A DNA stretch of 64,000 bases, taken from contig NZ_AP024714.1 in the NCBI RefSeq assembly GCF_033126985.1, forward strand, positions 2,372,990 to 2,436,989. The letters are read 5' to 3'. Numbering within the stretch: the stretch's first letter is position 1; every line of letters starts with the position of its first letter. The position numbers were made by a program, and so were the translations under genes. Under the pieces are notes generated by a model. It made no database searches. It was not told the origin of the DNA and saw nothing but the letters and a program-made list of their open reading frames with translations. Below are positions 1 to 64,000 of the stretch, in pieces. Source of the stretch: Methylomarinovum caldicuralii (GTDB taxonomy: Bacteria > Pseudomonadota > Gammaproteobacteria > Methylococcales > Methylothermaceae).

Positions 1-202
1 CAGGCGAGGACGGCGAGAGGCAGTCCATGATCTCTCTCAGGTACGGCGTGCGCCGGGTGGACCAGCGCCCGGGCTCCGAGGCCGACTTGGACGAGAGCAT
101 CCGGTAGCGGTCGGCCCACTCGGAGACGGTGAGCAGCGGGTCAGGCGTCAGTCCCTCACGCCAGGCGCGTTCGATGGCCTCAAAGCCTTCATAATCGAAC
201 AC
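1..202 (-). CDS. Phage terminase large subunit, GpA type (partial, N-terminal end only)
   Basis: This is the start of a large terminase subunit, the ATP-driven motor and nuclease that packages phage DNA into proheads. The reading frame runs off the window edge, so only about 67 residues are visible. They include the stretch LTVSEWADRYRMLSSK followed by SASEPGRW and TPYLREIMD, which is the typical N-terminal signature of GpA-family large terminases. The only in-frame start I see is GTG at 202; it lies just after the stop of the small-subunit gene (211-213), so the two are probably translationally coupled. It marks a prophage or prophage remnant continuing to the left. Confidence 0.85.
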   Translation of the reverse strand, partial: MFDYEGFEAIERAWREGLTPDPLLTVSEWADRYRMLSSKSASEPGRWSTRRTPYLREIMDCLSPSSP

Positions 203-210
203 GGCGCATG

Positions 211-753
211 TCAGTCCACCCTGGGGGCGGGATCCCCGAGTTCCTCGAGATGCCGGCGCACCTCGCGCTCGAGCATCACGTGCAGGGTATGGGCGTCCAC
301 GCCCAGCTCCGCCGCCATCTGGCTCGAGACCCGGGTGGGCCAATTGAGCCAGGCGTCGCGCTCGGCCCGCGCCAGCTTGAACACATGGGCGAGCGCCTTG
401 GCCCGGTCCACCAGCTCCCCCTTGAGGCGGGCGAGCCGGACCTTGGCGGTCTGGGCCTTGAGCACCTCGTTGGCGGTTCGCGCCTGCAACAGCGTCGTGC
501 CGCCCGAGGGCAGCGCCGACTCGCCCGTGGCCTCGCGAACCATGTTGACGGCATCCACCGGCACCGCTTTCCGCCGGCCCTGCTTGTGCTGCTGGGCGCT
601 ATCGGTATTGGCCGCCCACTCGGCGTCCGCCTTTTGCGGGTCGATGGTCCCGTCCGGCTCTGGGGTGATGCGCCCGGTCTTGATCGCCTTGCGCACGGCG
701 GCGTCGGAAACGCCGCGGTGGCGGGCATAGGCGCGGATCGAGATGCCCATCAT
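211..753 (-). CDS. Phage terminase small subunit / Nu1-like DNA-packaging protein
   Basis: This 180-residue protein lies directly upstream of the large terminase gene on the same strand. Its N terminus (SIRAYARHRGVSDAAVRKAI) reads as a helix-turn-helix of the Nu1/terminase small-subunit kind, which recognises the packaging site on phage DNA. A charged helical middle (residues about 90-130) fits the oligomerisation region of such proteins. Position and domain order together make this the packaging recognition subunit. The exact family is inferred from the N terminus and the neighbour, as small terminases diverge strongly. Two ATG codons in tandem begin the frame; either could be the start. Confidence 0.72.
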   Translation of the reverse strand: MMGISIRAYARHRGVSDAAVRKAIKTGRITPEPDGTIDPQKADAEWAANTDSAQQHKQGRRKAVPVDAVNMVREATGESALPSGGTTLLQARTANEVLKAQTAKVRLARLKGELVDRAKALAHVFKLARAERDAWLNWPTRVSSQMAAELGVDAHTLHVMLEREVRRHLEELGDPAPRVD

Positions 754-857
754 GCATCCTGTTGATCAAGAAGGAAAATTGTTCGGAATAGGACTTGATA
801 AGCGGGCCGAATGAAGCGTTCATGTCCACACGGTCAAACACAACGGGAGAGACGAAC

Positions 858-1037
858 ATGAACGCCAACACCACCGAGAAACGCTACGAGATCACCTTCC
901 CCGGGCAGGCGCCGGTGCAACTGGCCAAGGACCAGATCCTCTCGCCGACCCTGCGCCGGGCCATCGACAACATCGAACGGGAGCCGGCCCGCGTCGGCGT
1001 CACCCTCAAAAACGGCATCCGGATCAACGTCGCCTGA
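858..1037 (+). CDS. Hypothetical small protein (59 aa), phage-region
   Basis: I do not recognise this protein. The start at 858 is chosen because GGGAGAG lies a few bases upstream (845-851) and the coding part begins MNANTTEKRYEITF. It is a small acidic/basic mixed protein without membrane segments or cysteines, containing QILSPTLRRAIDNIERE and ending in GIRINVA. It begins a plus-strand run of small genes (858-1703) opposite to the terminase genes, an arrangement common for regulatory or accessory genes in prophages. Function unknown. Confidence 0.6.
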   Translation: MNANTTEKRYEITFPGQAPVQLAKDQILSPTLRRAIDNIEREPARVGVTLKNGIRINVA

Positions 1038-1048
1038 GGAGAACGACC

Positions 1049-1261
1049 ATGAGCAGGAAACCCACCGCCATCGACGCCTTCATGGCCAGGAAAGCCGAGA
1101 TCGACGCCATGCTGGCCCGGCTGCAGGCCCTGAGCGACGACCACTTCCACGTCAGCCCTAACGAGGTGACCTGGGGTCACGTGGGCGATCTCGACCATTA
1201 CGCTGAGCTGCTCAAGCGGATCACCGATTGCGCCTTCCGCGAAGGCGAATACGCCGAATGA
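1049..1261 (+). CDS. Hypothetical small protein (70 aa), phage-region
   Basis: An unrecognised 70-residue protein, 11 bases after the previous gene, with GAGGAGA upstream of the ATG as ribosome binding site. It is helical and charged, with no membrane segment. Residues 35-55 (HFHVSPNEVTWGHVGDLDHY) look like a structured loop. The tight spacing suggests co-transcription with the flanking small genes. Nothing in the sequence assigns a function. Confidence 0.65.
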   Translation: MSRKPTAIDAFMARKAEIDAMLARLQALSDDHFHVSPNEVTWGHVGDLDHYAELLKRITDCAFREGEYAE

Positions 1262-1283
1262 CATCCGACAGGAGGACAGACCG

Positions 1284-1703
1284 ATGAAACTCACCGCCAC
1301 CCAGGAACGCATCCTTCACGCCGCCGCCGGACGCCCCAGCGGCGACATCGAGCCGCTGCCGCCCAACGTGAACGCCGGTATCCGCCAGCGGGTGATCGAC
1401 GGCCTGCTGAAGCGCGGACTGATCGAATTCAAAGGCGGCTACCACCGCATCAGCGCGGCCGGCTTCGAGGCCATCGGCAAGGCGCCGCGCTCGGGAAGCT
1501 ACCGGAGCGGCACCAAGCAGGCGCGGATGATCGAGCTGATGCGCCGGCCCGAGGGCGCCAGCATCGACGAGATCGCCCAGGAGACCGGATGGCTGCCCCA
1601 TACGGTGCGCGGCACCATGACCAACGCGCTCAAGAAGCGCCTCGGCATGACCATCGTCTCGCACAAGGATGAGGGCCAGCCCCGTCGGTACCGGATCGCC
1701 TGA
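1284..1703 (+). CDS. DUF3489 domain protein (winged-helix-like)
   Basis: A 139-residue protein whose C-terminal half (from about residue 76) carries the DUF3489 pattern: GTKQARMIELMRRPEGAS, then EIAQETGWLPHTVRGTM and an ALKKRLG helix ending in an RRYRIA strand. The pattern reads as a winged helix-turn-helix and the family is frequent in proteobacterial prophages and integrated elements. The N-terminal part (residues 1-60) also looks like a helix-turn-helix fold with a beta wing (GGYHRISAAGFEAI). An AGGAGGA ribosome site precedes the start. It is probably DNA binding, but the target and role are unknown. Confidence 0.78.
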   Translation: MKLTATQERILHAAAGRPSGDIEPLPPNVNAGIRQRVIDGLLKRGLIEFKGGYHRISAAGFEAIGKAPRSGSYRSGTKQARMIELMRRPEGASIDEIAQETGWLPHTVRGTMTNALKKRLGMTIVSHKDEGQPRRYRIA

Positions 1704-1714
1704 GCTACAAGATC

Positions 1715-1754
1715 TTGAATCTCCACCGATATGCAACCATAATGGTTGCATATC
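1715..1754 (+). promoter_or_regulatory. Promoter with overlapping palindromic operator of the FitAB-like pair
   Basis: A perfect 13-1-13 inverted repeat occupies 1728-1754 (arm GATATGCAACCAT, centre at 1741). It covers a CATAAT -10 box (1738-1743), which stands 17 bases after a TTGAAT -35 box (1715-1720). A palindrome sitting on the -10 box directly before an antitoxin gene is the expected autorepression site for a ribbon-helix-helix antitoxin/PIN toxin complex. The boxes and the palindrome are seen; the binding is inferred. Confidence 0.75.
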
Positions 1755-1771
1755 GGAAGGAGGTGCCTGCC

Positions 1772-2014
1772 ATGGCTTCCATCACGCTCAAGAACATCCC
1801 CGACGACCTGTACGAACGCCTCAAGGCCGCGGCCCAGGCCCATCACCGCTCCATCAACAGCGAGCTGATCCGCTGTCTGGAAGTGGTCCTGAAACCGCGC
1901 CCCGTTTCCCCCGAGGAACGGCTGGAGCGGCTGCGCCGGATACGCCCGGCCATTCCGCCGTCTGCCGTAGCGCCAGAGGAGATCCAGCAGGCCATCGACC
2001 AAGGTCGACCGTGA
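1772..2014 (+). CDS. FitA-like ribbon-helix-helix antitoxin
   Basis: An 80-residue antitoxin that should neutralise the PIN-domain toxin encoded next and repress their shared promoter. The N terminus MASITLKNIPDDLYERLKA followed by HHRSINSELIRCLE is the classical Arc/FitA ribbon-helix-helix fold: one beta strand and two helices. The C-terminal tail (from about residue 45), rich in Arg and Pro, would wrap the toxin. The start at 1772 is set by a strong AAGGAGGT at 1757-1764; an upstream ATG in the same frame lies inside the operator and is less likely. The gene overlaps the toxin start, indicating coupled translation. Confidence 0.85.
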   Translation: MASITLKNIPDDLYERLKAAAQAHHRSINSELIRCLEVVLKPRPVSPEERLERLRRIRPAIPPSAVAPEEIQQAIDQGRP

Positions 2015-2412
2015 TCGTCGCCGACACCAATCTCATCGCCTATCTGGCGATGCCGTCCCCCTATACCGAAGCCGCGGAGCGGCTGCTGGTCCGCGAGCCG
2101 GAATGGGTGGCGCCCGTCCTCTGGCGCAGCGAATTCCGCAACGTCCTCGCGCTCTATCTGCGCAAGGGGTTGATCCGCTTCGAACAGGCGCTGGATATCC
2201 AAGCCGAGATGGAATCGCTGTTCCAGGGCAAGGAGTACGAGGTGGCCTCTCTGGACGTCCTCTCGCTGGTCAATCAAAGCGAGTGCTCGGCCTACGATTG
2301 CGAATTCGTGGCACTCGCCAAGGGGCTGGGCGTCAAGCTGGTGACCATGGATCACAAACTGGTGTCTTGTTTCCCCGATACGGCGACGCTTCTGACCGAC
2401 CTCAAGCCGTAG
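2011..2412 (+). CDS. FitB/VapC-like PIN-domain ribonuclease toxin
   Basis: A 133-residue PIN-domain protein. It begins IVADTNLIAYLAM, giving the first catalytic Asp; Glu of SEFRNVL and the C-terminal acidic positions of SAYDCEFVALAKGLG and LVTMDHKL complete the metal-binding set. PIN toxins of this class cleave RNA when freed from the antitoxin. The start is a GTG whose last bases overlap the antitoxin stop (GTGA overlap). The 3' end overlaps, tail to tail, the truncated DNA methylase on the other strand. All expected acidic residues are present, so it is probably active. Confidence 0.85.
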   Translation: MIVADTNLIAYLAMPSPYTEAAERLLVREPEWVAPVLWRSEFRNVLALYLRKGLIRFEQALDIQAEMESLFQGKEYEVASLDVLSLVNQSECSAYDCEFVALAKGLGVKLVTMDHKLVSCFPDTATLLTDLKP

Positions 2413-2667
2413 CCTCGGCGGTCCGGAGCGCCGCGATTTCTTCAAGGCTTTCGCCGCTGCCCTCGAGCACGGCCTCGCTGCCCGTGTACTCCTGCCAGCG
2501 CCGCACGATCACGTCCACGTACCTGGGATCGAGTTCGATGAGGCGGGCGCGACGTCCCGACTTCTCGCAGGCGATCAGGGTTGAGCCCGATCCGCCGAAG
2601 GGATCGAGCACGATGTCCCGCGACTTGGAGGATGTCAGGTCCCGTGTGATCATATCCCTCGAAGCCG
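2402..2667 (-). pseudogene. C-terminal fragment of a phage-type DNA methyltransferase, cut by the group II intron
   Basis: Only the last 85 or so codons remain. They contain DIVLDPFGGSGSTLIACE, the AdoMet-binding motif I of N6-adenine/N4-cytosine DNA methyltransferases, followed by ARLIELDPRYVDVIVRRWQE, as at the C terminus of beta-class phage DNA methylases. The N-terminal catalytic part (DPPY-type motif) would lie at higher coordinates, but there the reading frame is replaced by the intron array and then by an IS element. So the gene was interrupted and its other half lost or moved. Its position near terminase genes fits a prophage methylase. Confidence 0.8.
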
Positions 2668-2747
2668 GCCGGGTGACCGCGGGCGATTGCTCACCCGCGG
2701 TTCCCACAGATCCGGACGTGCCCGATTAAGGCATCCGGCTCCTCGGA

Positions 2748-4082
2748 CTATGGCGTCGCTACGCAACGGGCAATTCCGTGAACCACGCGCGGTGGGGGGA
2801 GTGGGTATCGTTTGTACAGCCGCCCAAAATGGTCCCAGTTCATCCGTTCCCGGTTGCGGCGGGACAACCATTTGTACCAGCGCCGTCTGACCTCGTACAG
2901 GAAGCGGGCCAGCGATTGGCTGTTGCCGACGATCCCATAGTAGGCATAATGCCCCTTGAGTTTGCGGCTCAGGGCCGCTTGTTGGTCTGCAACCGGCCAG
3001 TGGCGGTGCATCCGGCACCAGTGGTTGATCGCCTGCAGGGAGCGGCTGAGCCGGGCTTGGGCGGTCTTGCGTTTGACGACCCAACGCCCTTTCCTTGAGC
3101 GTCCCCAGTAGTGGGTGAATCCCAGGTATTGGAAGCTCTGGCCTTTCCGTCCGGGTTTTCTGAAGTCGAGCAGGCGGGTTTTGTCCGGGTGCAGGCGCAG
3201 GCCGTATTTGGCCAGGCGCTTGCCCAGAACGGCCAATACCCGCCGGGCGTCTTCTTCCCGTTCGAACACCAGGACCGCATCGTCGGCGAACCGGACTTCG
3301 AAGGCGCTGCCTTGCAGTCGCGGTTTGACCGTCTGCTCGAACCACAGGTCGAGCACGTGATGCAGGTAGAGGTTGGCCAGCAGTGGGGAGATCACCCCAC
3401 CTTGCGGTGTCCCTTGTTCGGGGTAGTGAAGCTGTCCGCCTTCCATGACACCGGCATTCAGCCATTTACCGATCACGCGGCAGATCACGCCGTCGCGCAC
3501 CCTCTGCCCCAGAAAGTTCCGCAGCCGGTCCCGGTCCACATCGTCGAAGAAGTTTTGGATGTCCAGGTCGATGACCCAGCCACCGCCCATGGCCATCAGC
3601 CCGCCCCATAGCCTCTCCAGGGCCTGGTGGGCACTGCGTCCGGGCCGGAACCCGTAGGCGCAGTCGAGAAAGTCCTGCTCGAAGATGGGTTCCAGCGCCA
3701 TCAGCACCGCCCGTTGCAGCACCTTGTCTTCCAGCGTGGGAATGCCGATCGGGCGGGTCTTTCCCGTTCCCGGCTTGGGCAGGTGGACGCGCCGTACCGC
3801 AGGCGCCCGATACCGGCCGGTCTTGAACCGTTCCAGCAGGCGCGTCAGGTTCTCCTCTAAGTCGGCTGCGTATTGGGATGCAGTCACGCCGTCCACCCCG
3901 GCGGCCCCGTCCTTGCGGGTGCGCCGCCAGGCTTCTTCCAGCCACACCACGTCGATGTGGTGGGCAATCGTGGTCAGTTCCAGCTTCGGTTCGATCCGGG
4001 CCAGTTCCGCTAGCTTCCGTTGTCGTGTTGAGATGTTCTCCTGGCTCGATGTCCCGGCCATCTGTCCCTCCGAAAGCCCCAT
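2748..4082 (-). CDS. ltrA: Group II intron reverse transcriptase/maturase, copy 1
   Basis: A 444-residue intron-encoded protein that would help the intron splice and copy itself into DNA. Reverse-transcriptase blocks are complete: GKTRPIGIPTLEDKVLQRAV, then ALEPIFEQDF and YGFRPGRSAHQAL, QGTPQGGVISPLLANLYL, and the active-site FADD (residues about 270-273, with Phe instead of the common Tyr). The maturase (domain X) part follows from about residue 340 with FYEVRRRWYKWLSRR-like helices. There is no HNH endonuclease domain at the C terminus, so it belongs to the endonuclease-lacking intron classes. The frame is intact. Confidence 0.93.
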   Translation of the reverse strand: MGLSEGQMAGTSSQENISTRQRKLAELARIEPKLELTTIAHHIDVVWLEEAWRRTRKDGAAGVDGVTASQYAADLEENLTRLLERFKTGRYRAPAVRRVHLPKPGTGKTRPIGIPTLEDKVLQRAVLMALEPIFEQDFLDCAYGFRPGRSAHQALERLWGGLMAMGGGWVIDLDIQNFFDDVDRDRLRNFLGQRVRDGVICRVIGKWLNAGVMEGGQLHYPEQGTPQGGVISPLLANLYLHHVLDLWFEQTVKPRLQGSAFEVRFADDAVLVFEREEDARRVLAVLGKRLAKYGLRLHPDKTRLLDFRKPGRKGQSFQYLGFTHYWGRSRKGRWVVKRKTAQARLSRSLQAINHWCRMHRHWPVADQQAALSRKLKGHYAYYGIVGNSQSLARFLYEVRRRWYKWLSRRNRERMNWDHFGRLYKRYPLPPPRVVHGIARCVATP

Positions 4083-4654
4083 CGTCCGACCTGCCGCTTC
4101 CCTCCATCGGGTCCCTTGGGGCAGGTTCCCCGACTTCCCAGGTACTATCGGCAGGCTCCGATTGCTCGATCACCTTCCCAGCGCGCTTCGTCGCCTTCGC
4201 GCGCCGGTACCCTGCTTCGTGTCCCGTTCGCTCCCATCGGCCGGACACCGCTCCGATGGGCCTGGGCCTTTTCTCACACGGCGCCCGCACCGCTCTTCCC
4301 GCAGGGAGTGTTCGAGCCCTCCCAGGTTCCTGGGCGACCCTTGCCCTGCATGCCCCGCTCTTCGACCCCGGCGGAGGGATGATGCCAGGCCAGTACAGCA
4401 CCACCCCTGTTGCCTTCCGTCCGTTCAACAACGTCGGCTCCGCATTCCGTACTTTCGAGGCTCCATCACGCGGCCTACAGGCCCCCTGTGTACGCTTCGC
4501 AGTCGGGATCGCTCCTCGACCACGCAACACTCGGTTCCGGCTGGTGGCCAGCCTTGGCCGGACAGGACTTGCACCTGTCAGGTCGCTCTGAAGGTTTCAG
4601 CGATGTCTTTCCTTCTACATAACTTCCTCCTTCTCCAGGCTTGGCCTGGCGCAA
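4083..4654 (-). ncRNA. 5' catalytic RNA portion of group II intron copy 1 (domains I-IV, part)
   Basis: This 572-base stretch upstream of the maturase gene carries no plausible protein and should fold as domains I to III and the start of domain IV of the ribozyme. It is highly structured and GC rich. It differs from copy 2 at two positions seven bases apart (4304 and 4311), whereas the rest of the stretch looked identical by eye. Confidence 0.7.
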
Positions 4655-4734
4655 GCCGGGTGACCGCGGGCGATTGCTCACCCGCGGTTCCCACAGATCC
4701 GGACGTGCCCGATTAAGGCATCCGGCTCCTCGGA

Positions 4735-6069
4735 CTATGGCGTCGCTACGCAACGGGCAATTCCGTGAACCACGCGCGGTGGGGGGAGTGGGTATCGTTT
4801 GTACAGCCGCCCAAAATGGTCCCAGTTCATCCGTTCCCGGTTGCGGCGGGACAACCATTTGTACCAGCGCCGTCTGACCTCGTACAGGAAGCGGGCCAGC
4901 GATTGGCTGTTGCCGACGATCCCATAGTAGGCATAATGCCCCTTGAGTTTGCGGCTCAGGGCCGCTTGTTGGTCTGCAACCGGCCAGTGGCGGTGCATCC
5001 GGCACCAGTGGTTGATCGCCTGCAGGGAGCGGCTGAGCCGGGCTTGGGCGGTCTTGCGTTTGACGACCCAACGCCCTTTCCTTGAGCGTCCCCAGTAGTG
5101 GGTGAATCCCAGGTATTGGAAGCTCTGGCCTTTCCGTCCGGGTTTTCTGAAGTCGAGCAGGCGGGTTTTGTCCGGGTGCAGGCGCAGGCCGTATTTGGCC
5201 AGGCGCTTGCCCAGAACGGCCAATACCCGCCGGGCGTCTTCTTCCCGTTTGAACACCAGGACCGCATCGTCGGCGAACCGGACTTCGAAGGCGCTGCCTT
5301 GCAGTCGCGGTTTGACCGTCTGCTCGAACCACAGGTCGAGCACGTGATGCAGGTAGAGGTTGGCCAGCAGTGGGGAGATCACCCCACCTTGCGGTGTCCC
5401 TTGTTCGGGGTAGTGAAGCTGTCCGCCTTCCATGACACCGGCATTCAGCCATTTACCGATCACGCGGCAGATCACGCCGTCGCGCACCCTCTGCCCCAGA
5501 AAGTTCCGCAGCCGGTCCCGGTCCACGTCGTCGAAGAAGTTTTGGATGTCCAGGTCGATGACCCAGCCACCGCCCATGGCCATCAGCCCGCCCCATAGCC
5601 TCTCCAGGGCCTGGTGGGCACTGCGTCCGGGCCGGAACCCGTAGGCGCAGTCGAGAAAGTCCTGCTCGAAGATGGGTTCCAGCGCCATCAGCACCGCCCG
5701 TTGCAGCACCTTGTCTTCCAGCGTGGGAATGCCGATCGGGCGGGTCTTTCCCGTTCCCGGCTTGGGCAGGTGGACGCGCCGTACCGCAGGCGCCCGATAC
5801 CGGCCGGTCTTGAACCGTTCCAGCAGGCGCGTCAGGTTCTCCTCTAAGTCGGCTGCGTATTGGGATGCAGTCACGCCGTCCACCCCGGCGGCCCCGTCCT
5901 TGCGGGTGCGCCGCCAGGCTTCTTCCAGCCACACCACGTCGATGTGGTGGGCAATCGTGGTCAGTTCCAGCTTCGGTTCGATCCGGGCCAGTTCCGCTAG
6001 CTTCCGTTGTCGTGTTGAGATGTTCTCCTGGCTCGATGTCCCGGCCATCTGTCCCTCCGAAAGCCCCAT
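4735..6069 (-). CDS. ltrA: Group II intron reverse transcriptase/maturase, copy 2
   Basis: This 444-residue protein is identical to the copy 1 product except for Lys instead of Glu in the segment just after the FADD active site (VFKREEDARR here, VFEREEDARR in copy 1). The cause is the C/T difference at 3263/5250. All reverse-transcriptase blocks and the domain X helices are present and the frame is open, so either copy could provide maturase for both introns. No endonuclease domain is present. Confidence 0.93.
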   Translation of the reverse strand: MGLSEGQMAGTSSQENISTRQRKLAELARIEPKLELTTIAHHIDVVWLEEAWRRTRKDGAAGVDGVTASQYAADLEENLTRLLERFKTGRYRAPAVRRVHLPKPGTGKTRPIGIPTLEDKVLQRAVLMALEPIFEQDFLDCAYGFRPGRSAHQALERLWGGLMAMGGGWVIDLDIQNFFDDVDRDRLRNFLGQRVRDGVICRVIGKWLNAGVMEGGQLHYPEQGTPQGGVISPLLANLYLHHVLDLWFEQTVKPRLQGSAFEVRFADDAVLVFKREEDARRVLAVLGKRLAKYGLRLHPDKTRLLDFRKPGRKGQSFQYLGFTHYWGRSRKGRWVVKRKTAQARLSRSLQAINHWCRMHRHWPVADQQAALSRKLKGHYAYYGIVGNSQSLARFLYEVRRRWYKWLSRRNRERMNWDHFGRLYKRYPLPPPRVVHGIARCVATP

Positions 6070-6641
6070 CGTCCGACCTGCCGCTTCCCTCCATCGGGTC
6101 CCTTGGGGCAGGTTCCCCGACTTCCCAGGTACTATCGGCAGGCTCCGATTGCTCGATCACCTTCCCAGCGCGCTTCGTCGCCTTCGCGCGCCGGTACCCT
6201 GCTTCGTGTCCCGTTCGCTCCCATCGGCCGGACACCGCTCCGATGGGCCTGGGCCTTTTCTCACACGGCGCCCGCACCGCTCTTCCCGCAAGGAGTGATC
6301 GAGCCCTCCCAGGTTCCTGGGCGACCCTTGCCCTGCATGCCCCGCTCTTCGACCCCGGCGGAGGGATGATGCCAGGCCAGTACAGCACCACCCCTGTTGC
6401 CTTCCGTCCGTTCAACAACGTCGGCTCCGCATTCCGTACTTTCGAGGCTCCATCACGCGGCCTACAGGCCCCCTGTGTACGCTTCGCAGTCGGGATCGCT
6501 CCTCGACCACGCAACACTCGGTTCCGGCTGGTGGCCAGCCTTGGCCGGACAGGACTTGCACCTGTCAGGTCGCTCTGAAGGTTTCAGCGATGTCTTTCCT
6601 TCTACATAACTTCCTCCTTCTCCAGGCTTGGCCTGGCGCAA
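6070..6641 (-). ncRNA. 5' catalytic RNA portion of group II intron copy 2
   Basis: This is the ribozyme part of the second intron, the counterpart of 4083-4654. Read on the minus strand it begins TTGCGCCAGG right after the IS3-derived flank that ends at 6642. Apart from the differences at 6291 and 6298 it matches copy 1. No gene lies inside. Confidence 0.7.
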
Positions 6642-6970
6642 TGAACGGGTACGAAGCTCGATTCCGAGGCGATGTATTCGCCTTGATCGGCCAACATCGG
6701 CACGATCTGTGATGGTGGCAGGTGGCTGTAGGCCGGTTGGTTGCACACGGCCAGGATACGGGCACGTTCTTCTTCCGTCAGGCGGTTGGCAGGGACGGGC
6801 CGTTCCGCATCAGGACGGGCGTCTGCCTTCACGCCCCCTTCACGGGTCCAGCGTTGATAGGTCCGGGCACTGATGCCCAGCAGTTCACAGGCTTTGTGTT
6901 GTGACGCGCCTTGTGCCATGGCTCGTTCGATCAGCTCAATGGTTTGGCGGCGATCCGGGTTGCTGATCAT
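6642..6970 (-). pseudogene. IS3-family transposase orfB, 5' part only, truncated by the group II intron
   Basis: The frame starts at 6970, overlapping the end of orfA by four bases (usual IS3 layout, where a -1 frameshift fuses OrfA and OrfB). It encodes about 110 residues beginning MISNPDRRQTIELIERA, with a helix-turn-helix (KACELLGISARTYQRW) and the HTH_21-type segment LPPSQIVPMLADQGEYIASE. The intron enters just after this and the DDE integrase core is missing. So no active transposase can be made here; the rest of the IS is not in the window. Confidence 0.85.
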
Positions 6971-7461
6971 GCGTCCTCTCCGTCCCCCCAGATCGCCTCG
7001 GCTTTTTTTGACAGCACCAGCAGCGCTGCCGTCTCGGCCAGGGCCTTTTCCTTCTTCTTCAGATCGCGCTCCAGCTCCTTGAGGCGCTGCTGATCTGTCT
7101 TACGCGCCTGCCTGAGCCGTTCGTTTTGTGTCCGGTCCCAGTCGTTGGCCTGTTCACAGGCCTGACGCCATTGCCGGATCTGCTCCGGGTAAAGGCCCCG
7201 CCCCCGGCACCAGGCCGACAACTCGGCCTCGTTCAGTGCCGCTGTCTCGACCACGGCAGCGAACTTGTCTGCCGCTGTCCAACCGGCCGGTGTCTGATCA
7301 CCGTCTGGCAACAGCCGGCCCTCGGCACGCGCAGCCTTGCGCCAGTTGTACAAGGTCGCCTCCGAGATCCCTTCCTCCTCGGCAATCTCCCGGATACTTC
7401 GGTTGTTCGGCGGCAGCATCTTCTTCAGCACCGCCTCTTTGCGCTCAGCGGAATAACGCAT
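6967..7461 (-). CDS. IS3-family transposase orfA
   Basis: A 164-residue OrfA: the N-terminal DNA-binding subunit of an IS3-type transposase. It starts MRYSAERKEAVLKKML, and the helix-turn-helix follows as IREIAEEEGISEATLYNWRK. The middle (AADKFAAVVETAALNEAELS) resembles a second DNA-binding domain. The C terminus (RLKELERDLKKKEKALAETA) is the leucine-zipper-like coiled coil used for dimerisation. The ATG at 7461 is preferred over an upstream one because it matches the usual OrfA start. Full length, but orphaned because orfB is cut. Confidence 0.85.
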   Translation of the reverse strand: MRYSAERKEAVLKKMLPPNNRSIREIAEEEGISEATLYNWRKAARAEGRLLPDGDQTPAGWTAADKFAAVVETAALNEAELSAWCRGRGLYPEQIRQWRQACEQANDWDRTQNERLRQARKTDQQRLKELERDLKKKEKALAETAALLVLSKKAEAIWGDGEDA

Positions 7462-7973
7462 CTTCTCCTCAATTCGCCCTCTCTTGGTTCCAATTAGAAT
7501 CCCACATCCGTGGGGCGACATCTATCCTGACAGAGGGGGCCTGCCTGAGCCGTTCGTTTTGTGTCCGGTCCCAGTCGTTGGCCTGTTCACAGGCCTGACG
7601 CCATTGCCGGATCTGCTCCGGGTAAAGGCCCCGCCCCCGGCACCAGGCCGACAACTCGGCCTCGTTCAGTGCCGCTGTCTCGACCACGGCAGCGAACTTG
7701 TCTGCCGCTGTCCAACCGGCCGGTGTCTGATCACCGTCTGGCAACAGCCGGCCCTCGGCACGCGCAGCCTTGCGCCAGTTGTACAAGGTCGCCTCCGAGA
7801 TCCCTTCCTCCTCGGCAATCTCCCGGATACTTCGGTTGTTCGGCGGCAGCATCTTCTTCAGCACCGCCTCTTTGCGCTCAGCGGAATAACGCATCTTCTC
7901 CTCAATTCGCCCTCTCTTGGTTCCAATTAGAATCCCACATCCGTGGGGCGACATCTATCCTGACAGAGGGGGC
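7106..7973. repeat. 433-bp direct repeat of the IS3 left end and orfA 5' part
   Basis: Positions 7106-7540 reappear at 7539-7973 with an offset of 433 bases and no difference that I could find. Each unit contains the IS end (minus-strand reading GTCAGGATAGATGTCGCCCC) and the first two thirds of orfA. The joint lies where the IS end GGGGGC meets GCCTGCCTGAG of orfA, with a few shared bases, as expected for a microhomology or replication-slippage event or for an IS inserted into a copy of itself followed by loss. Confidence 0.85.
7541..7894 (-). pseudogene. Truncated duplicate of IS3 orfA
   Basis: This is the second copy of the 5' part of orfA (same MRYSAERKEAV start at 7894). It breaks off after the codons for NERLRQA, where the sequence runs into the terminal inverted repeat of the neighbouring IS copy. 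The coiled-coil C terminus is missing, so the product would be a DNA-binding fragment only. Confidence 0.8.
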
Positions 7974-8022
7974 GGGCGGCCGAGATCAAGTTCCCTCAGA
8001 AAAACGGATAAGACATTGATTA

Positions 8023-8802
8023 CTATGAGAAGGAGGAAGATGTGGGTAATAGGGTGACGTTCAACCCAAACACCTCGCGGTAATCAGCCTTCTCGAAGAC
8101 GGTGCAGGCACCATCGAGCGTGGCGTCGATAATGCGGCGACCATCTTTTTCAAATTCGGCACGGGCGATGCGGTAAGACTCTTCGGAATGAAAGAGATCT
8201 GGATTATCCCAAGTTTGGCCACGGAAATAATCAGGAGAAAAGTGGTTATAATCGGGACCACTCATCTTTCTAGATTCATTTGGTGCACCAGTATACTCAT
8301 AGCGATGATCCATGCCTATAATAATAATCTCTTTAAACCCAAGATAATAAGCTATCTGCAACGCAACATAGGTAACCGTCCACCCCTCATGCACCCCCTG
8401 CGATATATCTCTGGAAAAGCGATCTATAGGCCTTTCAGTTTGAACATAGTAAGTCAAGTCGTCAGAGGGAATTAAATCCGAGCTAGAATAGCTAATAAAC
8501 TTAACACAGTCCATGCTCTTGATTTGACTTACGGATTGTTCTATAACCTTGCGGTTTACCGCAACATAATAATTTGGATAAAAATCAAATTCTTCAAATC
8601 CCAAGAATATCTTATTTAACCCTATAACAATTTCATTCCGTAAAAAACCAAGATCCATTCGATTTAAAGACGGGCCGTTACAGACAATAACGGCACGTTC
8701 ACCATGATGACGATTTTTAAGACATTTCAATTTTCTAAACTTGGCCATGTTGAACTGGCGCCGACATTCTCGAACAATTGATCTTAACATCACTATCCTC
8801 AA
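8023..8802 (-). CDS. DUF115-like / MptE-like sugar-associated protein
   Basis: A 259-residue soluble protein. The segment ERAVIVCNGPSLNRMD near residue 35 is the nucleotide-binding-like GPSL motif typical of the DUF115 (6-hydroxymethylpterin pyrophosphokinase MptE-like) superfamily. That group is often linked to flagellar, lipopolysaccharide or exopolysaccharide decoration. A later IIIIGMDHRYEYTG stretch supports the fold. The gene is clearly AT rich compared with its GC-rich neighbours, a sign of horizontal acquisition. It sits between IS debris and a flippase gene, so a role in surface glycan synthesis is likely. The donor and acceptor are unknown. Confidence 0.72.
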   Translation of the reverse strand: MRIVMLRSIVRECRRQFNMAKFRKLKCLKNRHHGERAVIVCNGPSLNRMDLGFLRNEIVIGLNKIFLGFEEFDFYPNYYVAVNRKVIEQSVSQIKSMDCVKFISYSSSDLIPSDDLTYYVQTERPIDRFSRDISQGVHEGWTVTYVALQIAYYLGFKEIIIIGMDHRYEYTGAPNESRKMSGPDYNHFSPDYFRGQTWDNPDLFHSEESYRIARAEFEKDGRRIIDATLDGACTVFEKADYREVFGLNVTLLPTSSSFS

Positions 8803-8903
8803 ATAATAACTCGCTCCATAACGAATTGCTGCAATTTATTCTCCAAACTGTGACATCAAAACCCGATTCTCTAGGAGAGGGTTAGAAAGAAAGATGAATC
8901 AAC

Positions 8904-10640
8904 TCATGCAATACACCGCTCATTTACTTCCCGCGCTATTCCCCCCTCCTCCAGCACAATCCGCCGGTCACATTTATCCAGCGTCATCAAACGATGGGCA
9001 ATCATGAGGATGGTCACCTGTCCCCGCAGGTTTTCCACCGCCCGTATCACTTCCCTTTCCGTCTCCACATCCAACGCCGAAGTCCCTTCGTCAAGCACCA
9101 GAACTTCCGGATCGTGATACAAGGCCCTGGCGATGGCCACCCGCTGGCGCTGTCCGCCGGACAGGCGAATGCCCCGCTCGCCGATGACAGTGTCCAGGCC
9201 ATCCGGCAGACGGTCCACCAACTCCTGCAGTTGGGCCTGCTTCACCGCCCGCTTCAAGGCGATTTCATCGATATGCTCCCCCTCGATACCCAAGGCAATG
9301 TTCTCCCGCAGGGTGCCGTCTACCAGCGACAACATCTGCGGCACGTAACCGATGCGGCGCTGCCAGTCCCGCAATTGTGGTTGCAACGGCCCGCCGTTCA
9401 ACAGAATTTCTCCCTCCCGTGGCACCAAAAGCCCCAGGATCACGTCGATGAGCGTCGATTTGCCGGCGCCGGTCTTGCCCACGAAACCGATCGCCTCCCC
9501 TTTGTGGATCGTCAGGTTGATGCCCTTGAGGGTGTCCGCCGCCGCGCCGGGATAGCGGTAATGAACATTTTTCAGTTCCAATGCCTGGAAAGTGAAGCGG
9601 GACGGAGCCTTCTCCACCTGGACTTGCGGCTGGGATTCCAGCGCCTGAATGTCCCGGTGGATCACATCCAGGGCCGCCCGGTAATGCTGCATCTGGCTGT
9701 ACTGGGACATGAAACCCGACAGGGCGCCCTTGAGACGGGCCAGCCCGACCGCGCAGACGGTGACGATCTGCAGCACCTGCCCGGCGCTGTTGCCCTGGCG
9801 GAACAGCAGCAGCACCATGCCCGCCAAGGCGAAGATCGTCGCCAGCTCCACCCAGCCGGGAATAAACTTCAACGCCAATACCCGAGCATAACGCTCCTGC
9901 TGCATGAGAGCAGCGAAATCGTCGTGGAACCGGCGCAGGAAGTGATCCTCCCGCCCCAGCAGCTTGATTTCCTTGACACAGCCCAGTCCTTCGTTGACAT
10001 GCTGCACCAACCGGCCCCGCAGCACCTGTGCCTGCCGGCCGGCCGCCCGCACCTTGCGCTGTTGCCGCCAAACCACCCAGGCGGCAAACCCCAGACAGCC
10101 CAAAAGCAACGCCAACGGTCGATAGGGGATGTAGAACAGAAAAGCCGTCAGTACCGCGGCGATGATGACACCCTGCGTAGCCATCTCCAGTAGCGGCACC
10201 AGCACCCGTTCGGCCAGTTGGATGCTCTCGTTGTTGAGATTGCGCTGCAACTGGGCGCTGTTATGGCGCAGGTGATATTCGTAAGGCGCCTTGAGATAGC
10301 CGGCGTACAAGCGCTGGCTGAAGCGCAGGGCGCGGTTCTGGGCGTAGCGGGTCTTGATCCAGGTCGCGCCGGTATTGATGAGCAGTTTGAGGGAGAAAAA
10401 ACCCACCACCACAGCGGAGGCCCACAGCAACGCATCCATGCGCTCCAGGTGCGCGAACTGCGGCGGCAGATAGCGAGCCACCCGCTCGGGATAGGCCAGC
10501 AGGCCGACATAGGCCGGCACCAGGTACAGGCTGGCGATTTCGAGAACCGCCTCGAACAGCATGATCCCCACCAGGGCCATGAAACCGAAGCGCTCGGTGG
10601 CATTCAGCAGGGCGAACAGTTTTCTGAGGCTGTCCAGCAT
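8904..10640 (-). CDS. PglK-like ABC transporter / lipid-linked oligosaccharide flippase
   Basis: A 578-residue half transporter with the membrane domain first (about residues 15-310, six hydrophobic helices) and the ATPase second. The nucleotide-binding part has Walker A GFVGKTGAGKST, the Q loop at YVPQ, the signature LSGGQRQRVAIARAL and Walker B VLVLDEGTSALD, plus the switch His in MIAHRL. It belongs to the ABC-B exporter type; length and neighbourhood (DUF115-like and glycosyltransferase genes) match PglK/WlaB flippases that flip lipid-linked glycans across the inner membrane. An MsbA-like lipid exporter is the alternative. The gene ends shortly before the AT-rich DUF115 gene. Confidence 0.85.
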   Translation of the reverse strand: MLDSLRKLFALLNATERFGFMALVGIMLFEAVLEIASLYLVPAYVGLLAYPERVARYLPPQFAHLERMDALLWASAVVVGFFSLKLLINTGATWIKTRYAQNRALRFSQRLYAGYLKAPYEYHLRHNSAQLQRNLNNESIQLAERVLVPLLEMATQGVIIAAVLTAFLFYIPYRPLALLLGCLGFAAWVVWRQQRKVRAAGRQAQVLRGRLVQHVNEGLGCVKEIKLLGREDHFLRRFHDDFAALMQQERYARVLALKFIPGWVELATIFALAGMVLLLFRQGNSAGQVLQIVTVCAVGLARLKGALSGFMSQYSQMQHYRAALDVIHRDIQALESQPQVQVEKAPSRFTFQALELKNVHYRYPGAAADTLKGINLTIHKGEAIGFVGKTGAGKSTLIDVILGLLVPREGEILLNGGPLQPQLRDWQRRIGYVPQMLSLVDGTLRENIALGIEGEHIDEIALKRAVKQAQLQELVDRLPDGLDTVIGERGIRLSGGQRQRVAIARALYHDPEVLVLDEGTSALDVETEREVIRAVENLRGQVTILMIAHRLMTLDKCDRRIVLEEGGIAREVNERCIA

Positions 10641-10850
10641 GGTTCTTTACTTGATTGACTGTCTTCTAACCTTAGCAGACAGCACGGGGATGATGGTGAG
10701 TGATTCGTTTTGGAGCCGGTAACCGGAGTTATCTGGATATAGCAAACCTCATGCCGCAACCAGCCGCATGATTTGAAACAGGTTTATCAAGAAGAAGCAC
10801 CATGGAGTGCGTGATATGACACAGATCTACGGTAAATAACGCATTCTCCC

Positions 10851-11336
10851 TCAACAGCTGCTTCCCAGCTCCAACCGGGCCAGAAAGGCTTCCCCGCTAT
10901 CCTCCTCAATGATCCACTCGCCGATTTCAGTCAGCCGTTCCAGATCATTGATTTGCTCCAACAACGCCTGCGCCTTGCCGACATATTCCTTACCATAGAA
11001 CCGCTCGATCAAGCGCAACAGCAACCGCCGCTCGGCGGCTATGCCTTGCTGGATGCCTTGCCGGATGCCCTTCTGCATCCCCTGCTCCATGCCCTTCTTC
11101 AAAGCCTGTTGGTACCATTGCTCCACACGTGTCGCCAGCATGTCCAAATCTCCTATGTCGTCGTTGCGTTCGCCAAAACCGGGAAAGCGCTTCTCAAACA
11201 AGACCAACAGCAGCTCGGTCAGCTCCCGTTGCAACGTTCCGCTCTCCTGGTAATGAGCCTTGAGCGTCCGCGCCAGCGCCCGCCAAGGCGCATCACCGTA
11301 GAGGTAGAGTTCGTCATAGCCCGCCGGCATCTTCAT
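10851..11336 (-). CDS. Rpn-family-like (PD-(D/E)XK nuclease superfamily) C-terminal protein, N terminus absent
   Basis: A 161-residue protein resembling the C-terminal portion of Rpn/DUF4351-type proteins: LTELLLVLFEKRFPGF, then a Gln/Gly-rich hinge (GMEQGMQKGIRQGIQQGI) and the helix AERRLLLRLIERFYG. The nuclease domain that normally comes first is missing, and the frame begins only at 11336, overlapping the end of the glycosyltransferase gene by four bases. It is either a remnant or a small stand-alone relative. No function can be assigned with confidence. Confidence 0.55.
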   Translation of the reverse strand: MKMPAGYDELYLYGDAPWRALARTLKAHYQESGTLQRELTELLLVLFEKRFPGFGERNDDIGDLDMLATRVEQWYQQALKKGMEQGMQKGIRQGIQQGIAAERRLLLRLIERFYGKEYVGKAQALLEQINDLERLTEIGEWIIEEDSGEAFLARLELGSSC

Positions 11337-12460
11337 GGCTGCAGCGCCTCGAACACTGCCTGCCCAAACCGCGGCCAGGCAAATCCGGCCGCAAACTCTC
11401 GGATGCCTTCCGCCGCCGGTGGCCGCTTCAGCATCTCAACAACCGCGCGGGCGAATTCCGCCCCATCCTCCGGCGGCACCAGGCGACCGGACACGCCATC
11501 GGCGACGGCATCCACCACCCCGCCGGTGGCGTAGGCGACGGTGGGCAGACCGTGGGCGGCCGCCTCCACTGCCACCATGCCGAAGCCCTCCGGGTCGTCC
11601 GGAAGATGGCGGACCGGGAAGACGTGGACATCGGCGGCGAAAAACGCCGCTTCAAGCATGATTTCCGGCACAAAACCGAGTAAACGCACGTTCTCCGCCA
11701 CCCCCGCCGCTTCGGCCGTCTCCAGGATCATGGCCGGGGTTTCCGCACGGGCGGCAAGCGCGTCCTTGGGGGCATCGCCGACGATAACCAGACAGACTTC
11801 CGGCACCTCTTTTACGATCGCCGGCAACACCTCGCGCACGAAGCGGCCCACCCCCTTGCGGGCGGTCAGCCGGCCCACCGACAGCAGCAGCGGCCGCTCC
11901 CCCAAACCGTGTTCGGCACGAAACGCCCGGCGCTGCCGGCGGCGTTCCTCCACCCCGGCCACCGGCATGTCCACCCCCGGATGGACGATGGCGATGCGGT
12001 GATCCGGCACGCCGATGCGCCGGGCCAGTTCCGCAGTGGCCCGGCTGTTGGCGATCACCCGGTCCAAGCGGCGGATGGCGGGCAGCCACAGCGCCCGGTA
12101 AAGGGGATGGCGCACCGTCAGATCCAGGCCGTGGACGTAGGCGGCCGCCAGCGCGCCGCTGCGTCTGGCGGCGGCCAGGGTCATGAACGCGGTCAGGCCG
12201 CTGCCGGCCAGGATGACATCGGGACGGAAACGTTTCGCCTCCCGCACCCCGACCCGCGAGGTGGCGCTTACAAACCGCCACAGGGGCTTGCCGGGCACCT
12301 CGGCGACTTCCACCCCCGCAGGCGCATGTGCCGCAGCGCCTGCCGGGGCGACGACCCGCACCGGACCGCGCTGGGCCAGCTCCGCCGCCAGATGCAGGTT
12401 GAGGCGCTCCATACCGCCCCAGAGGGGAGGGAAATTACGGGTCAGCAGCAGGGCTCGCAT
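11333..12460 (-). CDS. GT4-family glycosyltransferase
   Basis: A 375-residue retaining glycosyltransferase of the GT-B fold. The N-terminal acceptor domain begins MRALLLTRNFPPLWGGMERL, with the Gly-rich loop of GT4 enzymes. The C-terminal donor domain contains LLSVGRLTARKGV and the E-x7-E motif in DPEGFGMVAVEAAAHGLP. It should transfer a sugar from a nucleotide-sugar donor to a lipid or glycan at the inner-membrane cytoplasmic face. The ATG at 12460 is chosen because homology starts there; the extra upstream codons are not family-like. It lies in the glycan region with the flippase, suggesting a common pathway. Confidence 0.88.
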   Translation of the reverse strand: MRALLLTRNFPPLWGGMERLNLHLAAELAQRGPVRVVAPAGAAAHAPAGVEVAEVPGKPLWRFVSATSRVGVREAKRFRPDVILAGSGLTAFMTLAAARRSGALAAAYVHGLDLTVRHPLYRALWLPAIRRLDRVIANSRATAELARRIGVPDHRIAIVHPGVDMPVAGVEERRRQRRAFRAEHGLGERPLLLSVGRLTARKGVGRFVREVLPAIVKEVPEVCLVIVGDAPKDALAARAETPAMILETAEAAGVAENVRLLGFVPEIMLEAAFFAADVHVFPVRHLPDDPEGFGMVAVEAAAHGLPTVAYATGGVVDAVADGVSGRLVPPEDGAEFARAVVEMLKRPPAAEGIREFAAGFAWPRFGQAVFEALQP

Positions 12461-12585
12461 GGGGCTACCTCGATCCGCACGCGCAGATCCATCTCCCATT
12501 CCCGGCGGGCCTGGGCGACCTTTTCCTCCACCAGACGTTCCACCCGCTCCAACAGCAGGCGGGAGTCTTCTTCGGCCAAACTCAT
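12442..12585 (-). CDS. Small hypothetical protein (47 aa) overlapping tgpA-like and glycosyltransferase genes
   Basis: A short frame beginning MSLAEEDSRLLLERVERLVE and continuing as one predicted charged helix before ending in CEPCC. It starts four bases before the end of the transglutaminase gene and runs 19 bases into the glycosyltransferase gene, the spacing of a coupled operon gene. The Shine-Dalgarno is weak (GAGAGGCAG). I do not recognise it, and it may be non-coding. Confidence 0.4.
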   Translation of the reverse strand: MSLAEEDSRLLLERVERLVEEKVAQARREWEMDLRVRIEVAPCEPCC

Positions 12586-14531
12586 CGCTGCCTCTCGTGT
12601 CGATATGGGCTCCAACTTTGATGGGACCGGGGCGCGGCTGTCAAGTGCCGGCCGTAGCGGGCCGCGGTGAAGCGCTCGGTCACCGCCGCGATCCGTTCGG
12701 CCGAATCCGGACATTGCGAAGCCGCCCGGCGGGCGAAGGCGGAAGGGGTCTCCCACGGCGCTTTCGTCAGCCCCCGGCGCGCCATCTGCTGGAGAAACTT
12801 TTGGTATTCCCGCAGCAGCGGGTCGGCCTCGCCGCCGCGCCGGGCCCGTCCCGCCGCCAGCGCCAGCAGCGCCGCCAGCAGCAACGCCCCGTAGGGCCAA
12901 CGTTTCCCCAGCGCCGCCAGCAACCGCGCCTGGGCGGTGCGGTCGTAACCGAGCACCCACGAGTGCCAGCGGTGGTCGAGGTCGGACCAGAGAATGCGCA
13001 GCGAGCGCACCACCCCGCCGTGGCCGGCGGCAGCCTGCGGCGCGGCTTCGGCCTGCGGCGCCGCCAGCAGCCGGGCGGCGCCGGCCTCGGTGAGAGGATC
13101 GGCCAGATTCCGCACCTGTTCCACGTAACGCGGCGCCACCGCCTCGGTGGGATCGACCCGCACCCAGCCTTTGCCCTCCACCCAGATTTCGGCCCAGGCG
13201 TGGGCGTTGGCCTGATAGACCTCCAGAAACTTGCCGCGTGGATTGACGAAGCCCCCCAGGTATCCCCCAACGATGCGCGCCGGAATCCCGGCCGCGCGCA
13301 TCAGATAGACGAAGGCGGAAGCGTAGTGCTCGCAGAAACCGGCGCGGGTCTCGAACAGGAAGCGGTCGATGAACGGCCCGTCCATTCCCCCCGGATGGAG
13401 GGTGTAACGAAACCCTTCGCGGCGGAAGTGCGCCAGCAGCGCCCGGGCGGACGCCTCGGGGGTGGCGGCGTCAATGCCGAGCCGGTCGAGCAGTTCCCGC
13501 ACCCGCCGGCTGGGTGGGGCGGGCAATTGCAGGGCCAGACGGCGCTCGAGGGGCGACAGCGGCGGGAAGCGGTAGCCCTCGAAGGAAACCGCCCGGTAAC
13601 GGCGGCGCTCGTCCACGGGAAACAGCGCCTCCAGCACCCCCTCGCGGGTCAGGCGCGCCCCCTCGGGCACGGCGGCGGGAATCCCGAGCGAGAACAGCCA
13701 GCGGCGGTGGTGGGGCTCGACGGTCACATGATACACGGAGCGTTTCCCCCTGCCCGGCCAGGGCCGCGGCAGCGGCTGCTGCATGGCCGGATGGGGCAGC
13801 CAGCGGCGGCCGTCGAAGCGCCAGAACACCTGGGCGCGGAAGTAGCGGGCCTCAGGCGGCGGCACCTCCCCCTCGAAGTCCACCCGGAAGGCCACGTCCA
13901 TGGAAGTGGCGAGACTGGCCACCGCCCCCGGCTCCATGATCTCGGCAAGACCGGTAACGGCGCGCTTGTCGAAGGGCAGGTGGATGAAGCCGCCGTGGGG
14001 CCGGGGGAAGAACAGGAACAGCAGCACCATCACGGGCGCTGCCGGCAGCAGCAGCCCGGCCAGGATGCGGGCCAGGGCGCGCCCGGGCAGCAACGTGGGG
14101 GCGTTGAACTGCACCAGCGCCGCCGCAAGCAGCGTCACCGCCGCCAGGGCGTAGGCGGCCATGAGCAGCGACTGGTCGTAGAGGAACTGGGTCAGGGCCA
14201 CGAACCAGCCCAGAAAGATCACGAAATACAGGTCCCGCTCCGACTTCAGCTCCATCAGCTTCAACCCCAGCCCGACGACGAACAACCCGGTGCTGGTCTC
14301 AAGATCGATGGCGCCGCGCCGCGAGACGATCACCACCACCGCCGCCGCCAGGGTCAAAAGCGGCAGCCACACCCCCCGCGGCAGCAGCCGGGGGCGGCCG
14401 ATCCCCACCCAGCACCAGGCCCAGAAGGCCAAAAACAGCAGGGTGTGGCTCCCGTGCAGGTGGAGAAAATGGGGCGCCACCAGCAACAGCAGCGCCAGGA
14501 GCAGGAAGCGGCGCTTGGCAGTCTCAGCCAT
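12582..14531 (-). CDS. TgpA-like membrane transglutaminase (DUF3488/transglutaminase/DUF4129)
   Basis: A 649-residue inner-membrane protein. The first 170 residues are about five to six hydrophobic helices (DUF3488). A periplasmic transglutaminase core follows, with catalytic Cys in TRAGFCEHYASAFVYLMRAA, His in ANAHAWAEIWVEGKGW and Asp in VRVDPTEAV. The C terminus has one more helix (PYGALLLAALLALAAG) and a DUF4129-like cytosolic tail. TgpA of Pseudomonas aeruginosa, of the same architecture, is essential; the substrate is unknown. The gene follows DUF58 and MoxR genes, the standard MoxR-DUF58-TgpA order thought to form a metal-chelatase-like assembly device. Confidence 0.92.
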   Translation of the reverse strand: MAETAKRRFLLLALLLLVAPHFLHLHGSHTLLFLAFWAWCWVGIGRPRLLPRGVWLPLLTLAAAVVVIVSRRGAIDLETSTGLFVVGLGLKLMELKSERDLYFVIFLGWFVALTQFLYDQSLLMAAYALAAVTLLAAALVQFNAPTLLPGRALARILAGLLLPAAPVMVLLFLFFPRPHGGFIHLPFDKRAVTGLAEIMEPGAVASLATSMDVAFRVDFEGEVPPPEARYFRAQVFWRFDGRRWLPHPAMQQPLPRPWPGRGKRSVYHVTVEPHHRRWLFSLGIPAAVPEGARLTREGVLEALFPVDERRRYRAVSFEGYRFPPLSPLERRLALQLPAPPSRRVRELLDRLGIDAATPEASARALLAHFRREGFRYTLHPGGMDGPFIDRFLFETRAGFCEHYASAFVYLMRAAGIPARIVGGYLGGFVNPRGKFLEVYQANAHAWAEIWVEGKGWVRVDPTEAVAPRYVEQVRNLADPLTEAGAARLLAAPQAEAAPQAAAGHGGVVRSLRILWSDLDHRWHSWVLGYDRTAQARLLAALGKRWPYGALLLAALLALAAGRARRGGEADPLLREYQKFLQQMARRGLTKAPWETPSAFARRAASQCPDSAERIAAVTERFTAARYGRHLTAAPRSHQSWSPYRHERQR

Positions 14532-15405
14532 GCCCTCCTCCCCCGAACCCCGCCAGCGCCTGCAGGCAGGCGTGCAGGTGGGCCGCTCCCCGCTGGGGCG
14601 GCAGAAAGCGTCCCGGCAGACGCAGGCCGTAGGATTTGCCGCTTTCCTCGGCGTCCAGCACCAGGCGGCACAGCCAGGCCAGGCGCTGCTCCGTCTCCGC
14701 TGGCGACAGGTCTTCCCAGGCGAACACGGTTTCGTCGCCGTGCGGTCGCTGGACGAATTCCCGGGTCAGCAACCCCTGGCCCTTGGCCAGCCCCTTCCAG
14801 TGGATCCGGCGCGGGGAATCGCCCGGGCGGTAATCCCGCAGCCCCTGGAATTCCAGCTCCCCGTCCAAACCCGCCCGTCCCCGGCCGGCGGGGATGGGGG
14901 CCTGTTCGGCGGGCCGGGGATAGACCCACAGCGCCCATTCGGTCTCGAAGCGGCGCACCGCCCGGAACAACCCGAGGGGAAACGTGGAACTGAGGGTAAC
15001 CGGACCGATCCGCAGCAATCCCCGCCGTTCGGTCCGATACGGCAGCATCACGGTTTGCGTCCCGCCGTCGGCGGCCACCGTGACCGCCTCCGCCCCCGGC
15101 GCGCTCACCCGCACCTGCCAGCGGGCGGAACCGGGATTGTCGAGCCGCAGCGGCAGTTCGGCCGTCTCCCCGGCGAACACCGGCTCTGGCGCTTCCGGGC
15201 GCAACGCCAACCCCGCCAGCTGGCGGCGGGTGTGGAACGGCGCCGTCAGCCCCACCCCCGCCAGCAGGTAGGTGAGCAGGTAGCCGAGGTTGTTGCCGTA
15301 GTTGGCCGACACCAGCCACAAAAGCGCCAACAGCAGCGCAAAGCCGCCGAGCCGAGGGGTGGGGCGGAGTTGGACGGCGTTTACCGCGCCATCACCCGTT
15401 CTCAT
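14524..15405 (-). CDS. DUF58 protein with N-terminal membrane helices
   Basis: A 293-residue protein with two N-terminal hydrophobic helices (FALLLALLWLVSANYG and the following GYLLTYLLAGVGLTAPF) and the DUF58 signature LEFQGLRDYRPGDSPRRIHW followed by KGLAKGQGLLTREF. DUF58 proteins carry a von Willebrand-like fold and act with MoxR ATPases. The gene overlaps the transglutaminase start by eight bases and its own start overlaps the HicA gene stop by four bases, so all are one transcript. Confidence 0.9.
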   Translation of the reverse strand: MRTGDGAVNAVQLRPTPRLGGFALLLALLWLVSANYGNNLGYLLTYLLAGVGLTAPFHTRRQLAGLALRPEAPEPVFAGETAELPLRLDNPGSARWQVRVSAPGAEAVTVAADGGTQTVMLPYRTERRGLLRIGPVTLSSTFPLGLFRAVRRFETEWALWVYPRPAEQAPIPAGRGRAGLDGELEFQGLRDYRPGDSPRRIHWKGLAKGQGLLTREFVQRPHGDETVFAWEDLSPAETEQRLAWLCRLVLDAEESGKSYGLRLPGRFLPPQRGAAHLHACLQALAGFGGGGHG

Positions 15406-15626
15406 GCTTTCAAAAACTCGTCCACAGAAATACCCGCCTGCTTCAGAATCGCCCTCAAAGTACCTTCAGGAATGGTCCCCGGATGACGGGGCAGCGTCGT
15501 GTAACGGCCGGTTTCCGGACAAAACCAGATTTCGTGACTGCCTTCCGCCTGCCTGCGAAACTGGAACCCAAAGCGTTTGAGCCTGGCTGCCACCTCCCGG
15601 TAACTAAAGCCGGCCAGCCTTCCCAT
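15402..15626 (-). CDS. hicA: HicA-like mRNA interferase toxin
   Basis: A 74-residue double-stranded-RNA-binding-like toxin. The catalytic His sits in RQAEGSHEIWFCPE, the usual GSH of HicA, followed by TTLPRHPGTIPEGTLRAILK, which matches the family's P-x-H-x-G...I...L-R-x-I pattern. Free HicA cleaves mRNA. It lies two bases downstream of its HicB partner, antitoxin first. The pair is inserted inside the MoxR-DUF58-TgpA operon without breaking the stop/start overlaps, so it may be expressed with it. Confidence 0.85.
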   Translation of the reverse strand: MGRLAGFSYREVAARLKRFGFQFRRQAEGSHEIWFCPETGRYTTLPRHPGTIPEGTLRAILKQAGISVDEFLKA

Positions 15627-15628
15627 GC

Positions 15629-15844
15629 TCAGAGTTCGACCACCAAGGGATAATCGAAGGATTCCAGCGACGCCTCTTCGGTCTTCCCCTGCTCCTCCAG
15701 CAATTTACGGGCGACGTCGCGGGCGATTTCCAGGGTCTCCCAGATGGTGCGCCCCTGGACGACCAGCCCCTGTACTTCGTCCGAAGTCGCCAGATAGACG
15801 CCTTCCGGCAATCGCTCGATATGCAACTGAATCATTCTCGCCAT
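15629..15844 (-). CDS. hicB: HicB-like antitoxin (DUF1902 type)
   Basis: A 71-residue antitoxin beginning MARMIQLHIERLPEGVYLAT, continuing SDEVQGLVVQGRTIWETLEI, the partial RNase-H-like fold of HicB/DUF1902 proteins. It lacks the C-terminal DNA-binding domain seen in longer HicB proteins, so regulation of the pair may depend on another promoter. GGAGGT stands 4-9 bases upstream of the ATG at 15844. It pairs with the adjacent HicA. Confidence 0.8.
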   Translation of the reverse strand: MARMIQLHIERLPEGVYLATSDEVQGLVVQGRTIWETLEIARDVARKLLEEQGKTEEASLESFDYPLVVEL

Positions 15845-15903
15845 TTCAACCTCCAAAACCGCCTCATTCCTATCGGCAAAGGACCCATGGAATCGTTCCC
15901 CCC

Positions 15904-16824
<921 letters not shown>

Positions 16825-16946
16825 CAATGTAGCCGAATTCGGCCGGCGAAACTTTGTGACCATGGTCGCATTCCCGTTAATTGCCACTTCAATCCCTCCG
16901 TCAAGCGCCGAGAAAGGTGGCATCGACACGCTTTCCGGCGACCGTG

Positions 16947-18128
16947 ATGGAACGTTACGAACTGATCTGTTTTTCCCTCCGCCCCGGCCTGACGCCTGAA
17001 CAAGCCCGGACGCTGACGGCCTCGGTGCTGCCCGGCGCACCCGAGCCCCGCCCCGGGGTCCGCCTCGGGGTACTGGCGCCGGAAGCAGCGCGGGCAGCCC
17101 AGCGGCGTCTGACCCGGGCCGGAGTCATCTGCAATTACCGCCCGGCGACGGCAACGCCCGACTGGCAGCTGGCCCCCGAGGAACAGCGCCACGTCTGCGG
17201 CGGCTGCGGCAGGCCGGCGCACATTCCGGCGGGCCGGCGCAACTACCGCTGCCGCCACTGCCGCCGGCCGATCCTGCGCCACGGCCGGGAAGTGCCGCCG
17301 CCGGCCGAAACCGCACCGCCGCCCCCGGCGTCCCCGCGCTCGCGCGCGCCCTCCCTGCTGCTGGCCGTCGCCGCGGTGATCCTGTTGGGCGGCGGCGATC
17401 CGGCCCGGGCGCTGGCCGCCAAGATCCGGGACAGCGCTTACCGGCAACTGGCGCCGCTGGCCGGCGAATTCCAATTTCTGACCCAGGTCATGGCCCGGCA
17501 ACGGCTGCAGCCTCACCCGGCCCCGGCTCTCCCGGCCGTCGCTGCGGCACCGGTCGACCACACCGCCGCGCCGACCGCCGAAAAGCCGGCTACGGTCCGG
17601 GCGGCCGCCGCCCCCGCCGAATCGGCAACGCCGGATCATCCCCTTCTCCCTGAGGGAGAGGGCAGGAGCGAGGAGGAAAACCGGGAACCCCTCCCCACCC
17701 TGCCAGAACCCGTCCGCCAGGCCCGATCCCTGACACAGCTGGAAACGGCCCTGCGCCGGCAGATCGACGCCGCCCCGGCCCGCGCCCTCCCCCGGTTACC
17801 GGAAACGCCGTCTTTGCCGCCGGTGAAACTGCCGCTGCTGCCGCAGCCGGTGGCGGTGGACCCGGCCAGGCTGCGCGCCGTGGTCGCCGAACTGGACGGC
17901 CACCTGCGACGCAAAGCGCCGTTCCTGCGCACCCTGTACCGCCACGACCTGGAACTGCTCGACCAGCTGCAACGGCTGGAACGTTCGTTCCAGGCCCCAC
18001 AGGCATCCGCACCGTCATATGCCGTTCCCCAATCCGAAGCACGCACCCGCGCGACCGCCGTCCCGGCCTTCGACGCGCCCGGCTACTGCCCCGTCGTGCC
18101 GCTGCCGGCCGCCTGTCCCGCCGCTTGA
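16947..18128 (+). CDS. Hypothetical protein with zinc ribbon and repeat-derived insert (393 aa)
   Basis: I do not recognise this protein. Residues 1-65 form a small alpha/beta domain (MERYELICFSLRPGLTPEQA). A zinc ribbon follows as CGGCGRPAHI and YRCRHCRRPI, then a hydrophobic helix (LLLAVAAVILLGGG) that may anchor it to the membrane. The remainder is a Pro/Ala-rich linker and a C-terminal helical part (AVVAELDGHLRRKAPFLRTLYRHDL). The stretch PDHPLLPEGEGRSEEE comes from a palindromic repeat element read in frame. The 3' end overlaps the convergent gene by 46 bases. Confidence 0.6.
   Translation: MERYELICFSLRPGLTPEQARTLTASVLPGAPEPRPGVRLGVLAPEAARAAQRRLTRAGVICNYRPATATPDWQLAPEEQRHVCGGCGRPAHIPAGRRNYRCRHCRRPILRHGREVPPPAETAPPPPASPRSRAPSLLLAVAAVILLGGGDPARALAAKIRDSAYRQLAPLAGEFQFLTQVMARQRLQPHPAPALPAVAAAPVDHTAAPTAEKPATVRAAAAPAESATPDHPLLPEGEGRSEEENREPLPTLPEPVRQARSLTQLETALRRQIDAAPARALPRLPETPSLPPVKLPLLPQPVAVDPARLRAVVAELDGHLRRKAPFLRTLYRHDLELLDQLQRLERSFQAPQASAPSYAVPQSEARTRATAVPAFDAPGYCPVVPLPAACPAA
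17638..17700. repeat. REP-like palindromic repeat inside a coding region
   Basis: The DNA reads CCCCTTCTCCCTGAGGGAGA, an almost perfect stem with the arms TCTCCCT and AGGGAGA at 17645-17659, followed by a purine-rich then C-rich tail. Elements of this look (C-rich plus G-rich arms around CTCCCTGAGGGAG) are scattered between genes in many high-GC gammaproteobacteria. Here it is in frame within the zinc-ribbon protein gene. I saw no second copy in the window. Confidence 0.5.
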
Positions 18129-20167
18129 TCGGGCCGCATGTGGGCTTCGATGAAAGCCCGCGCCGCCGCCAGCCGGCCGTCCCGGTCCAGCTCGGTTGCC
18201 TTTTGCAATTCCCGCCATCCCGCCGCCTGCTCGCCGTTGAGGTACAACGCCTGGGCCAGATTGAGGCGGAACGACGGGTCGTCGCCGTCCAGGGCCACCT
18301 GGCCACGGGCGTAGCGCAGCGCCTGGGCGTAGGCGTGATGGCGGAAGGCCACCTTCAGCGCCGCCACCAGCACGTCCCGCCGCCAGGGGCCGGGCAGGCG
18401 GGGATTCTCCAGCAGGGCGTCGGCGGCCTCCAGCAGCACCTCGGCCGGCAGGTTCCAGCGGTCGCGGAGGTCGTCCTCCAGCAGCCGGGTCAGGGTGTAC
18501 ACCTGATTGGCCGCCACCGGCCCGCGGCGGAGATGGGCCTTCAGGTCCGCCAGCAGTTCCCGGTCCACTGGCTTGCCGTCGAGGGCGTCGAGGGTCAAAA
18601 GGCCGAAGCGCCCCACCAGATAGTAATCATCCAGCTCGTTGGCGTGGCGGTAGAACACCCGTGCGAGATTGCGCAGCTCCCGCGCCCGGGGGGTGTCGCG
18701 CCCGAAGTTCTCCGCGGTTTCGATCATCACTCTGCCTGCGGTGAAGTTGGCCCGCGCCGACAGCGGGTGATGGGTCACCTCCGCCAGCACCAGGGCGCGC
18801 TGGTCCGACCAGGAAAGCGCCCGCGCCCAGGTGCCCCCGGCCGCCAGCAGGACGAATCCCGTCAGCACCGCCGCCCGCACCGCCAGCAGCGGCTCGCCGC
18901 GGCTCGCCATCCGCCCCCGCAGCTTGGCCCAGACACGGCCCCACTCCGGATGCAGCAGGTAATAGCAAAGCATCAGCAGGATGCCCCACGAGGGCAGGTA
19001 GTTGCGGTGCTCGTGGACGAGCTCCAGCGGGAACACCGTCGATTCCATGGCGTGGCCGGCGAGAAAGAACAGCACCCCGAAGGCGAACACCGGCGCCTTG
19101 CGCCACGCCCACAGCGCCAGCCCCGCCGCCAGCAGCCACTCCAGGACGGCGGGCAGCGTGGTCGGCGGATCGGCCAGGCCGTGGGATACGGGAATGTCGT
19201 CGTGGAACAGCCCCAGGTTGCGGATGTCGGGCACCAGCAGCCAGTGGACGTAATGCCACAGGATGCGCGGCTCGGTCAGGACCCGCTCGGCCAGGGTGAA
19301 GGGACGGCCGCCGTAACCGGCGGCCAACTGGTCCAGATGCAGCCCCAGATACCACACCGCCCCGCCCAGCACCGGCGCCCCGGCGAGCAGCAGATGGCCC
19401 CCGAGCAGCAGGCGGCGCGCCAGCGGATTCCCCGCCCGGAAGCGGAAGAAAAGCCACTCGATCAGGAACACGAACAACACGATCAGCAGCCCGTTCTCCT
19501 TGGAAAGGGCCGCCAGCGCCCCGCAGCCGACCACCCCGCCGAGCATCAGCACCACCCCGGTCCCCCACTGCGGCTTTGGCCGCAACCAGCAGCACCGCCC
19601 CAGCACGTAGAGGATCATCCCCAGCAGCGTGAATGTCGCCGCCAGGCTGGTCATGCGCTGCACAGTGTAGAGCACCGAGGTCAGATTCAGGGGATGCAAT
19701 AGCCACAGCGAGGCGGTCGCCGCCGCGATCCAGCGCCGCCGCAGCGGCGTCAGGCCCGCCTGGCCGGATTCGGCCAATTGCCCGAGCAGCAGCCCGGTCA
19801 GGATATAAATAAGGATGCCGTTGGCCAGATGGATCAGCACATTGGTGAGCTTGAACCAGAACGGATTCATCCCCGTCAGCCACACGTTGACGGCGAAGCT
19901 CAGCATCGCCACCGGCCGACCCAGCGGCCCGGCGTTGCCGGAGCGGATCACCGCCAGCGCCGAATCCCAGGTGGGCCGGGCCTGCCTCAAAGCCTCGTTG
20001 AGGGCCAGATTGGGCTGATCGTCGAACAGAAACCCGCCGCCCAGCCCCGGTGCGTAAAGGATGAAAGCCGCCATCAGGGCCAGCGCCAGCGCCGCCCGCG
20101 GCAGCCACCCCTGCAACGCCGACGGCCGCGGCAGGGAGAAGGGAATTTCAGCGGACACCCGGGCCAC
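18083..20167 (-). CDS. Polytopic membrane protein with TPR-like C terminus (TMTC/PMT-like glycosyltransferase candidate)
   Basis: A 694-residue protein with about 10-12 membrane helices (residues about 30-440) and a soluble C-terminal third built of TPR-like helical pairs (ALRYARGQVALDGDDPSFRL, NLAQALYLNGEQAAGWRELQ). The first loop contains FLFDDQPNLALN, matching the Asp-containing loop 1 of GT-C glycosyltransferases. This order, GT-C-like membrane part plus TPR, is that of TMTC-type protein O-mannosyltransferases. It precedes a pilus locus, so pilin glycosylation is conceivable (inference). The GTG at 20167 is preferred because GGAGGTG lies seven bases upstream; an ATG at 20239 lacks one. 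Confidence 0.65.
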   Translation of the reverse strand: MARVSAEIPFSLPRPSALQGWLPRAALALALMAAFILYAPGLGGGFLFDDQPNLALNEALRQARPTWDSALAVIRSGNAGPLGRPVAMLSFAVNVWLTGMNPFWFKLTNVLIHLANGILIYILTGLLLGQLAESGQAGLTPLRRRWIAAATASLWLLHPLNLTSVLYTVQRMTSLAATFTLLGMILYVLGRCCWLRPKPQWGTGVVLMLGGVVGCGALAALSKENGLLIVLFVFLIEWLFFRFRAGNPLARRLLLGGHLLLAGAPVLGGAVWYLGLHLDQLAAGYGGRPFTLAERVLTEPRILWHYVHWLLVPDIRNLGLFHDDIPVSHGLADPPTTLPAVLEWLLAAGLALWAWRKAPVFAFGVLFFLAGHAMESTVFPLELVHEHRNYLPSWGILLMLCYYLLHPEWGRVWAKLRGRMASRGEPLLAVRAAVLTGFVLLAAGGTWARALSWSDQRALVLAEVTHHPLSARANFTAGRVMIETAENFGRDTPRARELRNLARVFYRHANELDDYYLVGRFGLLTLDALDGKPVDRELLADLKAHLRRGPVAANQVYTLTRLLEDDLRDRWNLPAEVLLEAADALLENPRLPGPWRRDVLVAALKVAFRHHAYAQALRYARGQVALDGDDPSFRLNLAQALYLNGEQAAGWRELQKATELDRDGRLAAARAFIEAHMRPDQAAGQAAGSGTTGQ

Positions 20168-20488
20168 GACAACACCTCCAGACACGGGAAAAGAGGCCGG
20201 CGCGAAGCCGGCCAAGGTTGGATGGAACGACCGATCCAATCATCCGGTCGAGAACGCCCGCATTCTTCGTCAGCGGATTGCAACGACGAACGACTATTTT
20301 TTTAGTAAAGCCATTACCATGCCATATCGTAACCCGCTGAAATCTTTGAAAAGAAGCCAAACAAAACCGCCGCCGGACTGAGTCATATGACGCACTCAAT
20401 ACGGCATATGGAGCATGCCGGGGTTTCTTGACGGCCACAGCGGCGCTGCCGACAATAGCTTGAAACCACAAGCCGCAGGAATCCCAGC
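20168..20488. other. Intergenic region between divergent genes
   Basis: About 320 bases separate the divergent membrane-protein and coiled-coil genes. The part 20290-20345 is AT rich and likely holds promoters for both. CGGCATAT occurs at 20402-20409, the same octamer that forms the palindrome at 21124-21141. I see no RNA gene or small protein with a ribosome site here. Confidence 0.4.
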
Positions 20489-21094
20489 ATGACCGTCCCC
20501 GTCTTCGACACCCTCAAGCTCGCCCGCCGCCTGCGCGAGGCCGGTCTGCCCTCCGAGCAGGCCGAGGCCATCGCCGAGGCGGAAGCCGAAGCCCTGGGCG
20601 AATTCGTCGTCTACAACCTGGCCACCAAAGGCGACATCGCCGAGATCAAAACCGAGATCGCCGATCTGCGCGGAGACGTCGCCGAACTGCACGGCGAGCT
20701 GAGCGAGACCCGCGCCGAACTCAAAACCGACATCACCCAGGTCAGAGAGGAAACGGCCGCCCTGCGCAGCGGACTGAAAACCGACATCGCCCAGGTCAGA
20801 GAGGAAACGGCCGCCCTGCGCACCGAACTGAAAACCGACATCGCCAACCTCGACAACAGGATCGAACAGGTCCGCAGCGAGCTAAAAACCGACATCGCCG
20901 GGGTGAAGGGGAAAATCGCCGAAGTGAGGGGGGAGATTGCCGAGCTGCGCGGCGAAATCAGCCGTTTCGAGGTCATCCTCGCCCGCATGGACCGCAAATT
21001 CACCATCTACTTCGCCGTCATCCTGTTCGCGATCATCTTCCTCAACCAGGACGCCCTCGAATTCCTCGCCCGCCTACTGGGCCTGGTGCGCTGA
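20489..21094 (+). CDS. Coiled-coil membrane protein, DUF1640/CCDC90-like
   Basis: A 201-residue protein. Residues 1-40 are a helical head rich in Ala and Glu; residues 45-165 form a long coiled coil; residues about 170-190 are a single membrane helix (FTIYFAVILFAIIFLNQD) near the C terminus. The coiled coil contains a recent tandem duplication of 18 residues (VREETAALRSGLKTDIAQ then VREETAALRTELKTDIAN), with near-identical DNA offset by 54 bases at 20741 and 20795. The layout matches the DUF1640 family, tail-anchored coiled-coil proteins of unknown role. It lies just before the pilus promoter region. Confidence 0.72.
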   Translation: MTVPVFDTLKLARRLREAGLPSEQAEAIAEAEAEALGEFVVYNLATKGDIAEIKTEIADLRGDVAELHGELSETRAELKTDITQVREETAALRSGLKTDIAQVREETAALRTELKTDIANLDNRIEQVRSELKTDIAGVKGKIAEVRGEIAELRGEISRFEVILARMDRKFTIYFAVILFAIIFLNQDALEFLARLLGLVR

Positions 21095-21123
21095 CCCCCT
21101 AAAACTGCGGCATATCACACACT

Positions 21124-21141
21124 TTGCGGCATATGCCGCAA
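21124..21141. promoter_or_regulatory. 18-base perfect palindrome, possible enhancer/operator
   Basis: The sequence TTGCGGCATATGCCGCAA is its own reverse complement. A half copy, TGCGGCATAT, stands 19 bases upstream. The centre is about 100 bases before the start point predicted from the sigma-54 boxes, a normal distance for an enhancer-binding activator. The regulator is unknown. Confidence 0.6.
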
Positions 21142-21142
21142 C

Positions 21143-21158
21143 TGTGACCAGCGTCACA
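21143..21158. promoter_or_regulatory. CRP/FNR-family-like binding site
   Basis: TGTGA and TCACA are separated by exactly six bases (CCAGCG), the classical CRP half-site arrangement. The repeat extends to TGTGAC/GTCACA. It lies between the 18-base palindrome and the sigma-54-type promoter, roughly 80 bases before the predicted start point. Confidence 0.6.
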
Positions 21159-21204
21159 ACACCCTGCCATCCCCGAGCCCGCGCCCTATGCGCTTTCCGG
21201 GACC

Positions 21205-21220
21205 TGGCACTCTTTCTGCT
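21205..21220 (+). promoter_or_regulatory. Sigma-54 (RpoN) type promoter of the pilus locus
   Basis: TGGCAC at 21205-21210 and CTGCT at 21216-21220 place GG and GC exactly ten bases apart, the invariant -24/-12 spacing of sigma-54 promoters. Major type IV pilin genes are commonly driven from such promoters by a PilR-type activator. Transcription should begin near 21231, giving a leader of about 160 bases. No sigma-70 alternative stands out nearby. Confidence 0.7.
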
Positions 21221-21390
21221 TAGTAATAGCCGCATGTCCGGGCAGGGAAGCGACCAGGAACGGCCAAGGCCCGGCAGCCCCAGGGAAGACCGCCAGGAAG
21301 GCGAAGGGCAAAAAAGCGGCCGCCACGGGCGGCACCCCGAAGCGGCCGTAATTTTCGTCAACGCTTATTGTTATTGTAGGAGAAAATCCA

Positions 21391-22272
21391 ATGATGAACC
21401 TGAAACCGAAGACAATCAAGACACGCAAGCGCCAGGCAGGTTTGACCCTGCTGGAACTGACCGTGGTCCTGCTGGTCCTCATCGGCCTGTCGGGGCTGAT
21501 CCTGCCGTATGCCCAAGGGTATCTGCAGCGGACGCACGACTCGACGGGGAACGACAACCTTTGGGAGTTGAACAATGCGATCAACTTGTTCCAGGCCAAA
21601 TATCTGGAATACCCGGAGGATTTCCATGCCCTGGTCGAGAGCGGTGGAGCCATCTATGACGACCTGATGAATACCGACCTGGTTGCTGCGGCAACCATGG
21701 GGCCGACCCAGCGCATGTCGCTGTCGATGGCCGGCATCAACCGGGTCTGGCTGATGAAGGATGGAGCGAGCAATGAGAGCGCCACCTTTGACGCCATCGA
21801 CGTCACCACGGAGATCAGGACGGGGATGGCTACCGGTCTCAACCGGACTCTGGCAGTGGTCACCGCCACGTCAGCATATCCGACCAAGGGCCAACACCTG
21901 GCCTTCGCCTTCTACAACAGTACCGCTCCAGCGATCGTTGCCAATTTCGACCACGACGGCACGCTGGATGGCACCGATGCCTGCTACGACTACGTCGTCT
22001 TCGGCGTCGGGCCGGAAAGCGAAATGGTGAATACGGTCATGTCGGATGCACCGCTGCACTTCGCCTCCACCGGCGGCATGGGGCCGGAAAACAAGTACAA
22101 CCGCTTCGTGGCGGTGTTCCGCGTGGACAAGAGCAATACGGCCCCTTGCTCCGAAAACACCGAACCGGCCAAGCTGGTCGGCTCGGCGATGCTGATGATG
22201 CCCCCACACCTGTTTGGCCTGGCACACACCCAGAGCCATACCTATGAAAACATCACCGACAGGAGCAACTGA
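21391..22272 (+). CDS. Prepilin-like protein 1 (candidate major pilin, 293 aa)
   Basis: A type IV prepilin-like protein. A basic 17-residue leader ends in KRQAG, the cleavage site for a prepilin peptidase; the mature protein would begin LTLLELTVVLLVLIGLSGL, with Glu at position 5 and the long hydrophobic helix used for assembly. The globular domain is large (about 240 residues) with three cysteines. It is the first gene after the sigma-54 promoter, has a TAGGAGAAAA leader, and is followed by a terminator-like hairpin, all of which suit the most abundant subunit. The size is above that of ordinary pilins (140-180) and recalls MSHA-like or large pseudopilins. Confidence 0.85.
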   Translation: MMNLKPKTIKTRKRQAGLTLLELTVVLLVLIGLSGLILPYAQGYLQRTHDSTGNDNLWELNNAINLFQAKYLEYPEDFHALVESGGAIYDDLMNTDLVAAATMGPTQRMSLSMAGINRVWLMKDGASNESATFDAIDVTTEIRTGMATGLNRTLAVVTATSAYPTKGQHLAFAFYNSTAPAIVANFDHDGTLDGTDACYDYVVFGVGPESEMVNTVMSDAPLHFASTGGMGPENKYNRFVAVFRVDKSNTAPCSENTEPAKLVGSAMLMMPPHLFGLAHTQSHTYENITDRSN

Positions 22273-22296
22273 TCGCGTTCTTGTCTGACCTGACGG

Positions 22297-22320
22297 GCGG
22301 GCGCTTCGGCGCCCGCCTTT
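22297..22320 (+). terminator. Intrinsic terminator/attenuator after prepilin 1
   Basis: GCGGGCGC, the loop TTCG and GCGCCCGC form an eight-base perfect stem (22297-22316), followed by CTTTCTG. It stands 24 bases after the stop of prepilin 1 and before prepilin 2. The short T run suggests partial termination, so the first gene could be made in excess over the machine genes downstream. Confidence 0.65.
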
Positions 22321-22340
22321 CTGCCGCTCAGAAACCGACC

Positions 22341-23102
22341 ATGACCCCCCCCACACCCCAGCCCGGCTTCACCCTCCTGGAACTGACCGTGGTGCTGCTG
22401 ATTCTGGTGGCGCTCGCGGGGGTGGTGATTCCCTTCACCCAGGGGACGGTCGATCAGGCCGCCTGCCAGGCCACCGACGCGACGCTGGCGGCGGTGAAGG
22501 AGGCGATCATGGGATCGGGCGCGGGGCCGGGGTATTACAGCGATATGGGGAACCGCCTTCCCTATTACCGAGATGGAAGTGGTAACGCGGATTGCCACGA
22601 CGACACCGCCGCCGGCGGCGATCCGATTTACCACTTGCATTTCCTGTTCAACGTCTCTGCGACCAACAGCACACCGAAGAAATCCGTCTGCCCCAAATCC
22701 CTGCAGAGTTTCCGTCCCAACCTGGCCCTCGGCTGGCGCGGGCCGTATTTGCAGAACGGCGGGGGAAAGCTGGCCGATCCGGCCAAGTTGGACAGCAGTT
22801 TTTCCGATACGACCCATCATGTGGCTTTCGACCACAAGTCAAGCACGTTTCAAAACGACTTCCATGTCTTAGACCATTACCGCTGGCACAATCCCATCGT
22901 GCTCCAGGTGCCCACCAGCGGCACCTGCAGCGGCTACCCGGATCCTTCCTGGTGCGCCCGTCTGGTGTCCGCCGGTCCCGACGGCGCGCTTTCCACGACG
23001 CTGGCCAACGTCTCGGCCACCAATCGCGGCGACGACCGCGTGCTGTTCCTCCGTATTCCCGACCCTTACCCCCAAGGCAACCTGCCATGCGCACGCAAGT
23101 GA
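22341..23102 (+). CDS. Prepilin-like protein 2 (253 aa)
   Basis: A second prepilin-like protein. The leader is only nine residues (MTPPTPQPG) and the mature part begins FTLLELTVVLLILVALAGV with Glu at position 5. The globular part has several cysteines (for example DQAACQATD and SGTCSGYPDPSWCARLV) that could form disulfides. The ATG at 22341 is preferred over an upstream one because it gives the short leader typical of the class and lies just after the terminator hairpin. Its 3' end overlaps prepilin 3 by 16 bases, so they are translationally linked. Confidence 0.83.
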   Translation: MTPPTPQPGFTLLELTVVLLILVALAGVVIPFTQGTVDQAACQATDATLAAVKEAIMGSGAGPGYYSDMGNRLPYYRDGSGNADCHDDTAAGGDPIYHLHFLFNVSATNSTPKKSVCPKSLQSFRPNLALGWRGPYLQNGGGKLADPAKLDSSFSDTTHHVAFDHKSSTFQNDFHVLDHYRWHNPIVLQVPTSGTCSGYPDPSWCARLVSAGPDGALSTTLANVSATNRGDDRVLFLRIPDPYPQGNLPCARK

Positions 23103-24034
23103 CGTTCACCCGCCAAACCGGCCTGACCCTGCTGGAGCTGGTGGTCAGCCTGCTGGTGATGACGATTCTGACCTCGGTGGCGATCACCTCGGTGAGCGGG
23201 ATTCAGGAGCAGGCGCGGTATGAGAAGACGGTGCGGTTGCTGGAGGAATTTCGCAAGGCGATTGTAGGAGATGATGACTGGAGCAAGGGTATCCGGGCCT
23301 ATGCCTTCGACATGGGGACTCTGCCGCCGAATCTTAGGGCACTCATAGTTCCCCAAAGCCCTGCATGGCGTATTGTCACGGTCAATGCGGGAACAGACTC
23401 CCAATTCTACATGGGTAGAGGATGGCGCGGCCCCTATCTGTACGCATCGTCATCGCCGGATGATCCCGATGCCTTGCGCGACAGTTGGGGAGGCGTCACC
23501 AATCCAACCTATGACAACGATCAATATTACGGCTGGGTAGTAAGCCCCTTGTCGCCCACCACATCGATGCGTATAGAAAGCTATGGCAGTGACAGCCAGG
23601 ATGGGCCAAGTAACAATTGCGGCCAGGATACGAGCTACCAAGATGACTGCCTGATCGATATAACCGAAAACACTTGGAAGGTCTCCCTACCCCAAATCAC
23701 GCTGCATTTTCTGGATACCACCACTACGACCGCTTTGACGAATGTAACGACCTGCCTCCAGGTTTACTACCGCTCCCCCGCGGTCGCTTTGGGAGTCGTC
23801 TCTGTCACCAGTGATCCAACGCCCCTTGCAGTAACGTCGAAACCCCAATACCGCTCACCGCCATTCAACTTCTCAGCCGGACCCAGCGTCCCCGCAGGTC
23901 AGAACTACATCGCCCTATTCCGATGTAACTCCCTGGGAGTCATCACGAACCTGAACAATATCTACCCGAGCGGGCGCCGCCCTTTGGCGGTTGACATGCG
24001 CCCCGGCAGCACCATTCCCGTCATCGACTGGTAA
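23087..24034 (+). CDS. Prepilin-like protein 3 (315 aa)
   Basis: A third prepilin-like protein. The 12-residue leader ends RQTG and the mature chain starts LTLLELVVSLLVMTILTSVA, again with Glu at position 5. The start ATG lies inside the end of prepilin 2. The large globular part (about 270 residues) is Ser/Thr/Tyr rich with paired cysteines (NNCGQDTSYQDDC). Its base composition from about 23270 on is less GC rich than its neighbours. It is possibly a tip or minor subunit with a binding function; that role is inference from size and position. Confidence 0.83.
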   Translation: MRTQVTFTRQTGLTLLELVVSLLVMTILTSVAITSVSGIQEQARYEKTVRLLEEFRKAIVGDDDWSKGIRAYAFDMGTLPPNLRALIVPQSPAWRIVTVNAGTDSQFYMGRGWRGPYLYASSSPDDPDALRDSWGGVTNPTYDNDQYYGWVVSPLSPTTSMRIESYGSDSQDGPSNNCGQDTSYQDDCLIDITENTWKVSLPQITLHFLDTTTTTALTNVTTCLQVYYRSPAVALGVVSVTSDPTPLAVTSKPQYRSPPFNFSAGPSVPAGQNYIALFRCNSLGVITNLNNIYPSGRRPLAVDMRPGSTIPVIDW

Positions 24035-24060
24035 CACAACAAAATAAAAAACGCCCCCGA

Positions 24061-25485
24061 ATGCCCCTCAAGGACAAGATAACCCCCCTCCTCGCCAAGC
24101 TCCCCCAGTCCAACCGCCCGCGCCACACCCTCCTCTACGTCACCCGGGAGGCCACCTTCCGGGCGGAGGCGGACGGGCGCGGGCGGCTCATGGGCGATGT
24201 GGAGACGGTGGAAAAGACCTGCGACGGGGTGGACTATCTGCCGGAGGCGGTGGAGTATGTGCTCACCCAGGGACCGCGGCCGGCGCGGCGGGTGTGGATT
24301 CTTTACGACCGGCTGGAAACCCACAGCCTGGCGCTGCCGGAGGCGCAGACCACCGGCATCGGCGCGGCGGCCCTGACCCAGGCGCTGATGTTCGAGCTGG
24401 AGGCGGTCACGGGCATGTCCATCGTCAATCGCCAGATCGGCTACACCCTCACCGCCTCCGACGACGAGATGCGCAACTACTGGGTCAGCCTGCTGTCGCA
24501 GCGGGTCTTCGACCGTCTCTCCCACCTGGTGCGCCAGAACCGCGCCCGGCTGGCGGCGGTGCTGCATCCGGGCGGGCTGCCGGCGCCGCTGACGGAGGGC
24601 TTCGAGCTGCCCTGGCTGCGGATCGAACACTGGCCCGAGGTGGTCATCGCCCTGTGCGCCCGCCACCGCGACGAGCCGCCGGAGGTGAACGTCATCCCCA
24701 CCGAGGGGATGCACGACGGCGGGGAGGGGGAAATCGCCGAGTGGCTGGAGGAGCACGGGGACGTGACCCGACGGGAGGTGCTCTCCTGCGGCCGCACCCT
24801 GCTGCTGGGGGAGGACGAACAGCCCACCTACCGCCTCGACCACCTGGAGGACCGGCAACGGTGGCTGGCACGCTGGGCCGCGGCCCTGGCGGGGCGCGAC
24901 TTGCACGTGCCGCTGCTGCAGGACGCCCACGCCATCAACCCCGACTATCTCTACATGGGGCTGTCGGGGGCGGCGGCGCTGCTGGTGGTGGCGGCGCACT
25001 TCGGCTGGCACACCTGGCAGAAATACGACTACCACCAGAAGACCGCCGAGCTGAAGCAGATCGAACAGCAGATCAAGACCCTGCGCGACGGCATCAAGGC
25101 CCGCCGCGACAAACTCGACGCCCTCAAAGGGGAAGTGTCCGCCCTCCACGAAGGTTTCAAGGACTTCCCCACCCTGCTGGAGCGGTTGCGCAGCCGTCCA
25201 GCCCGGCTGCTGGCGGCGCTGGCGCGGGCGCGGCCCGCCGGGGTGGTGCTGGACGGCATCGGCCGCGACGGCGACATCTGGAAGATCCACGGGGTGGCGG
25301 TCACCTTCAGCGCCCCCAACCGTTACGCCACCGCCCTGGAGGCCCCGGTGGCGACCCTGGGCTTCGAGGTGCTGCCGCCGGTCAAGCAGGACCGCGACCT
25401 GTTCGTCCACGGCGGCCCGTGGGAATTCGACATCAACCTCAAGGACCTGGGATTGGCGGAGGTGGCCCGTGGCGCTGACGGCTGA
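24061..25485 (+). CDS. PilM/PilN-like fused assembly protein (MshI/GspL-like)
   Basis: A 474-residue protein joining a cytoplasmic domain (residues 1-290), one membrane helix (about 296-314, GLSGAAALLVVAAHFGW) and a periplasmic coiled coil plus small alpha/beta domain. This is the combined topology of PilM plus PilN, or of GspL. It should couple the assembly ATPase in the cytoplasm to the periplasmic platform. It begins 26 bases after prepilin 3 and its end overlaps the following PilO-like gene by 17 bases. The primary sequence is diverged and the call rests on topology and gene order. Confidence 0.72.
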   Translation: MPLKDKITPLLAKLPQSNRPRHTLLYVTREATFRAEADGRGRLMGDVETVEKTCDGVDYLPEAVEYVLTQGPRPARRVWILYDRLETHSLALPEAQTTGIGAAALTQALMFELEAVTGMSIVNRQIGYTLTASDDEMRNYWVSLLSQRVFDRLSHLVRQNRARLAAVLHPGGLPAPLTEGFELPWLRIEHWPEVVIALCARHRDEPPEVNVIPTEGMHDGGEGEIAEWLEEHGDVTRREVLSCGRTLLLGEDEQPTYRLDHLEDRQRWLARWAAALAGRDLHVPLLQDAHAINPDYLYMGLSGAAALLVVAAHFGWHTWQKYDYHQKTAELKQIEQQIKTLRDGIKARRDKLDALKGEVSALHEGFKDFPTLLERLRSRPARLLAALARARPAGVVLDGIGRDGDIWKIHGVAVTFSAPNRYATALEAPVATLGFEVLPPVKQDRDLFVHGGPWEFDINLKDLGLAEVARGADG

Positions 25486-26086
25486 ACAACGAGAACGCTA
25501 TCTCAAGCGCATCCTCCCGGCCCTGGCCATCGGGGTGGTCTATTTCACCTTCGTCAAGGGCTTCGTGGAAAAGAACACCGAAAAGGCCGAGGACGAATGG
25601 CGTCAGCTGGCCCAGAAGGGTATCAGCGCCGCGGCGATTCCCTCCTACCAGCGCCAGATCGAAGCCCTCGACCGCCAACTCGCCGAACTGGAAACGAAAA
25701 AGGCCGAACTGGACGCAAAGCTGGCCGGGGAACTGGGCGGCCTGGCCAGCGGCCGCGACACCAACCGCCTGATCGCCGAGCTGACGGCGATCCTGAGCCG
25801 CCACCACCTGCAGGTGACCGACGAGGGCCGCGACGACGAGATTTTCGAACAGGGCAGCCGCACGGTGCGGGAAATCCGCGACAAGCTGCAGCAGCAGAAG
25901 CTCGACGACAAGCTCCATTTCCAGGCCTGGCGGGTGGAATTTCTGGGCCGCTACGGCGACGTGTACGCCGCCCTGCGGGAAATGGCCGACAACGCGGTGC
26001 CGCTGATCCCCCTGGACCTGACCATGAAACCGCCGGCGGATGACAGCGACCCGCGCATGGCCTGGACCTTGACCCTCTGGATCTGA
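25469..26086 (+). CDS. PilO/GspM-like platform protein
   Basis: A 205-residue bitopic protein: a short cytoplasmic tail, one membrane helix (about residues 15-32, ILPALAIGVVYFTFVKGF), a coiled coil (about 50-95) and a C-terminal ferredoxin-like part. This matches PilO and GspM, which dimerise with PilN/GspL in the periplasm. Translation starts at GTG within the end of the preceding gene. Three bases separate it from the ATPase gene. Confidence 0.72.
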   Translation: MALTAEQRERYLKRILPALAIGVVYFTFVKGFVEKNTEKAEDEWRQLAQKGISAAAIPSYQRQIEALDRQLAELETKKAELDAKLAGELGGLASGRDTNRLIAELTAILSRHHLQVTDEGRDDEIFEQGSRTVREIRDKLQQQKLDDKLHFQAWRVEFLGRYGDVYAALREMADNAVPLIPLDLTMKPPADDSDPRMAWTLTLWI

Positions 26087-26089
26087 ACC

Positions 26090-27892
26090 ATGGCGACACC
26101 CTCGGAACGACTGCGCAACGACGACCAACGGCAAAACCCGCGCCAGCCGGCCCTGCCGGCTTGGCACGCAGCGCTGTATCCGCCCGGCGCCGACAGCGTG
26201 GAGGGGCGGATCGTCGATCTGTCCGACCGGGGCGCCGGGCTGGCCGTGGCCGAAGCCCGGCTCGACGGCCTCCACGAGGGGGCGCAAGTGACCCTGACCC
26301 TGGAGGCGGGCGAGCGCCGCTTCACCCGCCGGGCCGAGATCCGCTGGCTGCGGATTCAGGACGACGGCGGCCTGCGTTTGGGGCTGCGCTTCATCGATCC
26401 GGTCTGTTTCGATCCGGCCGACCACGTGCTCGACATGGATGAAGTGCGCATCCATCCCGAATGCGTCCTCAAGATCCCCGCCACTTTGGCGATGCGCAGG
26501 CGGGTGCTGCCCTTCGTGGAGCTGGACGGAGTGCTGCACGTGGCCTGCACCGACCCGGGACACCGCTCCACCCTGCGCATCGTCGAGCGCATGGCCAAGA
26601 CCCGGGTGTGCGCCTGGAAGGCGGAGAAGGAGCCGCTGGAGCGGGCCATCCGCCGGGTGTGCGGCGACGGCCGCGACCGCCTGAGCGCGCTTTCCGCCCC
26701 GTCGCAAAACGCGCTCCAGGGTCTGGACGCCGACGCCACCGACGTCACCGACGAGATTCTGTTCGCCGCCTATCTCAAGCAGGCCTCCGATGTCCACATC
26801 GACCCGCGCCGCGAGGGGGTGGTGGTGCGCTTCCGCGTGGACGGCCGCCTGGAGACGCACGCGATGCTGCCGGCCAACGCCCACTCCGAGATCATCGGCC
26901 GCCTCAAGGTGCTGGCGGGGATGGACATCGCCGAAAAGCGCGCCCCCCAGGACGGCAGCTTCTCCAAACAGTTCGTCAGCGGCGGGCGGGAGATCGACGT
27001 CCGCGTCGCCACCCTGCCCACCAGGTACGGCGAGCGCATGACGCTGCGTCTGCTGGCGCTGCAGACGGGCAGCCTCACCCTCGACAAACTGGGCCTGAGC
27101 GATTTCCACCGCCAGACTGTGGAAACCTTCCTGCGCCGCAACCAGGGCATGATGCTGCTCACCGGCCCCACCGGCAGCGGCAAGACCACCACCCTGTACG
27201 CCGCCATCCGCCGCCTGCTGGCCGAGCGCGACCTCAACATCATCACCGTGGAGGACCCGGTGGAATACGAGATCGACGGCGTGGCCCAGTCGGAGGTGGA
27301 CTCGGCCGACAAGGTGAGCTTCGCCAAGGCGCTGCGGAGTATTTTGCGCCACGACCCGGACGTGGTGATGATCGGCGAGATCCGCGACCACGAAACCGCC
27401 GACGTCGCCATCAAGGCCGCCCTCACCGGCCACCTGGTGCTCTCCACCCTGCACACCAATTCGGCCCCGGCGACCCTGACCCGCCTCATCGACATGGGAC
27501 TGGAGCCTTACCTGGTGGCCGCCAGCGTGCGCCTGGCCATCGCCCAGCGTCTGGTGCGGCGCCTGTGCCGCCACTGTCGCATCCCCCGCCCCCTGACCCG
27601 GCGCGAGGCGGAAGTCTTCCAGCGCCCGGAGCTGGCGGGCCAAGAGGTGTACGAGGGCGCCGGCTGCATCTACTGCGGCGGGCGCGGCTACAATGGCCGG
27701 CTGGCGGTGTACGAGATGCTGCCCATCGACGCCGAATGGGCCCGGGGCATCGCCGAGGGGGCCGGGGAGGCGGAGGTGATTCAGTGGATGCAGGAGGCCG
27801 GCGTTCCCTTCCTGGTGGACGACGTGCTCGACAAGGTGCTGGCCGGGAAGACCTCGGTGAGCGAGGCGATGGGGATCGTGCTGTCGTGGTGA
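26090..27892 (+). CDS. PilZ-GspE fusion: c-di-GMP-binding type IV pilus/T2SS assembly ATPase
   Basis: A 600-residue ATPase with an unusual N terminus. Residues 10-115 form a PilZ domain with both c-di-GMP motifs intact: RxxxR (R14-QNP-R18) and DxSxxG (D43, S45, G48). A GspE N-terminal-like part follows (about 120-205), then the ATPase: Walker A GPTGSGKTTT (about 358-367), Asp box and Walker B DVVMIGEIRD, His box LTGHLVLSTLHTN, and a CxxC...CxxC zinc motif near residues 493-528. It should power pilus extension or secretion, gated by c-di-GMP. Well-studied MshE senses c-di-GMP through an MshEN domain instead. Overlap and spacing place it in the assembly operon. Confidence 0.9.
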   Translation: MATPSERLRNDDQRQNPRQPALPAWHAALYPPGADSVEGRIVDLSDRGAGLAVAEARLDGLHEGAQVTLTLEAGERRFTRRAEIRWLRIQDDGGLRLGLRFIDPVCFDPADHVLDMDEVRIHPECVLKIPATLAMRRRVLPFVELDGVLHVACTDPGHRSTLRIVERMAKTRVCAWKAEKEPLERAIRRVCGDGRDRLSALSAPSQNALQGLDADATDVTDEILFAAYLKQASDVHIDPRREGVVVRFRVDGRLETHAMLPANAHSEIIGRLKVLAGMDIAEKRAPQDGSFSKQFVSGGREIDVRVATLPTRYGERMTLRLLALQTGSLTLDKLGLSDFHRQTVETFLRRNQGMMLLTGPTGSGKTTTLYAAIRRLLAERDLNIITVEDPVEYEIDGVAQSEVDSADKVSFAKALRSILRHDPDVVMIGEIRDHETADVAIKAALTGHLVLSTLHTNSAPATLTRLIDMGLEPYLVAASVRLAIAQRLVRRLCRHCRIPRPLTRREAEVFQRPELAGQEVYEGAGCIYCGGRGYNGRLAVYEMLPIDAEWARGIAEGAGEAEVIQWMQEAGVPFLVDDVLDKVLAGKTSVSEAMGIVLSW

Positions 27893-27897
27893 GCTGA

Positions 27898-29109
27898 ATG
27901 CCGGAATACCGCTACATCGCCCGCGACGGCGCCGGCCGCCAGCAGAGCGGCACGGTGGAGGCCGAATCGCGCGAGGCCGCGGTGCTGCAGTTGCGCGGCC
28001 AGCGCCTGCTGGTGCTGGAGATCGCCGAGATCAAGCGCCGCGACGGCCCCAGATCCTTCAGTCTCAACCCGCTGGAATACCGCGCCATTCGGCCGGTGGA
28101 CGTGGAACGCGACTTCCACCAGCTGGCGGTGATGCTCCGAAGCGGCCTGCCGATCCTGGAGGCGCTGCGTATTGTCGCCGGCAACTCGCGCATCGCCGTG
28201 GCGCGGGTGTGGAACAAGATCGCCGACCGCATCCAGCAGGGCGACAGCCTCACCGAGGCGATGATGGAGCACAAGGTGTTCGACCGCCTCACCCTGGCCC
28301 TGATCCGGGTCGGCGAGGAAACCGGCAACCTCGATTTCGTCCTCGACCACGCCAGCAAGGAACTGGAGCGGATGCGCAACTTCAAGCGCCAGGTGATCTC
28401 GGCGCTGGCCTATCCCCTGTTCGTGATGGTGTTCGCCATCGGCGTGGCCATCTTCATGCTCACCACCGTGGTGCCGGAGATCAAGAAGTTCCTCGCTGTC
28501 CTCGGCCGCAAGCTGCCGCCCATCACCCAGGCGCTGATCGACACCTCCGACTGGCTCGAAACCCACGGCCCCTACATCCTCATCGGCCTGACGGTGTTCA
28601 TCGTCACCATCGTGCTGCTGCGCAAGGTGCCGCTGACGCGCTACTGGCTCGACTGGCTGCTCCTGAAAACCCCCCTTTTCGGCCGCATCGCCCAGCTTGC
28701 CGGGGCGGTGGCCTTCACCCGCGGCCTGGGCACCCTGTTCAAGAGCGGGGTGCGCATCGTCGAGGCCCTGGAAATCACCGAGGCGCTGCTGTCCAACACC
28801 TGGCTGGGACGGCGGGTGGCCGAGGCGCGGCGGCAGGTGCTCCACGGCGAGTCGCTGTCCAAGCCTTTGGGGGAGAAGTTCGGCTTCCCGCCGCTGCTGT
28901 ACAAGATGCTGGTGGTGGGGGAGAACGCCGGCACCCTGGACGACATCCTCGACGAACTGACCGCCTACTTCGAGGACGCCATGGCGCGCCTGATCCGCAC
29001 CATGGCCGCCTTCATGGAACCGGCGGTAACCCTCATCGTCGGCGGCATCGTCGGCTTCGTCTATGCGGCCTTTCTGGTGGCGATGTTCTCCGCCGGAGGC
29101 AAGGGATGA
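27898..29109 (+). CDS. PilC/GspF-like inner-membrane platform protein
   Basis: A 403-residue protein with two T2SSF domains and three membrane helices. It opens MPEYRYIARDGAGRQQSGTV, the conserved start of the family; the first domain has VERDFHQLAVMLRSGLPILE and the second FTRGLGTLFKSGVRIVEALE. It forms the membrane platform against which the ATPase works. Five bases separate it from the ATPase gene and its stop overlaps the next start (ATGA). Confidence 0.92.
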   Translation: MPEYRYIARDGAGRQQSGTVEAESREAAVLQLRGQRLLVLEIAEIKRRDGPRSFSLNPLEYRAIRPVDVERDFHQLAVMLRSGLPILEALRIVAGNSRIAVARVWNKIADRIQQGDSLTEAMMEHKVFDRLTLALIRVGEETGNLDFVLDHASKELERMRNFKRQVISALAYPLFVMVFAIGVAIFMLTTVVPEIKKFLAVLGRKLPPITQALIDTSDWLETHGPYILIGLTVFIVTIVLLRKVPLTRYWLDWLLLKTPLFGRIAQLAGAVAFTRGLGTLFKSGVRIVEALEITEALLSNTWLGRRVAEARRQVLHGESLSKPLGEKFGFPPLLYKMLVVGENAGTLDDILDELTAYFEDAMARLIRTMAAFMEPAVTLIVGGIVGFVYAAFLVAMFSAGGKG

Positions 29110-29630
29110 AGCGGCTGGCGCTGTTGTGGCTGCTCTCCCTGCCGGCGTGGGCGGAAGACGATCTGCTCAAGGTGGGCAAGACCCCGGCGGAGAAGCTGGA
29201 CGAGAAAACGGCAAAGGCCAAGGACAACGTGGACAAGGCGCTGGCGACGCTCAAACGCAAGAAGGCGGCGACCACCGCGGCGCTGTTCGCCCTCGGCGGG
29301 CCGCAACCGGCCGCCCCCCTGCCCGACCCGACGGCGCCGGACGAGACCTTCCAGCAGACTTTCCGCACCCTGCTCCGGGGCCAGAGCCAGGGCGGTGATG
29401 GCACCCTGCCCCCCATGCCCGACATAAAACTGGCCGCCCTGGTGCGCAAACCTCAGATACCGCCGGCGGTGCTGCTGAAGATCGACGGCCAGGTGGTGAT
29501 GGCGGAAAGCGGCGAGGAAATCAGCCTGATCCGGGAGGGTCGCGCCATCCAGGTGCGGGTTCAGGAAATCGGCGAGGACAGCGTCCGCCTTCTGGTCATA
29601 CCCCACAACGAACTGCTCACCCTGCACTGA
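29106..29630 (+). CDS. PilP/GspC/MshK-like periplasmic protein
   Basis: A 174-residue exported protein with a short signal peptide (MKRLALLWLLSLPAWA). Residues 20-110 are a low-complexity Lys/Ala and Pro-rich linker; the C terminus from about 115 (IKLAALVRKPQIPPAVLLKI, DGQVVMAESGEEISL) is a small beta domain of the PilP/GspC homology-region type that docks to the secretin. It lies between the platform and secretin genes, with start/stop overlap to the former, which supports the assignment. Sequence similarity is weak. Confidence 0.65.
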   Translation: MKRLALLWLLSLPAWAEDDLLKVGKTPAEKLDEKTAKAKDNVDKALATLKRKKAATTAALFALGGPQPAAPLPDPTAPDETFQQTFRTLLRGQSQGGDGTLPPMPDIKLAALVRKPQIPPAVLLKIDGQVVMAESGEEISLIREGRAIQVRVQEIGEDSVRLLVIPHNELLTLH

Positions 29631-29633
29631 AAC

Positions 29634-31994
29634 ATGGATCCCAACGACAACAACAAGACACCGATCCGCAGCGGCTGGCTGCTGCTGGCCTTCGCCCTCA
29701 CCCTCGGCGCCGGCGCGCCCGGCCAGGCCCGCCCCCACGCCGACGACCGCATCGCCCGCATCGAATTCCGCAGCGTCACCGTCGGCGACGCCCTGCGCAT
29801 CCTCGCCGACCGCTCCGGCCTCAACGTAGTGGCGTCCCAGAAGGCCGCCCGCATCCCGGTCACCATGTATCTGAAGGACGTGCGGCCCATGGACGTGATC
29901 GAGGCCATGGCCAAGACCTACAACCTCTGGTACCGTCGCGATCCCCGCTCCGGCATCGTGCGGGTCTATACCGTGGACGAGTTCCGCCTCGGCCAGGTGG
30001 ACTACGCCCAGGAACAGACCGAGGTGTTCACCCTCAAGCACGAGATGAACGTGCTCGACGCCGCCACCGCCATCCGCGACCTCTACGGCGACCGGGTGAT
30101 CCTGAACCTGGGATCGGAAAACGACTTTCAGCTCCTCGCCGACCTGGCCCAGCGCTTCCAGCGCTTCAACATCATCGACAGCCAAAGCCGCTTGAGCACC
30201 ACCGGCACCGGCCGCGGCGGGATCGGCGGAGGCTTCGGCGGCCGGGGATTCGGTGGCGGCTTTGGCGGCGGCTTTGGCGGCGGCTTTGGCGGCGGCTTTG
30301 GCGGCGGCTTTGGCGGCTTTGGCGGCTTCGGCCTGCAGGGACTCCAGAGCCAGCAGCGAGAGGCCACCGGGGAGACCGAAGTCAAACCGGAGGAAGTGCG
30401 CAAAGAGATGGCCGGCACCGAAAAGCTCCTCGGCGGGGTGCGCGAGCGGGAAGTGGTGCTGGAAACCACCCGCCGCACCGCCCCCATCTACCTCACCCTG
30501 ATCCGCCGTCAGAACCGGGTGGTGGTGCGCACCCGCGACCAGGACGCCCTGGAACAGATCCGCCGGTTGATCGAAAAGATCGACACCGACATGGCCACCT
30601 TGCTGCTGGAGGTGAAGGTGTTGCAGGTGGATCTGGGGGATGACTACAGCTCGGTGTTCGACTTCGCCTTCGACAAAGGCAGGGTCACGGCGGGAAAGAA
30701 CTCCGAAACCCAGAATTTCACTACCTTTGCGCTGCAGAATCTGGAAGCGGCGACCCAGAACGCCCTGCAGAGCACCGCCATCGCCAACCCGGCCCTGCTG
30801 GCGGCTCTGATCGGCAAGAACTTCAAGGCCCGCCTGGAGCTGCTGGAGAAGGAAGGCCGGGTCACCACCCTGGCCACCCCGATGCTGCTGACCGCCAACC
30901 AGGAGGTCAGCCGCATCTTCATCGGTCAGGAGGAACCCATCGTCACCGGCTACAACGCCCAGTCCGCCACCGTCAGCCAGCCCCAGGGCAACGTCGCCAT
31001 CATCCAGAACCCGCTACTGGTGCCGGAATTCGAGACCCGCAACCTGGGCAAGACCCTGATCCTGACCCCCACCATCAACGCCGACGGCAGCATCAGCCTG
31101 CGGATGATGCTGGAGGATTCGGTCATTTCCGGCCAAAAGCCGGTGGACATCCCCGTGGGCAACCAGCTACAGAGCGGCAACGTGGACATCGTCTCCAACC
31201 GCACCTACAGCGGCAGCATCGTGATCCAGGACGGCCAGGGGGCGGCCATCGGCGGCCTGATCGAGGAAAAGGCCGAAGACCAGGAACGCAAGGTGCCGGT
31301 GCTCGGCGACATCCCCCTGCTGGGACGCCTGTTCCGCGATGAAATCCAGCTCCGCAACCGCACCGAGCTGGTCATCCTGGTCCGCCCCCAAATCATCGAC
31401 ACCCCCAAACAAAGCGGCCGGGTCAGCCGCGCCTGGCTCAGGGAGCAAAGCGCCCACCCGGCCCTGGACCAGCCCAACCGCAGCCTCAACATCTACAAAA
31501 ACCCTTACGGCACCCACCGGGGATACGAGCTTCAAGAACCCTACAAGACCTATCCGGGCCAGGACGCCATGGACCGTTACAACCGCAAGGACGGCTACTG
31601 GAAACGCCAGGCCGCGGAAGCCGAACTGCTGCCGGATTCGAACCAGCAGCTCTACATGCAGCTGACCCGTTACGCCGCCAAGGCCGTACGGGCCGAACAC
31701 CGCACGCTGCCCAACGATCAGAACATCCGGCCGCGGCCCAGACCTCCCGCCAACCCGGTCTATCTGACCCCCAATCTCCAGGCCGTCCCCCTGGCCAGCT
31801 GGGGGCGCGGGGGGTTGACCGTGACCGCCCTGAAACTGATCAATCGCGGCGAAACCCCGGTCACTTTCAACGCCCGCGAGCTTCGGGGCGACTGGCTGGC
31901 GGCCACGGTGGAGAAACCGCGGCTGGAACCCGGTGAAGGCACCTACCTCTATCTGATCTCCGCCGGCGGATTCCGGGAGGCGCTGCAGCGATGA
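29634..31994 (+). CDS. Secretin (MshL/GspD/PilQ-like) with Gly-rich insert and extra C-terminal domain
   Basis: A 786-residue outer-membrane channel subunit. After a signal peptide, N domains begin IEFRSVTVGDALRILADRSG. A glycine-rich stretch of GGFG repeats lies at about residues 192-234, and the secretin core at about 395-590 contains the family motif VPVLGDIPLLGRLFRDE followed by ELVILVRPQIID. Residues 720-783 (VTALKLINRGETPVTFNARE, LRGDWLAATVEKPRLEPGEG) resemble the C-terminal domain of the DUF3438/TIGR03749 proteins of integrating conjugative elements, an addition I do not know from pilus secretins. It should form the gate for the fibre or substrate. Confidence 0.88.
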   Translation: MDPNDNNKTPIRSGWLLLAFALTLGAGAPGQARPHADDRIARIEFRSVTVGDALRILADRSGLNVVASQKAARIPVTMYLKDVRPMDVIEAMAKTYNLWYRRDPRSGIVRVYTVDEFRLGQVDYAQEQTEVFTLKHEMNVLDAATAIRDLYGDRVILNLGSENDFQLLADLAQRFQRFNIIDSQSRLSTTGTGRGGIGGGFGGRGFGGGFGGGFGGGFGGGFGGGFGGFGGFGLQGLQSQQREATGETEVKPEEVRKEMAGTEKLLGGVREREVVLETTRRTAPIYLTLIRRQNRVVVRTRDQDALEQIRRLIEKIDTDMATLLLEVKVLQVDLGDDYSSVFDFAFDKGRVTAGKNSETQNFTTFALQNLEAATQNALQSTAIANPALLAALIGKNFKARLELLEKEGRVTTLATPMLLTANQEVSRIFIGQEEPIVTGYNAQSATVSQPQGNVAIIQNPLLVPEFETRNLGKTLILTPTINADGSISLRMMLEDSVISGQKPVDIPVGNQLQSGNVDIVSNRTYSGSIVIQDGQGAAIGGLIEEKAEDQERKVPVLGDIPLLGRLFRDEIQLRNRTELVILVRPQIIDTPKQSGRVSRAWLREQSAHPALDQPNRSLNIYKNPYGTHRGYELQEPYKTYPGQDAMDRYNRKDGYWKRQAAEAELLPDSNQQLYMQLTRYAAKAVRAEHRTLPNDQNIRPRPRPPANPVYLTPNLQAVPLASWGRGGLTVTALKLINRGETPVTFNARELRGDWLAATVEKPRLEPGEGTYLYLISAGGFREALQR
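30253..30330. repeat. 12-base tandem repeat coding for GGFG units in the secretin
   Basis: The unit GGCGGCTTTGGC is repeated five to six times with almost no variation inside the secretin gene. Perfect short coding repeats of this kind can expand or contract by slippage without shifting the frame, because the unit is a multiple of three. The encoded Gly/Phe-rich loop lies between the N domains and the secretin core. Confidence 0.75.
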
Positions 31995-33034
31995 AACGGC
32001 TGCTGCCGGGACTGTGCCTCTGGATGATGCAGGCCGGCGCCGCCGGGCCGGAGCTGCATATGACGGTGTTGCAGCCGCCGCCGGCGCCCCAAACCGTGAC
32101 CCTGGCGAACGCCGACACCCCGCCACTGCACATGACGGTGCTGACCGAAGCGCCGCCAGGGCCTGTCACCGCCTCCAGGGATTTCCGGTTTCATTACGAT
32201 GTCGGCCTGGGCTACCGGCGCGACCGTCTCGACTGGAACATCGGCGTTCCCGAGGGCCCCGACGTGCTGACCGAGGAGAAATGGCGCGATCTGGACAGTA
32301 TCCAGCTGAGCGGCAGCGCCCATCTCGTCACGCCCCAGAGGATCGCCTTCCAGGCGCGGACAGCCTACGCCTGGGTGGTGGACGGCGATTACCGGCGCAC
32401 GGACTATCTGGAGAACGGCCGCAGCGATCCTTTTTCCGGCACCGCGGCCCGGGCCGATCACGGCCATTTCCTCGATCTGTCGGTGGGCGTCGGTTACCGC
32501 ATCCAGCCCGACGCCTGGAAAGTCAGGCCGTGGCTGGAGCCGTTGGCCGGGTATGCCTACCGGAACCAGACCCTCCAGGCGAACGACTTCCGCCAAACCC
32601 TGGCCACCGCCTTGCTGACGCCGCCGCAAGGCCCGCTGCCCGGCACCGAATACCGCTACCACGCCCGCTGGCATGGGCCCTGGGTCGGGCTGAATCTGGG
32701 GGTGGAAGGCGAACGCTGGCGCCTGTTCGGCCAGGGAGAGTACCACTTCGCCTGGTACCGGGCCGACGGCCGTTTCAAATCCCTGCAAGGCAGCGACCGT
32801 AAGGTCACCTTCGATCAGGACGCCGACGGCCGTGGCGTCGTCGCCCAGGTGGGCGGCAGCTACCGCCTGTGGCGCGCCCTGTCGCTGCAGCTGAGCGCCG
32901 AGTTCCAACACTGGCGGGCCGACCACGGCAAGGACAAAACCCGCATCGGCGGCGGCGACGCCGTGACCGCCCGCCTGAACGAAGCCCGCTGGCGGATGCT
33001 GGGCGGGCGCCTGAGTTTGAGTTTCGATTTTTGA
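31991..33034 (+). CDS. Outer-membrane beta-barrel-like protein linked to the secretin
   Basis: A 347-residue exported protein: signal peptide (MKRLLPGLCLWMMQAGAAG), a Pro-rich segment carrying the hexapeptide LHMTVL twice (about residues 18-23 and 41-46), then a series of amphipathic strands (YDVGLGYRRDRLDWNIGV, HFLDLSVGVGYRI) ending in a C-terminal Phe (LSFDF), the usual outer-membrane barrel end. Spacing of Trp/Tyr and length recall omptin-sized ten-stranded barrels, but I see no clear omptin catalytic set. The start overlaps the secretin stop (ATGA). It may be a partner or anchor of the machine. Confidence 0.6.
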   Translation: MKRLLPGLCLWMMQAGAAGPELHMTVLQPPPAPQTVTLANADTPPLHMTVLTEAPPGPVTASRDFRFHYDVGLGYRRDRLDWNIGVPEGPDVLTEEKWRDLDSIQLSGSAHLVTPQRIAFQARTAYAWVVDGDYRRTDYLENGRSDPFSGTAARADHGHFLDLSVGVGYRIQPDAWKVRPWLEPLAGYAYRNQTLQANDFRQTLATALLTPPQGPLPGTEYRYHARWHGPWVGLNLGVEGERWRLFGQGEYHFAWYRADGRFKSLQGSDRKVTFDQDADGRGVVAQVGGSYRLWRALSLQLSAEFQHWRADHGKDKTRIGGGDAVTARLNEARWRMLGGRLSLSFDF

Positions 33035-33046
33035 GGAAGCGAATCC

Positions 33047-35530
33047 ATGCGACGGCAAATCATCCCGATCCTGATGCTTTGTCTGTTGACGGCCGCCTTT
33101 TCCGTGCGGGCGGACAGCGGGGCGGTCAGCCAACGTCTGCTGCGACTGGAGCAGGCCTGGCGGGAGCACCAGGCCAACGGCGGCCAAACACCGTTCCGCA
33201 GCCCGGTAGCCGATGCACACCTGTGGCGCGGCCGCGTGCTGGTCACTGTAACCGGTGAAGGCCCGGCGGCACGACTGGCGGAACAACTGCGCTCCTTGGG
33301 GATGGACCGGGTTGCCGCCTTCGGCAATGCCGTCTCCGGCTGGATGCCCATCGACAGGCTGCATCTGCTCGACCGTCTGGGCACTGTAAGCCAGGCTCGC
33401 GCCGCTCTGCCCAGGACCCATGCAGCCACTCCACTGTTCGGCGATGGGGGCAACCGGGTCATCAGCCAGGCGGATGCCGCCCTGCGGGCCGTCAACGCCC
33501 GCAAGCGGTACGGGGTGGACGGGCGGAGCATTACCATCGGCGTGTTGTCCGACAGTTTCGATTGTCTGGGACAGGCCGAGGACGACACCGCTGCCGGGGA
33601 GTTGCCCGCCCAAGTCACCGTGCTCAAGGACCTGAGCAACGATCCCGATGAAAACGGAATCACCGAATGCGATGCTCTCAATGGGCAGGACGAAGGCCGG
33701 GCCATGATGCAACTGATCCACGACCTGGCCCCCGGCGCCAGCCTGATGTTCTACACTGCCTTCGGCGGCGAAGCCGACTTTGCCAGCGGCATCGTCGCCC
33801 TGGCCGCCGCCGGAGCCGATGTCATCGTCGACGACGTCGGCTACGCCTCGGAGCCCATGTTCCAGGACGGCATCATCGCCCAGGCGGTGGACCAGGTCAA
33901 AGCCATGGGGGTGGCCTACTTTTCCTCCGCCGGCAACGAGGGGCGGTTGGGCTACGGCGGCGCTTTCAATCCGGGCCGGGCGGGACTGACCGGGGAGACC
34001 GCCCATGATTTTCATCCCGATCCGGCCATCGACGACTTCTATCAGGCCATCGAGATTCCCGAAAATGCGCAGGTCACCATCATCCTGCAGTGGAACCAGC
34101 CGTTCCGCACCGGCGACCGGGGTGGGGCCGTCAGCGACCTGGATCTGATCCTGTTCGACGAGACCTTAAGCCGGGTGGTGGCCAGCAGCGAGGAGGACAA
34201 CCTGGGGCGCGATCCCATCGAAGCACTGGTGTTTGTCAACGACACCGGGGGCACCCGCTTCAATCTTTATATTCCCCACCGCGCCGGGCCGGTGCCGGAA
34301 CGGATTCAGTACGTCATCTGGGGCACGCCGCCCCAATGGCCGGTGGAGCGCGGCCCAATCCCTCGGGGCTGCACCCTGGGGGACGGCAGCGGGGCTATCG
34401 GCGCCGGCCAGCCCCAGGACCCCGAGGCCGAAGCGGTGCGCCTGCTGGAATACGGCGACGGCCCCGGCAACGCCACCATTGTGGGCCACGCCAACGCCGA
34501 CGGCGCCATGGCGGTGGGGGCCATCTCCTACCGGGAGACTCCGTTCTTCGGCATCTGCTCGAGCCTGGGGCGGATCGAACCCTTCTCCTCGGCCGGAGGG
34601 GTGCCGGTGTATTTCGATGCCAATAGCAATCCCCTTGAAAATGCCCCGGTGATCCGGCAGAAGCCGGATCTGGTGGCCGTCGATGAAACCAATACCACTT
34701 TCTTTCCATCCGGGGACAACAGCGACACCGATAACGATGGCCGGCCCAATTTCTTCGGCACCTCGGCCGCCGCTCCCCATGCCGCCGCTGTCGCCGCCCT
34801 CCTCCTTGACTACAACCCCAACCTGAGCGTCGATGAACTGTACCACGCCATGCGGCTGTCGGCCCTGGACCTGGACGATCCGGCCACGGAAGGTTTTGAC
34901 CGCGGCTTCGATTACGGTACCGGCTACGGCCTGCTCGATGCCGCCGGGGCCTTCACCGCCCTGGAGCAGGATGGCCTTTATCTGACCCTGGGGCCGGTAC
35001 CGCTGGAGGCGATGGCCGGGGAGGAACTGCGTTATCTGCTCACGGTGGTCAATTTTTCCCCGACACCGGCCCGCGACGTGGCCATCCGCGGCCAGATCCC
35101 GCCCGCCACCGCCGTCACCGGGCTGGAAGGGTGCCCTCGGGTGGATCTGGCCTTGTCGGCCTGCGTCATCGGCGACCTGGCGCCGGGCGGCCGCCATCAG
35201 CTGGAACTGCGCTTGACCATCACCGACGGCACCGTCGCGGCGGTCGAGCCCCAGTTTGAACTGCTCTCCGGCGGCCTGCCCCTGGCCGACGGCAGCGGCA
35301 GCCTGATCCGGCCCACAACCCGCATCGCCCGCCCACCGGGAGACTTCAACCACGACGGCTGCATCGACCGCAGCGACCGGGCCATTCTGCTGGCGGTGTT
35401 GCGGGGCACCCTGACCGATGCCGATCTGAACGCCGGCTTCGACCTGACCGGCGACGGACGTGTGGACATGGACGACCTGCGGGAACTGGTGCGCCTCTAC
35501 TCCCGGCCGGAAGGGGTATCCTGTAGCTGA
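33047..35530 (+). CDS. Secreted S8/S53-like serine peptidase with dockerin-like C terminus
   Basis: An 827-residue exported protein with a signal peptide (residues 1-22) and a pro-region to about 150. The catalytic domain has Asp169 in IGVLSDSF, Glu216 in GQDEGRAMMQLIHDLAPGAS where subtilisins have His, and Ser573 in FFGTSAAAPHAAAVAAL. This Asp/Glu/Ser set fits the S53-like (sedolisin-like) branch. A DUF11-like beta domain follows (about 640-755). Residues 765-820 are two calcium-loop repeats (DFNHDGCIDRSDRAILLAVL, DLTGDGRVDMDDLRELV) like a dockerin. Thirteen bases after the barrel gene, so it is probably part of the same operon and perhaps a substrate. Confidence 0.85.
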   Translation: MRRQIIPILMLCLLTAAFSVRADSGAVSQRLLRLEQAWREHQANGGQTPFRSPVADAHLWRGRVLVTVTGEGPAARLAEQLRSLGMDRVAAFGNAVSGWMPIDRLHLLDRLGTVSQARAALPRTHAATPLFGDGGNRVISQADAALRAVNARKRYGVDGRSITIGVLSDSFDCLGQAEDDTAAGELPAQVTVLKDLSNDPDENGITECDALNGQDEGRAMMQLIHDLAPGASLMFYTAFGGEADFASGIVALAAAGADVIVDDVGYASEPMFQDGIIAQAVDQVKAMGVAYFSSAGNEGRLGYGGAFNPGRAGLTGETAHDFHPDPAIDDFYQAIEIPENAQVTIILQWNQPFRTGDRGGAVSDLDLILFDETLSRVVASSEEDNLGRDPIEALVFVNDTGGTRFNLYIPHRAGPVPERIQYVIWGTPPQWPVERGPIPRGCTLGDGSGAIGAGQPQDPEAEAVRLLEYGDGPGNATIVGHANADGAMAVGAISYRETPFFGICSSLGRIEPFSSAGGVPVYFDANSNPLENAPVIRQKPDLVAVDETNTTFFPSGDNSDTDNDGRPNFFGTSAAAPHAAAVAALLLDYNPNLSVDELYHAMRLSALDLDDPATEGFDRGFDYGTGYGLLDAAGAFTALEQDGLYLTLGPVPLEAMAGEELRYLLTVVNFSPTPARDVAIRGQIPPATAVTGLEGCPRVDLALSACVIGDLAPGGRHQLELRLTITDGTVAAVEPQFELLSGGLPLADGSGSLIRPTTRIARPPGDFNHDGCIDRSDRAILLAVLRGTLTDADLNAGFDLTGDGRVDMDDLRELVRLYSRPEGVSCS

Positions 35531-36489
35531 GAAGGGGAAAACCGCCTGCCGCAGTGGGGACAGGTAAGCGCCTTCTCCCGCTGCACCAGGCTTTTTTCCT
35601 CGTCCAGCAACAACGCTGCTTCTTCCTCCTCCAGCCCCAGCTCCTCCCGGGCCGCCCGCAGCGCTTCGTATTCGGCCCGGGAGATGACCCCGTCGGCCAG
35701 GGCCTGGCGCAGTTTCAGGCGGTATTTCTCCCGCCGCTTCTGCAGCTCGGTGGAAAAACCGGAGGCCAAAATCCCCGCCGGCATCGCCGCCATGCCCACC
35801 CCGGCGATGGTGATGAGCACCCCAAAGACCTTTCCCCACACCGTCACCGGCACCACGTCGCCATAGCCGACGGTGGTGAGGGTCACCGTGGCCCACCAGA
35901 TGGCCTTGGGGATGCTGCCGAAGGCCTCGGGCTGGGCATCGTGCTCCACCAGATAGATGCCGCTGGCGGCAAAGATGATGATGATCAGCATGATGAACAC
36001 CGCGGAAACGAACGCCGAGACCTCGCGGCGGATCACCGCCAGCAGCAGGTCGAGGGCGTCGGAATAGCGGGTCAGCTTGAAGATACGGATCAGCCGCAGC
36101 ACCCGCAGGAAGCGGGTGTCGAGACTCAAACCGAACCAGACCAGCATCGAGGGCAGGAAGGCCAGCAGGTCCACCAGCGCCATCGGCGTCCCCATGTAGC
36201 GCAGGCGTCCCCACAGGGGATGAGAGAACGCCGGGTTCTCGACACAGCACCACACCCGTAGGCAGTATTCGAGGGCAAACAGGAATACCGACACGAATTC
36301 GAAGGCAGCGAACCAGGACCGGTAGGCCTGCTCGTATTCGGGCACCGATTCGAAAATCACCGCGATCACGTTGAGACTGATGAGCGCCATGATGCTCAGA
36401 TCCACCAGCCGGCTGGCCAGGCTGGGATGGCGGTGGTCGAGCCACTGATAGAGACGGTGACGGAGGGTCATGATGCTGGGTCCTGGCAT
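35497..36489 (-). CDS. Kv-type voltage-gated potassium channel
   Basis: A 330-residue channel subunit with six membrane helices. S4 carries regularly spaced Arg (RFLRVLRLIRIFKLTRYS, about residues 126-143), and the pore has the selectivity filter TTVGYGD (205-211). The C terminus (from 245) is a cytosolic helical region (YRLKLRQALADGVISRAEYE, SHOCT-like) ending in a single CPHC cysteine pair, a half zinc ribbon. It would mediate potassium efflux in response to depolarisation. The last 34 bases overlap, tail to tail, the peptidase gene. Confidence 0.92.
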   Translation of the reverse strand: MPGPSIMTLRHRLYQWLDHRHPSLASRLVDLSIMALISLNVIAVIFESVPEYEQAYRSWFAAFEFVSVFLFALEYCLRVWCCVENPAFSHPLWGRLRYMGTPMALVDLLAFLPSMLVWFGLSLDTRFLRVLRLIRIFKLTRYSDALDLLLAVIRREVSAFVSAVFIMLIIIIFAASGIYLVEHDAQPEAFGSIPKAIWWATVTLTTVGYGDVVPVTVWGKVFGVLITIAGVGMAAMPAGILASGFSTELQKRREKYRLKLRQALADGVISRAEYEALRAAREELGLEEEEAALLLDEEKSLVQREKALTCPHCGRRFSPSQLQDTPSGRE

Positions 36490-36556
36490 GAGTCGAAAGG
36501 GGGCTCGTATGAACTACTCCCGCTAAGCATAACGGTATGGCGGGAGTTTCGCGCTT

Positions 36557-37357
36557 CTACGGAAGCGCCGGTTCGCCCAAAGGACTGGCCGGTCTTACCT
36601 CCCTCCACGCCCCGGCCGGTTCCCGGCCGTCAACCTGTTCCATGACCCAGACCATAAGCACCCGGGCGGCGTTCTCATCGCGTGAACAAGACGCGCCACA
36701 AGGACAATCATGCCACCGCTGCGACAAGGGCTTTTTTTTCAGCCTGCCGCAGCGGTGACAGCGCTGGCTGGGTTTGAGCCGCCGGGGGTCTGCTTCCATC
36801 GCCAAGGCACCAGCCTCTTCCGCTTTGTACCTGAGAATCTGATGGAACATGCCGCCTGCGGCATCGAGAATGCCGCGGTTCAAGCCGCGTTTGTACGCGC
36901 CGCCCTTTGCCGTCATCCCACGAATGTTCAACTGCTCCAGCCCCAAAACCGCAAAGGTGGCCACAATCCAAGCGCTGGTCTGATGGAGAAAATCCCGGCG
37001 CTGGTGGGCGACCTTTTCATGCAGCCTGCCCAAAAGGGCATATTCCTTCCTCAGACGCTTGGAGATAGGGAAGTCTTTCCTCTTGCCGCTGGCCTGTTTC
37101 GCCGCTTCTTCCTTGCGGAAGATATGTTTTTGCACGGTCTTGCCGTGTTTCATCCCAGGACCGGGAAGCAGCCGCCAGCCGGTCAATGCCTTGCACTGAG
37201 CGGAGAAAGACAGGGATTTTTGCTGCTGCATCCAGGCCCTGCGGAGTTCGTCCAGCGCCGTGTTCCACAGCAGGCAATGCACGAAGCGCAACCGATCCAG
37301 CGCCTCGATCTGGCGCGGGGTGGGATACAGCCGATAGGTGACTTTACGATGGACCAT
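36557..37357 (-). pseudogene. IS200/IS605-family TnpB, internally deleted (RuvC-I lost)
   Basis: A 266-residue remnant of an RNA-guided TnpB nuclease. The N-terminal part is present (MVHRKVTYRLYPTPRQIEAL, LLWNTALDELRRAW), as are RuvC-II with its Glu (LGLEQLNIRGMT), the zinc finger (CHRCG, CPCG) and RuvC-III with its Asp (CSRDENAARV). The segment between, which should hold the GIDxG RuvC-I Asp and about 100 residues, is missing; the frame jumps from SKRLRKEYALLG to the helix RRDFLHQTSAWIV. Without that Asp it cannot cut DNA. No TnpA gene is nearby. ATG 37357 is the family-like start. Confidence 0.8.
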
Positions 37358-37572
37358 GGTTTGGATTATATAACGCCTGTCTTCTGGAGCCGCAGCTACT
37401 GCATCATCACCGTGGGTGGCGCGCCGCTCACAGTCCTGAAACACGCCAGACTGATTGCCCTAATGGACGATGGCGCCGCTTCACCACTACCTAAATCGCT
37501 GCACGATGTAAGGTTACGCACTGCGGCGCGGGTTTGGGTAGAATAATCTTTTCAACCGCTTTCCGGAAAATC

Positions 37573-37794
37573 ATGACCAGACGACTGACGGCAATCATCG
37601 AGCGTGAGGGGGACGGCTATGTGGCGCTTTGTCCGGAAGTGGACGTAGCAAGCCAGGGAGAAACGCTGGACGAGGCCCGTGCCAACCTCAAAGAGGCGCT
37701 GGAGCTCTTCTTCGAGACGGCATCGCCGCGTGAAATCGAACGTCGGTTACATAATGAGGTCTACGTGACCGACATTGAGGTGGCCGTTGGCTAG
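37573..37794 (+). CDS. hicB: HicB-like antitoxin (second pair)
   Basis: A 73-residue antitoxin: MTRRLTAIIEREGDGYVALC, then PEVDVASQGETLDEARANLK and EALELFFE, the standard HicB/UPF0150 partial RNase-H-like fold. No C-terminal DNA-binding domain is present. It starts at 37573; the stop overlaps the HicA start by eight bases. The pair lies directly after the TnpB remnant. Confidence 0.88.
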   Translation: MTRRLTAIIEREGDGYVALCPEVDVASQGETLDEARANLKEALELFFETASPREIERRLHNEVYVTDIEVAVG

Positions 37795-38005
37795 GCTGCG
37801 TGTTCTATCCGGAGCCGATGGCTGCCGCATCCTGGCCGAACATGGTTTCGTTGCAGTCCGCCGTCGCGGCAGCCATATCGTCATGCAGAAAACCGCGGGG
37901 GACACGACGATCACCGTACCAGTTCCAAATCACAGAACGCTGCGCACCGGTACGCTGATGTCCATCATTCGCCAGTCAGGCGTAGCACGATCCGCATTCG
38001 AGTAA
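37787..38005 (+). CDS. hicA: HicA-like mRNA interferase toxin (second pair)
   Basis: A 72-residue toxin with the catalytic His in RRRGSHIVMQK and the end LMSIIRQSGVARSAF typical of HicA. The start is taken as TTG 37787 because this gives the family-like opening MARLRVLSGADGCRILAEHG; TTG 37775 is possible. It overlaps the antitoxin gene, so translation is coupled. Not closely similar to the HicA at 15402-15626. Confidence 0.85.
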   Translation: MARLRVLSGADGCRILAEHGFVAVRRRGSHIVMQKTAGDTTITVPVPNHRTLRTGTLMSIIRQSGVARSAFE

Positions 38006-38027
38006 TCCACTATCATTTGGCCCCGTT

Positions 38028-39122
38028 ATGACCGAACCATCCCGCAACCGCATCGAAGCCGCCCTCAAAGCCTACACCGACCCGCATCTGCAGACCGATC
38101 TGGTCAGCGCCGGCGCGGTCAAAGCCATCGAGATCGACGGCGACCGGGTGGCGGTCCGCATCGAACTGGGTTTTCCGGCCAAATCCTACGCCCCCCAGCT
38201 GACCCTGGCGCTGTCCGAGGCCCTGCGCGCCCTGGAAGGCGTGCAGGCCATCGACGTGCAGGTGGACTGGAAGATCGTCCCCCGCCAGGTGCAGGCGGGC
38301 AAAAAGCCCCTGGCGGGGGTGAAGAACGTCATCGCCGTCGCCTCCGGCAAAGGGGGGGTGGGCAAGTCCACCGTGGCGGTGAATCTGGCCCTGGCCCTGG
38401 CCCAGGAAGGCGCGGCGGTGGGCATCCTGGACGCCGACATCTACGGCCCCAGCGTGCCGCGGATGCTGGGCACGGCCGGTCAGCCGGAAACCAAGGACGG
38501 CAAGACCATCGAGCCCAAGGAAGCCTACGGGCTCAAGGTCATGTCCATCGGTTTTCTGGTGGAAGAAGACACGCCGATGATCTGGCGCGGCCCCATGGCC
38601 ACCGGTGCCCTGCAGCAGCTTTTGGGACAGACCCACTGGGGCGAACTGGATTACCTGGTCGTCGATCTGCCCCCCGGCACCGGCGACATCCATCTGACCC
38701 TGACCCAGCAGATCCCGGTCGCCGGCGCGGTCATCGTCACCACCCCCCAGGACATCGCCCTGCTCGACGCCATGAAGGGGCTGAAGATGTTCGAGAAGGT
38801 CAAGGTGCCGGTGCTGGGCATCGTCGAGAACATGAGCCTGCACGTGTGCAGTCAGTGCGGCCACACGGAGCCGGTTTTCGGCGAGGGCGGCGGCGAGAAG
38901 ATGGCGCGGGAATACGGCGTGCCGCTGCTGGGGCAGCTGCCGCTGGACGCCAGCATCCGCGAGCAGACCGACAGCGGCCGGCCCACGGTGGTGGCGGACG
39001 CCGGCGGTCCCCTCGCCGCCCGTTACCGGGATATCGCCCGCCGGGCTGCGGCGCAGCTGTCCCTGCGGCCCAAAGACGTGGCCGGCAAGTTCGGCGACAT
39101 CGTGGTGGAGGCGGCCCGATGA
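38028..39122 (+). CDS. apbC: Mrp/ApbC iron-sulfur cluster carrier ATPase
   Basis: A 364-residue P-loop protein that carries and transfers Fe-S clusters. An N-terminal MIP18/DUF59 domain (residues 1-90) is followed by the deviant Walker [11 protein letters not shown] (about 106-115), [16 protein letters not shown], and Walker [11 protein letters not shown]. The CSQC pair near residues 274-277 is the cluster ligand of the dimer. Its stop overlaps the start of the dCTP deaminase gene. Confidence 0.95.
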
Positions 39123-40819
39123 CGATCAAATCCGACCGCTGGATCCGCCGCATGGCCGAGGAACACGGCATGATCGAGCCCTTCGAGCCCAACCTGATCT
39201 CCACGCTCGAAGGCCGGCGGGTCATCTCCTTCGGCACTTCCAGTTACGGCTACGACGTGCGCTGCGCCGACGAATTCAAGGTGTTCACCAACATCAATTC
39301 CACCATCGTCGATCCCAAGGACTTCGACCCGGCCAGTTTCGTGGACGTCAAATCCGACGTCTGCATCATCCCGCCCAATTCCTTCGCCCTGGCGCGGACA
39401 GTGGAGTATTTTCGGATTCCGCGCAACGTACTGACCATCTGCATGGGCAAATCCACCTATGCCCGCTGCTTCAGCGCCGACACCCGGGTGGCGCTGGCTG
39501 ACGGCACCTGCCCCACACTGGAAGAGATGGCCCGGCGATATGACGCGGGAGAGATGTTTTTCGGCTATGCCATCGGCCCCCATGGCAAGATCATCGTCAC
39601 CCATCTGGAGTCCCCCCGCTTCGTCGGTCGGGACAAGCTGATCGAGATCACCCTCGACAACGGCGCCGTCATCCACTGTACACCAGATCACCGCTTCATG
39701 ACCCGCGAAGGCGAAATGGTCAAAGCGGAGCAATTGCAACCCGGCGCCCGGCTTATGCCGCTGTATCGCCGCCTGTTCCGCGGTTACGAAATGGTCTATC
39801 AGCCGCTTACCGGTCATTACTATCCCACCCATCGGTTGGCGGACGAATGGAACCTGCGTCACGGTATCTATGCCGACGAAGCCGAAACCCATCGCCATCA
39901 TATCGACCACAACCGGCGCAACAACAACCCCTGGAACCTGATTCGCCTGGATCGAAGCGAGCATATCCGCCTCCACAACCGGATTTCCTATGGTCTTGGC
40001 TTCGATACGGCGGAGCACAGCGCTTCCATCCGCGCAGCACTACGGCGCTTGCAGCAAAATCCGCAATGGATGGCGCACTATCGCCAAGTCCAATCACAAC
40101 GGGCTCAAAGCTTCTGGCGCGACGACCGCTATGCCCAGACGCGCATGGAATTGATCGCCAAACATCGGGAATACTGGTCCGATCCTGCCGCCCGACAAGC
40201 GCAGGCGGAAATGCAGCGTCGTTTCTGGGAAGACAACGCTGCCGCCCGTGAGCGCCAAAGTGAGAGAAGCCGGACCGCATGGGCCAACAGCAGCGAAGCG
40301 CGCCGCCAGCAGCAACGTGAAATCGCCCGTAACCTGAATATTCGCCGCGAGATCACCGCCGAAGCTGTCCGTGCCGCCTTGGATGCCGCCGGCTCCATTC
40401 GCGGCGCCGCCCGCCTGCTGAATTGCGACCGCTCCGTGTTTCGCCGTTTCCCGGAGGTGATCCACGCATTCAGGGGCACCCGCTATCGAAACCATCGAAT
40501 CGAGTCGGTGCGCAGACTGCGCGGTGAACACGATGTCTATTGCCTGACCGTTCCCGAAGCCGGTAATTTCGCCCTGGAGGCGGGTGTTTTCGTCTCCAAT
40601 TGCGGCGTGATCGTGAATATCACGCCTCTGGAACCGGAATGGGAAGGCCACGTCACCCTGGAATTTTCCAACACCACCCCGCTGCCGGCCAAGATCTACG
40701 CCCATGAGGGGGTGGCGCAGATGATCTTCCTGGAGTCCGACGAGGCCTGCGAAACCTCCTATGCCGACCGCGGCGGCAAGTATCAGGGCCAGACCGGGGT
40801 CACCTTGCCCAAAGCCTGA
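39119..40819 (+). CDS. dcd: dCTP deaminase precursor, interrupted by an intein
   Basis: The precursor has 566 residues. Joining residues 1-116 with the last 72 gives a 188-residue enzyme, the normal Dcd length. It deaminates dCTP to dUTP for thymidylate synthesis. The host part has [11 protein letters not shown] near the N terminus and, across the splice junction, [20 protein letters not shown], which is the active-site segment; [10 protein letters not shown] holds the catalytic Glu. The enzyme is inactive until the intein is removed, as the insertion splits the catalytic motif. Starts four bases within the Mrp gene end. Confidence 0.95.
39467..40600 (+). mobile_element. Dcd intein with HNH homing endonuclease (378 residues)
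   Basis: An in-frame protein intron. It begins with Cys ([13 protein letters not shown], block A), has the block B motif [10 protein letters not shown] with Thr and His, an internal HNH endonuclease ([18 protein letters not shown] then [12 protein letters not shown]), helical DNA-binding parts, block [15 protein letters not shown], and ends in FVSN before the +1 Cys. The penultimate residue is Ser where His is usual. The site, right in the Dcd active-site motif, is typical of inteins, which favour conserved residues. Full endonuclease features suggest it may still home. Confidence 0.93.
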
Positions 40820-40839
40820 AAACCACAAGGAAACCCCCC

Positions 40840-41676
40840 GTGAGCAAACGACCTGTCGATACCGTTCTCATCACCGGCTGCTCCAGCGGCATCGGTTACG
40901 TCACCGCCAAGGCCCTGAAGGAACGCGGCTACCGCGTGTTCGCCTCGGCGCGCAAGCCGGAGGATGTCGCGCGGTTGCAGAACGAGGGCTTCGAGGCGGT
41001 GCAGCTGGACCTGGACGATCCGGCCAGCATTCAGGCCGCCGTCGAACAGGTGCTGGCATGGACCGGCGGCACCCTGGACGCCCTGTTCAACAACGGCGCC
41101 TGGGGGCAGGTGGGGGCGGTGGAGGACCTCAGCCGCGACGTGCTCCGGGCCCAGTTCGAGACCAATCTGTTCGGCACCCAGGAACTGACCAACCGGATTC
41201 TGCCGGTGATGCGACGCCAGGGGCGCGGCCGCATCATCTACAACAGCTCGGTGCTGGGCTTCATCGCCCTGCCCTACCGCGGCGCCTACGTGGCCAGCAA
41301 GTTCGCCCTGGAAGGGCTGGCCGACTGTCTGCGCCTGGAACTGTACGGCACCGGCATCCACGTGGTGTTGGTGGAACCGGGGCCGATCCTGACCAAATTC
41401 CGAGAGAACGCCTACCGCAAGTTCAGGGAGAACATCGACGTCGAACACAGCCCCCATCGGGCCGTCTATGAACGCATGGAAGCCAAACTGCAAAAGGAAG
41501 GCCCGGCGGTGCCCTTCACCCTGCCGCCGGAGGCGGTGGCCCAGAAGGTAATCCACGCCCTGGAGGCGCCGCGGCCCAAGATTCGCTACTACGTCACCTT
41601 CCCTACCTATCTGTTCGCCTTCCTGCGGCGGGTGCTGCCCTTCCGGCTGCTGGACTGGATCGAGCGCAAGGTATGA
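40840..41676 (+). CDS. Short-chain dehydrogenase/reductase
   Basis: A 278-residue classical SDR. NAD(P)-binding TGCSSGIGYVTAKAL (about residues 10-24), NNGAWG for the NNAG motif, catalytic Ser in YNSSVLG and the YxxxK pair in YRGAYVASKFALEGL. It reduces or oxidises an alcohol or keto group; the substrate cannot be told. Translation starts at GTG 40840. It follows dcd by 20 bases and may be co-transcribed. Confidence 0.9.
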   Translation: MSKRPVDTVLITGCSSGIGYVTAKALKERGYRVFASARKPEDVARLQNEGFEAVQLDLDDPASIQAAVEQVLAWTGGTLDALFNNGAWGQVGAVEDLSRDVLRAQFETNLFGTQELTNRILPVMRRQGRGRIIYNSSVLGFIALPYRGAYVASKFALEGLADCLRLELYGTGIHVVLVEPGPILTKFRENAYRKFRENIDVEHSPHRAVYERMEAKLQKEGPAVPFTLPPEAVAQKVIHALEAPRPKIRYYVTFPTYLFAFLRRVLPFRLLDWIERKV

Positions 41677-41724
41677 GGCGGCTCCTTCCTCCATCCAAGC
41701 ACGCACGAATCGAAAAACTGACTT

Positions 41725-43263
41725 ATGACGACGACCAGACACGTGGAAATCATGGACACCACCCTGCGGGACGGGGAGCAGACCCAGGGCGTGTCGTTCT
41801 CACCGGACGAGAAGATCAACCTGGCCAAGGCTCTGCTGGAGCGGGTCCGGGTGGACCGCATCGAGGTAGCCTCGGCCCGGGTTTCTGCCAAGGAAAAGGA
41901 GGCGGTCACGCGGATCAACCAGTGGGCCACGGAAAACGGGCTGGCCGAGCGGGTCGAGGTGCTGGGTTTCGTCGATCACACCCTGAGCGTGGACTGGATC
42001 TGCAACACCGGCGGCCGCGTCATCAACCTGCTCACCAAGGGCAGCGACAAGCACTGCCGCCTGCAGCTCAGAAAAACCCTGGAGGAACACCTGGCCGACA
42101 TCTGCCGCACGGTGAACTACGCCAAGGAGCGGGGGCTGACGGTCAACGTCTATCTGGAGGACTGGTCCAACGGCTACCGCGACAGCCCCAACTACGTCTT
42201 CGCCCTGATGGACCGCCTCAAGGATTTAGGCGTCGCCCGCTTCATGCTCCCCGACACCCTGGGGGTGATGGCGCCGGACGAAGTGGAGGCGGCCGTGGGC
42301 GACATGTGCCGCCGCTATCCGGGGCTGCACTTCGATTTCCATCCTCACAACGACTACGGCCTCGGCACCGCCAACTGCCTCTATGCGGTCCGCGGCGGCG
42401 CCAGAGGGGTCCATTGCACCGTCAACTGCCTCGGGGAACGGGCCGGCAACGCCTCCCTGGCGGAAGTGGCGGTGGTGCTGCGCGACAAGCAGGGGGTTAA
42501 GCTGCGCATCGACGAATCCCAGCTGGTGCGCATCAGCGACATGGTGGAACGCTTCTCCGGCAAGCGGGTGGCCGCCAACGCTCCCATCGTCGGCAGCGAC
42601 GTCTTCACCCAGACCGCCGGCATCCACGCCGACGGCGACCAGAAGGGCGGCCTGTACCAGAGCCCGCTGCGGCCGGAGCGCTTCGGCCGCAGCCACAGCT
42701 ACGCCCTCGGCAAGATGAGCGGCAAGGCGTCCCTGCGCAAGAATCTGGAGCGCCTCGGCATCGAACTGAACGAGGACCAGCAGCGCAAGGTGCTGGCGCG
42801 GATCGTCGAGCTGGGAGACGCCAAACAACGCATCACCACCGACGATCTCCCCTTCATCATCGCCGACGTGCTGGAGGCGGAAAGCTATCAGCACATCCAG
42901 CTCTTGGGCTGCGCCGTCACCAGCGGGCTGGAACTGCCTTCCACCGCCAGCATCCGGGTCGAGGTGGACGGCGAGATCCACACCGCTTCCGGTGCCGGCA
43001 ACGGCGGCTTCGACGCCTTCATCGACGCCATCGACCAGGTTCTGGCCCGCTACGACGTACAGTTGCCCAAGCTGGCCGACTACGAAGTGCGCATCCCCAA
43101 GGGCGGCCACACCTCGGCGCTGACCGAGTGCATCATCACCTGGGAGGACGACAGCCGCACCCGGGTCACCCGCGGGGTTCACGTCAATCAGGTGTTCGCC
43201 TCGGTGGAAGCGACTCTGAAGCTCATCAACCTGTTGCTCGAGGAAAGGCGGAGGACGTCATGA
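41725..43263 (+). CDS. 2-isopropylmalate/citramalate synthase-like acyltransferase
   Basis: A 512-residue enzyme of the DRE-TIM metallolyase superfamily. The N-terminal barrel has EIMDTTLRDGEQTQGVSF (the DRE motif) and the metal site HPHNDYG; the connecting part has AGIHADG; the C-terminal regulatory domain (from about 390) looks like LeuA dimer domains with SSA-like Gly turns (SGAGNGG). It condenses acetyl-CoA with a 2-oxo acid. Isopropylmalate, citramalate and related synthases cannot be separated safely from sequence alone. Its stop overlaps the next gene start. Confidence 0.85.
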   Translation: MTTTRHVEIMDTTLRDGEQTQGVSFSPDEKINLAKALLERVRVDRIEVASARVSAKEKEAVTRINQWATENGLAERVEVLGFVDHTLSVDWICNTGGRVINLLTKGSDKHCRLQLRKTLEEHLADICRTVNYAKERGLTVNVYLEDWSNGYRDSPNYVFALMDRLKDLGVARFMLPDTLGVMAPDEVEAAVGDMCRRYPGLHFDFHPHNDYGLGTANCLYAVRGGARGVHCTVNCLGERAGNASLAEVAVVLRDKQGVKLRIDESQLVRISDMVERFSGKRVAANAPIVGSDVFTQTAGIHADGDQKGGLYQSPLRPERFGRSHSYALGKMSGKASLRKNLERLGIELNEDQQRKVLARIVELGDAKQRITTDDLPFIIADVLEAESYQHIQLLGCAVTSGLELPSTASIRVEVDGEIHTASGAGNGGFDAFIDAIDQVLARYDVQLPKLADYEVRIPKGGHTSALTECIITWEDDSRTRVTRGVHVNQVFASVEATLKLINLLLEERRRTS

Positions 43264-43529
43264 TCGGAGGACTGGTCGCCATCGCCATCGCCGTCTGGTT
43301 CTTCACCAGCGCCCAGAAACTTCCCGGCAGGGACCCGATCCAGTGGGGCGCCGTCGGCGTGGTGGTCTATTACCTGACCGTCGCCCTGTGGTCGGTGGTC
43401 AGCGACCTGGGGTTCCTGGCCGATTTCCACCACCGCAGCGTCGCTATCGGTGCCTTCATGCACTACCTGGGCGTCGCCCTGGGGGTTGTGGCCGCCTGGC
43501 TGGTGAAACGGCGTTGGCTCCAGGCTTGA
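43260..43529 (+). CDS. Small membrane protein (89 aa)
   Basis: An unrecognised protein with three hydrophobic segments: IGGLVAIAIAVWFFTSA, AVGVVVYYLTVALWSVV and HYLGVALGVVAAWLV. No charged active-site pattern is visible. The ATGA overlap with the synthase gene and two-base distance to the following glycosyltransferase place it in one operon; the C-terminal tail is basic. Confidence 0.75.
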   Translation: MIGGLVAIAIAVWFFTSAQKLPGRDPIQWGAVGVVVYYLTVALWSVVSDLGFLADFHHRSVAIGAFMHYLGVALGVVAAWLVKRRWLQA

Positions 43530-43531
43530 GC

Positions 43532-44692
43532 GTGCGCCACGTTGCCCTGTTCCTCTACGGTCTGACCGGAGGTGGGGCCACCCGGCGCACCCTGGCCCTG
43601 GCCGAAGGCTTCAGCGAGCACGGCCTTCGCACCGACCTGGTCGTGATCGACCCCACAGGCCCCCTGGCCGAACGTCTCCCCCCGGCGCTCAACTTGATCG
43701 CCCTGGATTCCTGGGCGCTGCGGTTCCGGCGCCGCTTCCGCCCCCGACGCCGCCCGCTCATGGAGGCGGCCGCCCCGGCGCTGGCCGAATACCTGCGCCG
43801 CCACCGCCCCGACCTGCTGCTGTCGGCCGCCAACCATGCGCACATGAGCGCCGTAGAGGGCCGCCGCCTGAGCGCCACCGGCATCCCCTTGGTCCTGCGG
43901 GTCAGCAATCACCTCACCGCCTCCCACGAACAGACGGGGCAACTGGCACGCCTGCAAAGGGCGCGGACCCTGTATGGCGAGGCGGACGCGGCCATCGCCG
44001 TCTGTCACGATATCGCGGCCGATCTGCGCCGCCACGTCCCCGTTCTCCGGGAGCGGGTGTTCGTGGCCACCAACCCTACCCTGACGCCGGAAATCGAAAC
44101 CCTCGCCCGCCAACCTGTCGACCACCCCTGGGCCGACGACCCAAGCCGTCCGTTGATCGTCGCTGCCGGCCGGCTGTCGCCCCAGAAGGATTTTCCCACC
44201 CTGATACGGGCCCTGGCACGCCTGCGGCAACCTGCCCGCCTGGTCATTCTCGGCGAAGGCAAACAACGCCCGCAGCTGGAACGGCTTATCCGATCATTGG
44301 GCCTGACGGACCGGGTGGTCCTGCCGGGTTTTACCACCAATCCCTATGCCTGGATGGCCCGGGCCGATCTGTTCGTTCTCTCCTCCCGCTGGGAAGGTTT
44401 CCCCGGCGTCCTGGTGGAAGCCATGGCCTGCGGCTGTCCGGTGGTCAGCACCGACTGCCCCAGCGGGCCGCGGGAGCTTCTTGAGAACGGCCGCCTCGGC
44501 CCCCTGGTACCGGTCGGAGACGATCAGGCCCTGGCCGAAGCGATGCAACAGGCGCTGCAGACACCCGCAGACGTCGCCGCACTGCGCCATAGCGCCTGGC
44601 GCTACACGCCGGCGCGGGCCGTGGCGGAATATCTGCAGATTCTGCAGACGGTCAGTGGCCGCGCTGGACGAACCAGGCCGCCACGCCCGTGA
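43532..44692 (+). CDS. GT4-family glycosyltransferase
   Basis: A 386-residue GT-B enzyme. The GTG start gives the family-like opening RHVALFLYGLTGGGATRRTL; the donor domain has VAAGRLSPQKDF, LVILGEGKQRPQLE and the E-x7-E motif in WEGFPGVLVEAMACG. It probably adds a sugar to a lipid or glycan. The 3' end overlaps the convergent CDP-alcohol transferase by 41 bases, and the whole neighbourhood concerns envelope polymers. Confidence 0.88.
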   Translation: MRHVALFLYGLTGGGATRRTLALAEGFSEHGLRTDLVVIDPTGPLAERLPPALNLIALDSWALRFRRRFRPRRRPLMEAAAPALAEYLRRHRPDLLLSAANHAHMSAVEGRRLSATGIPLVLRVSNHLTASHEQTGQLARLQRARTLYGEADAAIAVCHDIAADLRRHVPVLRERVFVATNPTLTPEIETLARQPVDHPWADDPSRPLIVAAGRLSPQKDFPTLIRALARLRQPARLVILGEGKQRPQLERLIRSLGLTDRVVLPGFTTNPYAWMARADLFVLSSRWEGFPGVLVEAMACGCPVVSTDCPSGPRELLENGRLGPLVPVGDDQALAEAMQQALQTPADVAALRHSAWRYTPARAVAEYLQILQTVSGRAGRTRPPRP

Positions 44693-45839
44693 CGCCGTCC
44701 GGATCGACCTGATCGAGCCAGGAAACCAGCCGCTCGCCCCGGCGCTTGCGCCACAAAGCCAGCCCCAACCGCCACCACAGGAACAGCGTGGAAGCCAGCG
44801 TCCAGAGCGTCACCGCCTCGAAACCCAGATCGGGACGGCCCAGCACATAACCGGCGCTCAGCAGGATCAGACAAGGATTGCGCCGGGCGGTAAGCAGCCG
44901 GTTGACCGAATCGGTCACCTCCCAGGTGAAGATGCTGAAACCGATGAAGCGTTTGAACAGCGCCTCGGCAAGGCGCCCCCCCACGTAGCCGGCCAACAGC
45001 AGCCAGAAGGTTTCCATCAGGGGCAGCTTCACCACCAGTGGCTGGTAATTCTCCAACCCCAGCCCCCATGCCAGATACCACAACGGCGGATGGACCACAT
45101 CGAGGACGTGGTCGAAGAAATGCCCGAAGCGGCTAGAATCCACCGTCACCCGCGCCAGCTTGCCGTCAACGGTGTCGAGGAAAGTCATGAGCCATCCCAG
45201 CACCAGTCCCAGCCCCAGATACCCCTGCAAAAACAGGATCCCGACCAGGATCGCCAGCACCCAACTGGTGGCGGTGACGTGATTGGGGCGGATCCCGTAG
45301 CGCACGCAGAAACGCACCGCCCGCTCCGCCAGCCGCGGCCAGACCCACTTGGTCACCAGATCGGTAACGCCCTTGTAAGACTCGTCGAACAGGTGGCGCT
45401 CCAGCCGGGATGCGTTCCCCGCCGTCACCGGCAGCACGAAGGGAGGAGAAACCTTGCGCAGCTTCTGGGTGACACCGGAGGCCAGCTGGTCCGGCGTCAC
45501 CCGCACGAAACGGCCACGGTCGCCTTCTCCCTGCAACAGCGCGAGCGCCGCCGGGAACCGCCCGGCATCGGTCCAGACTGCGACGACCTGCCCCGCCCGT
45601 TCCAGGGCCAGGTCCTCCTCACGCCGAAGCAATGCCGCGATCAGGCGCTCATCGTAGAGAAAATCCCGCCGCAGCAGCAGTACCCGGCCTGCCGCATCGT
45701 CTCGCCCCGAAGATTCCGACCAGGGGGCCACGCTATCCTCCCGGCACTTCTGCCGCAGGACACGGGCGATGCGTTCGTCCGCGGACAATCCCCACAGATC
45801 AGGCGCGGACTGGCCTAGCAGATGATAATAAATGGTCAT
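44652..45839 (-). CDS. CDP-alcohol phosphatidyltransferase with degenerate nucleotidyltransferase-like N domain
   Basis: A 395-residue membrane enzyme. Residues about 190-395 are the membrane domain with the complete signature D-x2-DG-x2-AR-x8-G-x3-D-x3-D (DTVDGKLARVTVDSSRFG then HFFDHVLD). It transfers an alcohol-phosphate from a CDP-alcohol, or a phosphatidyl group from CDP-diacylglycerol. Residues 1-150 resemble the nucleotidyltransferase half of bifunctional IPCT/DIPPS-type enzymes, but without the GxGTR loop, which instead occurs in the separate enzyme at 46011-46784. The two genes are divergent from a common AT-rich spacer, suggesting cooperation. Confidence 0.85.
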   Translation of the reverse strand: MTIYYHLLGQSAPDLWGLSADERIARVLRQKCREDSVAPWSESSGRDDAAGRVLLLRRDFLYDERLIAALLRREEDLALERAGQVVAVWTDAGRFPAALALLQGEGDRGRFVRVTPDQLASGVTQKLRKVSPPFVLPVTAGNASRLERHLFDESYKGVTDLVTKWVWPRLAERAVRFCVRYGIRPNHVTATSWVLAILVGILFLQGYLGLGLVLGWLMTFLDTVDGKLARVTVDSSRFGHFFDHVLDVVHPPLWYLAWGLGLENYQPLVVKLPLMETFWLLLAGYVGGRLAEALFKRFIGFSIFTWEVTDSVNRLLTARRNPCLILLSAGYVLGRPDLGFEAVTLWTLASTLFLWWRLGLALWRKRRGERLVSWLDQVDPDGVTGVAAWFVQRGH

Positions 45840-46010
45840 CGAATGCTCCTATACGATTGTCTTTTGGCAAAGCGCAACAAAAGAAATTCAGCTTGAGTTA
45901 ATCAGGCGTTTTGGATACTCTGAGGTTACAAAAATATTACAATCACCTTGGACTTTTCAGCTTGTTGCCGCTTCGCCACAAGCCGCTTTCGATCAGGAAA
46001 AATCTCACCC
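45840..46010. promoter_or_regulatory. AT-rich divergent promoter region
   Basis: This spacer between the divergent CDP-alcohol transferase and nucleotidyltransferase genes is clearly AT richer than the surroundings, with runs such as ACAAAAATATTACAATC. It probably holds promoters for both. I could not settle on one -35/-10 pair. AGGAAAAA lies just before the ATG at 46011. Confidence 0.5.
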
Positions 46011-46784
46011 ATGAAAGCCATCATCCTCAGCGCCGGCCAGGGAACCCGCCTGCTCCCCCTGACTTCAGACAAACCCAAATGCACCCTGAAACTGGAAGGC
46101 AGGGGGATCATCGAATGGCAGATCGACGCCCTGATGGCGGCCGGCGTGCATGATATCGTCGTCGTCGCCGGATACAAAATGGAAAAGGTCCGACACCTCC
46201 TTGACCGGCGCTACGGCAAGGGAGCGGTCAGAATCGTCTTCAACCCCTTCTATGAGGTGGCCGACAATCTGGCCAGCTGCTGGATGGTGCGCGAGGAAAT
46301 GACCGGCGACTTTCTTCTCATCAACGGCGATACCCTGTTCGAACCGCTGCTGGCGCAGCGGATGATCGCCCAAGATCAGCCGATCACCCTGGCCCGGGAC
46401 GAGAAGCCCCATTACGACGATGACGACATGAAGCTGATCCTCCAGGGCGACCGGCTTCTCTCCATCGGCAAGAAGCTGCCCCTGGAACGGGTCAACGGCG
46501 AATCCATCGGCATGATCCGGTTCCGCCCCGAAGGCGCGGACCTGTTCCGCCGGACCATTGAGGACTGCATGCGGGAACCGGCCGCGCTGCAGCGCTGGTA
46601 TCTGTCGGTCATCGACGAGATCGCCCAGTCGGGTCAGCCGGTCTGGACCCACAACATTCACGGGCTCGACTGGACGGAGATCGACTATCCGCTCGATTTC
46701 AAACACGCCGAGGCCATGGTCCGGCAATGGGACTGGGGCGCCGCCGAGGAGGCCCCGGAAGCCTGCCTCTCCTCAATCTACTGA
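46011..46784 (+). CDS. Nucleotidyltransferase (LicC/IPCT-like, candidate CTP:alcohol-phosphate cytidylyltransferase)
   Basis: A 257-residue enzyme of the NTP_transferase fold. The nucleotide loop is AIILSAGQGTRLLPLTSDKP with KC after it; GDFLLINGDTLFE has the metal-binding Asp. Small size and neighbours (a CDP-alcohol transferase divergent to it and a CDP-glycerol transferase-like gene convergent to it) suggest it makes the CDP-alcohol used by one of them, such as CDP-choline, CDP-inositol or a similar compound. The alcohol cannot be read from the sequence; a sugar-phosphate substrate remains possible. The start at 46011 gives the family-like MKAIILSAG. Confidence 0.82.
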   Translation: MKAIILSAGQGTRLLPLTSDKPKCTLKLEGRGIIEWQIDALMAAGVHDIVVVAGYKMEKVRHLLDRRYGKGAVRIVFNPFYEVADNLASCWMVREEMTGDFLLINGDTLFEPLLAQRMIAQDQPITLARDEKPHYDDDDMKLILQGDRLLSIGKKLPLERVNGESIGMIRFRPEGADLFRRTIEDCMREPAALQRWYLSVIDEIAQSGQPVWTHNIHGLDWTEIDYPLDFKHAEAMVRQWDWGAAEEAPEACLSSIY

Positions 46785-47932
46785 CTATCGCGCTTCCGCT
46801 GCAGAAATTCCGCGATGGCATCGGCGCCCCGTTCGGCGGCGGTGCTGTCATTGCAGGTCAGGAAGGTGTAAGCGAACGCTTCCCGCTGCCGGGGCAGATA
46901 GGTTTCCTGCAACGCCTCGGCCCGCTCCAGCGCCGGACGCAACTGGGTGGCGACATCATCGACCACCTGCCCCAGATTCCAATGGTAGTAGAACGGGTTC
47001 CCCTGCCAGTCGACCCGGTGTCCGTTAAGGAAGACACAGGGCCGCGGTTCCAGCAGGAATTCGTATACCTGACTGCTGACATCCCCCAGATAAATGTCCG
47101 CCGCCAGCATGTAGGTCATGTCGGTCGAGGCCATGCTGCCGGTGTCGATATGTATGTTGGGGAGCTTGCGGTACCGGCGCGGCAAATGGGCGCCGTGACG
47201 CAGGCGGCGTTTGAACAGCACCACGTGGGGGGCGAAGATCAAATTGAAATCGCGGTTTCGGGCGAAGAATTCCAGGACCTCCAGTCCCATGGGGCGCCAG
47301 GAGGACACCGCCTGATCGAAATGCGGGTTGTACACCACCACCGGATTGTCGTTGGCGAAGAACCGCTGCCGGCCTTTTCCCAGGCCGCGCACCACCTCGA
47401 ACTTGGGCCACCCCACCGCCGCATAGCTTCCCGGGCGTAACCGGCCCAGTTCGGTCAGGCGGTCCACGTATTTGCGCCCCGGCAGCAGGGTGAAATCGAA
47501 GGCGCCGGATTTCTCGTCGAATCCGCCTTCCCGGTCCCCGGCCCCGTGACGGGCGTGAATCATGATGAGATCGGTGAGACCGTAACGGGTGCGGAGCTGC
47601 AGGCAATTGCGTTCCGGCGCCACCAGCACGTCGAGGGAGCGGAAGAAATCCAGATTGTTCCGCAAAACCTCACGCTTGCGCCGCAGGCTCTTTAGGGAAA
47701 CGATGGGATCGACCAGCGCGTAAAGCCACGATGGGCGCAGCCGGCGGAACCGGCAGCGATGCCCGGGATACAAGGCCGCGATGGCGTCGAGCATCCGTTT
47801 CTCGTGCGCGGCGGAATAGGCGATGACGACCTCGAATCCGGGATGCCGCCGCGAGAGTTCAAAGGCGTACGGTGCCGCATGGGGCACCTGGTGGGGTGCA
47901 TAATGATTGAACAGAAAACCGACTTTCATCAC
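46778..47932 (-). CDS. CDP-glycerol glycerophosphotransferase-like (TagF/TagB family)
   Basis: A 384-residue soluble or peripheral GT-B-like enzyme. The C-terminal half carries the family features: HFDQAVSSWRPMG, a FAPHVVLFKRR segment, DMTYMLAADIYLGDVSSQVY (the conserved D-x-S-S/Q loop) and LEPRPCVFLNGHRVDW. TagF/TagB-family enzymes transfer glycerol-phosphate or a similar alcohol-phosphate from a CDP donor to a polymer or lipid. It converges with the nucleotidyltransferase gene (7-base overlap of the ends). A polymer or decoration resembling teichoic acid would be unusual, but not unknown, in a Gram-negative envelope. Confidence 0.8.
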   Translation of the reverse strand: MMKVGFLFNHYAPHQVPHAAPYAFELSRRHPGFEVVIAYSAAHEKRMLDAIAALYPGHRCRFRRLRPSWLYALVDPIVSLKSLRRKREVLRNNLDFFRSLDVLVAPERNCLQLRTRYGLTDLIMIHARHGAGDREGGFDEKSGAFDFTLLPGRKYVDRLTELGRLRPGSYAAVGWPKFEVVRGLGKGRQRFFANDNPVVVYNPHFDQAVSSWRPMGLEVLEFFARNRDFNLIFAPHVVLFKRRLRHGAHLPRRYRKLPNIHIDTGSMASTDMTYMLAADIYLGDVSSQVYEFLLEPRPCVFLNGHRVDWQGNPFYYHWNLGQVVDDVATQLRPALERAEALQETYLPRQREAFAYTFLTCNDSTAAERGADAIAEFLQRKRDSQ

Positions 47933-48100
47933 GACTGAAACGCAAACGAGATCACACCTCCCGGTGCTCCGGGCGGTGCGATCAAATGGAAGGGAAATCC
48001 GGACCGGTTACAACCGGCGCAAAACCGGCCCAGATTGTACCGCGAACCGAAACCGGCTGCTTGGGGATCTGCAGATCGCCGACGCGCGAGGCCGACCCGA

Positions 48101-48559
48101 TTAATCCGCTGCGAAAGGACGCAATTCCCCCGGCTTGCGCAGCATCTTGTCCACTTCCCCCTGATGCAGCTCTTCCGCGGCCACCATGCGACGGGCGTAG
48201 TCCTCCAGCAGGATCGACTTGCCCTCCACCCGTTGCAGCAATTCCCGGTACACCGCCAAGGTGGCCTGCTCGTGTTCGAGGGATTCGCGCAGAATGTCCC
48301 CGATATCGTGTTTGTGCGTTTCGAGCAACGGGCCGATCCCGAGGGACGGGTGTCCTCCCAGATGGGTGATCAGCTCACCCGCCTCCCGCGCGTGGACCAG
48401 GGATTCCTGGGCCTGGCTTTCCATCCAGGAAACGATGGGAATGCGGTTGTAGCCGAAGATCATGAAGGAATAGTGGGTGTAGCGCACCACCCCCGCCAGC
48501 TCCAGTTCCAGAATCCTGTTCAACAGTTCGATGGCTTTTTCACGGTCCTGATCGTTCAT
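48101..48559 (-). CDS. Bacterioferritin/DUF455-type ferritin-like protein
   Basis: A 152-residue four-helix-bundle protein. Helix A has LNRILELELAGVVRYTHYSF; helix B has WMESQAQESLVHAREAGEL; helix C has ILRESLEHEQATLAVYREL; helix D has MVAAEELHQGEVDKML. The Glu/His pattern (E-x-x-x...E-x-x-H, repeated in the second half) is that of a di-iron site as in bacterioferritins. It would store or detoxify iron. The start at 48559 is set by GAGGAGGTG upstream; longer frames are not family-like. Confidence 0.85.
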   Translation of the reverse strand: MNDQDREKAIELLNRILELELAGVVRYTHYSFMIFGYNRIPIVSWMESQAQESLVHAREAGELITHLGGHPSLGIGPLLETHKHDIGDILRESLEHEQATLAVYRELLQRVEGKSILLEDYARRMVAAEELHQGEVDKMLRKPGELRPFAAD

Positions 48560-48707
48560 GGCGAACACCTCCTCGTGGTTTGCAGGAAATGATGATGACG
48601 CCTGCCGGCCGTTTCGGCAACCTTCAGCCACGACCATCCCAGTGATGCGCTTGCCTGCGGGCGCCAGGCAGGGTAGGCTGGGGCCATCGACGGCAAGGGA
48701 GAAGCAA

Positions 48708-50030
48708 ATGGCCATACGCCGGTGGCTCCTGCTGTTTCTGGTATGTCTGCCTCTGCTGGTGCGCGCCGGCGGGGTGGCGCTGCAGCTGGATCTGGAAGGG
48801 CCCATCGGCCCAGCGGCGGCCGACTATGTCGAAAGCGGCCTGGCCCACGCCGCCGAGGAAGGTGCGGTGCTGGTCGTCCTGCGCATCGACACACCCGGCG
48901 GCCTCGACGCTTCCATGCGCGCCATCATCAAACAGATCATCGCCTCCCCGGTCCCGGTGGTCGCCTACGTCGCCCCCAGCGGGGCGCGGGCCGCCAGCGC
49001 CGGCACCTACATCGTCTATGCCGCCCACGTCGCCGCCATGGCCCCGGCCACCAGCATCGGCGCCGCCACTCCGGTGCAGCTTGGCGGCCTTTCTCCGCCC
49101 GGCAGGGGGGATAAGAAAAAGGCAAAACCGGCCGCATCGGCCATGGAACGCAAGATGGTCAACGACGCGGTGGCCTTCATCAAGGGACTGGCGCAGATGC
49201 GCGGCCGCAACGCCGAGTGGGCGGAGAAGGCGGTGCGGGAGGCGGCCACCCTCACCGCCGAGGAGGCGCTGCGGCAAAAGGTCATCGATCTTGTTGCCAC
49301 CGACATCGGCGACCTGCTGCGCCGGCTCGACGGCCGCAAGGTCCAGGTGCTGGGACGCACGGTCACCCTGGACACCGACGGCCTGACGCTGGAACGCTGG
49401 CGGCCGGACTGGCGCACCCGCCTGCTGGCGGTGCTCACCGACCCCAACGTCGCTTACATCCTGATGCTGATCGGCATCTACGGCCTGCTGTTCGAATTCT
49501 CCAATCCCGGCGCCGTGGTGCCGGGGGTGCTGGGGGGCATCTGCCTGCTGCTGGCCCTGTTCGCCTTCCAGGTGCTGCCGGTCAATTACGCCGGCTTGGG
49601 GCTGATTCTGCTGGGACTGGCGCTGATGGTGGCCGAGGCCTTCGTGCCCAGCTTCGGCATCCTCGGCATCGGCGGCATCGTCGCCTTCACCCTGGGCTCG
49701 ATCCTGCTGCTGGACACCGGGGTGCCGGGCTTCGAGATCCAGCGGGAGCTGATCCTCGGTTTCGCCATCGCTTCGGGGCTGCTGCTGATCGTCGGTCTGG
49801 GGCTGGTTCTCAGGGCCCGCAGGCGTCCCGCCCTGACTGGCGCCGAGGAGGTGCTGCAGCATCCGGCCGTCGCCCTGGAGGACTTCGAGCAAGAAGGCTG
49901 GGTCCTGGTGCTGGGGGAACGCTGGCGCGCGGTCAGCGACCGGCCGGTGCGCAAGGGCCAGCGCCTCAAGGTCGTCGCCGTCGAAGGTCTCACGCTACAC
50001 GTCACACCCATCGGGGAGGAACGCCCATGA
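48708..50030 (+). CDS. NfeD-family membrane serine protease (long form)
   Basis: A 440-residue protein: signal peptide or first helix (residues 1-20), a ClpP-like periplasmic protease domain (about 25-225) with the nucleophile region [15 protein letters not shown] (Ser before AGT), four C-terminal membrane helices (about 265-375), and a small OB-fold NfeD domain at the end ([14 protein letters not shown]). NfeD proteins cleave stomatin-like partners and affect membrane microdomains. Its stop overlaps the start of an SPFH gene (ATGA), as is usual for this pair. Confidence 0.92.
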
Positions 50031-50800
50031 ACGCCTTGATCGTCGTCATCGTCCTGCTGCTGATCTTCCTGCTCAGCGCCATCCGCATCCTGTGGGAATA
50101 CGAACGCGGGGTCATCTTCCTGCTGGGGCGCTTCTACAAGGTCAAGGGGCCGGGGCTGATCCTGGTCATCCCCTTCATCCAGCGCATGGTGCGGGTGGAC
50201 ATGCGCACAGTGGTGATGGACGTGCCGCGCCAGGACGTCATCTCCCGCGACAACGTCTCGGTACGGGTGGACGCGGTGGTCTATTTCCGCGTGGTGGACC
50301 CGGCCAAGGCCATCATCCAGGTGGAAAACTACTACGAGGCCACCAGCCAGCTGGCCCAGACCACGCTGCGCTCGGTCCTGGGGCAGCACGACCTGGACGA
50401 AATGCTCGCCGAGCGGGAGAAGCTCAACACCGACATCCAGGCCATCCTCGACGTCCAGACCGACGCCTGGGGCATCAAGGTCATCAACGTGGAGATCAAG
50501 CGCGTCGATCTGGACGAGAGCATGGTGCGTGCCATCGCCCGCCAGGCCGAGGCCGAGCGCGAACGGCGCGCCAAGATCATCCATGCCGAGGGGGAGATGC
50601 AGGCGGCGGAAAAGCTGCTGGAGGCCGCCCGCACCCTCTCCAAGGAGCGCCAGGCCATCCTGCTGCGCTATCTGCAGACCCTGATCGAGATCGCCGGCGA
50701 CAAGTCCAACACCATCGTCTTCCCGCTGCCGCTGGAATTCCTCAACCTGGTCAAAGGCACCACCGACAAAGATGATCGCGGTACTGCAGCGGGTCACTGA
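50027..50800 (+). CDS. SPFH/stomatin-like protein (partner of NfeD)
   Basis: A 257-residue membrane-anchored SPFH protein. An N-terminal hydrophobic helix ([16 protein letters not shown]) is followed by the SPFH domain ([38 protein letters not shown]) and a coiled coil ([20 protein letters not shown]). It forms large oligomers that organise membrane microdomains. Coupled to nfeD upstream and overlapping dtd by 29 bases downstream. Confidence 0.93.
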
Positions 50801-51215
50801 GGCCCGCGTCACCGTCGCCGGGGAAACCGTGGGGGAGATCGGCCCCGGCCTGCTGGTGCTGGTGGCGGTGGAGAAAGGCGACGGTACGCCCCAGGCCGAG
50901 CGCATGGCCGAACGCCTGCTCGGCTACCGGGTGTTCGCCGACGCCGAGGGAAAGATGAACCTCAGCCTCACCGACACCGGCGGCGGCCTGCTGCTGGTGC
51001 CCCAGTTCACCCTCGCCGCCGACACCCGCAAGGGCACCCGCCCCAGCTTCACCCCCGCGGCCGATCCGCAAACCGGGCGGCGCCTGTTCGAGCATCTGGT
51101 CCAGAGCTGCCGCCGGCGTCACCGCCCGGTGGCGAGCGGCCGTTTCGGGGCCGAGATGCAGGTGGCCCTGGTCAACAACGGGCCGGTGACCTTCATCCTC
51201 AAAGCCCACCCCTGA
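50772..51215 (+). CDS. dtd: D-aminoacyl-tRNA deacylase
   Basis: A 147-residue enzyme that hydrolyses D-aminoacyl-tRNAs. Both signature motifs are present: the SQxxT-equivalent as [20 protein letters not shown], and the Gly-cisPro motif NGPVTF near the end. Note Pro in place of the usual Ser before QFT. The start lies inside the SPFH gene, implying coupled translation. Normal length. Confidence 0.95.
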
Positions 51216-51221
51216 AACCGC

Positions 51222-53246
51222 CTATTCCTGCAGCAGCTCCCACCCCGGATCGGGCGCGAACCTGGGTCCGTATTTTTCCGCCAGCGCTTCCAGGCGCCGG
51301 CGCACCGCCGCGAAACCACGCTGGCGGGCATAGTGGAGCGGTCCACCGCGGAAAGGGGCGAAACCGGTGCCGAACACCATGCCGGCGTCCACCAGATCCG
51401 CATCCTCGACCACCTGCTCCCGCAGCACCGCCACGCATTCGTTGACCAGGCGCAGGATCAGGCGGTCCTGAATCTCCGCCGCCGGCAGCGGGCCGGCGCC
51501 GGCCTTGGGCTTCAGGGGCGTGCGTCCCTTGTAGCGATAGAAGCCCTCGGCGCTTTTGACCCCCAGCTTGCCGGCCTCCACCTTCCGCCGCAGCAGCGCC
51601 GGCACCTCGGCGCCCAGGGCCTGGGCCAGTTCCTCGGCCACCGCCAGACAGATGTCGAGGCCGACGGTGTCGGCCAGCTCGATCGGCCCCATGGGCATGC
51701 CGAAATCGGTGGCGGCGCGGTCGATCACCGGCGCCGGCACCCCTTCCTCCAGCAGCCGCACCGCCTCCAGCAGGTAAGGCAGCAGGCAGCGGTTGACCAG
51801 AAAGCCGGGGGCGCTTTTGACCGGCAGGGGCAGCTTGTCGATGCGGCGGGCGAAGGCGGCGGCCCGGGCGGCAACGGCCGGATCGGTGTCCCTGCCGCTA
51901 ACCACCTCCACCAGGGGCATCTTGGCCACCGGATTGAAGAAATGCAGCCCCACCAGGCGGCCGGGGCGCTCGAGCACAGCGGCGATCCCCTCCAGGGGAA
52001 TGCTGGAAGTGTTGGTGGCCAGCAGCGCGCCGGCGTCCGCCCGCGCCTCCAGCTCCCGGAACACGGCCTGCTTGGTTTCCAGCTTCTCGACCACGGCCTC
52101 GATCACCACCTCGGCACGGGGGACCTCCAGTCCCTTGGGGTCGGGCAGCAGGCGGTCGCGGGCGGCGATGCGCTGATGGCAGCGGTGGAAACGCTTGTCG
52201 ATCAGGCGCGCCGTACGCTGGACCGCCGCCGTCAAATACTGGGGACCGCGATCCTGAAGGCCGGCCTTCAGCCCCTGGACCACCGCCCAGGCGGCGATGT
52301 CGCCCCCCATGGTGCCGGCGCCGACCACGTGGACCTGGGTGAAATCCGCATCGCCGCGGCCGAATCCCTTGATCCGTTCGCGCAGGAAGAACACCCGCAC
52401 CAGGTTGCGGGCGGTGTCGGTGCGGATCAGATCCGCCACCGATTTGGCCTCGGCGGCGAACATGGCGTCCGAGGCCCCGTGGCGGCGCCACAGGTCGATG
52501 AGGGCATAGGGGGCCGGATAGTGGCGCGGATCGGCGTGGCGGCGCACCTGCCGCCGCAGCCAGGCGGCCAGCGGCGGCCGCAACGGCGCGCTGTCGAGGG
52601 CCCGCAACCAAAGCGGCGGACACCGGCGCGGCGGCCGCCGCTGCAGCACCTGACGACATGCCCGGTCCAGGACCCACTCGGCCACGGCGTGGTCCGCCAG
52701 CCCCAACCGCCGGGCCTGACGGGCGGCAACGGTGCGCCCCGACAGCATCAGGTCGAAGGCGGCGGGCGCCCCGATGGTGCGGATCAGGCGCACGCTGCCG
52801 CCGAAGCCGGGATGGATCCCCAGCCGCACCTCCGGCAGTCCCAGGCGGGTGCGGTCGTCGTCGAGGGCGATGCGGTAGCTGCAGGCCAGGGCCAGTTCCA
52901 GGCCGCCGCCGAGACAGAAACCGTGAATCCGCGCCAGGGTGGGACAGGCAAGGGATTCGATCCGCCGGAAAAGCGCGTGGGCCCTGCGCATCAGGGCCAG
53001 CGCCTGGTCGCGGTTGGTGATGCGGGTGAACTCCCGGATGTCGGCCCCGGCGCAAAAACCGGACGCCTTGGCGGAAGCGATCACCACCCCGGCGGGCGGA
53101 TCGGCCTCCAACGCAGCGACGACCCGCTCCAGCTCGTCGAGCACCGCCGAGGACAGCACGTTGGCGTTGCTGTCGGCATGATCCATCCAGATCCAGACCA
53201 GCCCCTGATCGTCGGTTTCGAGACGGAAGTGACGGTATGAATTCAT
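51222..53246 (-). CDS. fadJ: FadJ/FadB-like bifunctional enoyl-CoA hydratase / 3-hydroxyacyl-CoA dehydrogenase
   Basis: A 674-residue beta-oxidation enzyme. The N-terminal crotonase domain (residues 1-200) has FCAGADIREFTRI and LGLPEVRLGIHPGFGGSVRL; the dehydrogenase part (from about 300) has the NAD loop VHVVGAGTMGGDIAAWAV, the catalytic His in LVGLHFFNPVAKMPLVEVV and RCLLPYLLEA. Trimmed length and the missing isomerase features point to FadJ rather than FadB. It hydrates and oxidises acyl-CoA intermediates; the thiolase for the next step lies at 53989-55296 on the same strand. Confidence 0.92.
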   Translation of the reverse strand: MNSYRHFRLETDDQGLVWIWMDHADSNANVLSSAVLDELERVVAALEADPPAGVVIASAKASGFCAGADIREFTRITNRDQALALMRRAHALFRRIESLACPTLARIHGFCLGGGLELALACSYRIALDDDRTRLGLPEVRLGIHPGFGGSVRLIRTIGAPAAFDLMLSGRTVAARQARRLGLADHAVAEWVLDRACRQVLQRRPPRRCPPLWLRALDSAPLRPPLAAWLRRQVRRHADPRHYPAPYALIDLWRRHGASDAMFAAEAKSVADLIRTDTARNLVRVFFLRERIKGFGRGDADFTQVHVVGAGTMGGDIAAWAVVQGLKAGLQDRGPQYLTAAVQRTARLIDKRFHRCHQRIAARDRLLPDPKGLEVPRAEVVIEAVVEKLETKQAVFRELEARADAGALLATNTSSIPLEGIAAVLERPGRLVGLHFFNPVAKMPLVEVVSGRDTDPAVAARAAAFARRIDKLPLPVKSAPGFLVNRCLLPYLLEAVRLLEEGVPAPVIDRAATDFGMPMGPIELADTVGLDICLAVAEELAQALGAEVPALLRRKVEAGKLGVKSAEGFYRYKGRTPLKPKAGAGPLPAAEIQDRLILRLVNECVAVLREQVVEDADLVDAGMVFGTGFAPFRGGPLHYARQRGFAAVRRRLEALAEKYGPRFAPDPGWELLQE

Positions 53247-53331
53247 GGCAAGTCACCTGCGGGTTGCATGCAGCCCCGACATTCGTTCCTGATAGAATAA
53301 GGACGAAACCTTAATGCCGAGGTGGCGGAAA

Positions 53332-53637
53332 ATGACAGAGCGGGTCGTTTTCTCCAAGCACGCCCTTTCTTCCTTGTGTCGCCGCTATCATATCCGGCGC
53401 ATGGCGTTTTTTGGTTCCGTCCTGCGTGACGATTTTGGGCCAGAAAGCGACGTTGACGTCCTGGTGGAATTCGAACCGGGTCACGTGCCGGGATTCGCAT
53501 TCGCCCGTCTGCAACGGGAATTGTCCACCCTGTTGGGAAGAGAGGTGGACTTGCATACCTACCACAGTCTGAGCCGGTATTTCCGCGACCGGGTAGCACA
53601 GGAAGCAGCCGTCCAGTATGAGAAGAAAACGGCTTAA
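53332..53637 (+). CDS. mntA: MNT-type minimal nucleotidyltransferase antitoxin
   Basis: A 101-residue minimal nucleotidyltransferase. The active-site pattern GS-x10-D-x-D is visible as FFGSVLRDDFGPESDVDVLV. In MntA-HepT pairs the nucleotidyltransferase adenylylates the HEPN toxin and keeps it inactive. The start at 53332 is chosen because GAGGTGG lies eight bases upstream. It overlaps the HEPN gene by 20 bases. The pair is opposite in strand to the flanking beta-oxidation genes. Confidence 0.88.
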   Translation: MTERVVFSKHALSSLCRRYHIRRMAFFGSVLRDDFGPESDVDVLVEFEPGHVPGFAFARLQRELSTLLGREVDLHTYHSLSRYFRDRVAQEAAVQYEKKTA

Positions 53638-53992
53638 GCCGGGGGATACCGTTCGCATTCGTCACATGCTGGACGCCGGCCATCGCGCCTGCCAATTGAG
53701 CCGTGACAAACGCATCAGCGAACTGGAACCTGACAGTGAAACAGCCCTGGCCCTTACGCGCCTCCTGGAAATCATCGGGGAAGCGGCAAAACAGATCAGC
53801 CCGCAGACCCAGTCCCTCGATCCCCAAATCCCGTGGCGCGACATCGCCGATACCCGCAACCGCATCATTCATGAGTATTTCGACGTAGACTTCACGATCA
53901 TTGAAACCATCATCGTGCAGGATCTTCCCGTACTGCTTCCCCGCCTGGAAAATCTGCTCCACCTGCTGCAGAAATCGGATACCACCTTTTAG
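53618..53992 (+). CDS. hepT: HepT-like HEPN-domain RNase toxin
   Basis: A 124-residue HEPN protein. The R-x4-6-H RNase motif is intact as RNRIIHEYFDVD; a helical bundle precedes it (ALALTRLLEIIGEAAKQIS). The Tyr three residues after the motif His is the residue adenylylated in studied HepT proteins. Its end overlaps the thiolase gene by four bases, tail to tail. Confidence 0.88.
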   Translation: MRRKRLKPGDTVRIRHMLDAGHRACQLSRDKRISELEPDSETALALTRLLEIIGEAAKQISPQTQSLDPQIPWRDIADTRNRIIHEYFDVDFTIIETIIVQDLPVLLPRLENLLHLLQKSDTTF

Positions 53993-55296
53993 CCACGCCG
54001 TTCCACCAGCATCGCCCCGCCCTGGCCGCCGCCGATGCAGAGGGTCGCCACCCCGAGGTGGGCCTGCTTCTCCGCCAGCGCCCGCAGCAGGTGGAGGACG
54101 ATGCGGGCGCCGCTCATTCCCACCGGATGGCCGACGGCGATGGCGCCGCCGGCCACATTGAGTCGCTCCTCGTCGATGCGGCCCAGCGGCCGGTCGCGGC
54201 CCAGCTCGTCGCGGCAGAAACCGGCGTCGGCGAAGGCTTCGAGGCAGGCGAGCACCTGGGCGGCGAAGGCCTCGTTGATCTCCCAGTAGTCGATATCGCC
54301 CAGGTCGAGACCGTTGCGCGCCAGCAGGGCGGCGCTGGCGTACACCGGCCCCAGCCCCATGGTGGCCGGGTCGAGGCCGGCCCAGGCGCAGTCGACGATC
54401 CGCCCCAGCACCGGGAGTTCGTAGCGGCGCACCGCCTCTTCCGATGCCAGCAGCAACCAGCAGGCCCCGTCGGTGACCTGGGAGCTGTTGCCGGCGGTCA
54501 CCAGCCCGAACTCGCGCTCGAAGATGGGCGGGAGCTTGGCCAGCTGTTCTAGGGTGGTGTCGGGGCGGACGCCGTCGTCGTGGTCGTGATAGCGGCCTTC
54601 ATCGTCGTAAAGGATTTCGATTTCCTCCGCCAGCCGTCCTTCCGCCTGGGCCCTGGCGAGACGTTGGTGACTGCGGAGGGCGAAGGCATCCATCGCCTCG
54701 CGGGAAATCCCGAACTTCCACGCCAGCACCTCGGCGGTGCGACCCATGATCAGCCCCACGGTGGGATCGGTCAGCCCCCGCAGCAGGCCGATCACCGGCG
54801 CCAGATGGGCCGGGCGCAGCCGCCCCAGCAGTTTGAGGCGCTCCAGGGGGGATGCGGCCTTCTGCCAGGCGCCGAGCCAGGCCACCATGTCCTCGCTGAA
54901 CAGCACCGGGGCATGGCTCATGGCCTCGGTGCCGCCGGCGAGAATCAGATCGCTGCGGCCGGCGGCGATGGCGCGGGCGGCCGAATCCAAAGCCTGCATT
55001 CCCGAGCCGCAGTTGCGCTGCACCGTATAGGCTGGCACCGCCTTGCCGCAGCCAAGGCGCAGGGCCGCGACCCGGGCGATGTTGGCCTCGTCGGGTCCGG
55101 GGATGGCGCAGCCCAGGATCACCTGATCCAGCTCACCGGGCTCGAAGGGCTGGCGCGCCAGCAGGGGCTGGCCGGCGCGCACCGCCAGGTCGGCGGCGGT
55201 GAAGGGTCCGGGACGGCCCCGGGCCTTGAGACAAGGGGTGCGGCTGCCGTCGATCACATAGACCGGACGGCCGCCCAGCGGCGGTTCCGGTTTCAT
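53989..55296 (-). CDS. fadI: Acetyl-CoA C-acyltransferase (thiolase, FadI-like)
   Basis: A 435-residue thiolase that cleaves 3-ketoacyl-CoA to acetyl-CoA and a shortened acyl-CoA. The nucleophile Cys is in YTVQRNCGSGMQALDSAARA; the catalytic His in GGAIAVGHPVGMSGAR and second Cys in LCIGGGQGGAMLVE are present. The overlap with the FadE pseudogene (four bases at 55293-55296) implies a former fadE-fadI operon; fadJ lies after the inserted toxin-antitoxin pair. Confidence 0.93.
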   Translation of the reverse strand: MKPEPPLGGRPVYVIDGSRTPCLKARGRPGPFTAADLAVRAGQPLLARQPFEPGELDQVILGCAIPGPDEANIARVAALRLGCGKAVPAYTVQRNCGSGMQALDSAARAIAAGRSDLILAGGTEAMSHAPVLFSEDMVAWLGAWQKAASPLERLKLLGRLRPAHLAPVIGLLRGLTDPTVGLIMGRTAEVLAWKFGISREAMDAFALRSHQRLARAQAEGRLAEEIEILYDDEGRYHDHDDGVRPDTTLEQLAKLPPIFEREFGLVTAGNSSQVTDGACWLLLASEEAVRRYELPVLGRIVDCAWAGLDPATMGLGPVYASAALLARNGLDLGDIDYWEINEAFAAQVLACLEAFADAGFCRDELGRDRPLGRIDEERLNVAGGAIAVGHPVGMSGARIVLHLLRALAEKQAHLGVATLCIGGGQGGAMLVERRG

Positions 55297-57515
55297 GAGC
55301 GCACCTCCTGGTTGGAACCGGCAAATTCGTCAGGGGCGAACGCATCCACGGCGATCACCTCGGCCTGCAGGCGGCGGGCCTCGGCCACGGCGTCGCCCTC
55401 CTCGGGCCGGAGGATTCCGGCGGCCACCGCGGCCGCCGGATCGGCGGCGCTCGCCAGCCGACCCTCCCGCACCGCCTGGTGCAGGCGTCGCTCGAAGGGT
55501 TCGGCGGTGATCACCGCCGCCAGGGCCCGTTCCAGAAGACCCAGCGGATCGTTCTCGTCCTCGGGCAGAAAGATGCCGGAAGTCAGGCGGTCGCGCGCCG
55601 GCGACGGCGTCTGCAGCAATTGGGCGACGGCGTGGTCGAGACGGTCGTCCGGGGGCGGGAACAGCGGCCGCCAGGGCAAAAGCAGGTGCTTGAGGATCCA
55701 GCCGAGCCAGGGATACGGGTAGTTGTCGAGGAGCACCGCCACCGCCTCCTCGGCCTGGTGCAGACACCAGCCCAGTCCCCACTCCAGCAGGGGACGCTCG
55801 TCGGCGTGGGTTTCCGGTTCCAGGCGGATCAGGGCCGAGGCCAGTTAGAGGTGACTGAGCACGTCGCCGAGGCGGGCGGAAATGCGCTCGCGCCGCTTCA
55901 GTTCCCCTCCCAGCAGCACCAGGCTGAGGTCACTGAGGAAGGCCAGCACCGCCGACATCCGGCTCAGGTGCTGCAGCGGCCGCTTGCGCGGTCCTCTGGG
56001 AACCTGGGCCAGATAACCGTGCAGCAGGCTGGTCCACAGGGCGCGCCAGGCGTTGGCGGCGAAGAACCGCAGGTGGCCGAACAGGGCCCGGTCGAAGGCC
56101 GCAAGGTCATCGGCTTCCAGCGCCTGCATCTCCGCTTGCAGGAAGGGATGGCAGCGCACCGCCCCTTGGCCGTAGATGATCATGCAGCGGGTCAGGATGT
56201 TGGCCCCTTCCACGGTGATGCTGATGGGGACCGCCTGATACATGTGATCCAGAGGGTTGCGCGGCCCCTGCATCACCGTCTTGCCGCCGTGGATATCCAT
56301 GGCGTCGTTGACCGCCTGACGCATGCGCTCGGTGGTGTGATATTTGAGGATCGCCGACGCCACCGCCGGTTTGACGCCCTGGTCGATGGCGGCCAGGGTG
56401 AAACGGCGGGCGGCGTCCACCAGGCAGGTGAAACCGCCGATGCGGGCCAGGGCCTCCTTGACCCCCTCGAAACGGCCGATGGGAACGTGAAACTGGCGCC
56501 GGATGCGGGCGTAGGCGCCGGTGGCGCGCGCCGCCCGCTGGGTGGCCGCCGCCGCCAGGGCCGGCAGGGAAATGCCGCGGCCTTCGGCCAGACATTCCAT
56601 CAGCATGCGCCAGCCCCTGCCGACCCCGTCGCGGCCGCCGATCACCTGTTCCAGGGGGACGAAGACGTCACGGCCGCAGGTGGGACCGTTCTGGAACGGA
56701 ATCCCCATGGGATCGTGGCGCCGGCCGATCTCCACGCCGGGCGTGTCGGTGGGGATCAGGGCCAGGGTGATGCCCAGCTCCTCGCGCTGGCCTAGCAGCC
56801 GCTCGGGATCGTAAAGCTTGAAGGCCAGCCCCAGCAGGGTCGCCACCGGCGCCAGGGTGATGTAACGCTTGTGCCAGTTGAGGCGGATGCCGAGGACACC
56901 GTCCTGCTCGCAGACGATGCCGGTGTCGGTCATGGCCCCGGCATCGGAACCGGCCTCGGGGGCGGTGCGGGCGAAACAGGGGACTTCCTCTCCCCGGGCC
57001 AGGCGCGGCAGATACCGGTCCTTCTGGGCTTCGGTGCCGTATTTGAGGATCAGCTCGCCGGGACCGAGGGAGTTGGGTACCATCACCGTCACCGCGGCGG
57101 TCAGGCTGCGGCTGGCGATCTTGAGGACGATGTCGGAATGGGCGCGGGCGGAAAATTCCAGGCCGCCGTAGCGCTTCGGCAGCACCAGACCGAAGAAGCT
57201 GCGGCTGCGGATGAAATCCCACACCTCGGGCGGCAGGTCACGGCGGCGGTGGACGATGTCCCAATCGTCGAGCATCCGGCACAGCTCGGCCACCGGCCCG
57301 TCGAGGAACGCCTGCTCCTCGGCGCTGAGCGGGTGCAGAGGGTAGGACAGCAATCTGTCCCAGTCCGGGCGGCCGCTGAACAGCTCCGCCTCCCACCAGA
57401 CATCGCCGGCCTCCAGCGCCTAACGCTCGGTGGCCGACAGCGGCGGCAGTCGCCGGCGCAGCCAGTGCATCAGGGGAGCGCTGAGCAGATGACGGCGCAG
57501 GGTGACGAACGGTAT
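55293..57515 (-). pseudogene. fadE: FadE-like acyl-CoA dehydrogenase with two in-frame stop codons and a missing N terminus
   Basis: The coding sequence for about 740 residues stays in one frame across 2.2 kb. It is broken twice. TAG at 57420-57422 lies between LPPLSATER and ALEAGDVWWEAELFSG, where E. coli FadE has Glu; TAA at 55845-55847 lies between RISARLGDVLSHL and LASALIRLEP, where it has Tyr. Both are one base from the expected codon (GAG, TAC). The membrane-anchor N terminus of FadE is not found. The catalytic core is intact (CFARTAPEAGSDAGAM, LTRCMIIYGQGAVRCHPF). Such a protein cannot be made whole without readthrough. First step of beta-oxidation. Confidence 0.85.
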
Positions 57516-57593
57516 GACCCCTCCTCGTGGCGGAATTCCGGCAATTCCGAGTGTACCGCCATTCAGCGCCGGTTGCACCCTTCGCAAACGAAA

Positions 57594-57623
57594 CCGGCCC
57601 GACGGGAAATCCCGCCGAGCCGG
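57594..57623 (-). terminator. Intrinsic terminator of the MxaJ-like gene
   Basis: The arms CCGGC (57594-57598) and GCCGG (57619-57623) enclose a second stem CGGG/CCCG around an AAAT loop. On the minus strand the hairpin is followed by TTTCGTTTG. It lies 27 bases after the stop of the gene at 57650, separating it from the fadE remnant. Confidence 0.65.
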
Positions 57624-57649
57624 CCTCCTCAAGCCGCCGAGATCGGCCC

Positions 57650-58489
57650 TCAGAGCGGATTGCCTTCCTTGTCCACCAGAGGCACGTGATATTCCCTGAG
57701 GATGGCGAGGATGTCGTCGCGCTTGGCGTCGAGCAGCTGTTGCAGCTGATCGCGGCGCGCCTTGTCCCCGCGGCGCACCGCCATGGAGATGGCGTAGTGG
57801 AACCGCACCCCCTTTTCGGACTTGAGCGGAATCAAGGTGTAGTCGTCCGGGTGCTTCCAGGCCAGATAGGCGCCGATGGGGCCCCAGACGATGGCCATGT
57901 TGACGTTGCCGGCGTCGAATTCCCGCTCCAGGCGCATGGCGGTGTTGACCTCGGGATCGCCGGTCATGGACTGATAGGTCCGCCCCTGCTTGAGTAGACC
58001 GTGGCGCAGCAGCCAGGTCACCCCGGAGGTGCGGTCGAACATGGCGATCTTGAGCTGGCGCTTGCGTTCCTCCGGCAGCTCGAAGAGCTGTGAGGGCCGC
58101 TGGATGTCGTCGAAGCCTTTGCCTTTGGCCACCGCCAGCACGTAGGTGGAACGGTAGTAGGGCTTGGTGGTCGCGGCCAGCTCGTAGCCGGCCGGCACGC
58201 CCATGACTACGTCACAGCGGTAGCGGCCGGTGTCCGGATCCTTCTTCTTCAGGGTATTGCGCAGAAACCCGATCCGCTGCGGGAACCAGGTGTATTCCAC
58301 CTTCTGCCCCAGTTCCCTGGCCAGCAGGGCGGCGATGCGGTTCTCGAAGCCGTCCTGGTTGCGGGTGGACAGGGGCGGGTTGGCCGGATCGGCACAGACG
58401 CGGAAGGCTTCTTCCTGCGCCTTAGGGGCCGACACGCCCAATCCCAGCAGCGCCGCCAGCAGAACCAATTTGGAATAACGTTTCATCAT
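57650..58489 (-). CDS. MxaJ/XoxJ-like quinoprotein dehydrogenase-associated solute-binding protein
   Basis: A 279-residue periplasmic protein. The signal peptide is MMKRYSKLVLLAALLGLGVS followed by APKAQ. The mature part begins FRVCADPANPPLSTRNQDGF, continuing with ALLARELGQKVEYTWFPQRI and RCDVVMGVPAGYELAATTKP, which is the pattern of the proteins tied to PQQ-dependent alcohol dehydrogenases (MxaJ, XoxJ). These are thought to help assemble or stabilise methanol dehydrogenase. Here it stands alone with its own terminator; no mxaF, xoxF or cytochrome gene is in the window. The start at 58489 is preceded by GGAG at seven bases. Confidence 0.85.
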   Translation of the reverse strand: MMKRYSKLVLLAALLGLGVSAPKAQEEAFRVCADPANPPLSTRNQDGFENRIAALLARELGQKVEYTWFPQRIGFLRNTLKKKDPDTGRYRCDVVMGVPAGYELAATTKPYYRSTYVLAVAKGKGFDDIQRPSQLFELPEERKRQLKIAMFDRTSGVTWLLRHGLLKQGRTYQSMTGDPEVNTAMRLEREFDAGNVNMAIVWGPIGAYLAWKHPDDYTLIPLKSEKGVRFHYAISMAVRRGDKARRDQLQQLLDAKRDDILAILREYHVPLVDKEGNPL

Positions 58490-58602
58490 GCGAAGCTCCA
58501 TCGTAAAGACCAACGGGAAGTATACCGAAAAGTCGGGCTGGTCCTTGTTGACCCAGGCGTTTTGGGGTAATTTGGGAAAATCCTTTCAACCGGGAATCCA
58601 GC

Positions 58603-58986
58603 ATGACCCTGCAAGCCAAAGACATCATGGAACCGCGGGTGGTTTCCGTCCCGCCGGAAATGCCCCTGGAACAGTTCGAGGAATTCCTCTCCATCCAGAA
58701 CATCGATGGGGCGCCGGTCCAGAACGCCGCCGGCGAGATCGTCGGCATCGCCTCCAAGACCGACGTCATCCGCGCCCTGCGCTTTCAGTCCCGCGGCGTT
58801 TCCCCGGAGAAGGTCACCGTGGCCGACATCATGACCGACAACGTGGTGTTCGTCCCCCCCGACCTTTCGCCTCCTGAAGTGGCGGAGCTGATGATCGACC
58901 AGGGCATCCATCGGGTCCTGGTGGGAGACCGCCAGCACGTGCGCGGCATCATCACCGCCTTCGACCTGCTGCGTCTGGTCCGGTAA
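58603..58986 (+). CDS. Two-CBS-domain protein
   Basis: A 127-residue protein of two CBS motifs: AKDIMEPRVVSVPPEMPLEQ then VTVADIMTDNVVFVPPDLSP, with the G-I-x-T/S-x-x-D ends IVGIASKTDVIRAL and RGIITAFDLLRLV. Such stand-alone proteins bind adenosine nucleotides and regulate unknown partners. It is divergent from the MxaJ-like gene; whether it acts on it is not known. Confidence 0.92.
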   Translation: MTLQAKDIMEPRVVSVPPEMPLEQFEEFLSIQNIDGAPVQNAAGEIVGIASKTDVIRALRFQSRGVSPEKVTVADIMTDNVVFVPPDLSPPEVAELMIDQGIHRVLVGDRQHVRGIITAFDLLRLVR

Positions 58987-58992
58987 ACAAAC

Positions 58993-59088
58993 GCCGGTGA
59001 TCTGTCTGGCGGGACGCGGGAAAGCCATCCCTGGCCGCTCGATACTCGGCCATCCAGGCCGGGTACGCCCGCCAGACGAATCACCGGC
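58993..59088. terminator. Long imperfect hairpin between convergent genes (bidirectional terminator candidate)
   Basis: GCCGGTGATCTGTCTGGCGG (58993-59012) pairs with CCGCCAGACGAATCACCGGC (59069-59088), with only the central two bases mismatched. An inner stem TGGCCG/CGGCCA (59032-59037 and 59047-59052) lies in the loop. It sits 7 bases after the CBS gene stop and 12 before the metA stop. It lacks a strong T run on either strand, so a REP- or attenuator-like element is the alternative. Confidence 0.55.
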
Positions 59089-59100
59089 ATTTGCATGATT

Positions 59101-60171
59101 TCAGAAAGCCAATCCCAGCGGATTGTCCGGATCGACGCCGGGCATGAACGGCACCCGCCGGTCCTGATCGGTGACCTGGTACACCAATCCCAGCCAGTTG
59201 TTGAACACCGCCTTGGCGGTGTCGCGCCAGGTGTTGTCGAGCGCAGGGACCAACTCGGCCTCGGGGAATTCCGGCGGCGGGAGGCCCCGGCGCCGGGCCG
59301 TCTCCACTGCCTCGCGGTAGGCGTCGAGACGGGCGATGGCCGCCGCTGACAGATAATTCTCCGGATACGGCGGATAGTCGTCGCGCTCACCGGCCCAGTA
59401 ACGCATCACCTCCCGCTTGTATTCCTTCAGCAGACTGATGGTGTCGTACTCGGGATGGCCCTGGAAGAACACCACCCGGAACCCGTCGGGGCTGGTGGCC
59501 AGATGGACGCCCGCCTCGGCGCTCTCCACCAGCACCCGCACCCCGACCCGCTCCAGATCAGCACGGAACAGTTCGTTGAAGCGGGAATGGGGGACGTCGA
59601 AGCGGGTGTTGATGTCGGCCACCAGGGGATGGCGCGGCTCCACCACCCGGTGAGAATACACCCCCCAACGCTTGGCCGGCAGACGGGTGCGGCGGATGCC
59701 GTAGCAGTACTGCACCAGAGCGTGGGTCGCCAGACAGGAACACAGGATCGAGGTGACGTTGCGCTTGGCCCAGTCGAACACCTCCGTCAGCGGCTCCCAG
59801 AAGGCTTCCTGGGGCAGGTCCGGATGGGTGACGTTGGCGCCGCTGACGATGAGGGCGTCGAGCCCCTCGGCCTTGATCTTTTCGAAGGGCTCGTAATAGC
59901 GGTCGATGTGGGCCTGGGCCTCCGGGCCCCGCGGCAGGCCGTCGATGGTGAAGGGATGGACGTAGAACTGGACGATCTGGTTGCAGGCACCCAACAGCCG
60001 GAAAAACTGGCGCTCGGTGGCCTCCAGGGCCTTGTCCGGCATCATGTTGAGCAGCCCGACGTGCAGCTCGCGGATGTCCTGACGCCGGGCGTGTTCCGGG
60101 GTCAGGATCTTCTGGCCCTCCGCCCGCAGGCGCGCGAAGGTGGGCAACGGGGTGTGGGCGACCAGCGGCAT
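59101..60171 (-). CDS. metA: Homoserine O-acyltransferase (MetA family, probably succinyltransferase)
   Basis: A 356-residue enzyme of the class-I glutamine amidotransferase-like fold that activates homoserine for methionine synthesis. The catalytic Cys is in ILCSCLATHALVQYC, and the His/Glu pair in VVFFQGHPEYDTISLL. The opening part has LLNMMPDKALEATERQFFRL. Acyl specificity (succinyl or acetyl) turns on a residue near the active site that I cannot judge safely. It follows a P-loop gene, with start and stop touching (60171). Confidence 0.9.
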   Translation of the reverse strand: MPLVAHTPLPTFARLRAEGQKILTPEHARRQDIRELHVGLLNMMPDKALEATERQFFRLLGACNQIVQFYVHPFTIDGLPRGPEAQAHIDRYYEPFEKIKAEGLDALIVSGANVTHPDLPQEAFWEPLTEVFDWAKRNVTSILCSCLATHALVQYCYGIRRTRLPAKRWGVYSHRVVEPRHPLVADINTRFDVPHSRFNELFRADLERVGVRVLVESAEAGVHLATSPDGFRVVFFQGHPEYDTISLLKEYKREVMRYWAGERDDYPPYPENYLSAAAIARLDAYREAVETARRRGLPPPEFPEAELVPALDNTWRDTAKAVFNNWLGLVYQVTDQDRRVPFMPGVDPDNPLGLAF

Positions 60172-61046
60172 CAGCCCGCCCCTCCCTCGTATGCCTTCCG
60201 GCTTTCCCGGGCGGCGATGGCGTCGGCCACCAGCTGGAGGAAATCCTGCTCGTCGCGGACCTTCGCCGCCTCACCGGCGTCGATGACATAGCCGTAGCGG
60301 TCGGCGATCTGCTGATAGCGCGGCAGACGCGACTGCAACAGGCGCGGGAACACCCAGATCACAAACTCATCCGGAGGGATTTCCTCCACCGCCCGGTAAC
60401 CCTTCTCCCGCATGAACGCGTGCAGCTGCCGGTCCAGGAAATCCTCGCGGTAGTACAGCGGCTTGGGGGCGCGGCGGGCACGCTCGATCAGGGTCTGCTC
60501 CAGATCCGGCGTGGTGCGGATATAGACCATCACCGTATGCCGCGCCAGGATTTCCAGCACTTCCGGTTCGTCCAGCTCGCACACGCTGCCGCCGGCGTCG
60601 TTGATGAAATGGCGGTAACCGTAGATGTCGCGGGCCTTGTCGATGAAGGCGGGCACGTCGCGCATGGCGGCGATCTCCGCCTCCCGGTGCAGGGCCTGGC
60701 GGCGCTTGAACTCCGCCAGCGGCAGGCCGCCCCGGGCCGGATCGCCGACCTTGCCGAGAAAGGTGGAAATCGGTGTCAGATTGTCCACGGTGATGTTGTT
60801 GCAGATATAGATGGAATCGGAACGCAGCAGGTCGCGCAGAAACGGCACTTGCATCGCCTGGCGCTTGATGTTGTCGAGAATCGGCTCGTTCAGGTACTTG
60901 GTGCCGATGCGGTAGTCGCCGGAATAGTGGAACCACTGCTCCTTGGGCAGCTTGTTGGCGAGGGTGGTCTTGCCCACCCCGGACATCCCCAGCAGGGTGA
61001 TCCGTTTGGCGTCCCAGGCGAGAAATTCCCGCGGCGTCATTCGCAT
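60171..61046 (-). CDS. P-loop ATPase upstream of metA
   Basis: A 291-residue protein with Walker A LLGMSGVGKTTLANKLPK at about residue 18 and a possible Walker B/Asp site in FINDAGGSVCELDEPE. It reads as a nucleoside-kinase-like ATPase (long helical C terminus, QIADRYGYVIDAGEAAKVRD). Genes of this kind sit before homoserine acyltransferase genes in several proteobacteria, yet I know no assigned role. Stop and start with metA touch, so they are co-transcribed. Confidence 0.75.
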   Translation of the reverse strand: MRMTPREFLAWDAKRITLLGMSGVGKTTLANKLPKEQWFHYSGDYRIGTKYLNEPILDNIKRQAMQVPFLRDLLRSDSIYICNNITVDNLTPISTFLGKVGDPARGGLPLAEFKRRQALHREAEIAAMRDVPAFIDKARDIYGYRHFINDAGGSVCELDEPEVLEILARHTVMVYIRTTPDLEQTLIERARRAPKPLYYREDFLDRQLHAFMREKGYRAVEEIPPDEFVIWVFPRLLQSRLPRYQQIADRYGYVIDAGEAAKVRDEQDFLQLVADAIAARESRKAYEGGAG

Positions 61047-61196
61047 GAATTCGGACTCCTAGCTTCGAAAGAAACGGTTATGGTAGCGGTCCGCCGCCAG
61101 GGGCGGAAATCGCAATTTTGGACTGAAATGCCGACAGCCGGTTCAACCGCTGCGCTATCGGCGACAAAATGTCAGAATTATGCGACAATCATTTGC

Positions 61197-62060
61197 ATGA
61201 AAGCGACAGTCGTGTCATTCCTGCTGCTGCCCGTAGCGCTGCTGTGGTTCCCGGCCGTCGTCCCGGCAGCCGAAAACCCGGCCAGGCCGACGTGGCGCAG
61301 TCTGACGTTCGAACTGCCGCCAGCGTTCACGGTCACCGCGGAGCTCGAGGACATCGACGCCAGCGCCGCCCCCCTGGTCGAACGCCCGCGGGCGCTGGCG
61401 CCGAAGACGCCCCGGCTGCTCCATCTCAAGGTCGCCACCCGGCTGCAATGGTTTTTGAGCACCAAAACCTGGCTGGGGGACCTGTGGCTGCAACCGGACT
61501 GGCGCGCCCTGCAACGCAACCGCCTGAAATCCGGCCGCTCGCGCAACCTGAAAATCTACCGCTACGCCGAACACGGCGTCTACCGCCTGCGCTATCAGCC
61601 CCGGGACGGGAAAGACGACCCGCCGTCCCAATGGCCGCTCACAAGCGAACAGTTTTACCCCTACTCCCCCAAGGTCGCCCGGCGCTGCGGCACGGTCAGC
61701 GATCCTTACGCGCTGTTGATCCACCTGAGCCGGAAGCAGGCACCCGACACACCGCTGTGCCTGTTCAACAAACACAGCGTCTATGAGGTCCACCTGCGGC
61801 AGGAGGGGGTGCAAAGCTTCGCGGCGGACTTCCAGCGCGACGGCGAGCGCGTCCAGGGAAGGATCGAAGCCGAACGCTGGCGCATCCTGCCGACCCCTCT
61901 GGAACCGGAGCACAACCCCGAAGCCTTCGAATTCCTGGGGATGGAAGGCGTCATCGAGGTGCTGCGCGATCCGGCCACCCACCTGCCACTGCAGATCCAC
62001 GGTTATGTGGAAGCCCTGCCCCAGGCCCGCCTGCGCCTGACCCGGGTCCGGAGCCGCTAG
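61197..62060 (+). CDS. Hypothetical exported protein (287 aa)
   Basis: An exported protein with a signal peptide (MKATVVSFLLLPVALLWF, cleavage near AAENP). The mature part is a beta-rich domain with several Trp/Tyr (LTFELPPAFTVTAELEDIDA, SRNLKIYRYAEHGVYRLRYQ, HSVYEVHLRQEGVQSFAADF). The pattern recalls DUF3108- or DUF6134-like periplasmic lipid-binding barrels, but I cannot assign a family firmly. It overlaps the convergent phosphohexomutase gene by four bases. Start ATG 61197 has no strong ribosome site. Confidence 0.65.
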   Translation: MKATVVSFLLLPVALLWFPAVVPAAENPARPTWRSLTFELPPAFTVTAELEDIDASAAPLVERPRALAPKTPRLLHLKVATRLQWFLSTKTWLGDLWLQPDWRALQRNRLKSGRSRNLKIYRYAEHGVYRLRYQPRDGKDDPPSQWPLTSEQFYPYSPKVARRCGTVSDPYALLIHLSRKQAPDTPLCLFNKHSVYEVHLRQEGVQSFAADFQRDGERVQGRIEAERWRILPTPLEPEHNPEAFEFLGMEGVIEVLRDPATHLPLQIHGYVEALPQARLRLTRVRSR

Positions 62061-63763
62061 GCGGCCGCCACCCGGCGCGCCAGCCGCCGCAGCAGTCCGT
62101 CCGGCTCGGCCACCGCCAAGGCGGCGATTTCCCGCGCCCGGTCGCGCAGGTCGGCAAAGGCGTAGATGCGCAGCTGCGGGGCGTTGCCGGAGGGACGCAC
62201 GTGGGCGATCTCGCCGTTGGCGAAATAGCAGCGCACCCCGTCGAGGACGTTGAGCTTCACCACCGGCGCAAAGCCGTCTTCAGGGCGGAACACACTTTCC
62301 AGCAGCCGTTTCTTCGCCTCCCAGGTCTGGGCCTCGGGGCTGCCTTCGGGCCAGAAGCCGATGCGGTTGCCCTCGGCATCGAACAGCGCGATGCCGTCCT
62401 CCTCGAAACGCAGCTCCTTGATCCGCGCATCCTCCGGGGTGAAGTATTCGACGATGCGCCGGCTTTCGGCCTGGGGGAAATCGTCGATCAGATCCGACTT
62501 GCCGTAGCACGGGGGAAAGGCTTCCAGCAGACCCAGCAACCCCCCTTCGCGCCGTTTGGCGGCGGCCAGCACGCACAGCAGCGGCAGGGTCGCATCCCGG
62601 GTCGGCAGGGCCTTGAGCACGCCGCCTCCGAATTCGATGTCGCACCCCAACAGGAAACCGCCGTTGGCTTCCCAGGCCATGACCCGCCGGTGGCCGTCGG
62701 CCAGCAGTTCCTGCATGGCTTCGATCACGTAGGGAGAGCCGATCCGGGTGCGGCGCACGCGGATGCCGTGAGCCCCGAGCCATTCCTCCAGCACCGGGTT
62801 GGCGCTGATGGGCACCGACACCGCGTCGGCCTCGAGGAACTCGGCGACGATGGCGCCCAGCAGGTCGCCGGGGATGAAATGGAGTTCGTCCCCGTCCACC
62901 GCCACCACCAGAGGCCGGTCGCTGTCGCCGTCGGTAGAGAGGATCACGTCGATGTGACGGTCCTGCTGTCTGGCCAGGTCACCGAGCATCTGCAGGTGGG
63001 TGTTGGAGATGGCCTCGGTGTCGAGGGGGACGAAGCGGTCGCTGCGCCCGGCGCCGATGACTTCGGCGCCGGCATCCCGCAGGATCCGGGGGATCAGCTC
63101 GCGGCCCACAGCGCTGTACTCGAAGAACAGCACCCGCCAACCGGAAAGGGCCTCAGGCGCGAAGACCTCGCGGTAGCGCCGCCGGTAAACCTCGGCGGCC
63201 TCCGCATCGACCGGCGGCAGCTGCGGGCGTGCCTCGGGTTTGAGCATGCCGTCGGGACCGAAGGGGGATTCGGCGGCGGGGCGGCCGTATTCCTGTTCCC
63301 GGCAGCGCTGTACCGCCTCGACGATGCCCGGTTCGTCGCTTTTGAGCACCTCGCCGTCACAGCGGTTGGGCTTGATGCCGTTGCGGTCGGCGGGGATGTG
63401 GCTGCCGGTGACCACGAAGCTGGCCTCGCGGCGCTGCAGGGCGTAATAGGTCAGGGCAGGGGTGGGGATGCGGCCGCAATGGTCCAGCGCCAGACCGGCG
63501 TCGGCGATGCCCTTGGCCACCGCCTGCAGGATCCGCTCGGTGGAGGGGCGCAGGTCCCCGGCCAGGGGGATCGCCACCTCGCCTTCGTGACCGGGGCAGA
63601 CCAGCCTGCCGCGGGTCTGGAAATAGTCCAGGGTGCCGCGGGTGAGGCAATAGACCTCCACGTCGGTCAGTTCCTCCACCTTGCCGCGCACCCCGCTGGT
63701 GCCGAAACGCAGCTGCTTGGGCTCGTGATCGAGAATGTCCCGTAATGTCGGTTTCTGGCTCAT
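62057..63763 (-). CDS. Phosphohexomutase (phosphomannomutase/phosphoglucomutase family)
   Basis: A 568-residue alpha-D-phosphohexomutase. The start region has LRFGTSGVRGKVEELTD; the phosphoserine loop is FVVTGSHIPADRNGIKPN; the metal loop is STDGDSDRPLVVAVDG; the sugar-binding loop is AWEANGGFLLGCD; the phosphate-binding end is HVRPSGNAPQLRIYA. It interconverts sugar 1- and 6-phosphates for nucleotide-sugar synthesis. It is about 100 residues longer than the common ManB/AlgC size, with extra helices near 170-190. The specific sugar is not readable. It overlaps tyrS by four bases. Confidence 0.9.
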   Translation of the reverse strand: MSQKPTLRDILDHEPKQLRFGTSGVRGKVEELTDVEVYCLTRGTLDYFQTRGRLVCPGHEGEVAIPLAGDLRPSTERILQAVAKGIADAGLALDHCGRIPTPALTYYALQRREASFVVTGSHIPADRNGIKPNRCDGEVLKSDEPGIVEAVQRCREQEYGRPAAESPFGPDGMLKPEARPQLPPVDAEAAEVYRRRYREVFAPEALSGWRVLFFEYSAVGRELIPRILRDAGAEVIGAGRSDRFVPLDTEAISNTHLQMLGDLARQQDRHIDVILSTDGDSDRPLVVAVDGDELHFIPGDLLGAIVAEFLEADAVSVPISANPVLEEWLGAHGIRVRRTRIGSPYVIEAMQELLADGHRRVMAWEANGGFLLGCDIEFGGGVLKALPTRDATLPLLCVLAAAKRREGGLLGLLEAFPPCYGKSDLIDDFPQAESRRIVEYFTPEDARIKELRFEEDGIALFDAEGNRIGFWPEGSPEAQTWEAKKRLLESVFRPEDGFAPVVKLNVLDGVRCYFANGEIAHVRPSGNAPQLRIYAFADLRDRAREIAALAVAEPDGLLRRLARRVAAA

Positions 63764-64000
63764 CGGACCTCCACTTTGGCAAAACGCCGTTTACCCACCT
63801 GAAAGATATGGATCTGGCCCGGCGGAATCACCTTTTTGGGATCTTCCACCCGCTCACCGTCGATCCTGACCGCCCCCTGCCGGATCATCCGCAGCGCCTC
63901 GGAGGTGCTTTTCACCAGTCCGACCTCCCGCAGCAGGTGGGCGATGCCGATGCCTTCCGGTTCCGGGGCCGTCACGATCACGGTTTCCAGATCCTCCGGC
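63760..64000 (-). CDS. tyrS: Tyrosyl-tRNA synthetase, C-terminal S4 domain (partial)
   Basis: The last 79 residues of a gene running off the right edge. IGIAHLLREVGLVKSTSEAL followed by RMIRQGAVRIDGERV is the S4 RNA-binding domain as found at the C terminus of TyrS; it is preceded by PEDLETVIV, which fits the linker. It would bind the tRNA anticodon arm. The catalytic part is outside the window. An isolated S4 protein is the less likely alternative. Confidence 0.85.
   Translation of the reverse strand, partial: PEDLETVIVTAPEPEGIGIAHLLREVGLVKSTSEALRMIRQGAVRIDGERVEDPKKVIPPGQIHIFQVGKRRFAKVEVR

Follow-up and report, generated by a model that had tools for sequence, protein, structure and literature searches.

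An operon of 11 genes in the window, i.e. the 64,000-nucleotide stretch of the Methylomarinovum caldicuralii genome that was analysed, almost certainly encodes a type IV filament machine that is separate from the T4aP, T2SS and MSHA systems of the same genome. The best overall explanation, which we consider reasonably probable, is a lineage-restricted machine that is gated by a PilZ domain and has a secretin docked to an outer-membrane barrel. According to the accessible part of PMC6668835, the generic model of a type IV filament expects a single cluster to hold genes for a pilin, an assembly ATPase and an inner-membrane platform, and the operon contains an ATPase (T2SSE, 4.6e-118), a platform protein (T2SSF, 1.7e-55) and three prepilin signals. 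Neither this operon nor a TraK-type domain at the C terminus of a secretin is described in the literature searched, which left most subscription journals outside reach, and no paper on Methylomarinovum was among the matches listed in that search.

Operon structure and conservation

Eleven open reading frames of the + strand, spanning positions 21391 to 35530 of the window, form one operon (Table 1), in which neighbouring genes overlap or are 3-26 bases apart, the 68-base gap between pp1 and pp2 being the sole exception. A near-consensus sigma-54 site is found 166-211 bases upstream of pp1 in 19 of 25 orthologous loci, and the site in the window is therefore beyond chance. The prepilin signals of pp1-pp3 read G|xTLLEL, with N_methyl scores just under the Pfam cut-off. 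Neither a prepilin peptidase nor a retraction ATPase was found within the operon; a prepilin peptidase is encoded elsewhere in the genome, as are two adjacent short ATPases of the T2SSE family that are PilT/PilU-like by size only. The preliminary description, which had proposed a tightly spaced 14-kb operon on one strand with a sigma-54-type promoter, three large prepilins and neither of these two enzymes, was accurate on all of these points.

Table 1. Features of the operon (window coordinates)
Feature	Position	Strand	Basis
Sigma-54 type promoter, TGGCAC-N5-CTGCT	21205..21220	+	Sequence; similar position in 19/25 loci
Leader, about 170 bases, promoter to pp1	21221..21390	+	Partly conserved in three same-genus loci
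pp1, large prepilin, 293 aa	21391..22272	+	HMM searches, conserved place
pp2, large prepilin, 253 aa	22341..23102	+	HMM searches, conserved place
pp3, large prepilin, 315 aa	23087..24034	+	HMM searches, conserved place
pilMN, PilM/PilN-like assembly protein	24061..25485	+	PilN 18.3 bits (cut-off 22.8), conserved place
pilO-like assembly protein	25469..26086	+	Conserved place; PilO family search without match
gspE, assembly ATPase, PilZ - MshEN (C-terminal part) - T2SSE	26090..27892	+	HMM domains
PilZ domain, residues 13-103, RxxxR + DxSxxG	26126..26398	+	HMM and motifs
gspF, inner-membrane platform protein	27898..29109	+	T2SSF 1.7e-55
pilP-like pilotin-linker protein	29106..29630	+	Conserved place; no family match
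Secretin, 786 aa, Gly-rich linker	29634..31994	+	HMM matches
TraK/VirB9-type C-terminal domain of secretin, from residue 658	31605..31991	+	HMMs, AlphaFold, PDB comparison
Pom-family 10-stranded outer-membrane barrel	31991..33034	+	PF17251 and fold
First arm peptide LHMTVL, barrel residues 22-27	32054..32071	+	
Second arm peptide LHMTVL, barrel residues 46-51	32126..32143	+	
S8-family peptidase with DUF11-like and C-terminal dockerin-like region	33047..35530	+	HMM; optional cassette
Dockerin-like region, residues 764-814	35336..35488	+	Dockerin_1 22.7 bits (cut-off 22.9)

Searching the window against Rfam, leader included, gave no match over the gathering score. A c-di-GMP riboswitch in the leader was rejected, the low-scoring Rfam matches (E-value up to 10) being chance-like. 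The leader RNA model R1, derived from Methylomonadaceae-type loci, gave no match in the window, L031, L032 or L033 at E-values up to 1 and is therefore not claimed for the window.

L031 has all 11 genes in the same order and L033 has 10 of them, and the core gene order is kept across many Methylococcales loci. The PilZ-ATPase occurs in 38 of the 311 genomes of the order, and the barrel family in 21 of these 38 as against 7 of the 273 ATPase-negative genomes. Among 61 relatives, the barrel family was found in five, all of which have an ATPase ortholog, and in the sixth carrier of such an ortholog (G044) the contig ends at a truncated secretin. The core order and the co-occurrence of barrel and ATPase support the earlier view of one machine with its own barrel. 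The comparison of gene order in relatives, chosen beforehand as a check, upheld that view for core and barrel, which are conserved together, and in part failed it for the peptidase, which is absent from most loci.

The PilZ domain and the relation to known families

In the window's ATPase the PilZ domain scores 35 bits (Pfam cut-off 22.5) and carries both c-di-GMP motifs, namely RQNPR and DLSDRG; D43, S45 and G48 are invariant in a six-row alignment, and RxxxR escapes a pattern search in several of the ATPase rows, among them L121, L128 and L133. The domain occupies the position that the MshEN c-di-GMP module has in MSHA-type ATPases, and a strict pattern for the 24-residue MshEN motifs (RLGxx...) matches none of 36 ATPase rows, the rows of L139 and L140 not being true N termini. 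With both motifs present, the PilZ domain probably senses c-di-GMP, for which the genome encodes 24 GGDEF domains. The fusion of PilZ to the ATPase that had been noted beforehand proves to be a PilZ+MshEN+T2SSE architecture, and amounts to a natural swap of the sensor on an assembly ATPase.

The secretin misses the cut-offs for GspD (160.9 vs 351.35 bits), PilQ (125.6 vs 284.35 bits) and MshL (TIGR02519; 109.4 vs 250.2 bits) and the ATPase those for GspE (461.6 vs 630.25 bits) and PilB (451.2 vs 675.65 bits), whereas the T4aP, T2SS and MSHA secretins and the T2SS ATPase of the same genome pass their own NCBIfam cut-offs and its MSHA ATPase passes NF053729 (58.6 vs 38 bits). The missed MshL cut-off and the separate MshL-positive system elsewhere in the genome speak against the possibility, named in the preliminary description, that all features are those of a characterised MSHA system. 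The mandatory MSH genes are mshA, mshE, mshG, mshL and mshM (PMC6668835, accessible part); Pfam revealed no second AAA+ ATPase, as a candidate MshM, among the 11 operon genes.

The secretin, its barrel and the peptidase

The extra domain that the preliminary description had seen on the secretin is a TraK/VirB9-type C-terminal domain, as HMMs, AlphaFold and PDB comparison agree. DUF3438 reaches 44.5 bits (cut-off 25) in the whole window secretin and TraK_C stays just under its cut-off (27.8 vs 28.5 bits); among secretin tails, DUF3438 was found in 16 of 16 and TraK_C in 5 of 16. The AlphaFold model of the domain has F-plasmid TraK as its best match (Foldseek 1.2e-5), and in the PDB comparison TraK scores Z 10.1 and 9.2, the next match having Z 6.1. 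A profile of the secretin tail gave nothing meaningful against PDB chain sequences, and the relation to TraK therefore rests on the Pfam/NCBIfam HMMs and the fold.

The barrel-like protein, likewise recognised before, can now be placed in the Pom family: PF17251 scores 170.6 bits on the window barrel (cut-off 22.4) and matches all 37 aligned members. The fold matches OmpT (Z 29.7 over 274 residues), but hhalign against E. coli K-12 OmpT (probability 3.4) points to no sequence relation and the barrel profile found no omptin relation among PDB sequences, so that the likeness is one of fold only and lends no support to omptin protease activity. Behind the signal peptide, the operon barrels have two short beta-prone peptides; this doubled arm peptide is present in 19 of 23 operon barrels, degenerate in those of L141 and L177, and present in 0 of 20 stand-alone Pom relatives. 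A DSD motif that stand-alone Poms conserve is missing from the window barrel; it is lost in the 7 operon barrels that adjoin an S8 peptidase and kept in the 14 without one. Speculatively, the barrel might once have been a surface protease whose place the S8 enzyme has taken.

The secretin domain and the barrel form a pair. Both are present in 20 of 29 loci, neither in 7, the domain alone in 2 and the barrel alone in 0; in other words, of the 22 secretins with the domain 20 are followed by the barrel, as against 0 of the 7 without it. Left out of the 29 are L138 and L148, which lack a full gspF, L141 and L177, whose divergence is too great, the broken L143, L040, which shares its contig with L121, and loci where the contig ends inside the secretin. 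The pair is also present in L138 and L148 and in the two divergent operons, L141 and L177, of which L177 belongs to another family outside the order Methylococcales. In L126 the domain is kept and the barrel absent, no Pom having been found in G584. A lipoprotein replacing the barrel was considered and rejected; the short gene directly 3' of the secretin in the domain-less L117, L119, L134 and L135 has no Pfam match.

A divergent MSHA or type II system, with the barrel as a passenger outer-membrane protein that lies downstream by chance, would explain why the core parts are the same and why the sub-threshold GspD, MshL, PilQ, GspE and PilB scores are strong. Stand-alone Pom genes are moreover common, and outside the order 19 of 20 loci examined (20 genomes covered out of 28 class-level Pom genomes) have no secretin nearby. 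Nevertheless, this is improbable given that all relevant equivalog cut-offs are missed while the genome's separate systems pass, that the barrel keeps to loci with the secretin domain, and that operon barrels have the arm where stand-alone ones do not. More weight, although still on the unlikely side, is due to the explanation that domain and barrel were lost together merely as neighbours, without physical contact. Their genes are adjacent, so that a single deletion could remove both, and the independent changes are few: with kinship allowed for, the pairing comes down to about 4 domain changes and 5 barrel changes, and significance is out of reach for an independent-pairs test (median p 0.25). 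Against it, the pairing recurs in the two divergent operons, one of them outside the order, and the doubled arm peptide is confined to operon barrels. In addition, L115 and L116 group with the domain-less L119 and others in the gspF tree whereas their barrels cluster with the Methylotuvimicrobium ones, a pattern that an exchange of domain and barrel as a single cassette would leave. We thus favour, as fairly likely from the sequences compared, that the secretin's C-terminal domain is the docking site of the barrel; that the doubled arm peptide makes this contact is a tentative proposal.

The S8 peptidase is an optional cassette. It is missing from most complete loci of the same machine, including L033 of the same genus (none in the next 10 kb), and it adjoins the barrel at every peptidase locus whose left neighbour is on the contig. 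A cohesin partner for the dockerin-like region was found in neither G000 nor G016, and G008 has two matches. The constant position beside the barrel, the Sec-like start of the peptidase and the fact that GspG is the best match for two of the three prepilins would suit a T2SS-like secretion system with the peptidase as dedicated substrate and the prepilins as a short pseudopilus. We regard that as unlikely in view of the lack of a peptidase in most complete loci and of the extra T2SSE ATPase in the cousin operons L141 and L177 (PilT-family in L141), which points to a retractable pilus.

Proposed mechanism and comparison with known systems

The filament machine that we propose would be restricted to gammaproteobacterial methanotrophs and transcribed from the sigma-54 promoter, its three large prepilins being polymerised on the GspF platform by the PilZ-bearing ATPase. 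Because PilZ replaces the MshEN c-di-GMP module, c-di-GMP would license assembly; the motifs are present and binding is presumed. The filament would exit via a secretin held in the outer membrane without a classical pilotin, the TraK/VirB9-type domain binding the dedicated Pom barrel; the contact would most likely be made by a pair of short beta-strand peptides in the barrel's disordered N-terminal periplasmic arm. The S8 peptidase, added beside the barrel, is perhaps a passenger or a surface processor, and prepilin peptidase and retraction ATPases, if used, would come from elsewhere in the genome. More speculative still is the full picture of a new way of anchoring, in which the domain is clasped by the two tandem arm peptides of an omptin-fold barrel, possibly once a surface protease, that replaces the lipoprotein pilotin.

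If true, this would be a solution unlike the lipoprotein pilotins, the main known way of placing secretins in the outer membrane, and would link the outer-membrane parts of type IV filament and type IV secretion machines. It also bears on the common Pom family, in which no role is given for members from outside Chlamydiae in the part of the literature searched that was accessible. Methylotuvimicrobium buryatense carries the machine, so that this compact system is testable in a genetically workable methanotroph.

With MSHA the operon shares the core of PilM/N-, PilO- and PilP-like proteins, GspE/GspF and secretin, as well as, presumably, c-di-GMP control at the N terminus of the ATPase; it differs in having PilZ for the 24-residue MshEN motifs, the TraK-type secretin domain and the barrel. 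A PilZ acting on a pilus assembly ATPase is also found in the Xanthomonas PilB-PilZ-FimX system, in which it is a separate protein and, according to a review, a non-canonical one, whereas that of the operon is fused to the ATPase and has both c-di-GMP motifs. The fold of the TraK C-terminal domain is shared with the outer-membrane core complex of F-type T4SS (TraK/TraV/TraB), in which, according to the sources available in part, short TraV segments bind that domain beside the outer membrane; in the operon a T4F secretin carries the domain as a fusion and the proposed partner is the barrel, no TraV or TraB equivalent having been identified. Tad RcpA, as partially accessible reports describe it, likewise combines a T4F secretin with a T4SS-like domain and recruits an outer-membrane assembly partner by its C-terminal end, but there the domain is VirB9-like and N-terminal and the last four residues bind the lipoprotein pilotin TadD, whereas the TraK-type domain of the operon secretin is C-terminal and its proposed partner is an integral barrel. 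That barrel is a member of the Pom porins (PF17251), of the omptin protease fold, but adds to them the N-terminal arm with its two peptides.

A fourth filament system and its spread

The operon consists of closely packed genes that, according to Pfam and NCBIfam, encode three prepilins (pp1 to pp3) whose N termini score slightly below the N_methyl cut-off, a PilMN protein with a weak PilN match, an ATPase of PilZ-MshEN-T2SSE architecture, a T2SSF platform protein (gspF), a secretin with DUF3438/TraK_C at its C-terminal end, directly followed by a Pom barrel, and finally an S8 peptidase whose dockerin match is borderline. Two further genes have no family match in these collections, and the names pilO-like and pilP-like were assigned from gene place and conservation.

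Elsewhere in the genome (one contig, 2.69 Mb) there is an MSHA-type locus that is MshL-positive (261.3 bits, cut-off 250.2), with an ATPase that scores above the cut-off of the MshE-type c-di-GMP model, a T2SS (GspE 639.7 bits, cut-off 630.25; GspD 519, cut-off 351.35) and a PilQ (510.7 bits, cut-off 284.35). The secretin and ATPase of the operon score below every one of these cut-offs (MshL, GspD, GspE and PilQ); because the MSHA-locus ATPase likewise falls below the PilB and GspE equivalog cut-offs, the comparison carries most weight for the secretin. The operon is the fourth such system in the genome, beside the MSHA-type, T2SS and PilQ systems, and what the preliminary description had read as a single machine is a real and distinct type IV filament machine whose outer-membrane arrangement is new. 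Outside the operon the genome encodes one prepilin peptidase.

Among 61 near relatives, 6 have a full-length ortholog of the ATPase (54-83% identity, the window itself excepted). In a sample of 369 genomes from the class it was present in 2, and in the order Methylococcales in 38 of 311 genomes, spread over 15 of 50 genera; named carriers are two Methylothermaceae, Methyloprofundus, Methylotuvimicrobium buryatense 5G, a Methylococcaceae and Ca. Methylumidiphilus. From this distribution it follows that the operon represents a conserved, lineage-restricted machine. Locus L031 has 11/11 genes in the same order, L033 has 10, with the peptidase absent from the following 10 kb, and M. buryatense has the full set, but with pp3 and pp2 placed after the peptidase. 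Two copies are apparently in decay, namely L139 (genome G546), with split ATPase and secretin genes, and L143 (G592), with split secretin, barrel and peptidase genes.

Features of the window and of related loci
Location	Strand	Feature
2668-6641		1,987-base unit in head-to-tail duplicate, 99.8% identity
4356-4571 and 6343-6558	minus	group II intron match RF02005, contained in the duplicated 1,987-base unit
7106-7973		second head-to-tail duplication, 435 bases, 100% identity, near the first
20489-21094		CCDC90-like coiled-coil gene (PF07798, 3.9e-13), immediately upstream of the promoter
21391-35530	plus	operon, 11 closely packed ORFs
38846-40819		dCTP deaminase-like gene with intein splicing domain and weak HNH match
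L031:135-629		coiled-coil-like ORF, here past the peptidase
L116:538-653		leader RNA, between sigma-54 site and pp1
L127:3963-4076		leader RNA, same position (also in 16 further loci)

The PilZ-ATPase, promoter and leader

The PilZ domain spans ATPase residues 13-103, with motifs RQNPR and DLSDRG, and is directly followed by an MshEN match (residues 114-194). According to PMC5013675, the c-di-GMP module of MshEN consists of two 24-residue RLGxx motifs. The strict MshEN-motif pattern is found in none of 36 ATPase ortholog rows, a set that includes two without a true N terminus. PilZ thus occupies the place of the c-di-GMP module in MshE-type ATPases. D43, S45 and G48 are invariant in a six-row alignment, and the RxxxR pattern has no match in several ortholog rows (L121, L128, L133). 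We infer from sequence that the PilZ-ATPase binds c-di-GMP; a genome-wide search for GGDEF gave 24 matches.

A sigma-54 site close to consensus (score at least 13 of 14.5) lies 166-211 bases upstream of pp1 in 19 of 25 loci, and none was found in L033, L118, L123, L131, L136 and L139. The leader of Methylomonadaceae-type relatives is a structured and conserved RNA of 20 pairs, five of them with double changes, that has no match in Rfam. Searched against 40 sources, its model gives a single match, placed upstream of the operon, in each of 18 (E 1e-14 or better), and no match in the window; 6 of the 18 had no part in model building. This leader is a candidate for a new cis-regulatory RNA.

The peptidase cassette and the barrel fold

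The peptidase, which the preliminary description had considered a potential passenger, is an optional cassette: the Methylothermaceae loci apart from L033 have it, as do L116, the three Methylotuvimicrobium loci and three Methyloprofundus-like ones (genus g11). It has the S8 motifs DEGRAMM, where subtilisins have HGTH, and GTSAAAPH, and a dockerin-like end; the window's genome has no cohesin match.

AlphaFold predicts the neighbouring barrel as 10-stranded with high confidence (residues 66-346), preceded by a low-confidence N-terminal arm. Its fold matches OmpT (Z 29.7, 274 residues, 2.2 A), with non-omptin barrels well below (OpcA, Z 20.8; a Dot/Icm-associated porin, Z 19.5), and neither hhalign nor a profile search of PDB sequences gave a sequence relation to OmpT. 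In the barrel alignment a D-S-D motif is lost in 7/7 operon barrels adjoining a peptidase and kept in 14/14 without one (p 8.6e-6, uncorrected; at least two separate contrasts); it is also lost in two whose peptidase slot falls off the contig. A link between this loss and the neighbouring peptidase is no more than suggested. Stand-alone Pom barrels (PF17251, alignment A3) keep QDSDY where strand 3 ends and, in most cases, an EYH-like motif in strand 7. With a fold very near that of omptins, they are possibly an unrecognised protease family.

Pairing of the secretin domain with the barrel

Secretin tails are bimodal in length (~195-220 against 68-98 residues). Among 29 loci, 20 combine the long tail with a barrel, 7 have a short tail without barrel, 2 a long tail without barrel (L126 and L139, the operon of the latter being broken) and none a short tail with barrel (naive Fisher p 2.3e-5). 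On the gspF tree the tail changes only four times and the barrel only five; none of the paired contrasts is opposite in direction, and significance is out of reach. Long tail and barrel also occur together in L138, L148 and the divergent operons L141 (G434) and L177 (G179), L177 being from another family outside the order. These two operons have an ATPase without PilZ and each an extra T2SSE, PilT-like ATPase, assigned to the PilT family by model in L141. In the domain-less loci L117, L119, L134 and L135 a small lipoprotein-like gene, without Pfam match, takes the barrel's position after the secretin.

Within the order the Pom family is present in 21/38 ATPase-positive versus 7/273 ATPase-negative genomes (p 1e-16, kinship uncorrected), and three of these seven (G592, G594, G597) have parts of the operon; the remainder are G434 with its divergent operon, G471 and G669 with a short barrel fragment, and G510 with a weak match. 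Outside the order, 19 of 20 examined Pom loci have no recognisable secretin nearby, and hence the family as such is not tied to secretins. In the gspF tree L115/L116 are placed with the domain-less L119 and others, and their barrels cluster with those of Methylotuvimicrobium (100/99); this would fit an exchange of tail, barrel and peptidase together as one cassette.

In operon barrels the arm that follows the signal peptide contains the short peptide x-x-M-x-[VIL]-[FLYIV], mostly in two copies: 42 matches in 23 arms versus 3.6 expected from shuffles, with at least two copies in 19/23. Stand-alone arms gave 1 match in 20 versus 2.1 expected, the shuffles accounting for their often shorter length, and two copies in 0/20. 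A stricter doubled pattern matched 20 neighbourhood ORFs, 19 of which are barrels; L141 and L177 have degenerate forms of the peptides. That the barrel docks onto the C-terminal domain of the secretin is a well-supported guess, which we hold to be somewhat more probable than not and rank no higher because the independent changes are few.

DUF3438 matches 16/16 aligned long tails (best 8e-24) and TraK_C 5/16, and in NCBIfam the secretin matches a conjugative-element family (3.5e-19). The AlphaFold model of the extra domain has a mean pLDDT of 72.7, being mostly at least 85 per ten-residue block from residue 91 and dropping at the extreme C terminus. Its top PDB matches are F-plasmid TraK (Foldseek 1.2e-5 and 5.1e-4; Z 10.1 and 9.2 over 105 aligned residues, the next row having Z 6.1), and in the F plasmid, according to PMC8770708, segments of TraV pack against the C-terminal domain of TraK in the outer ring.
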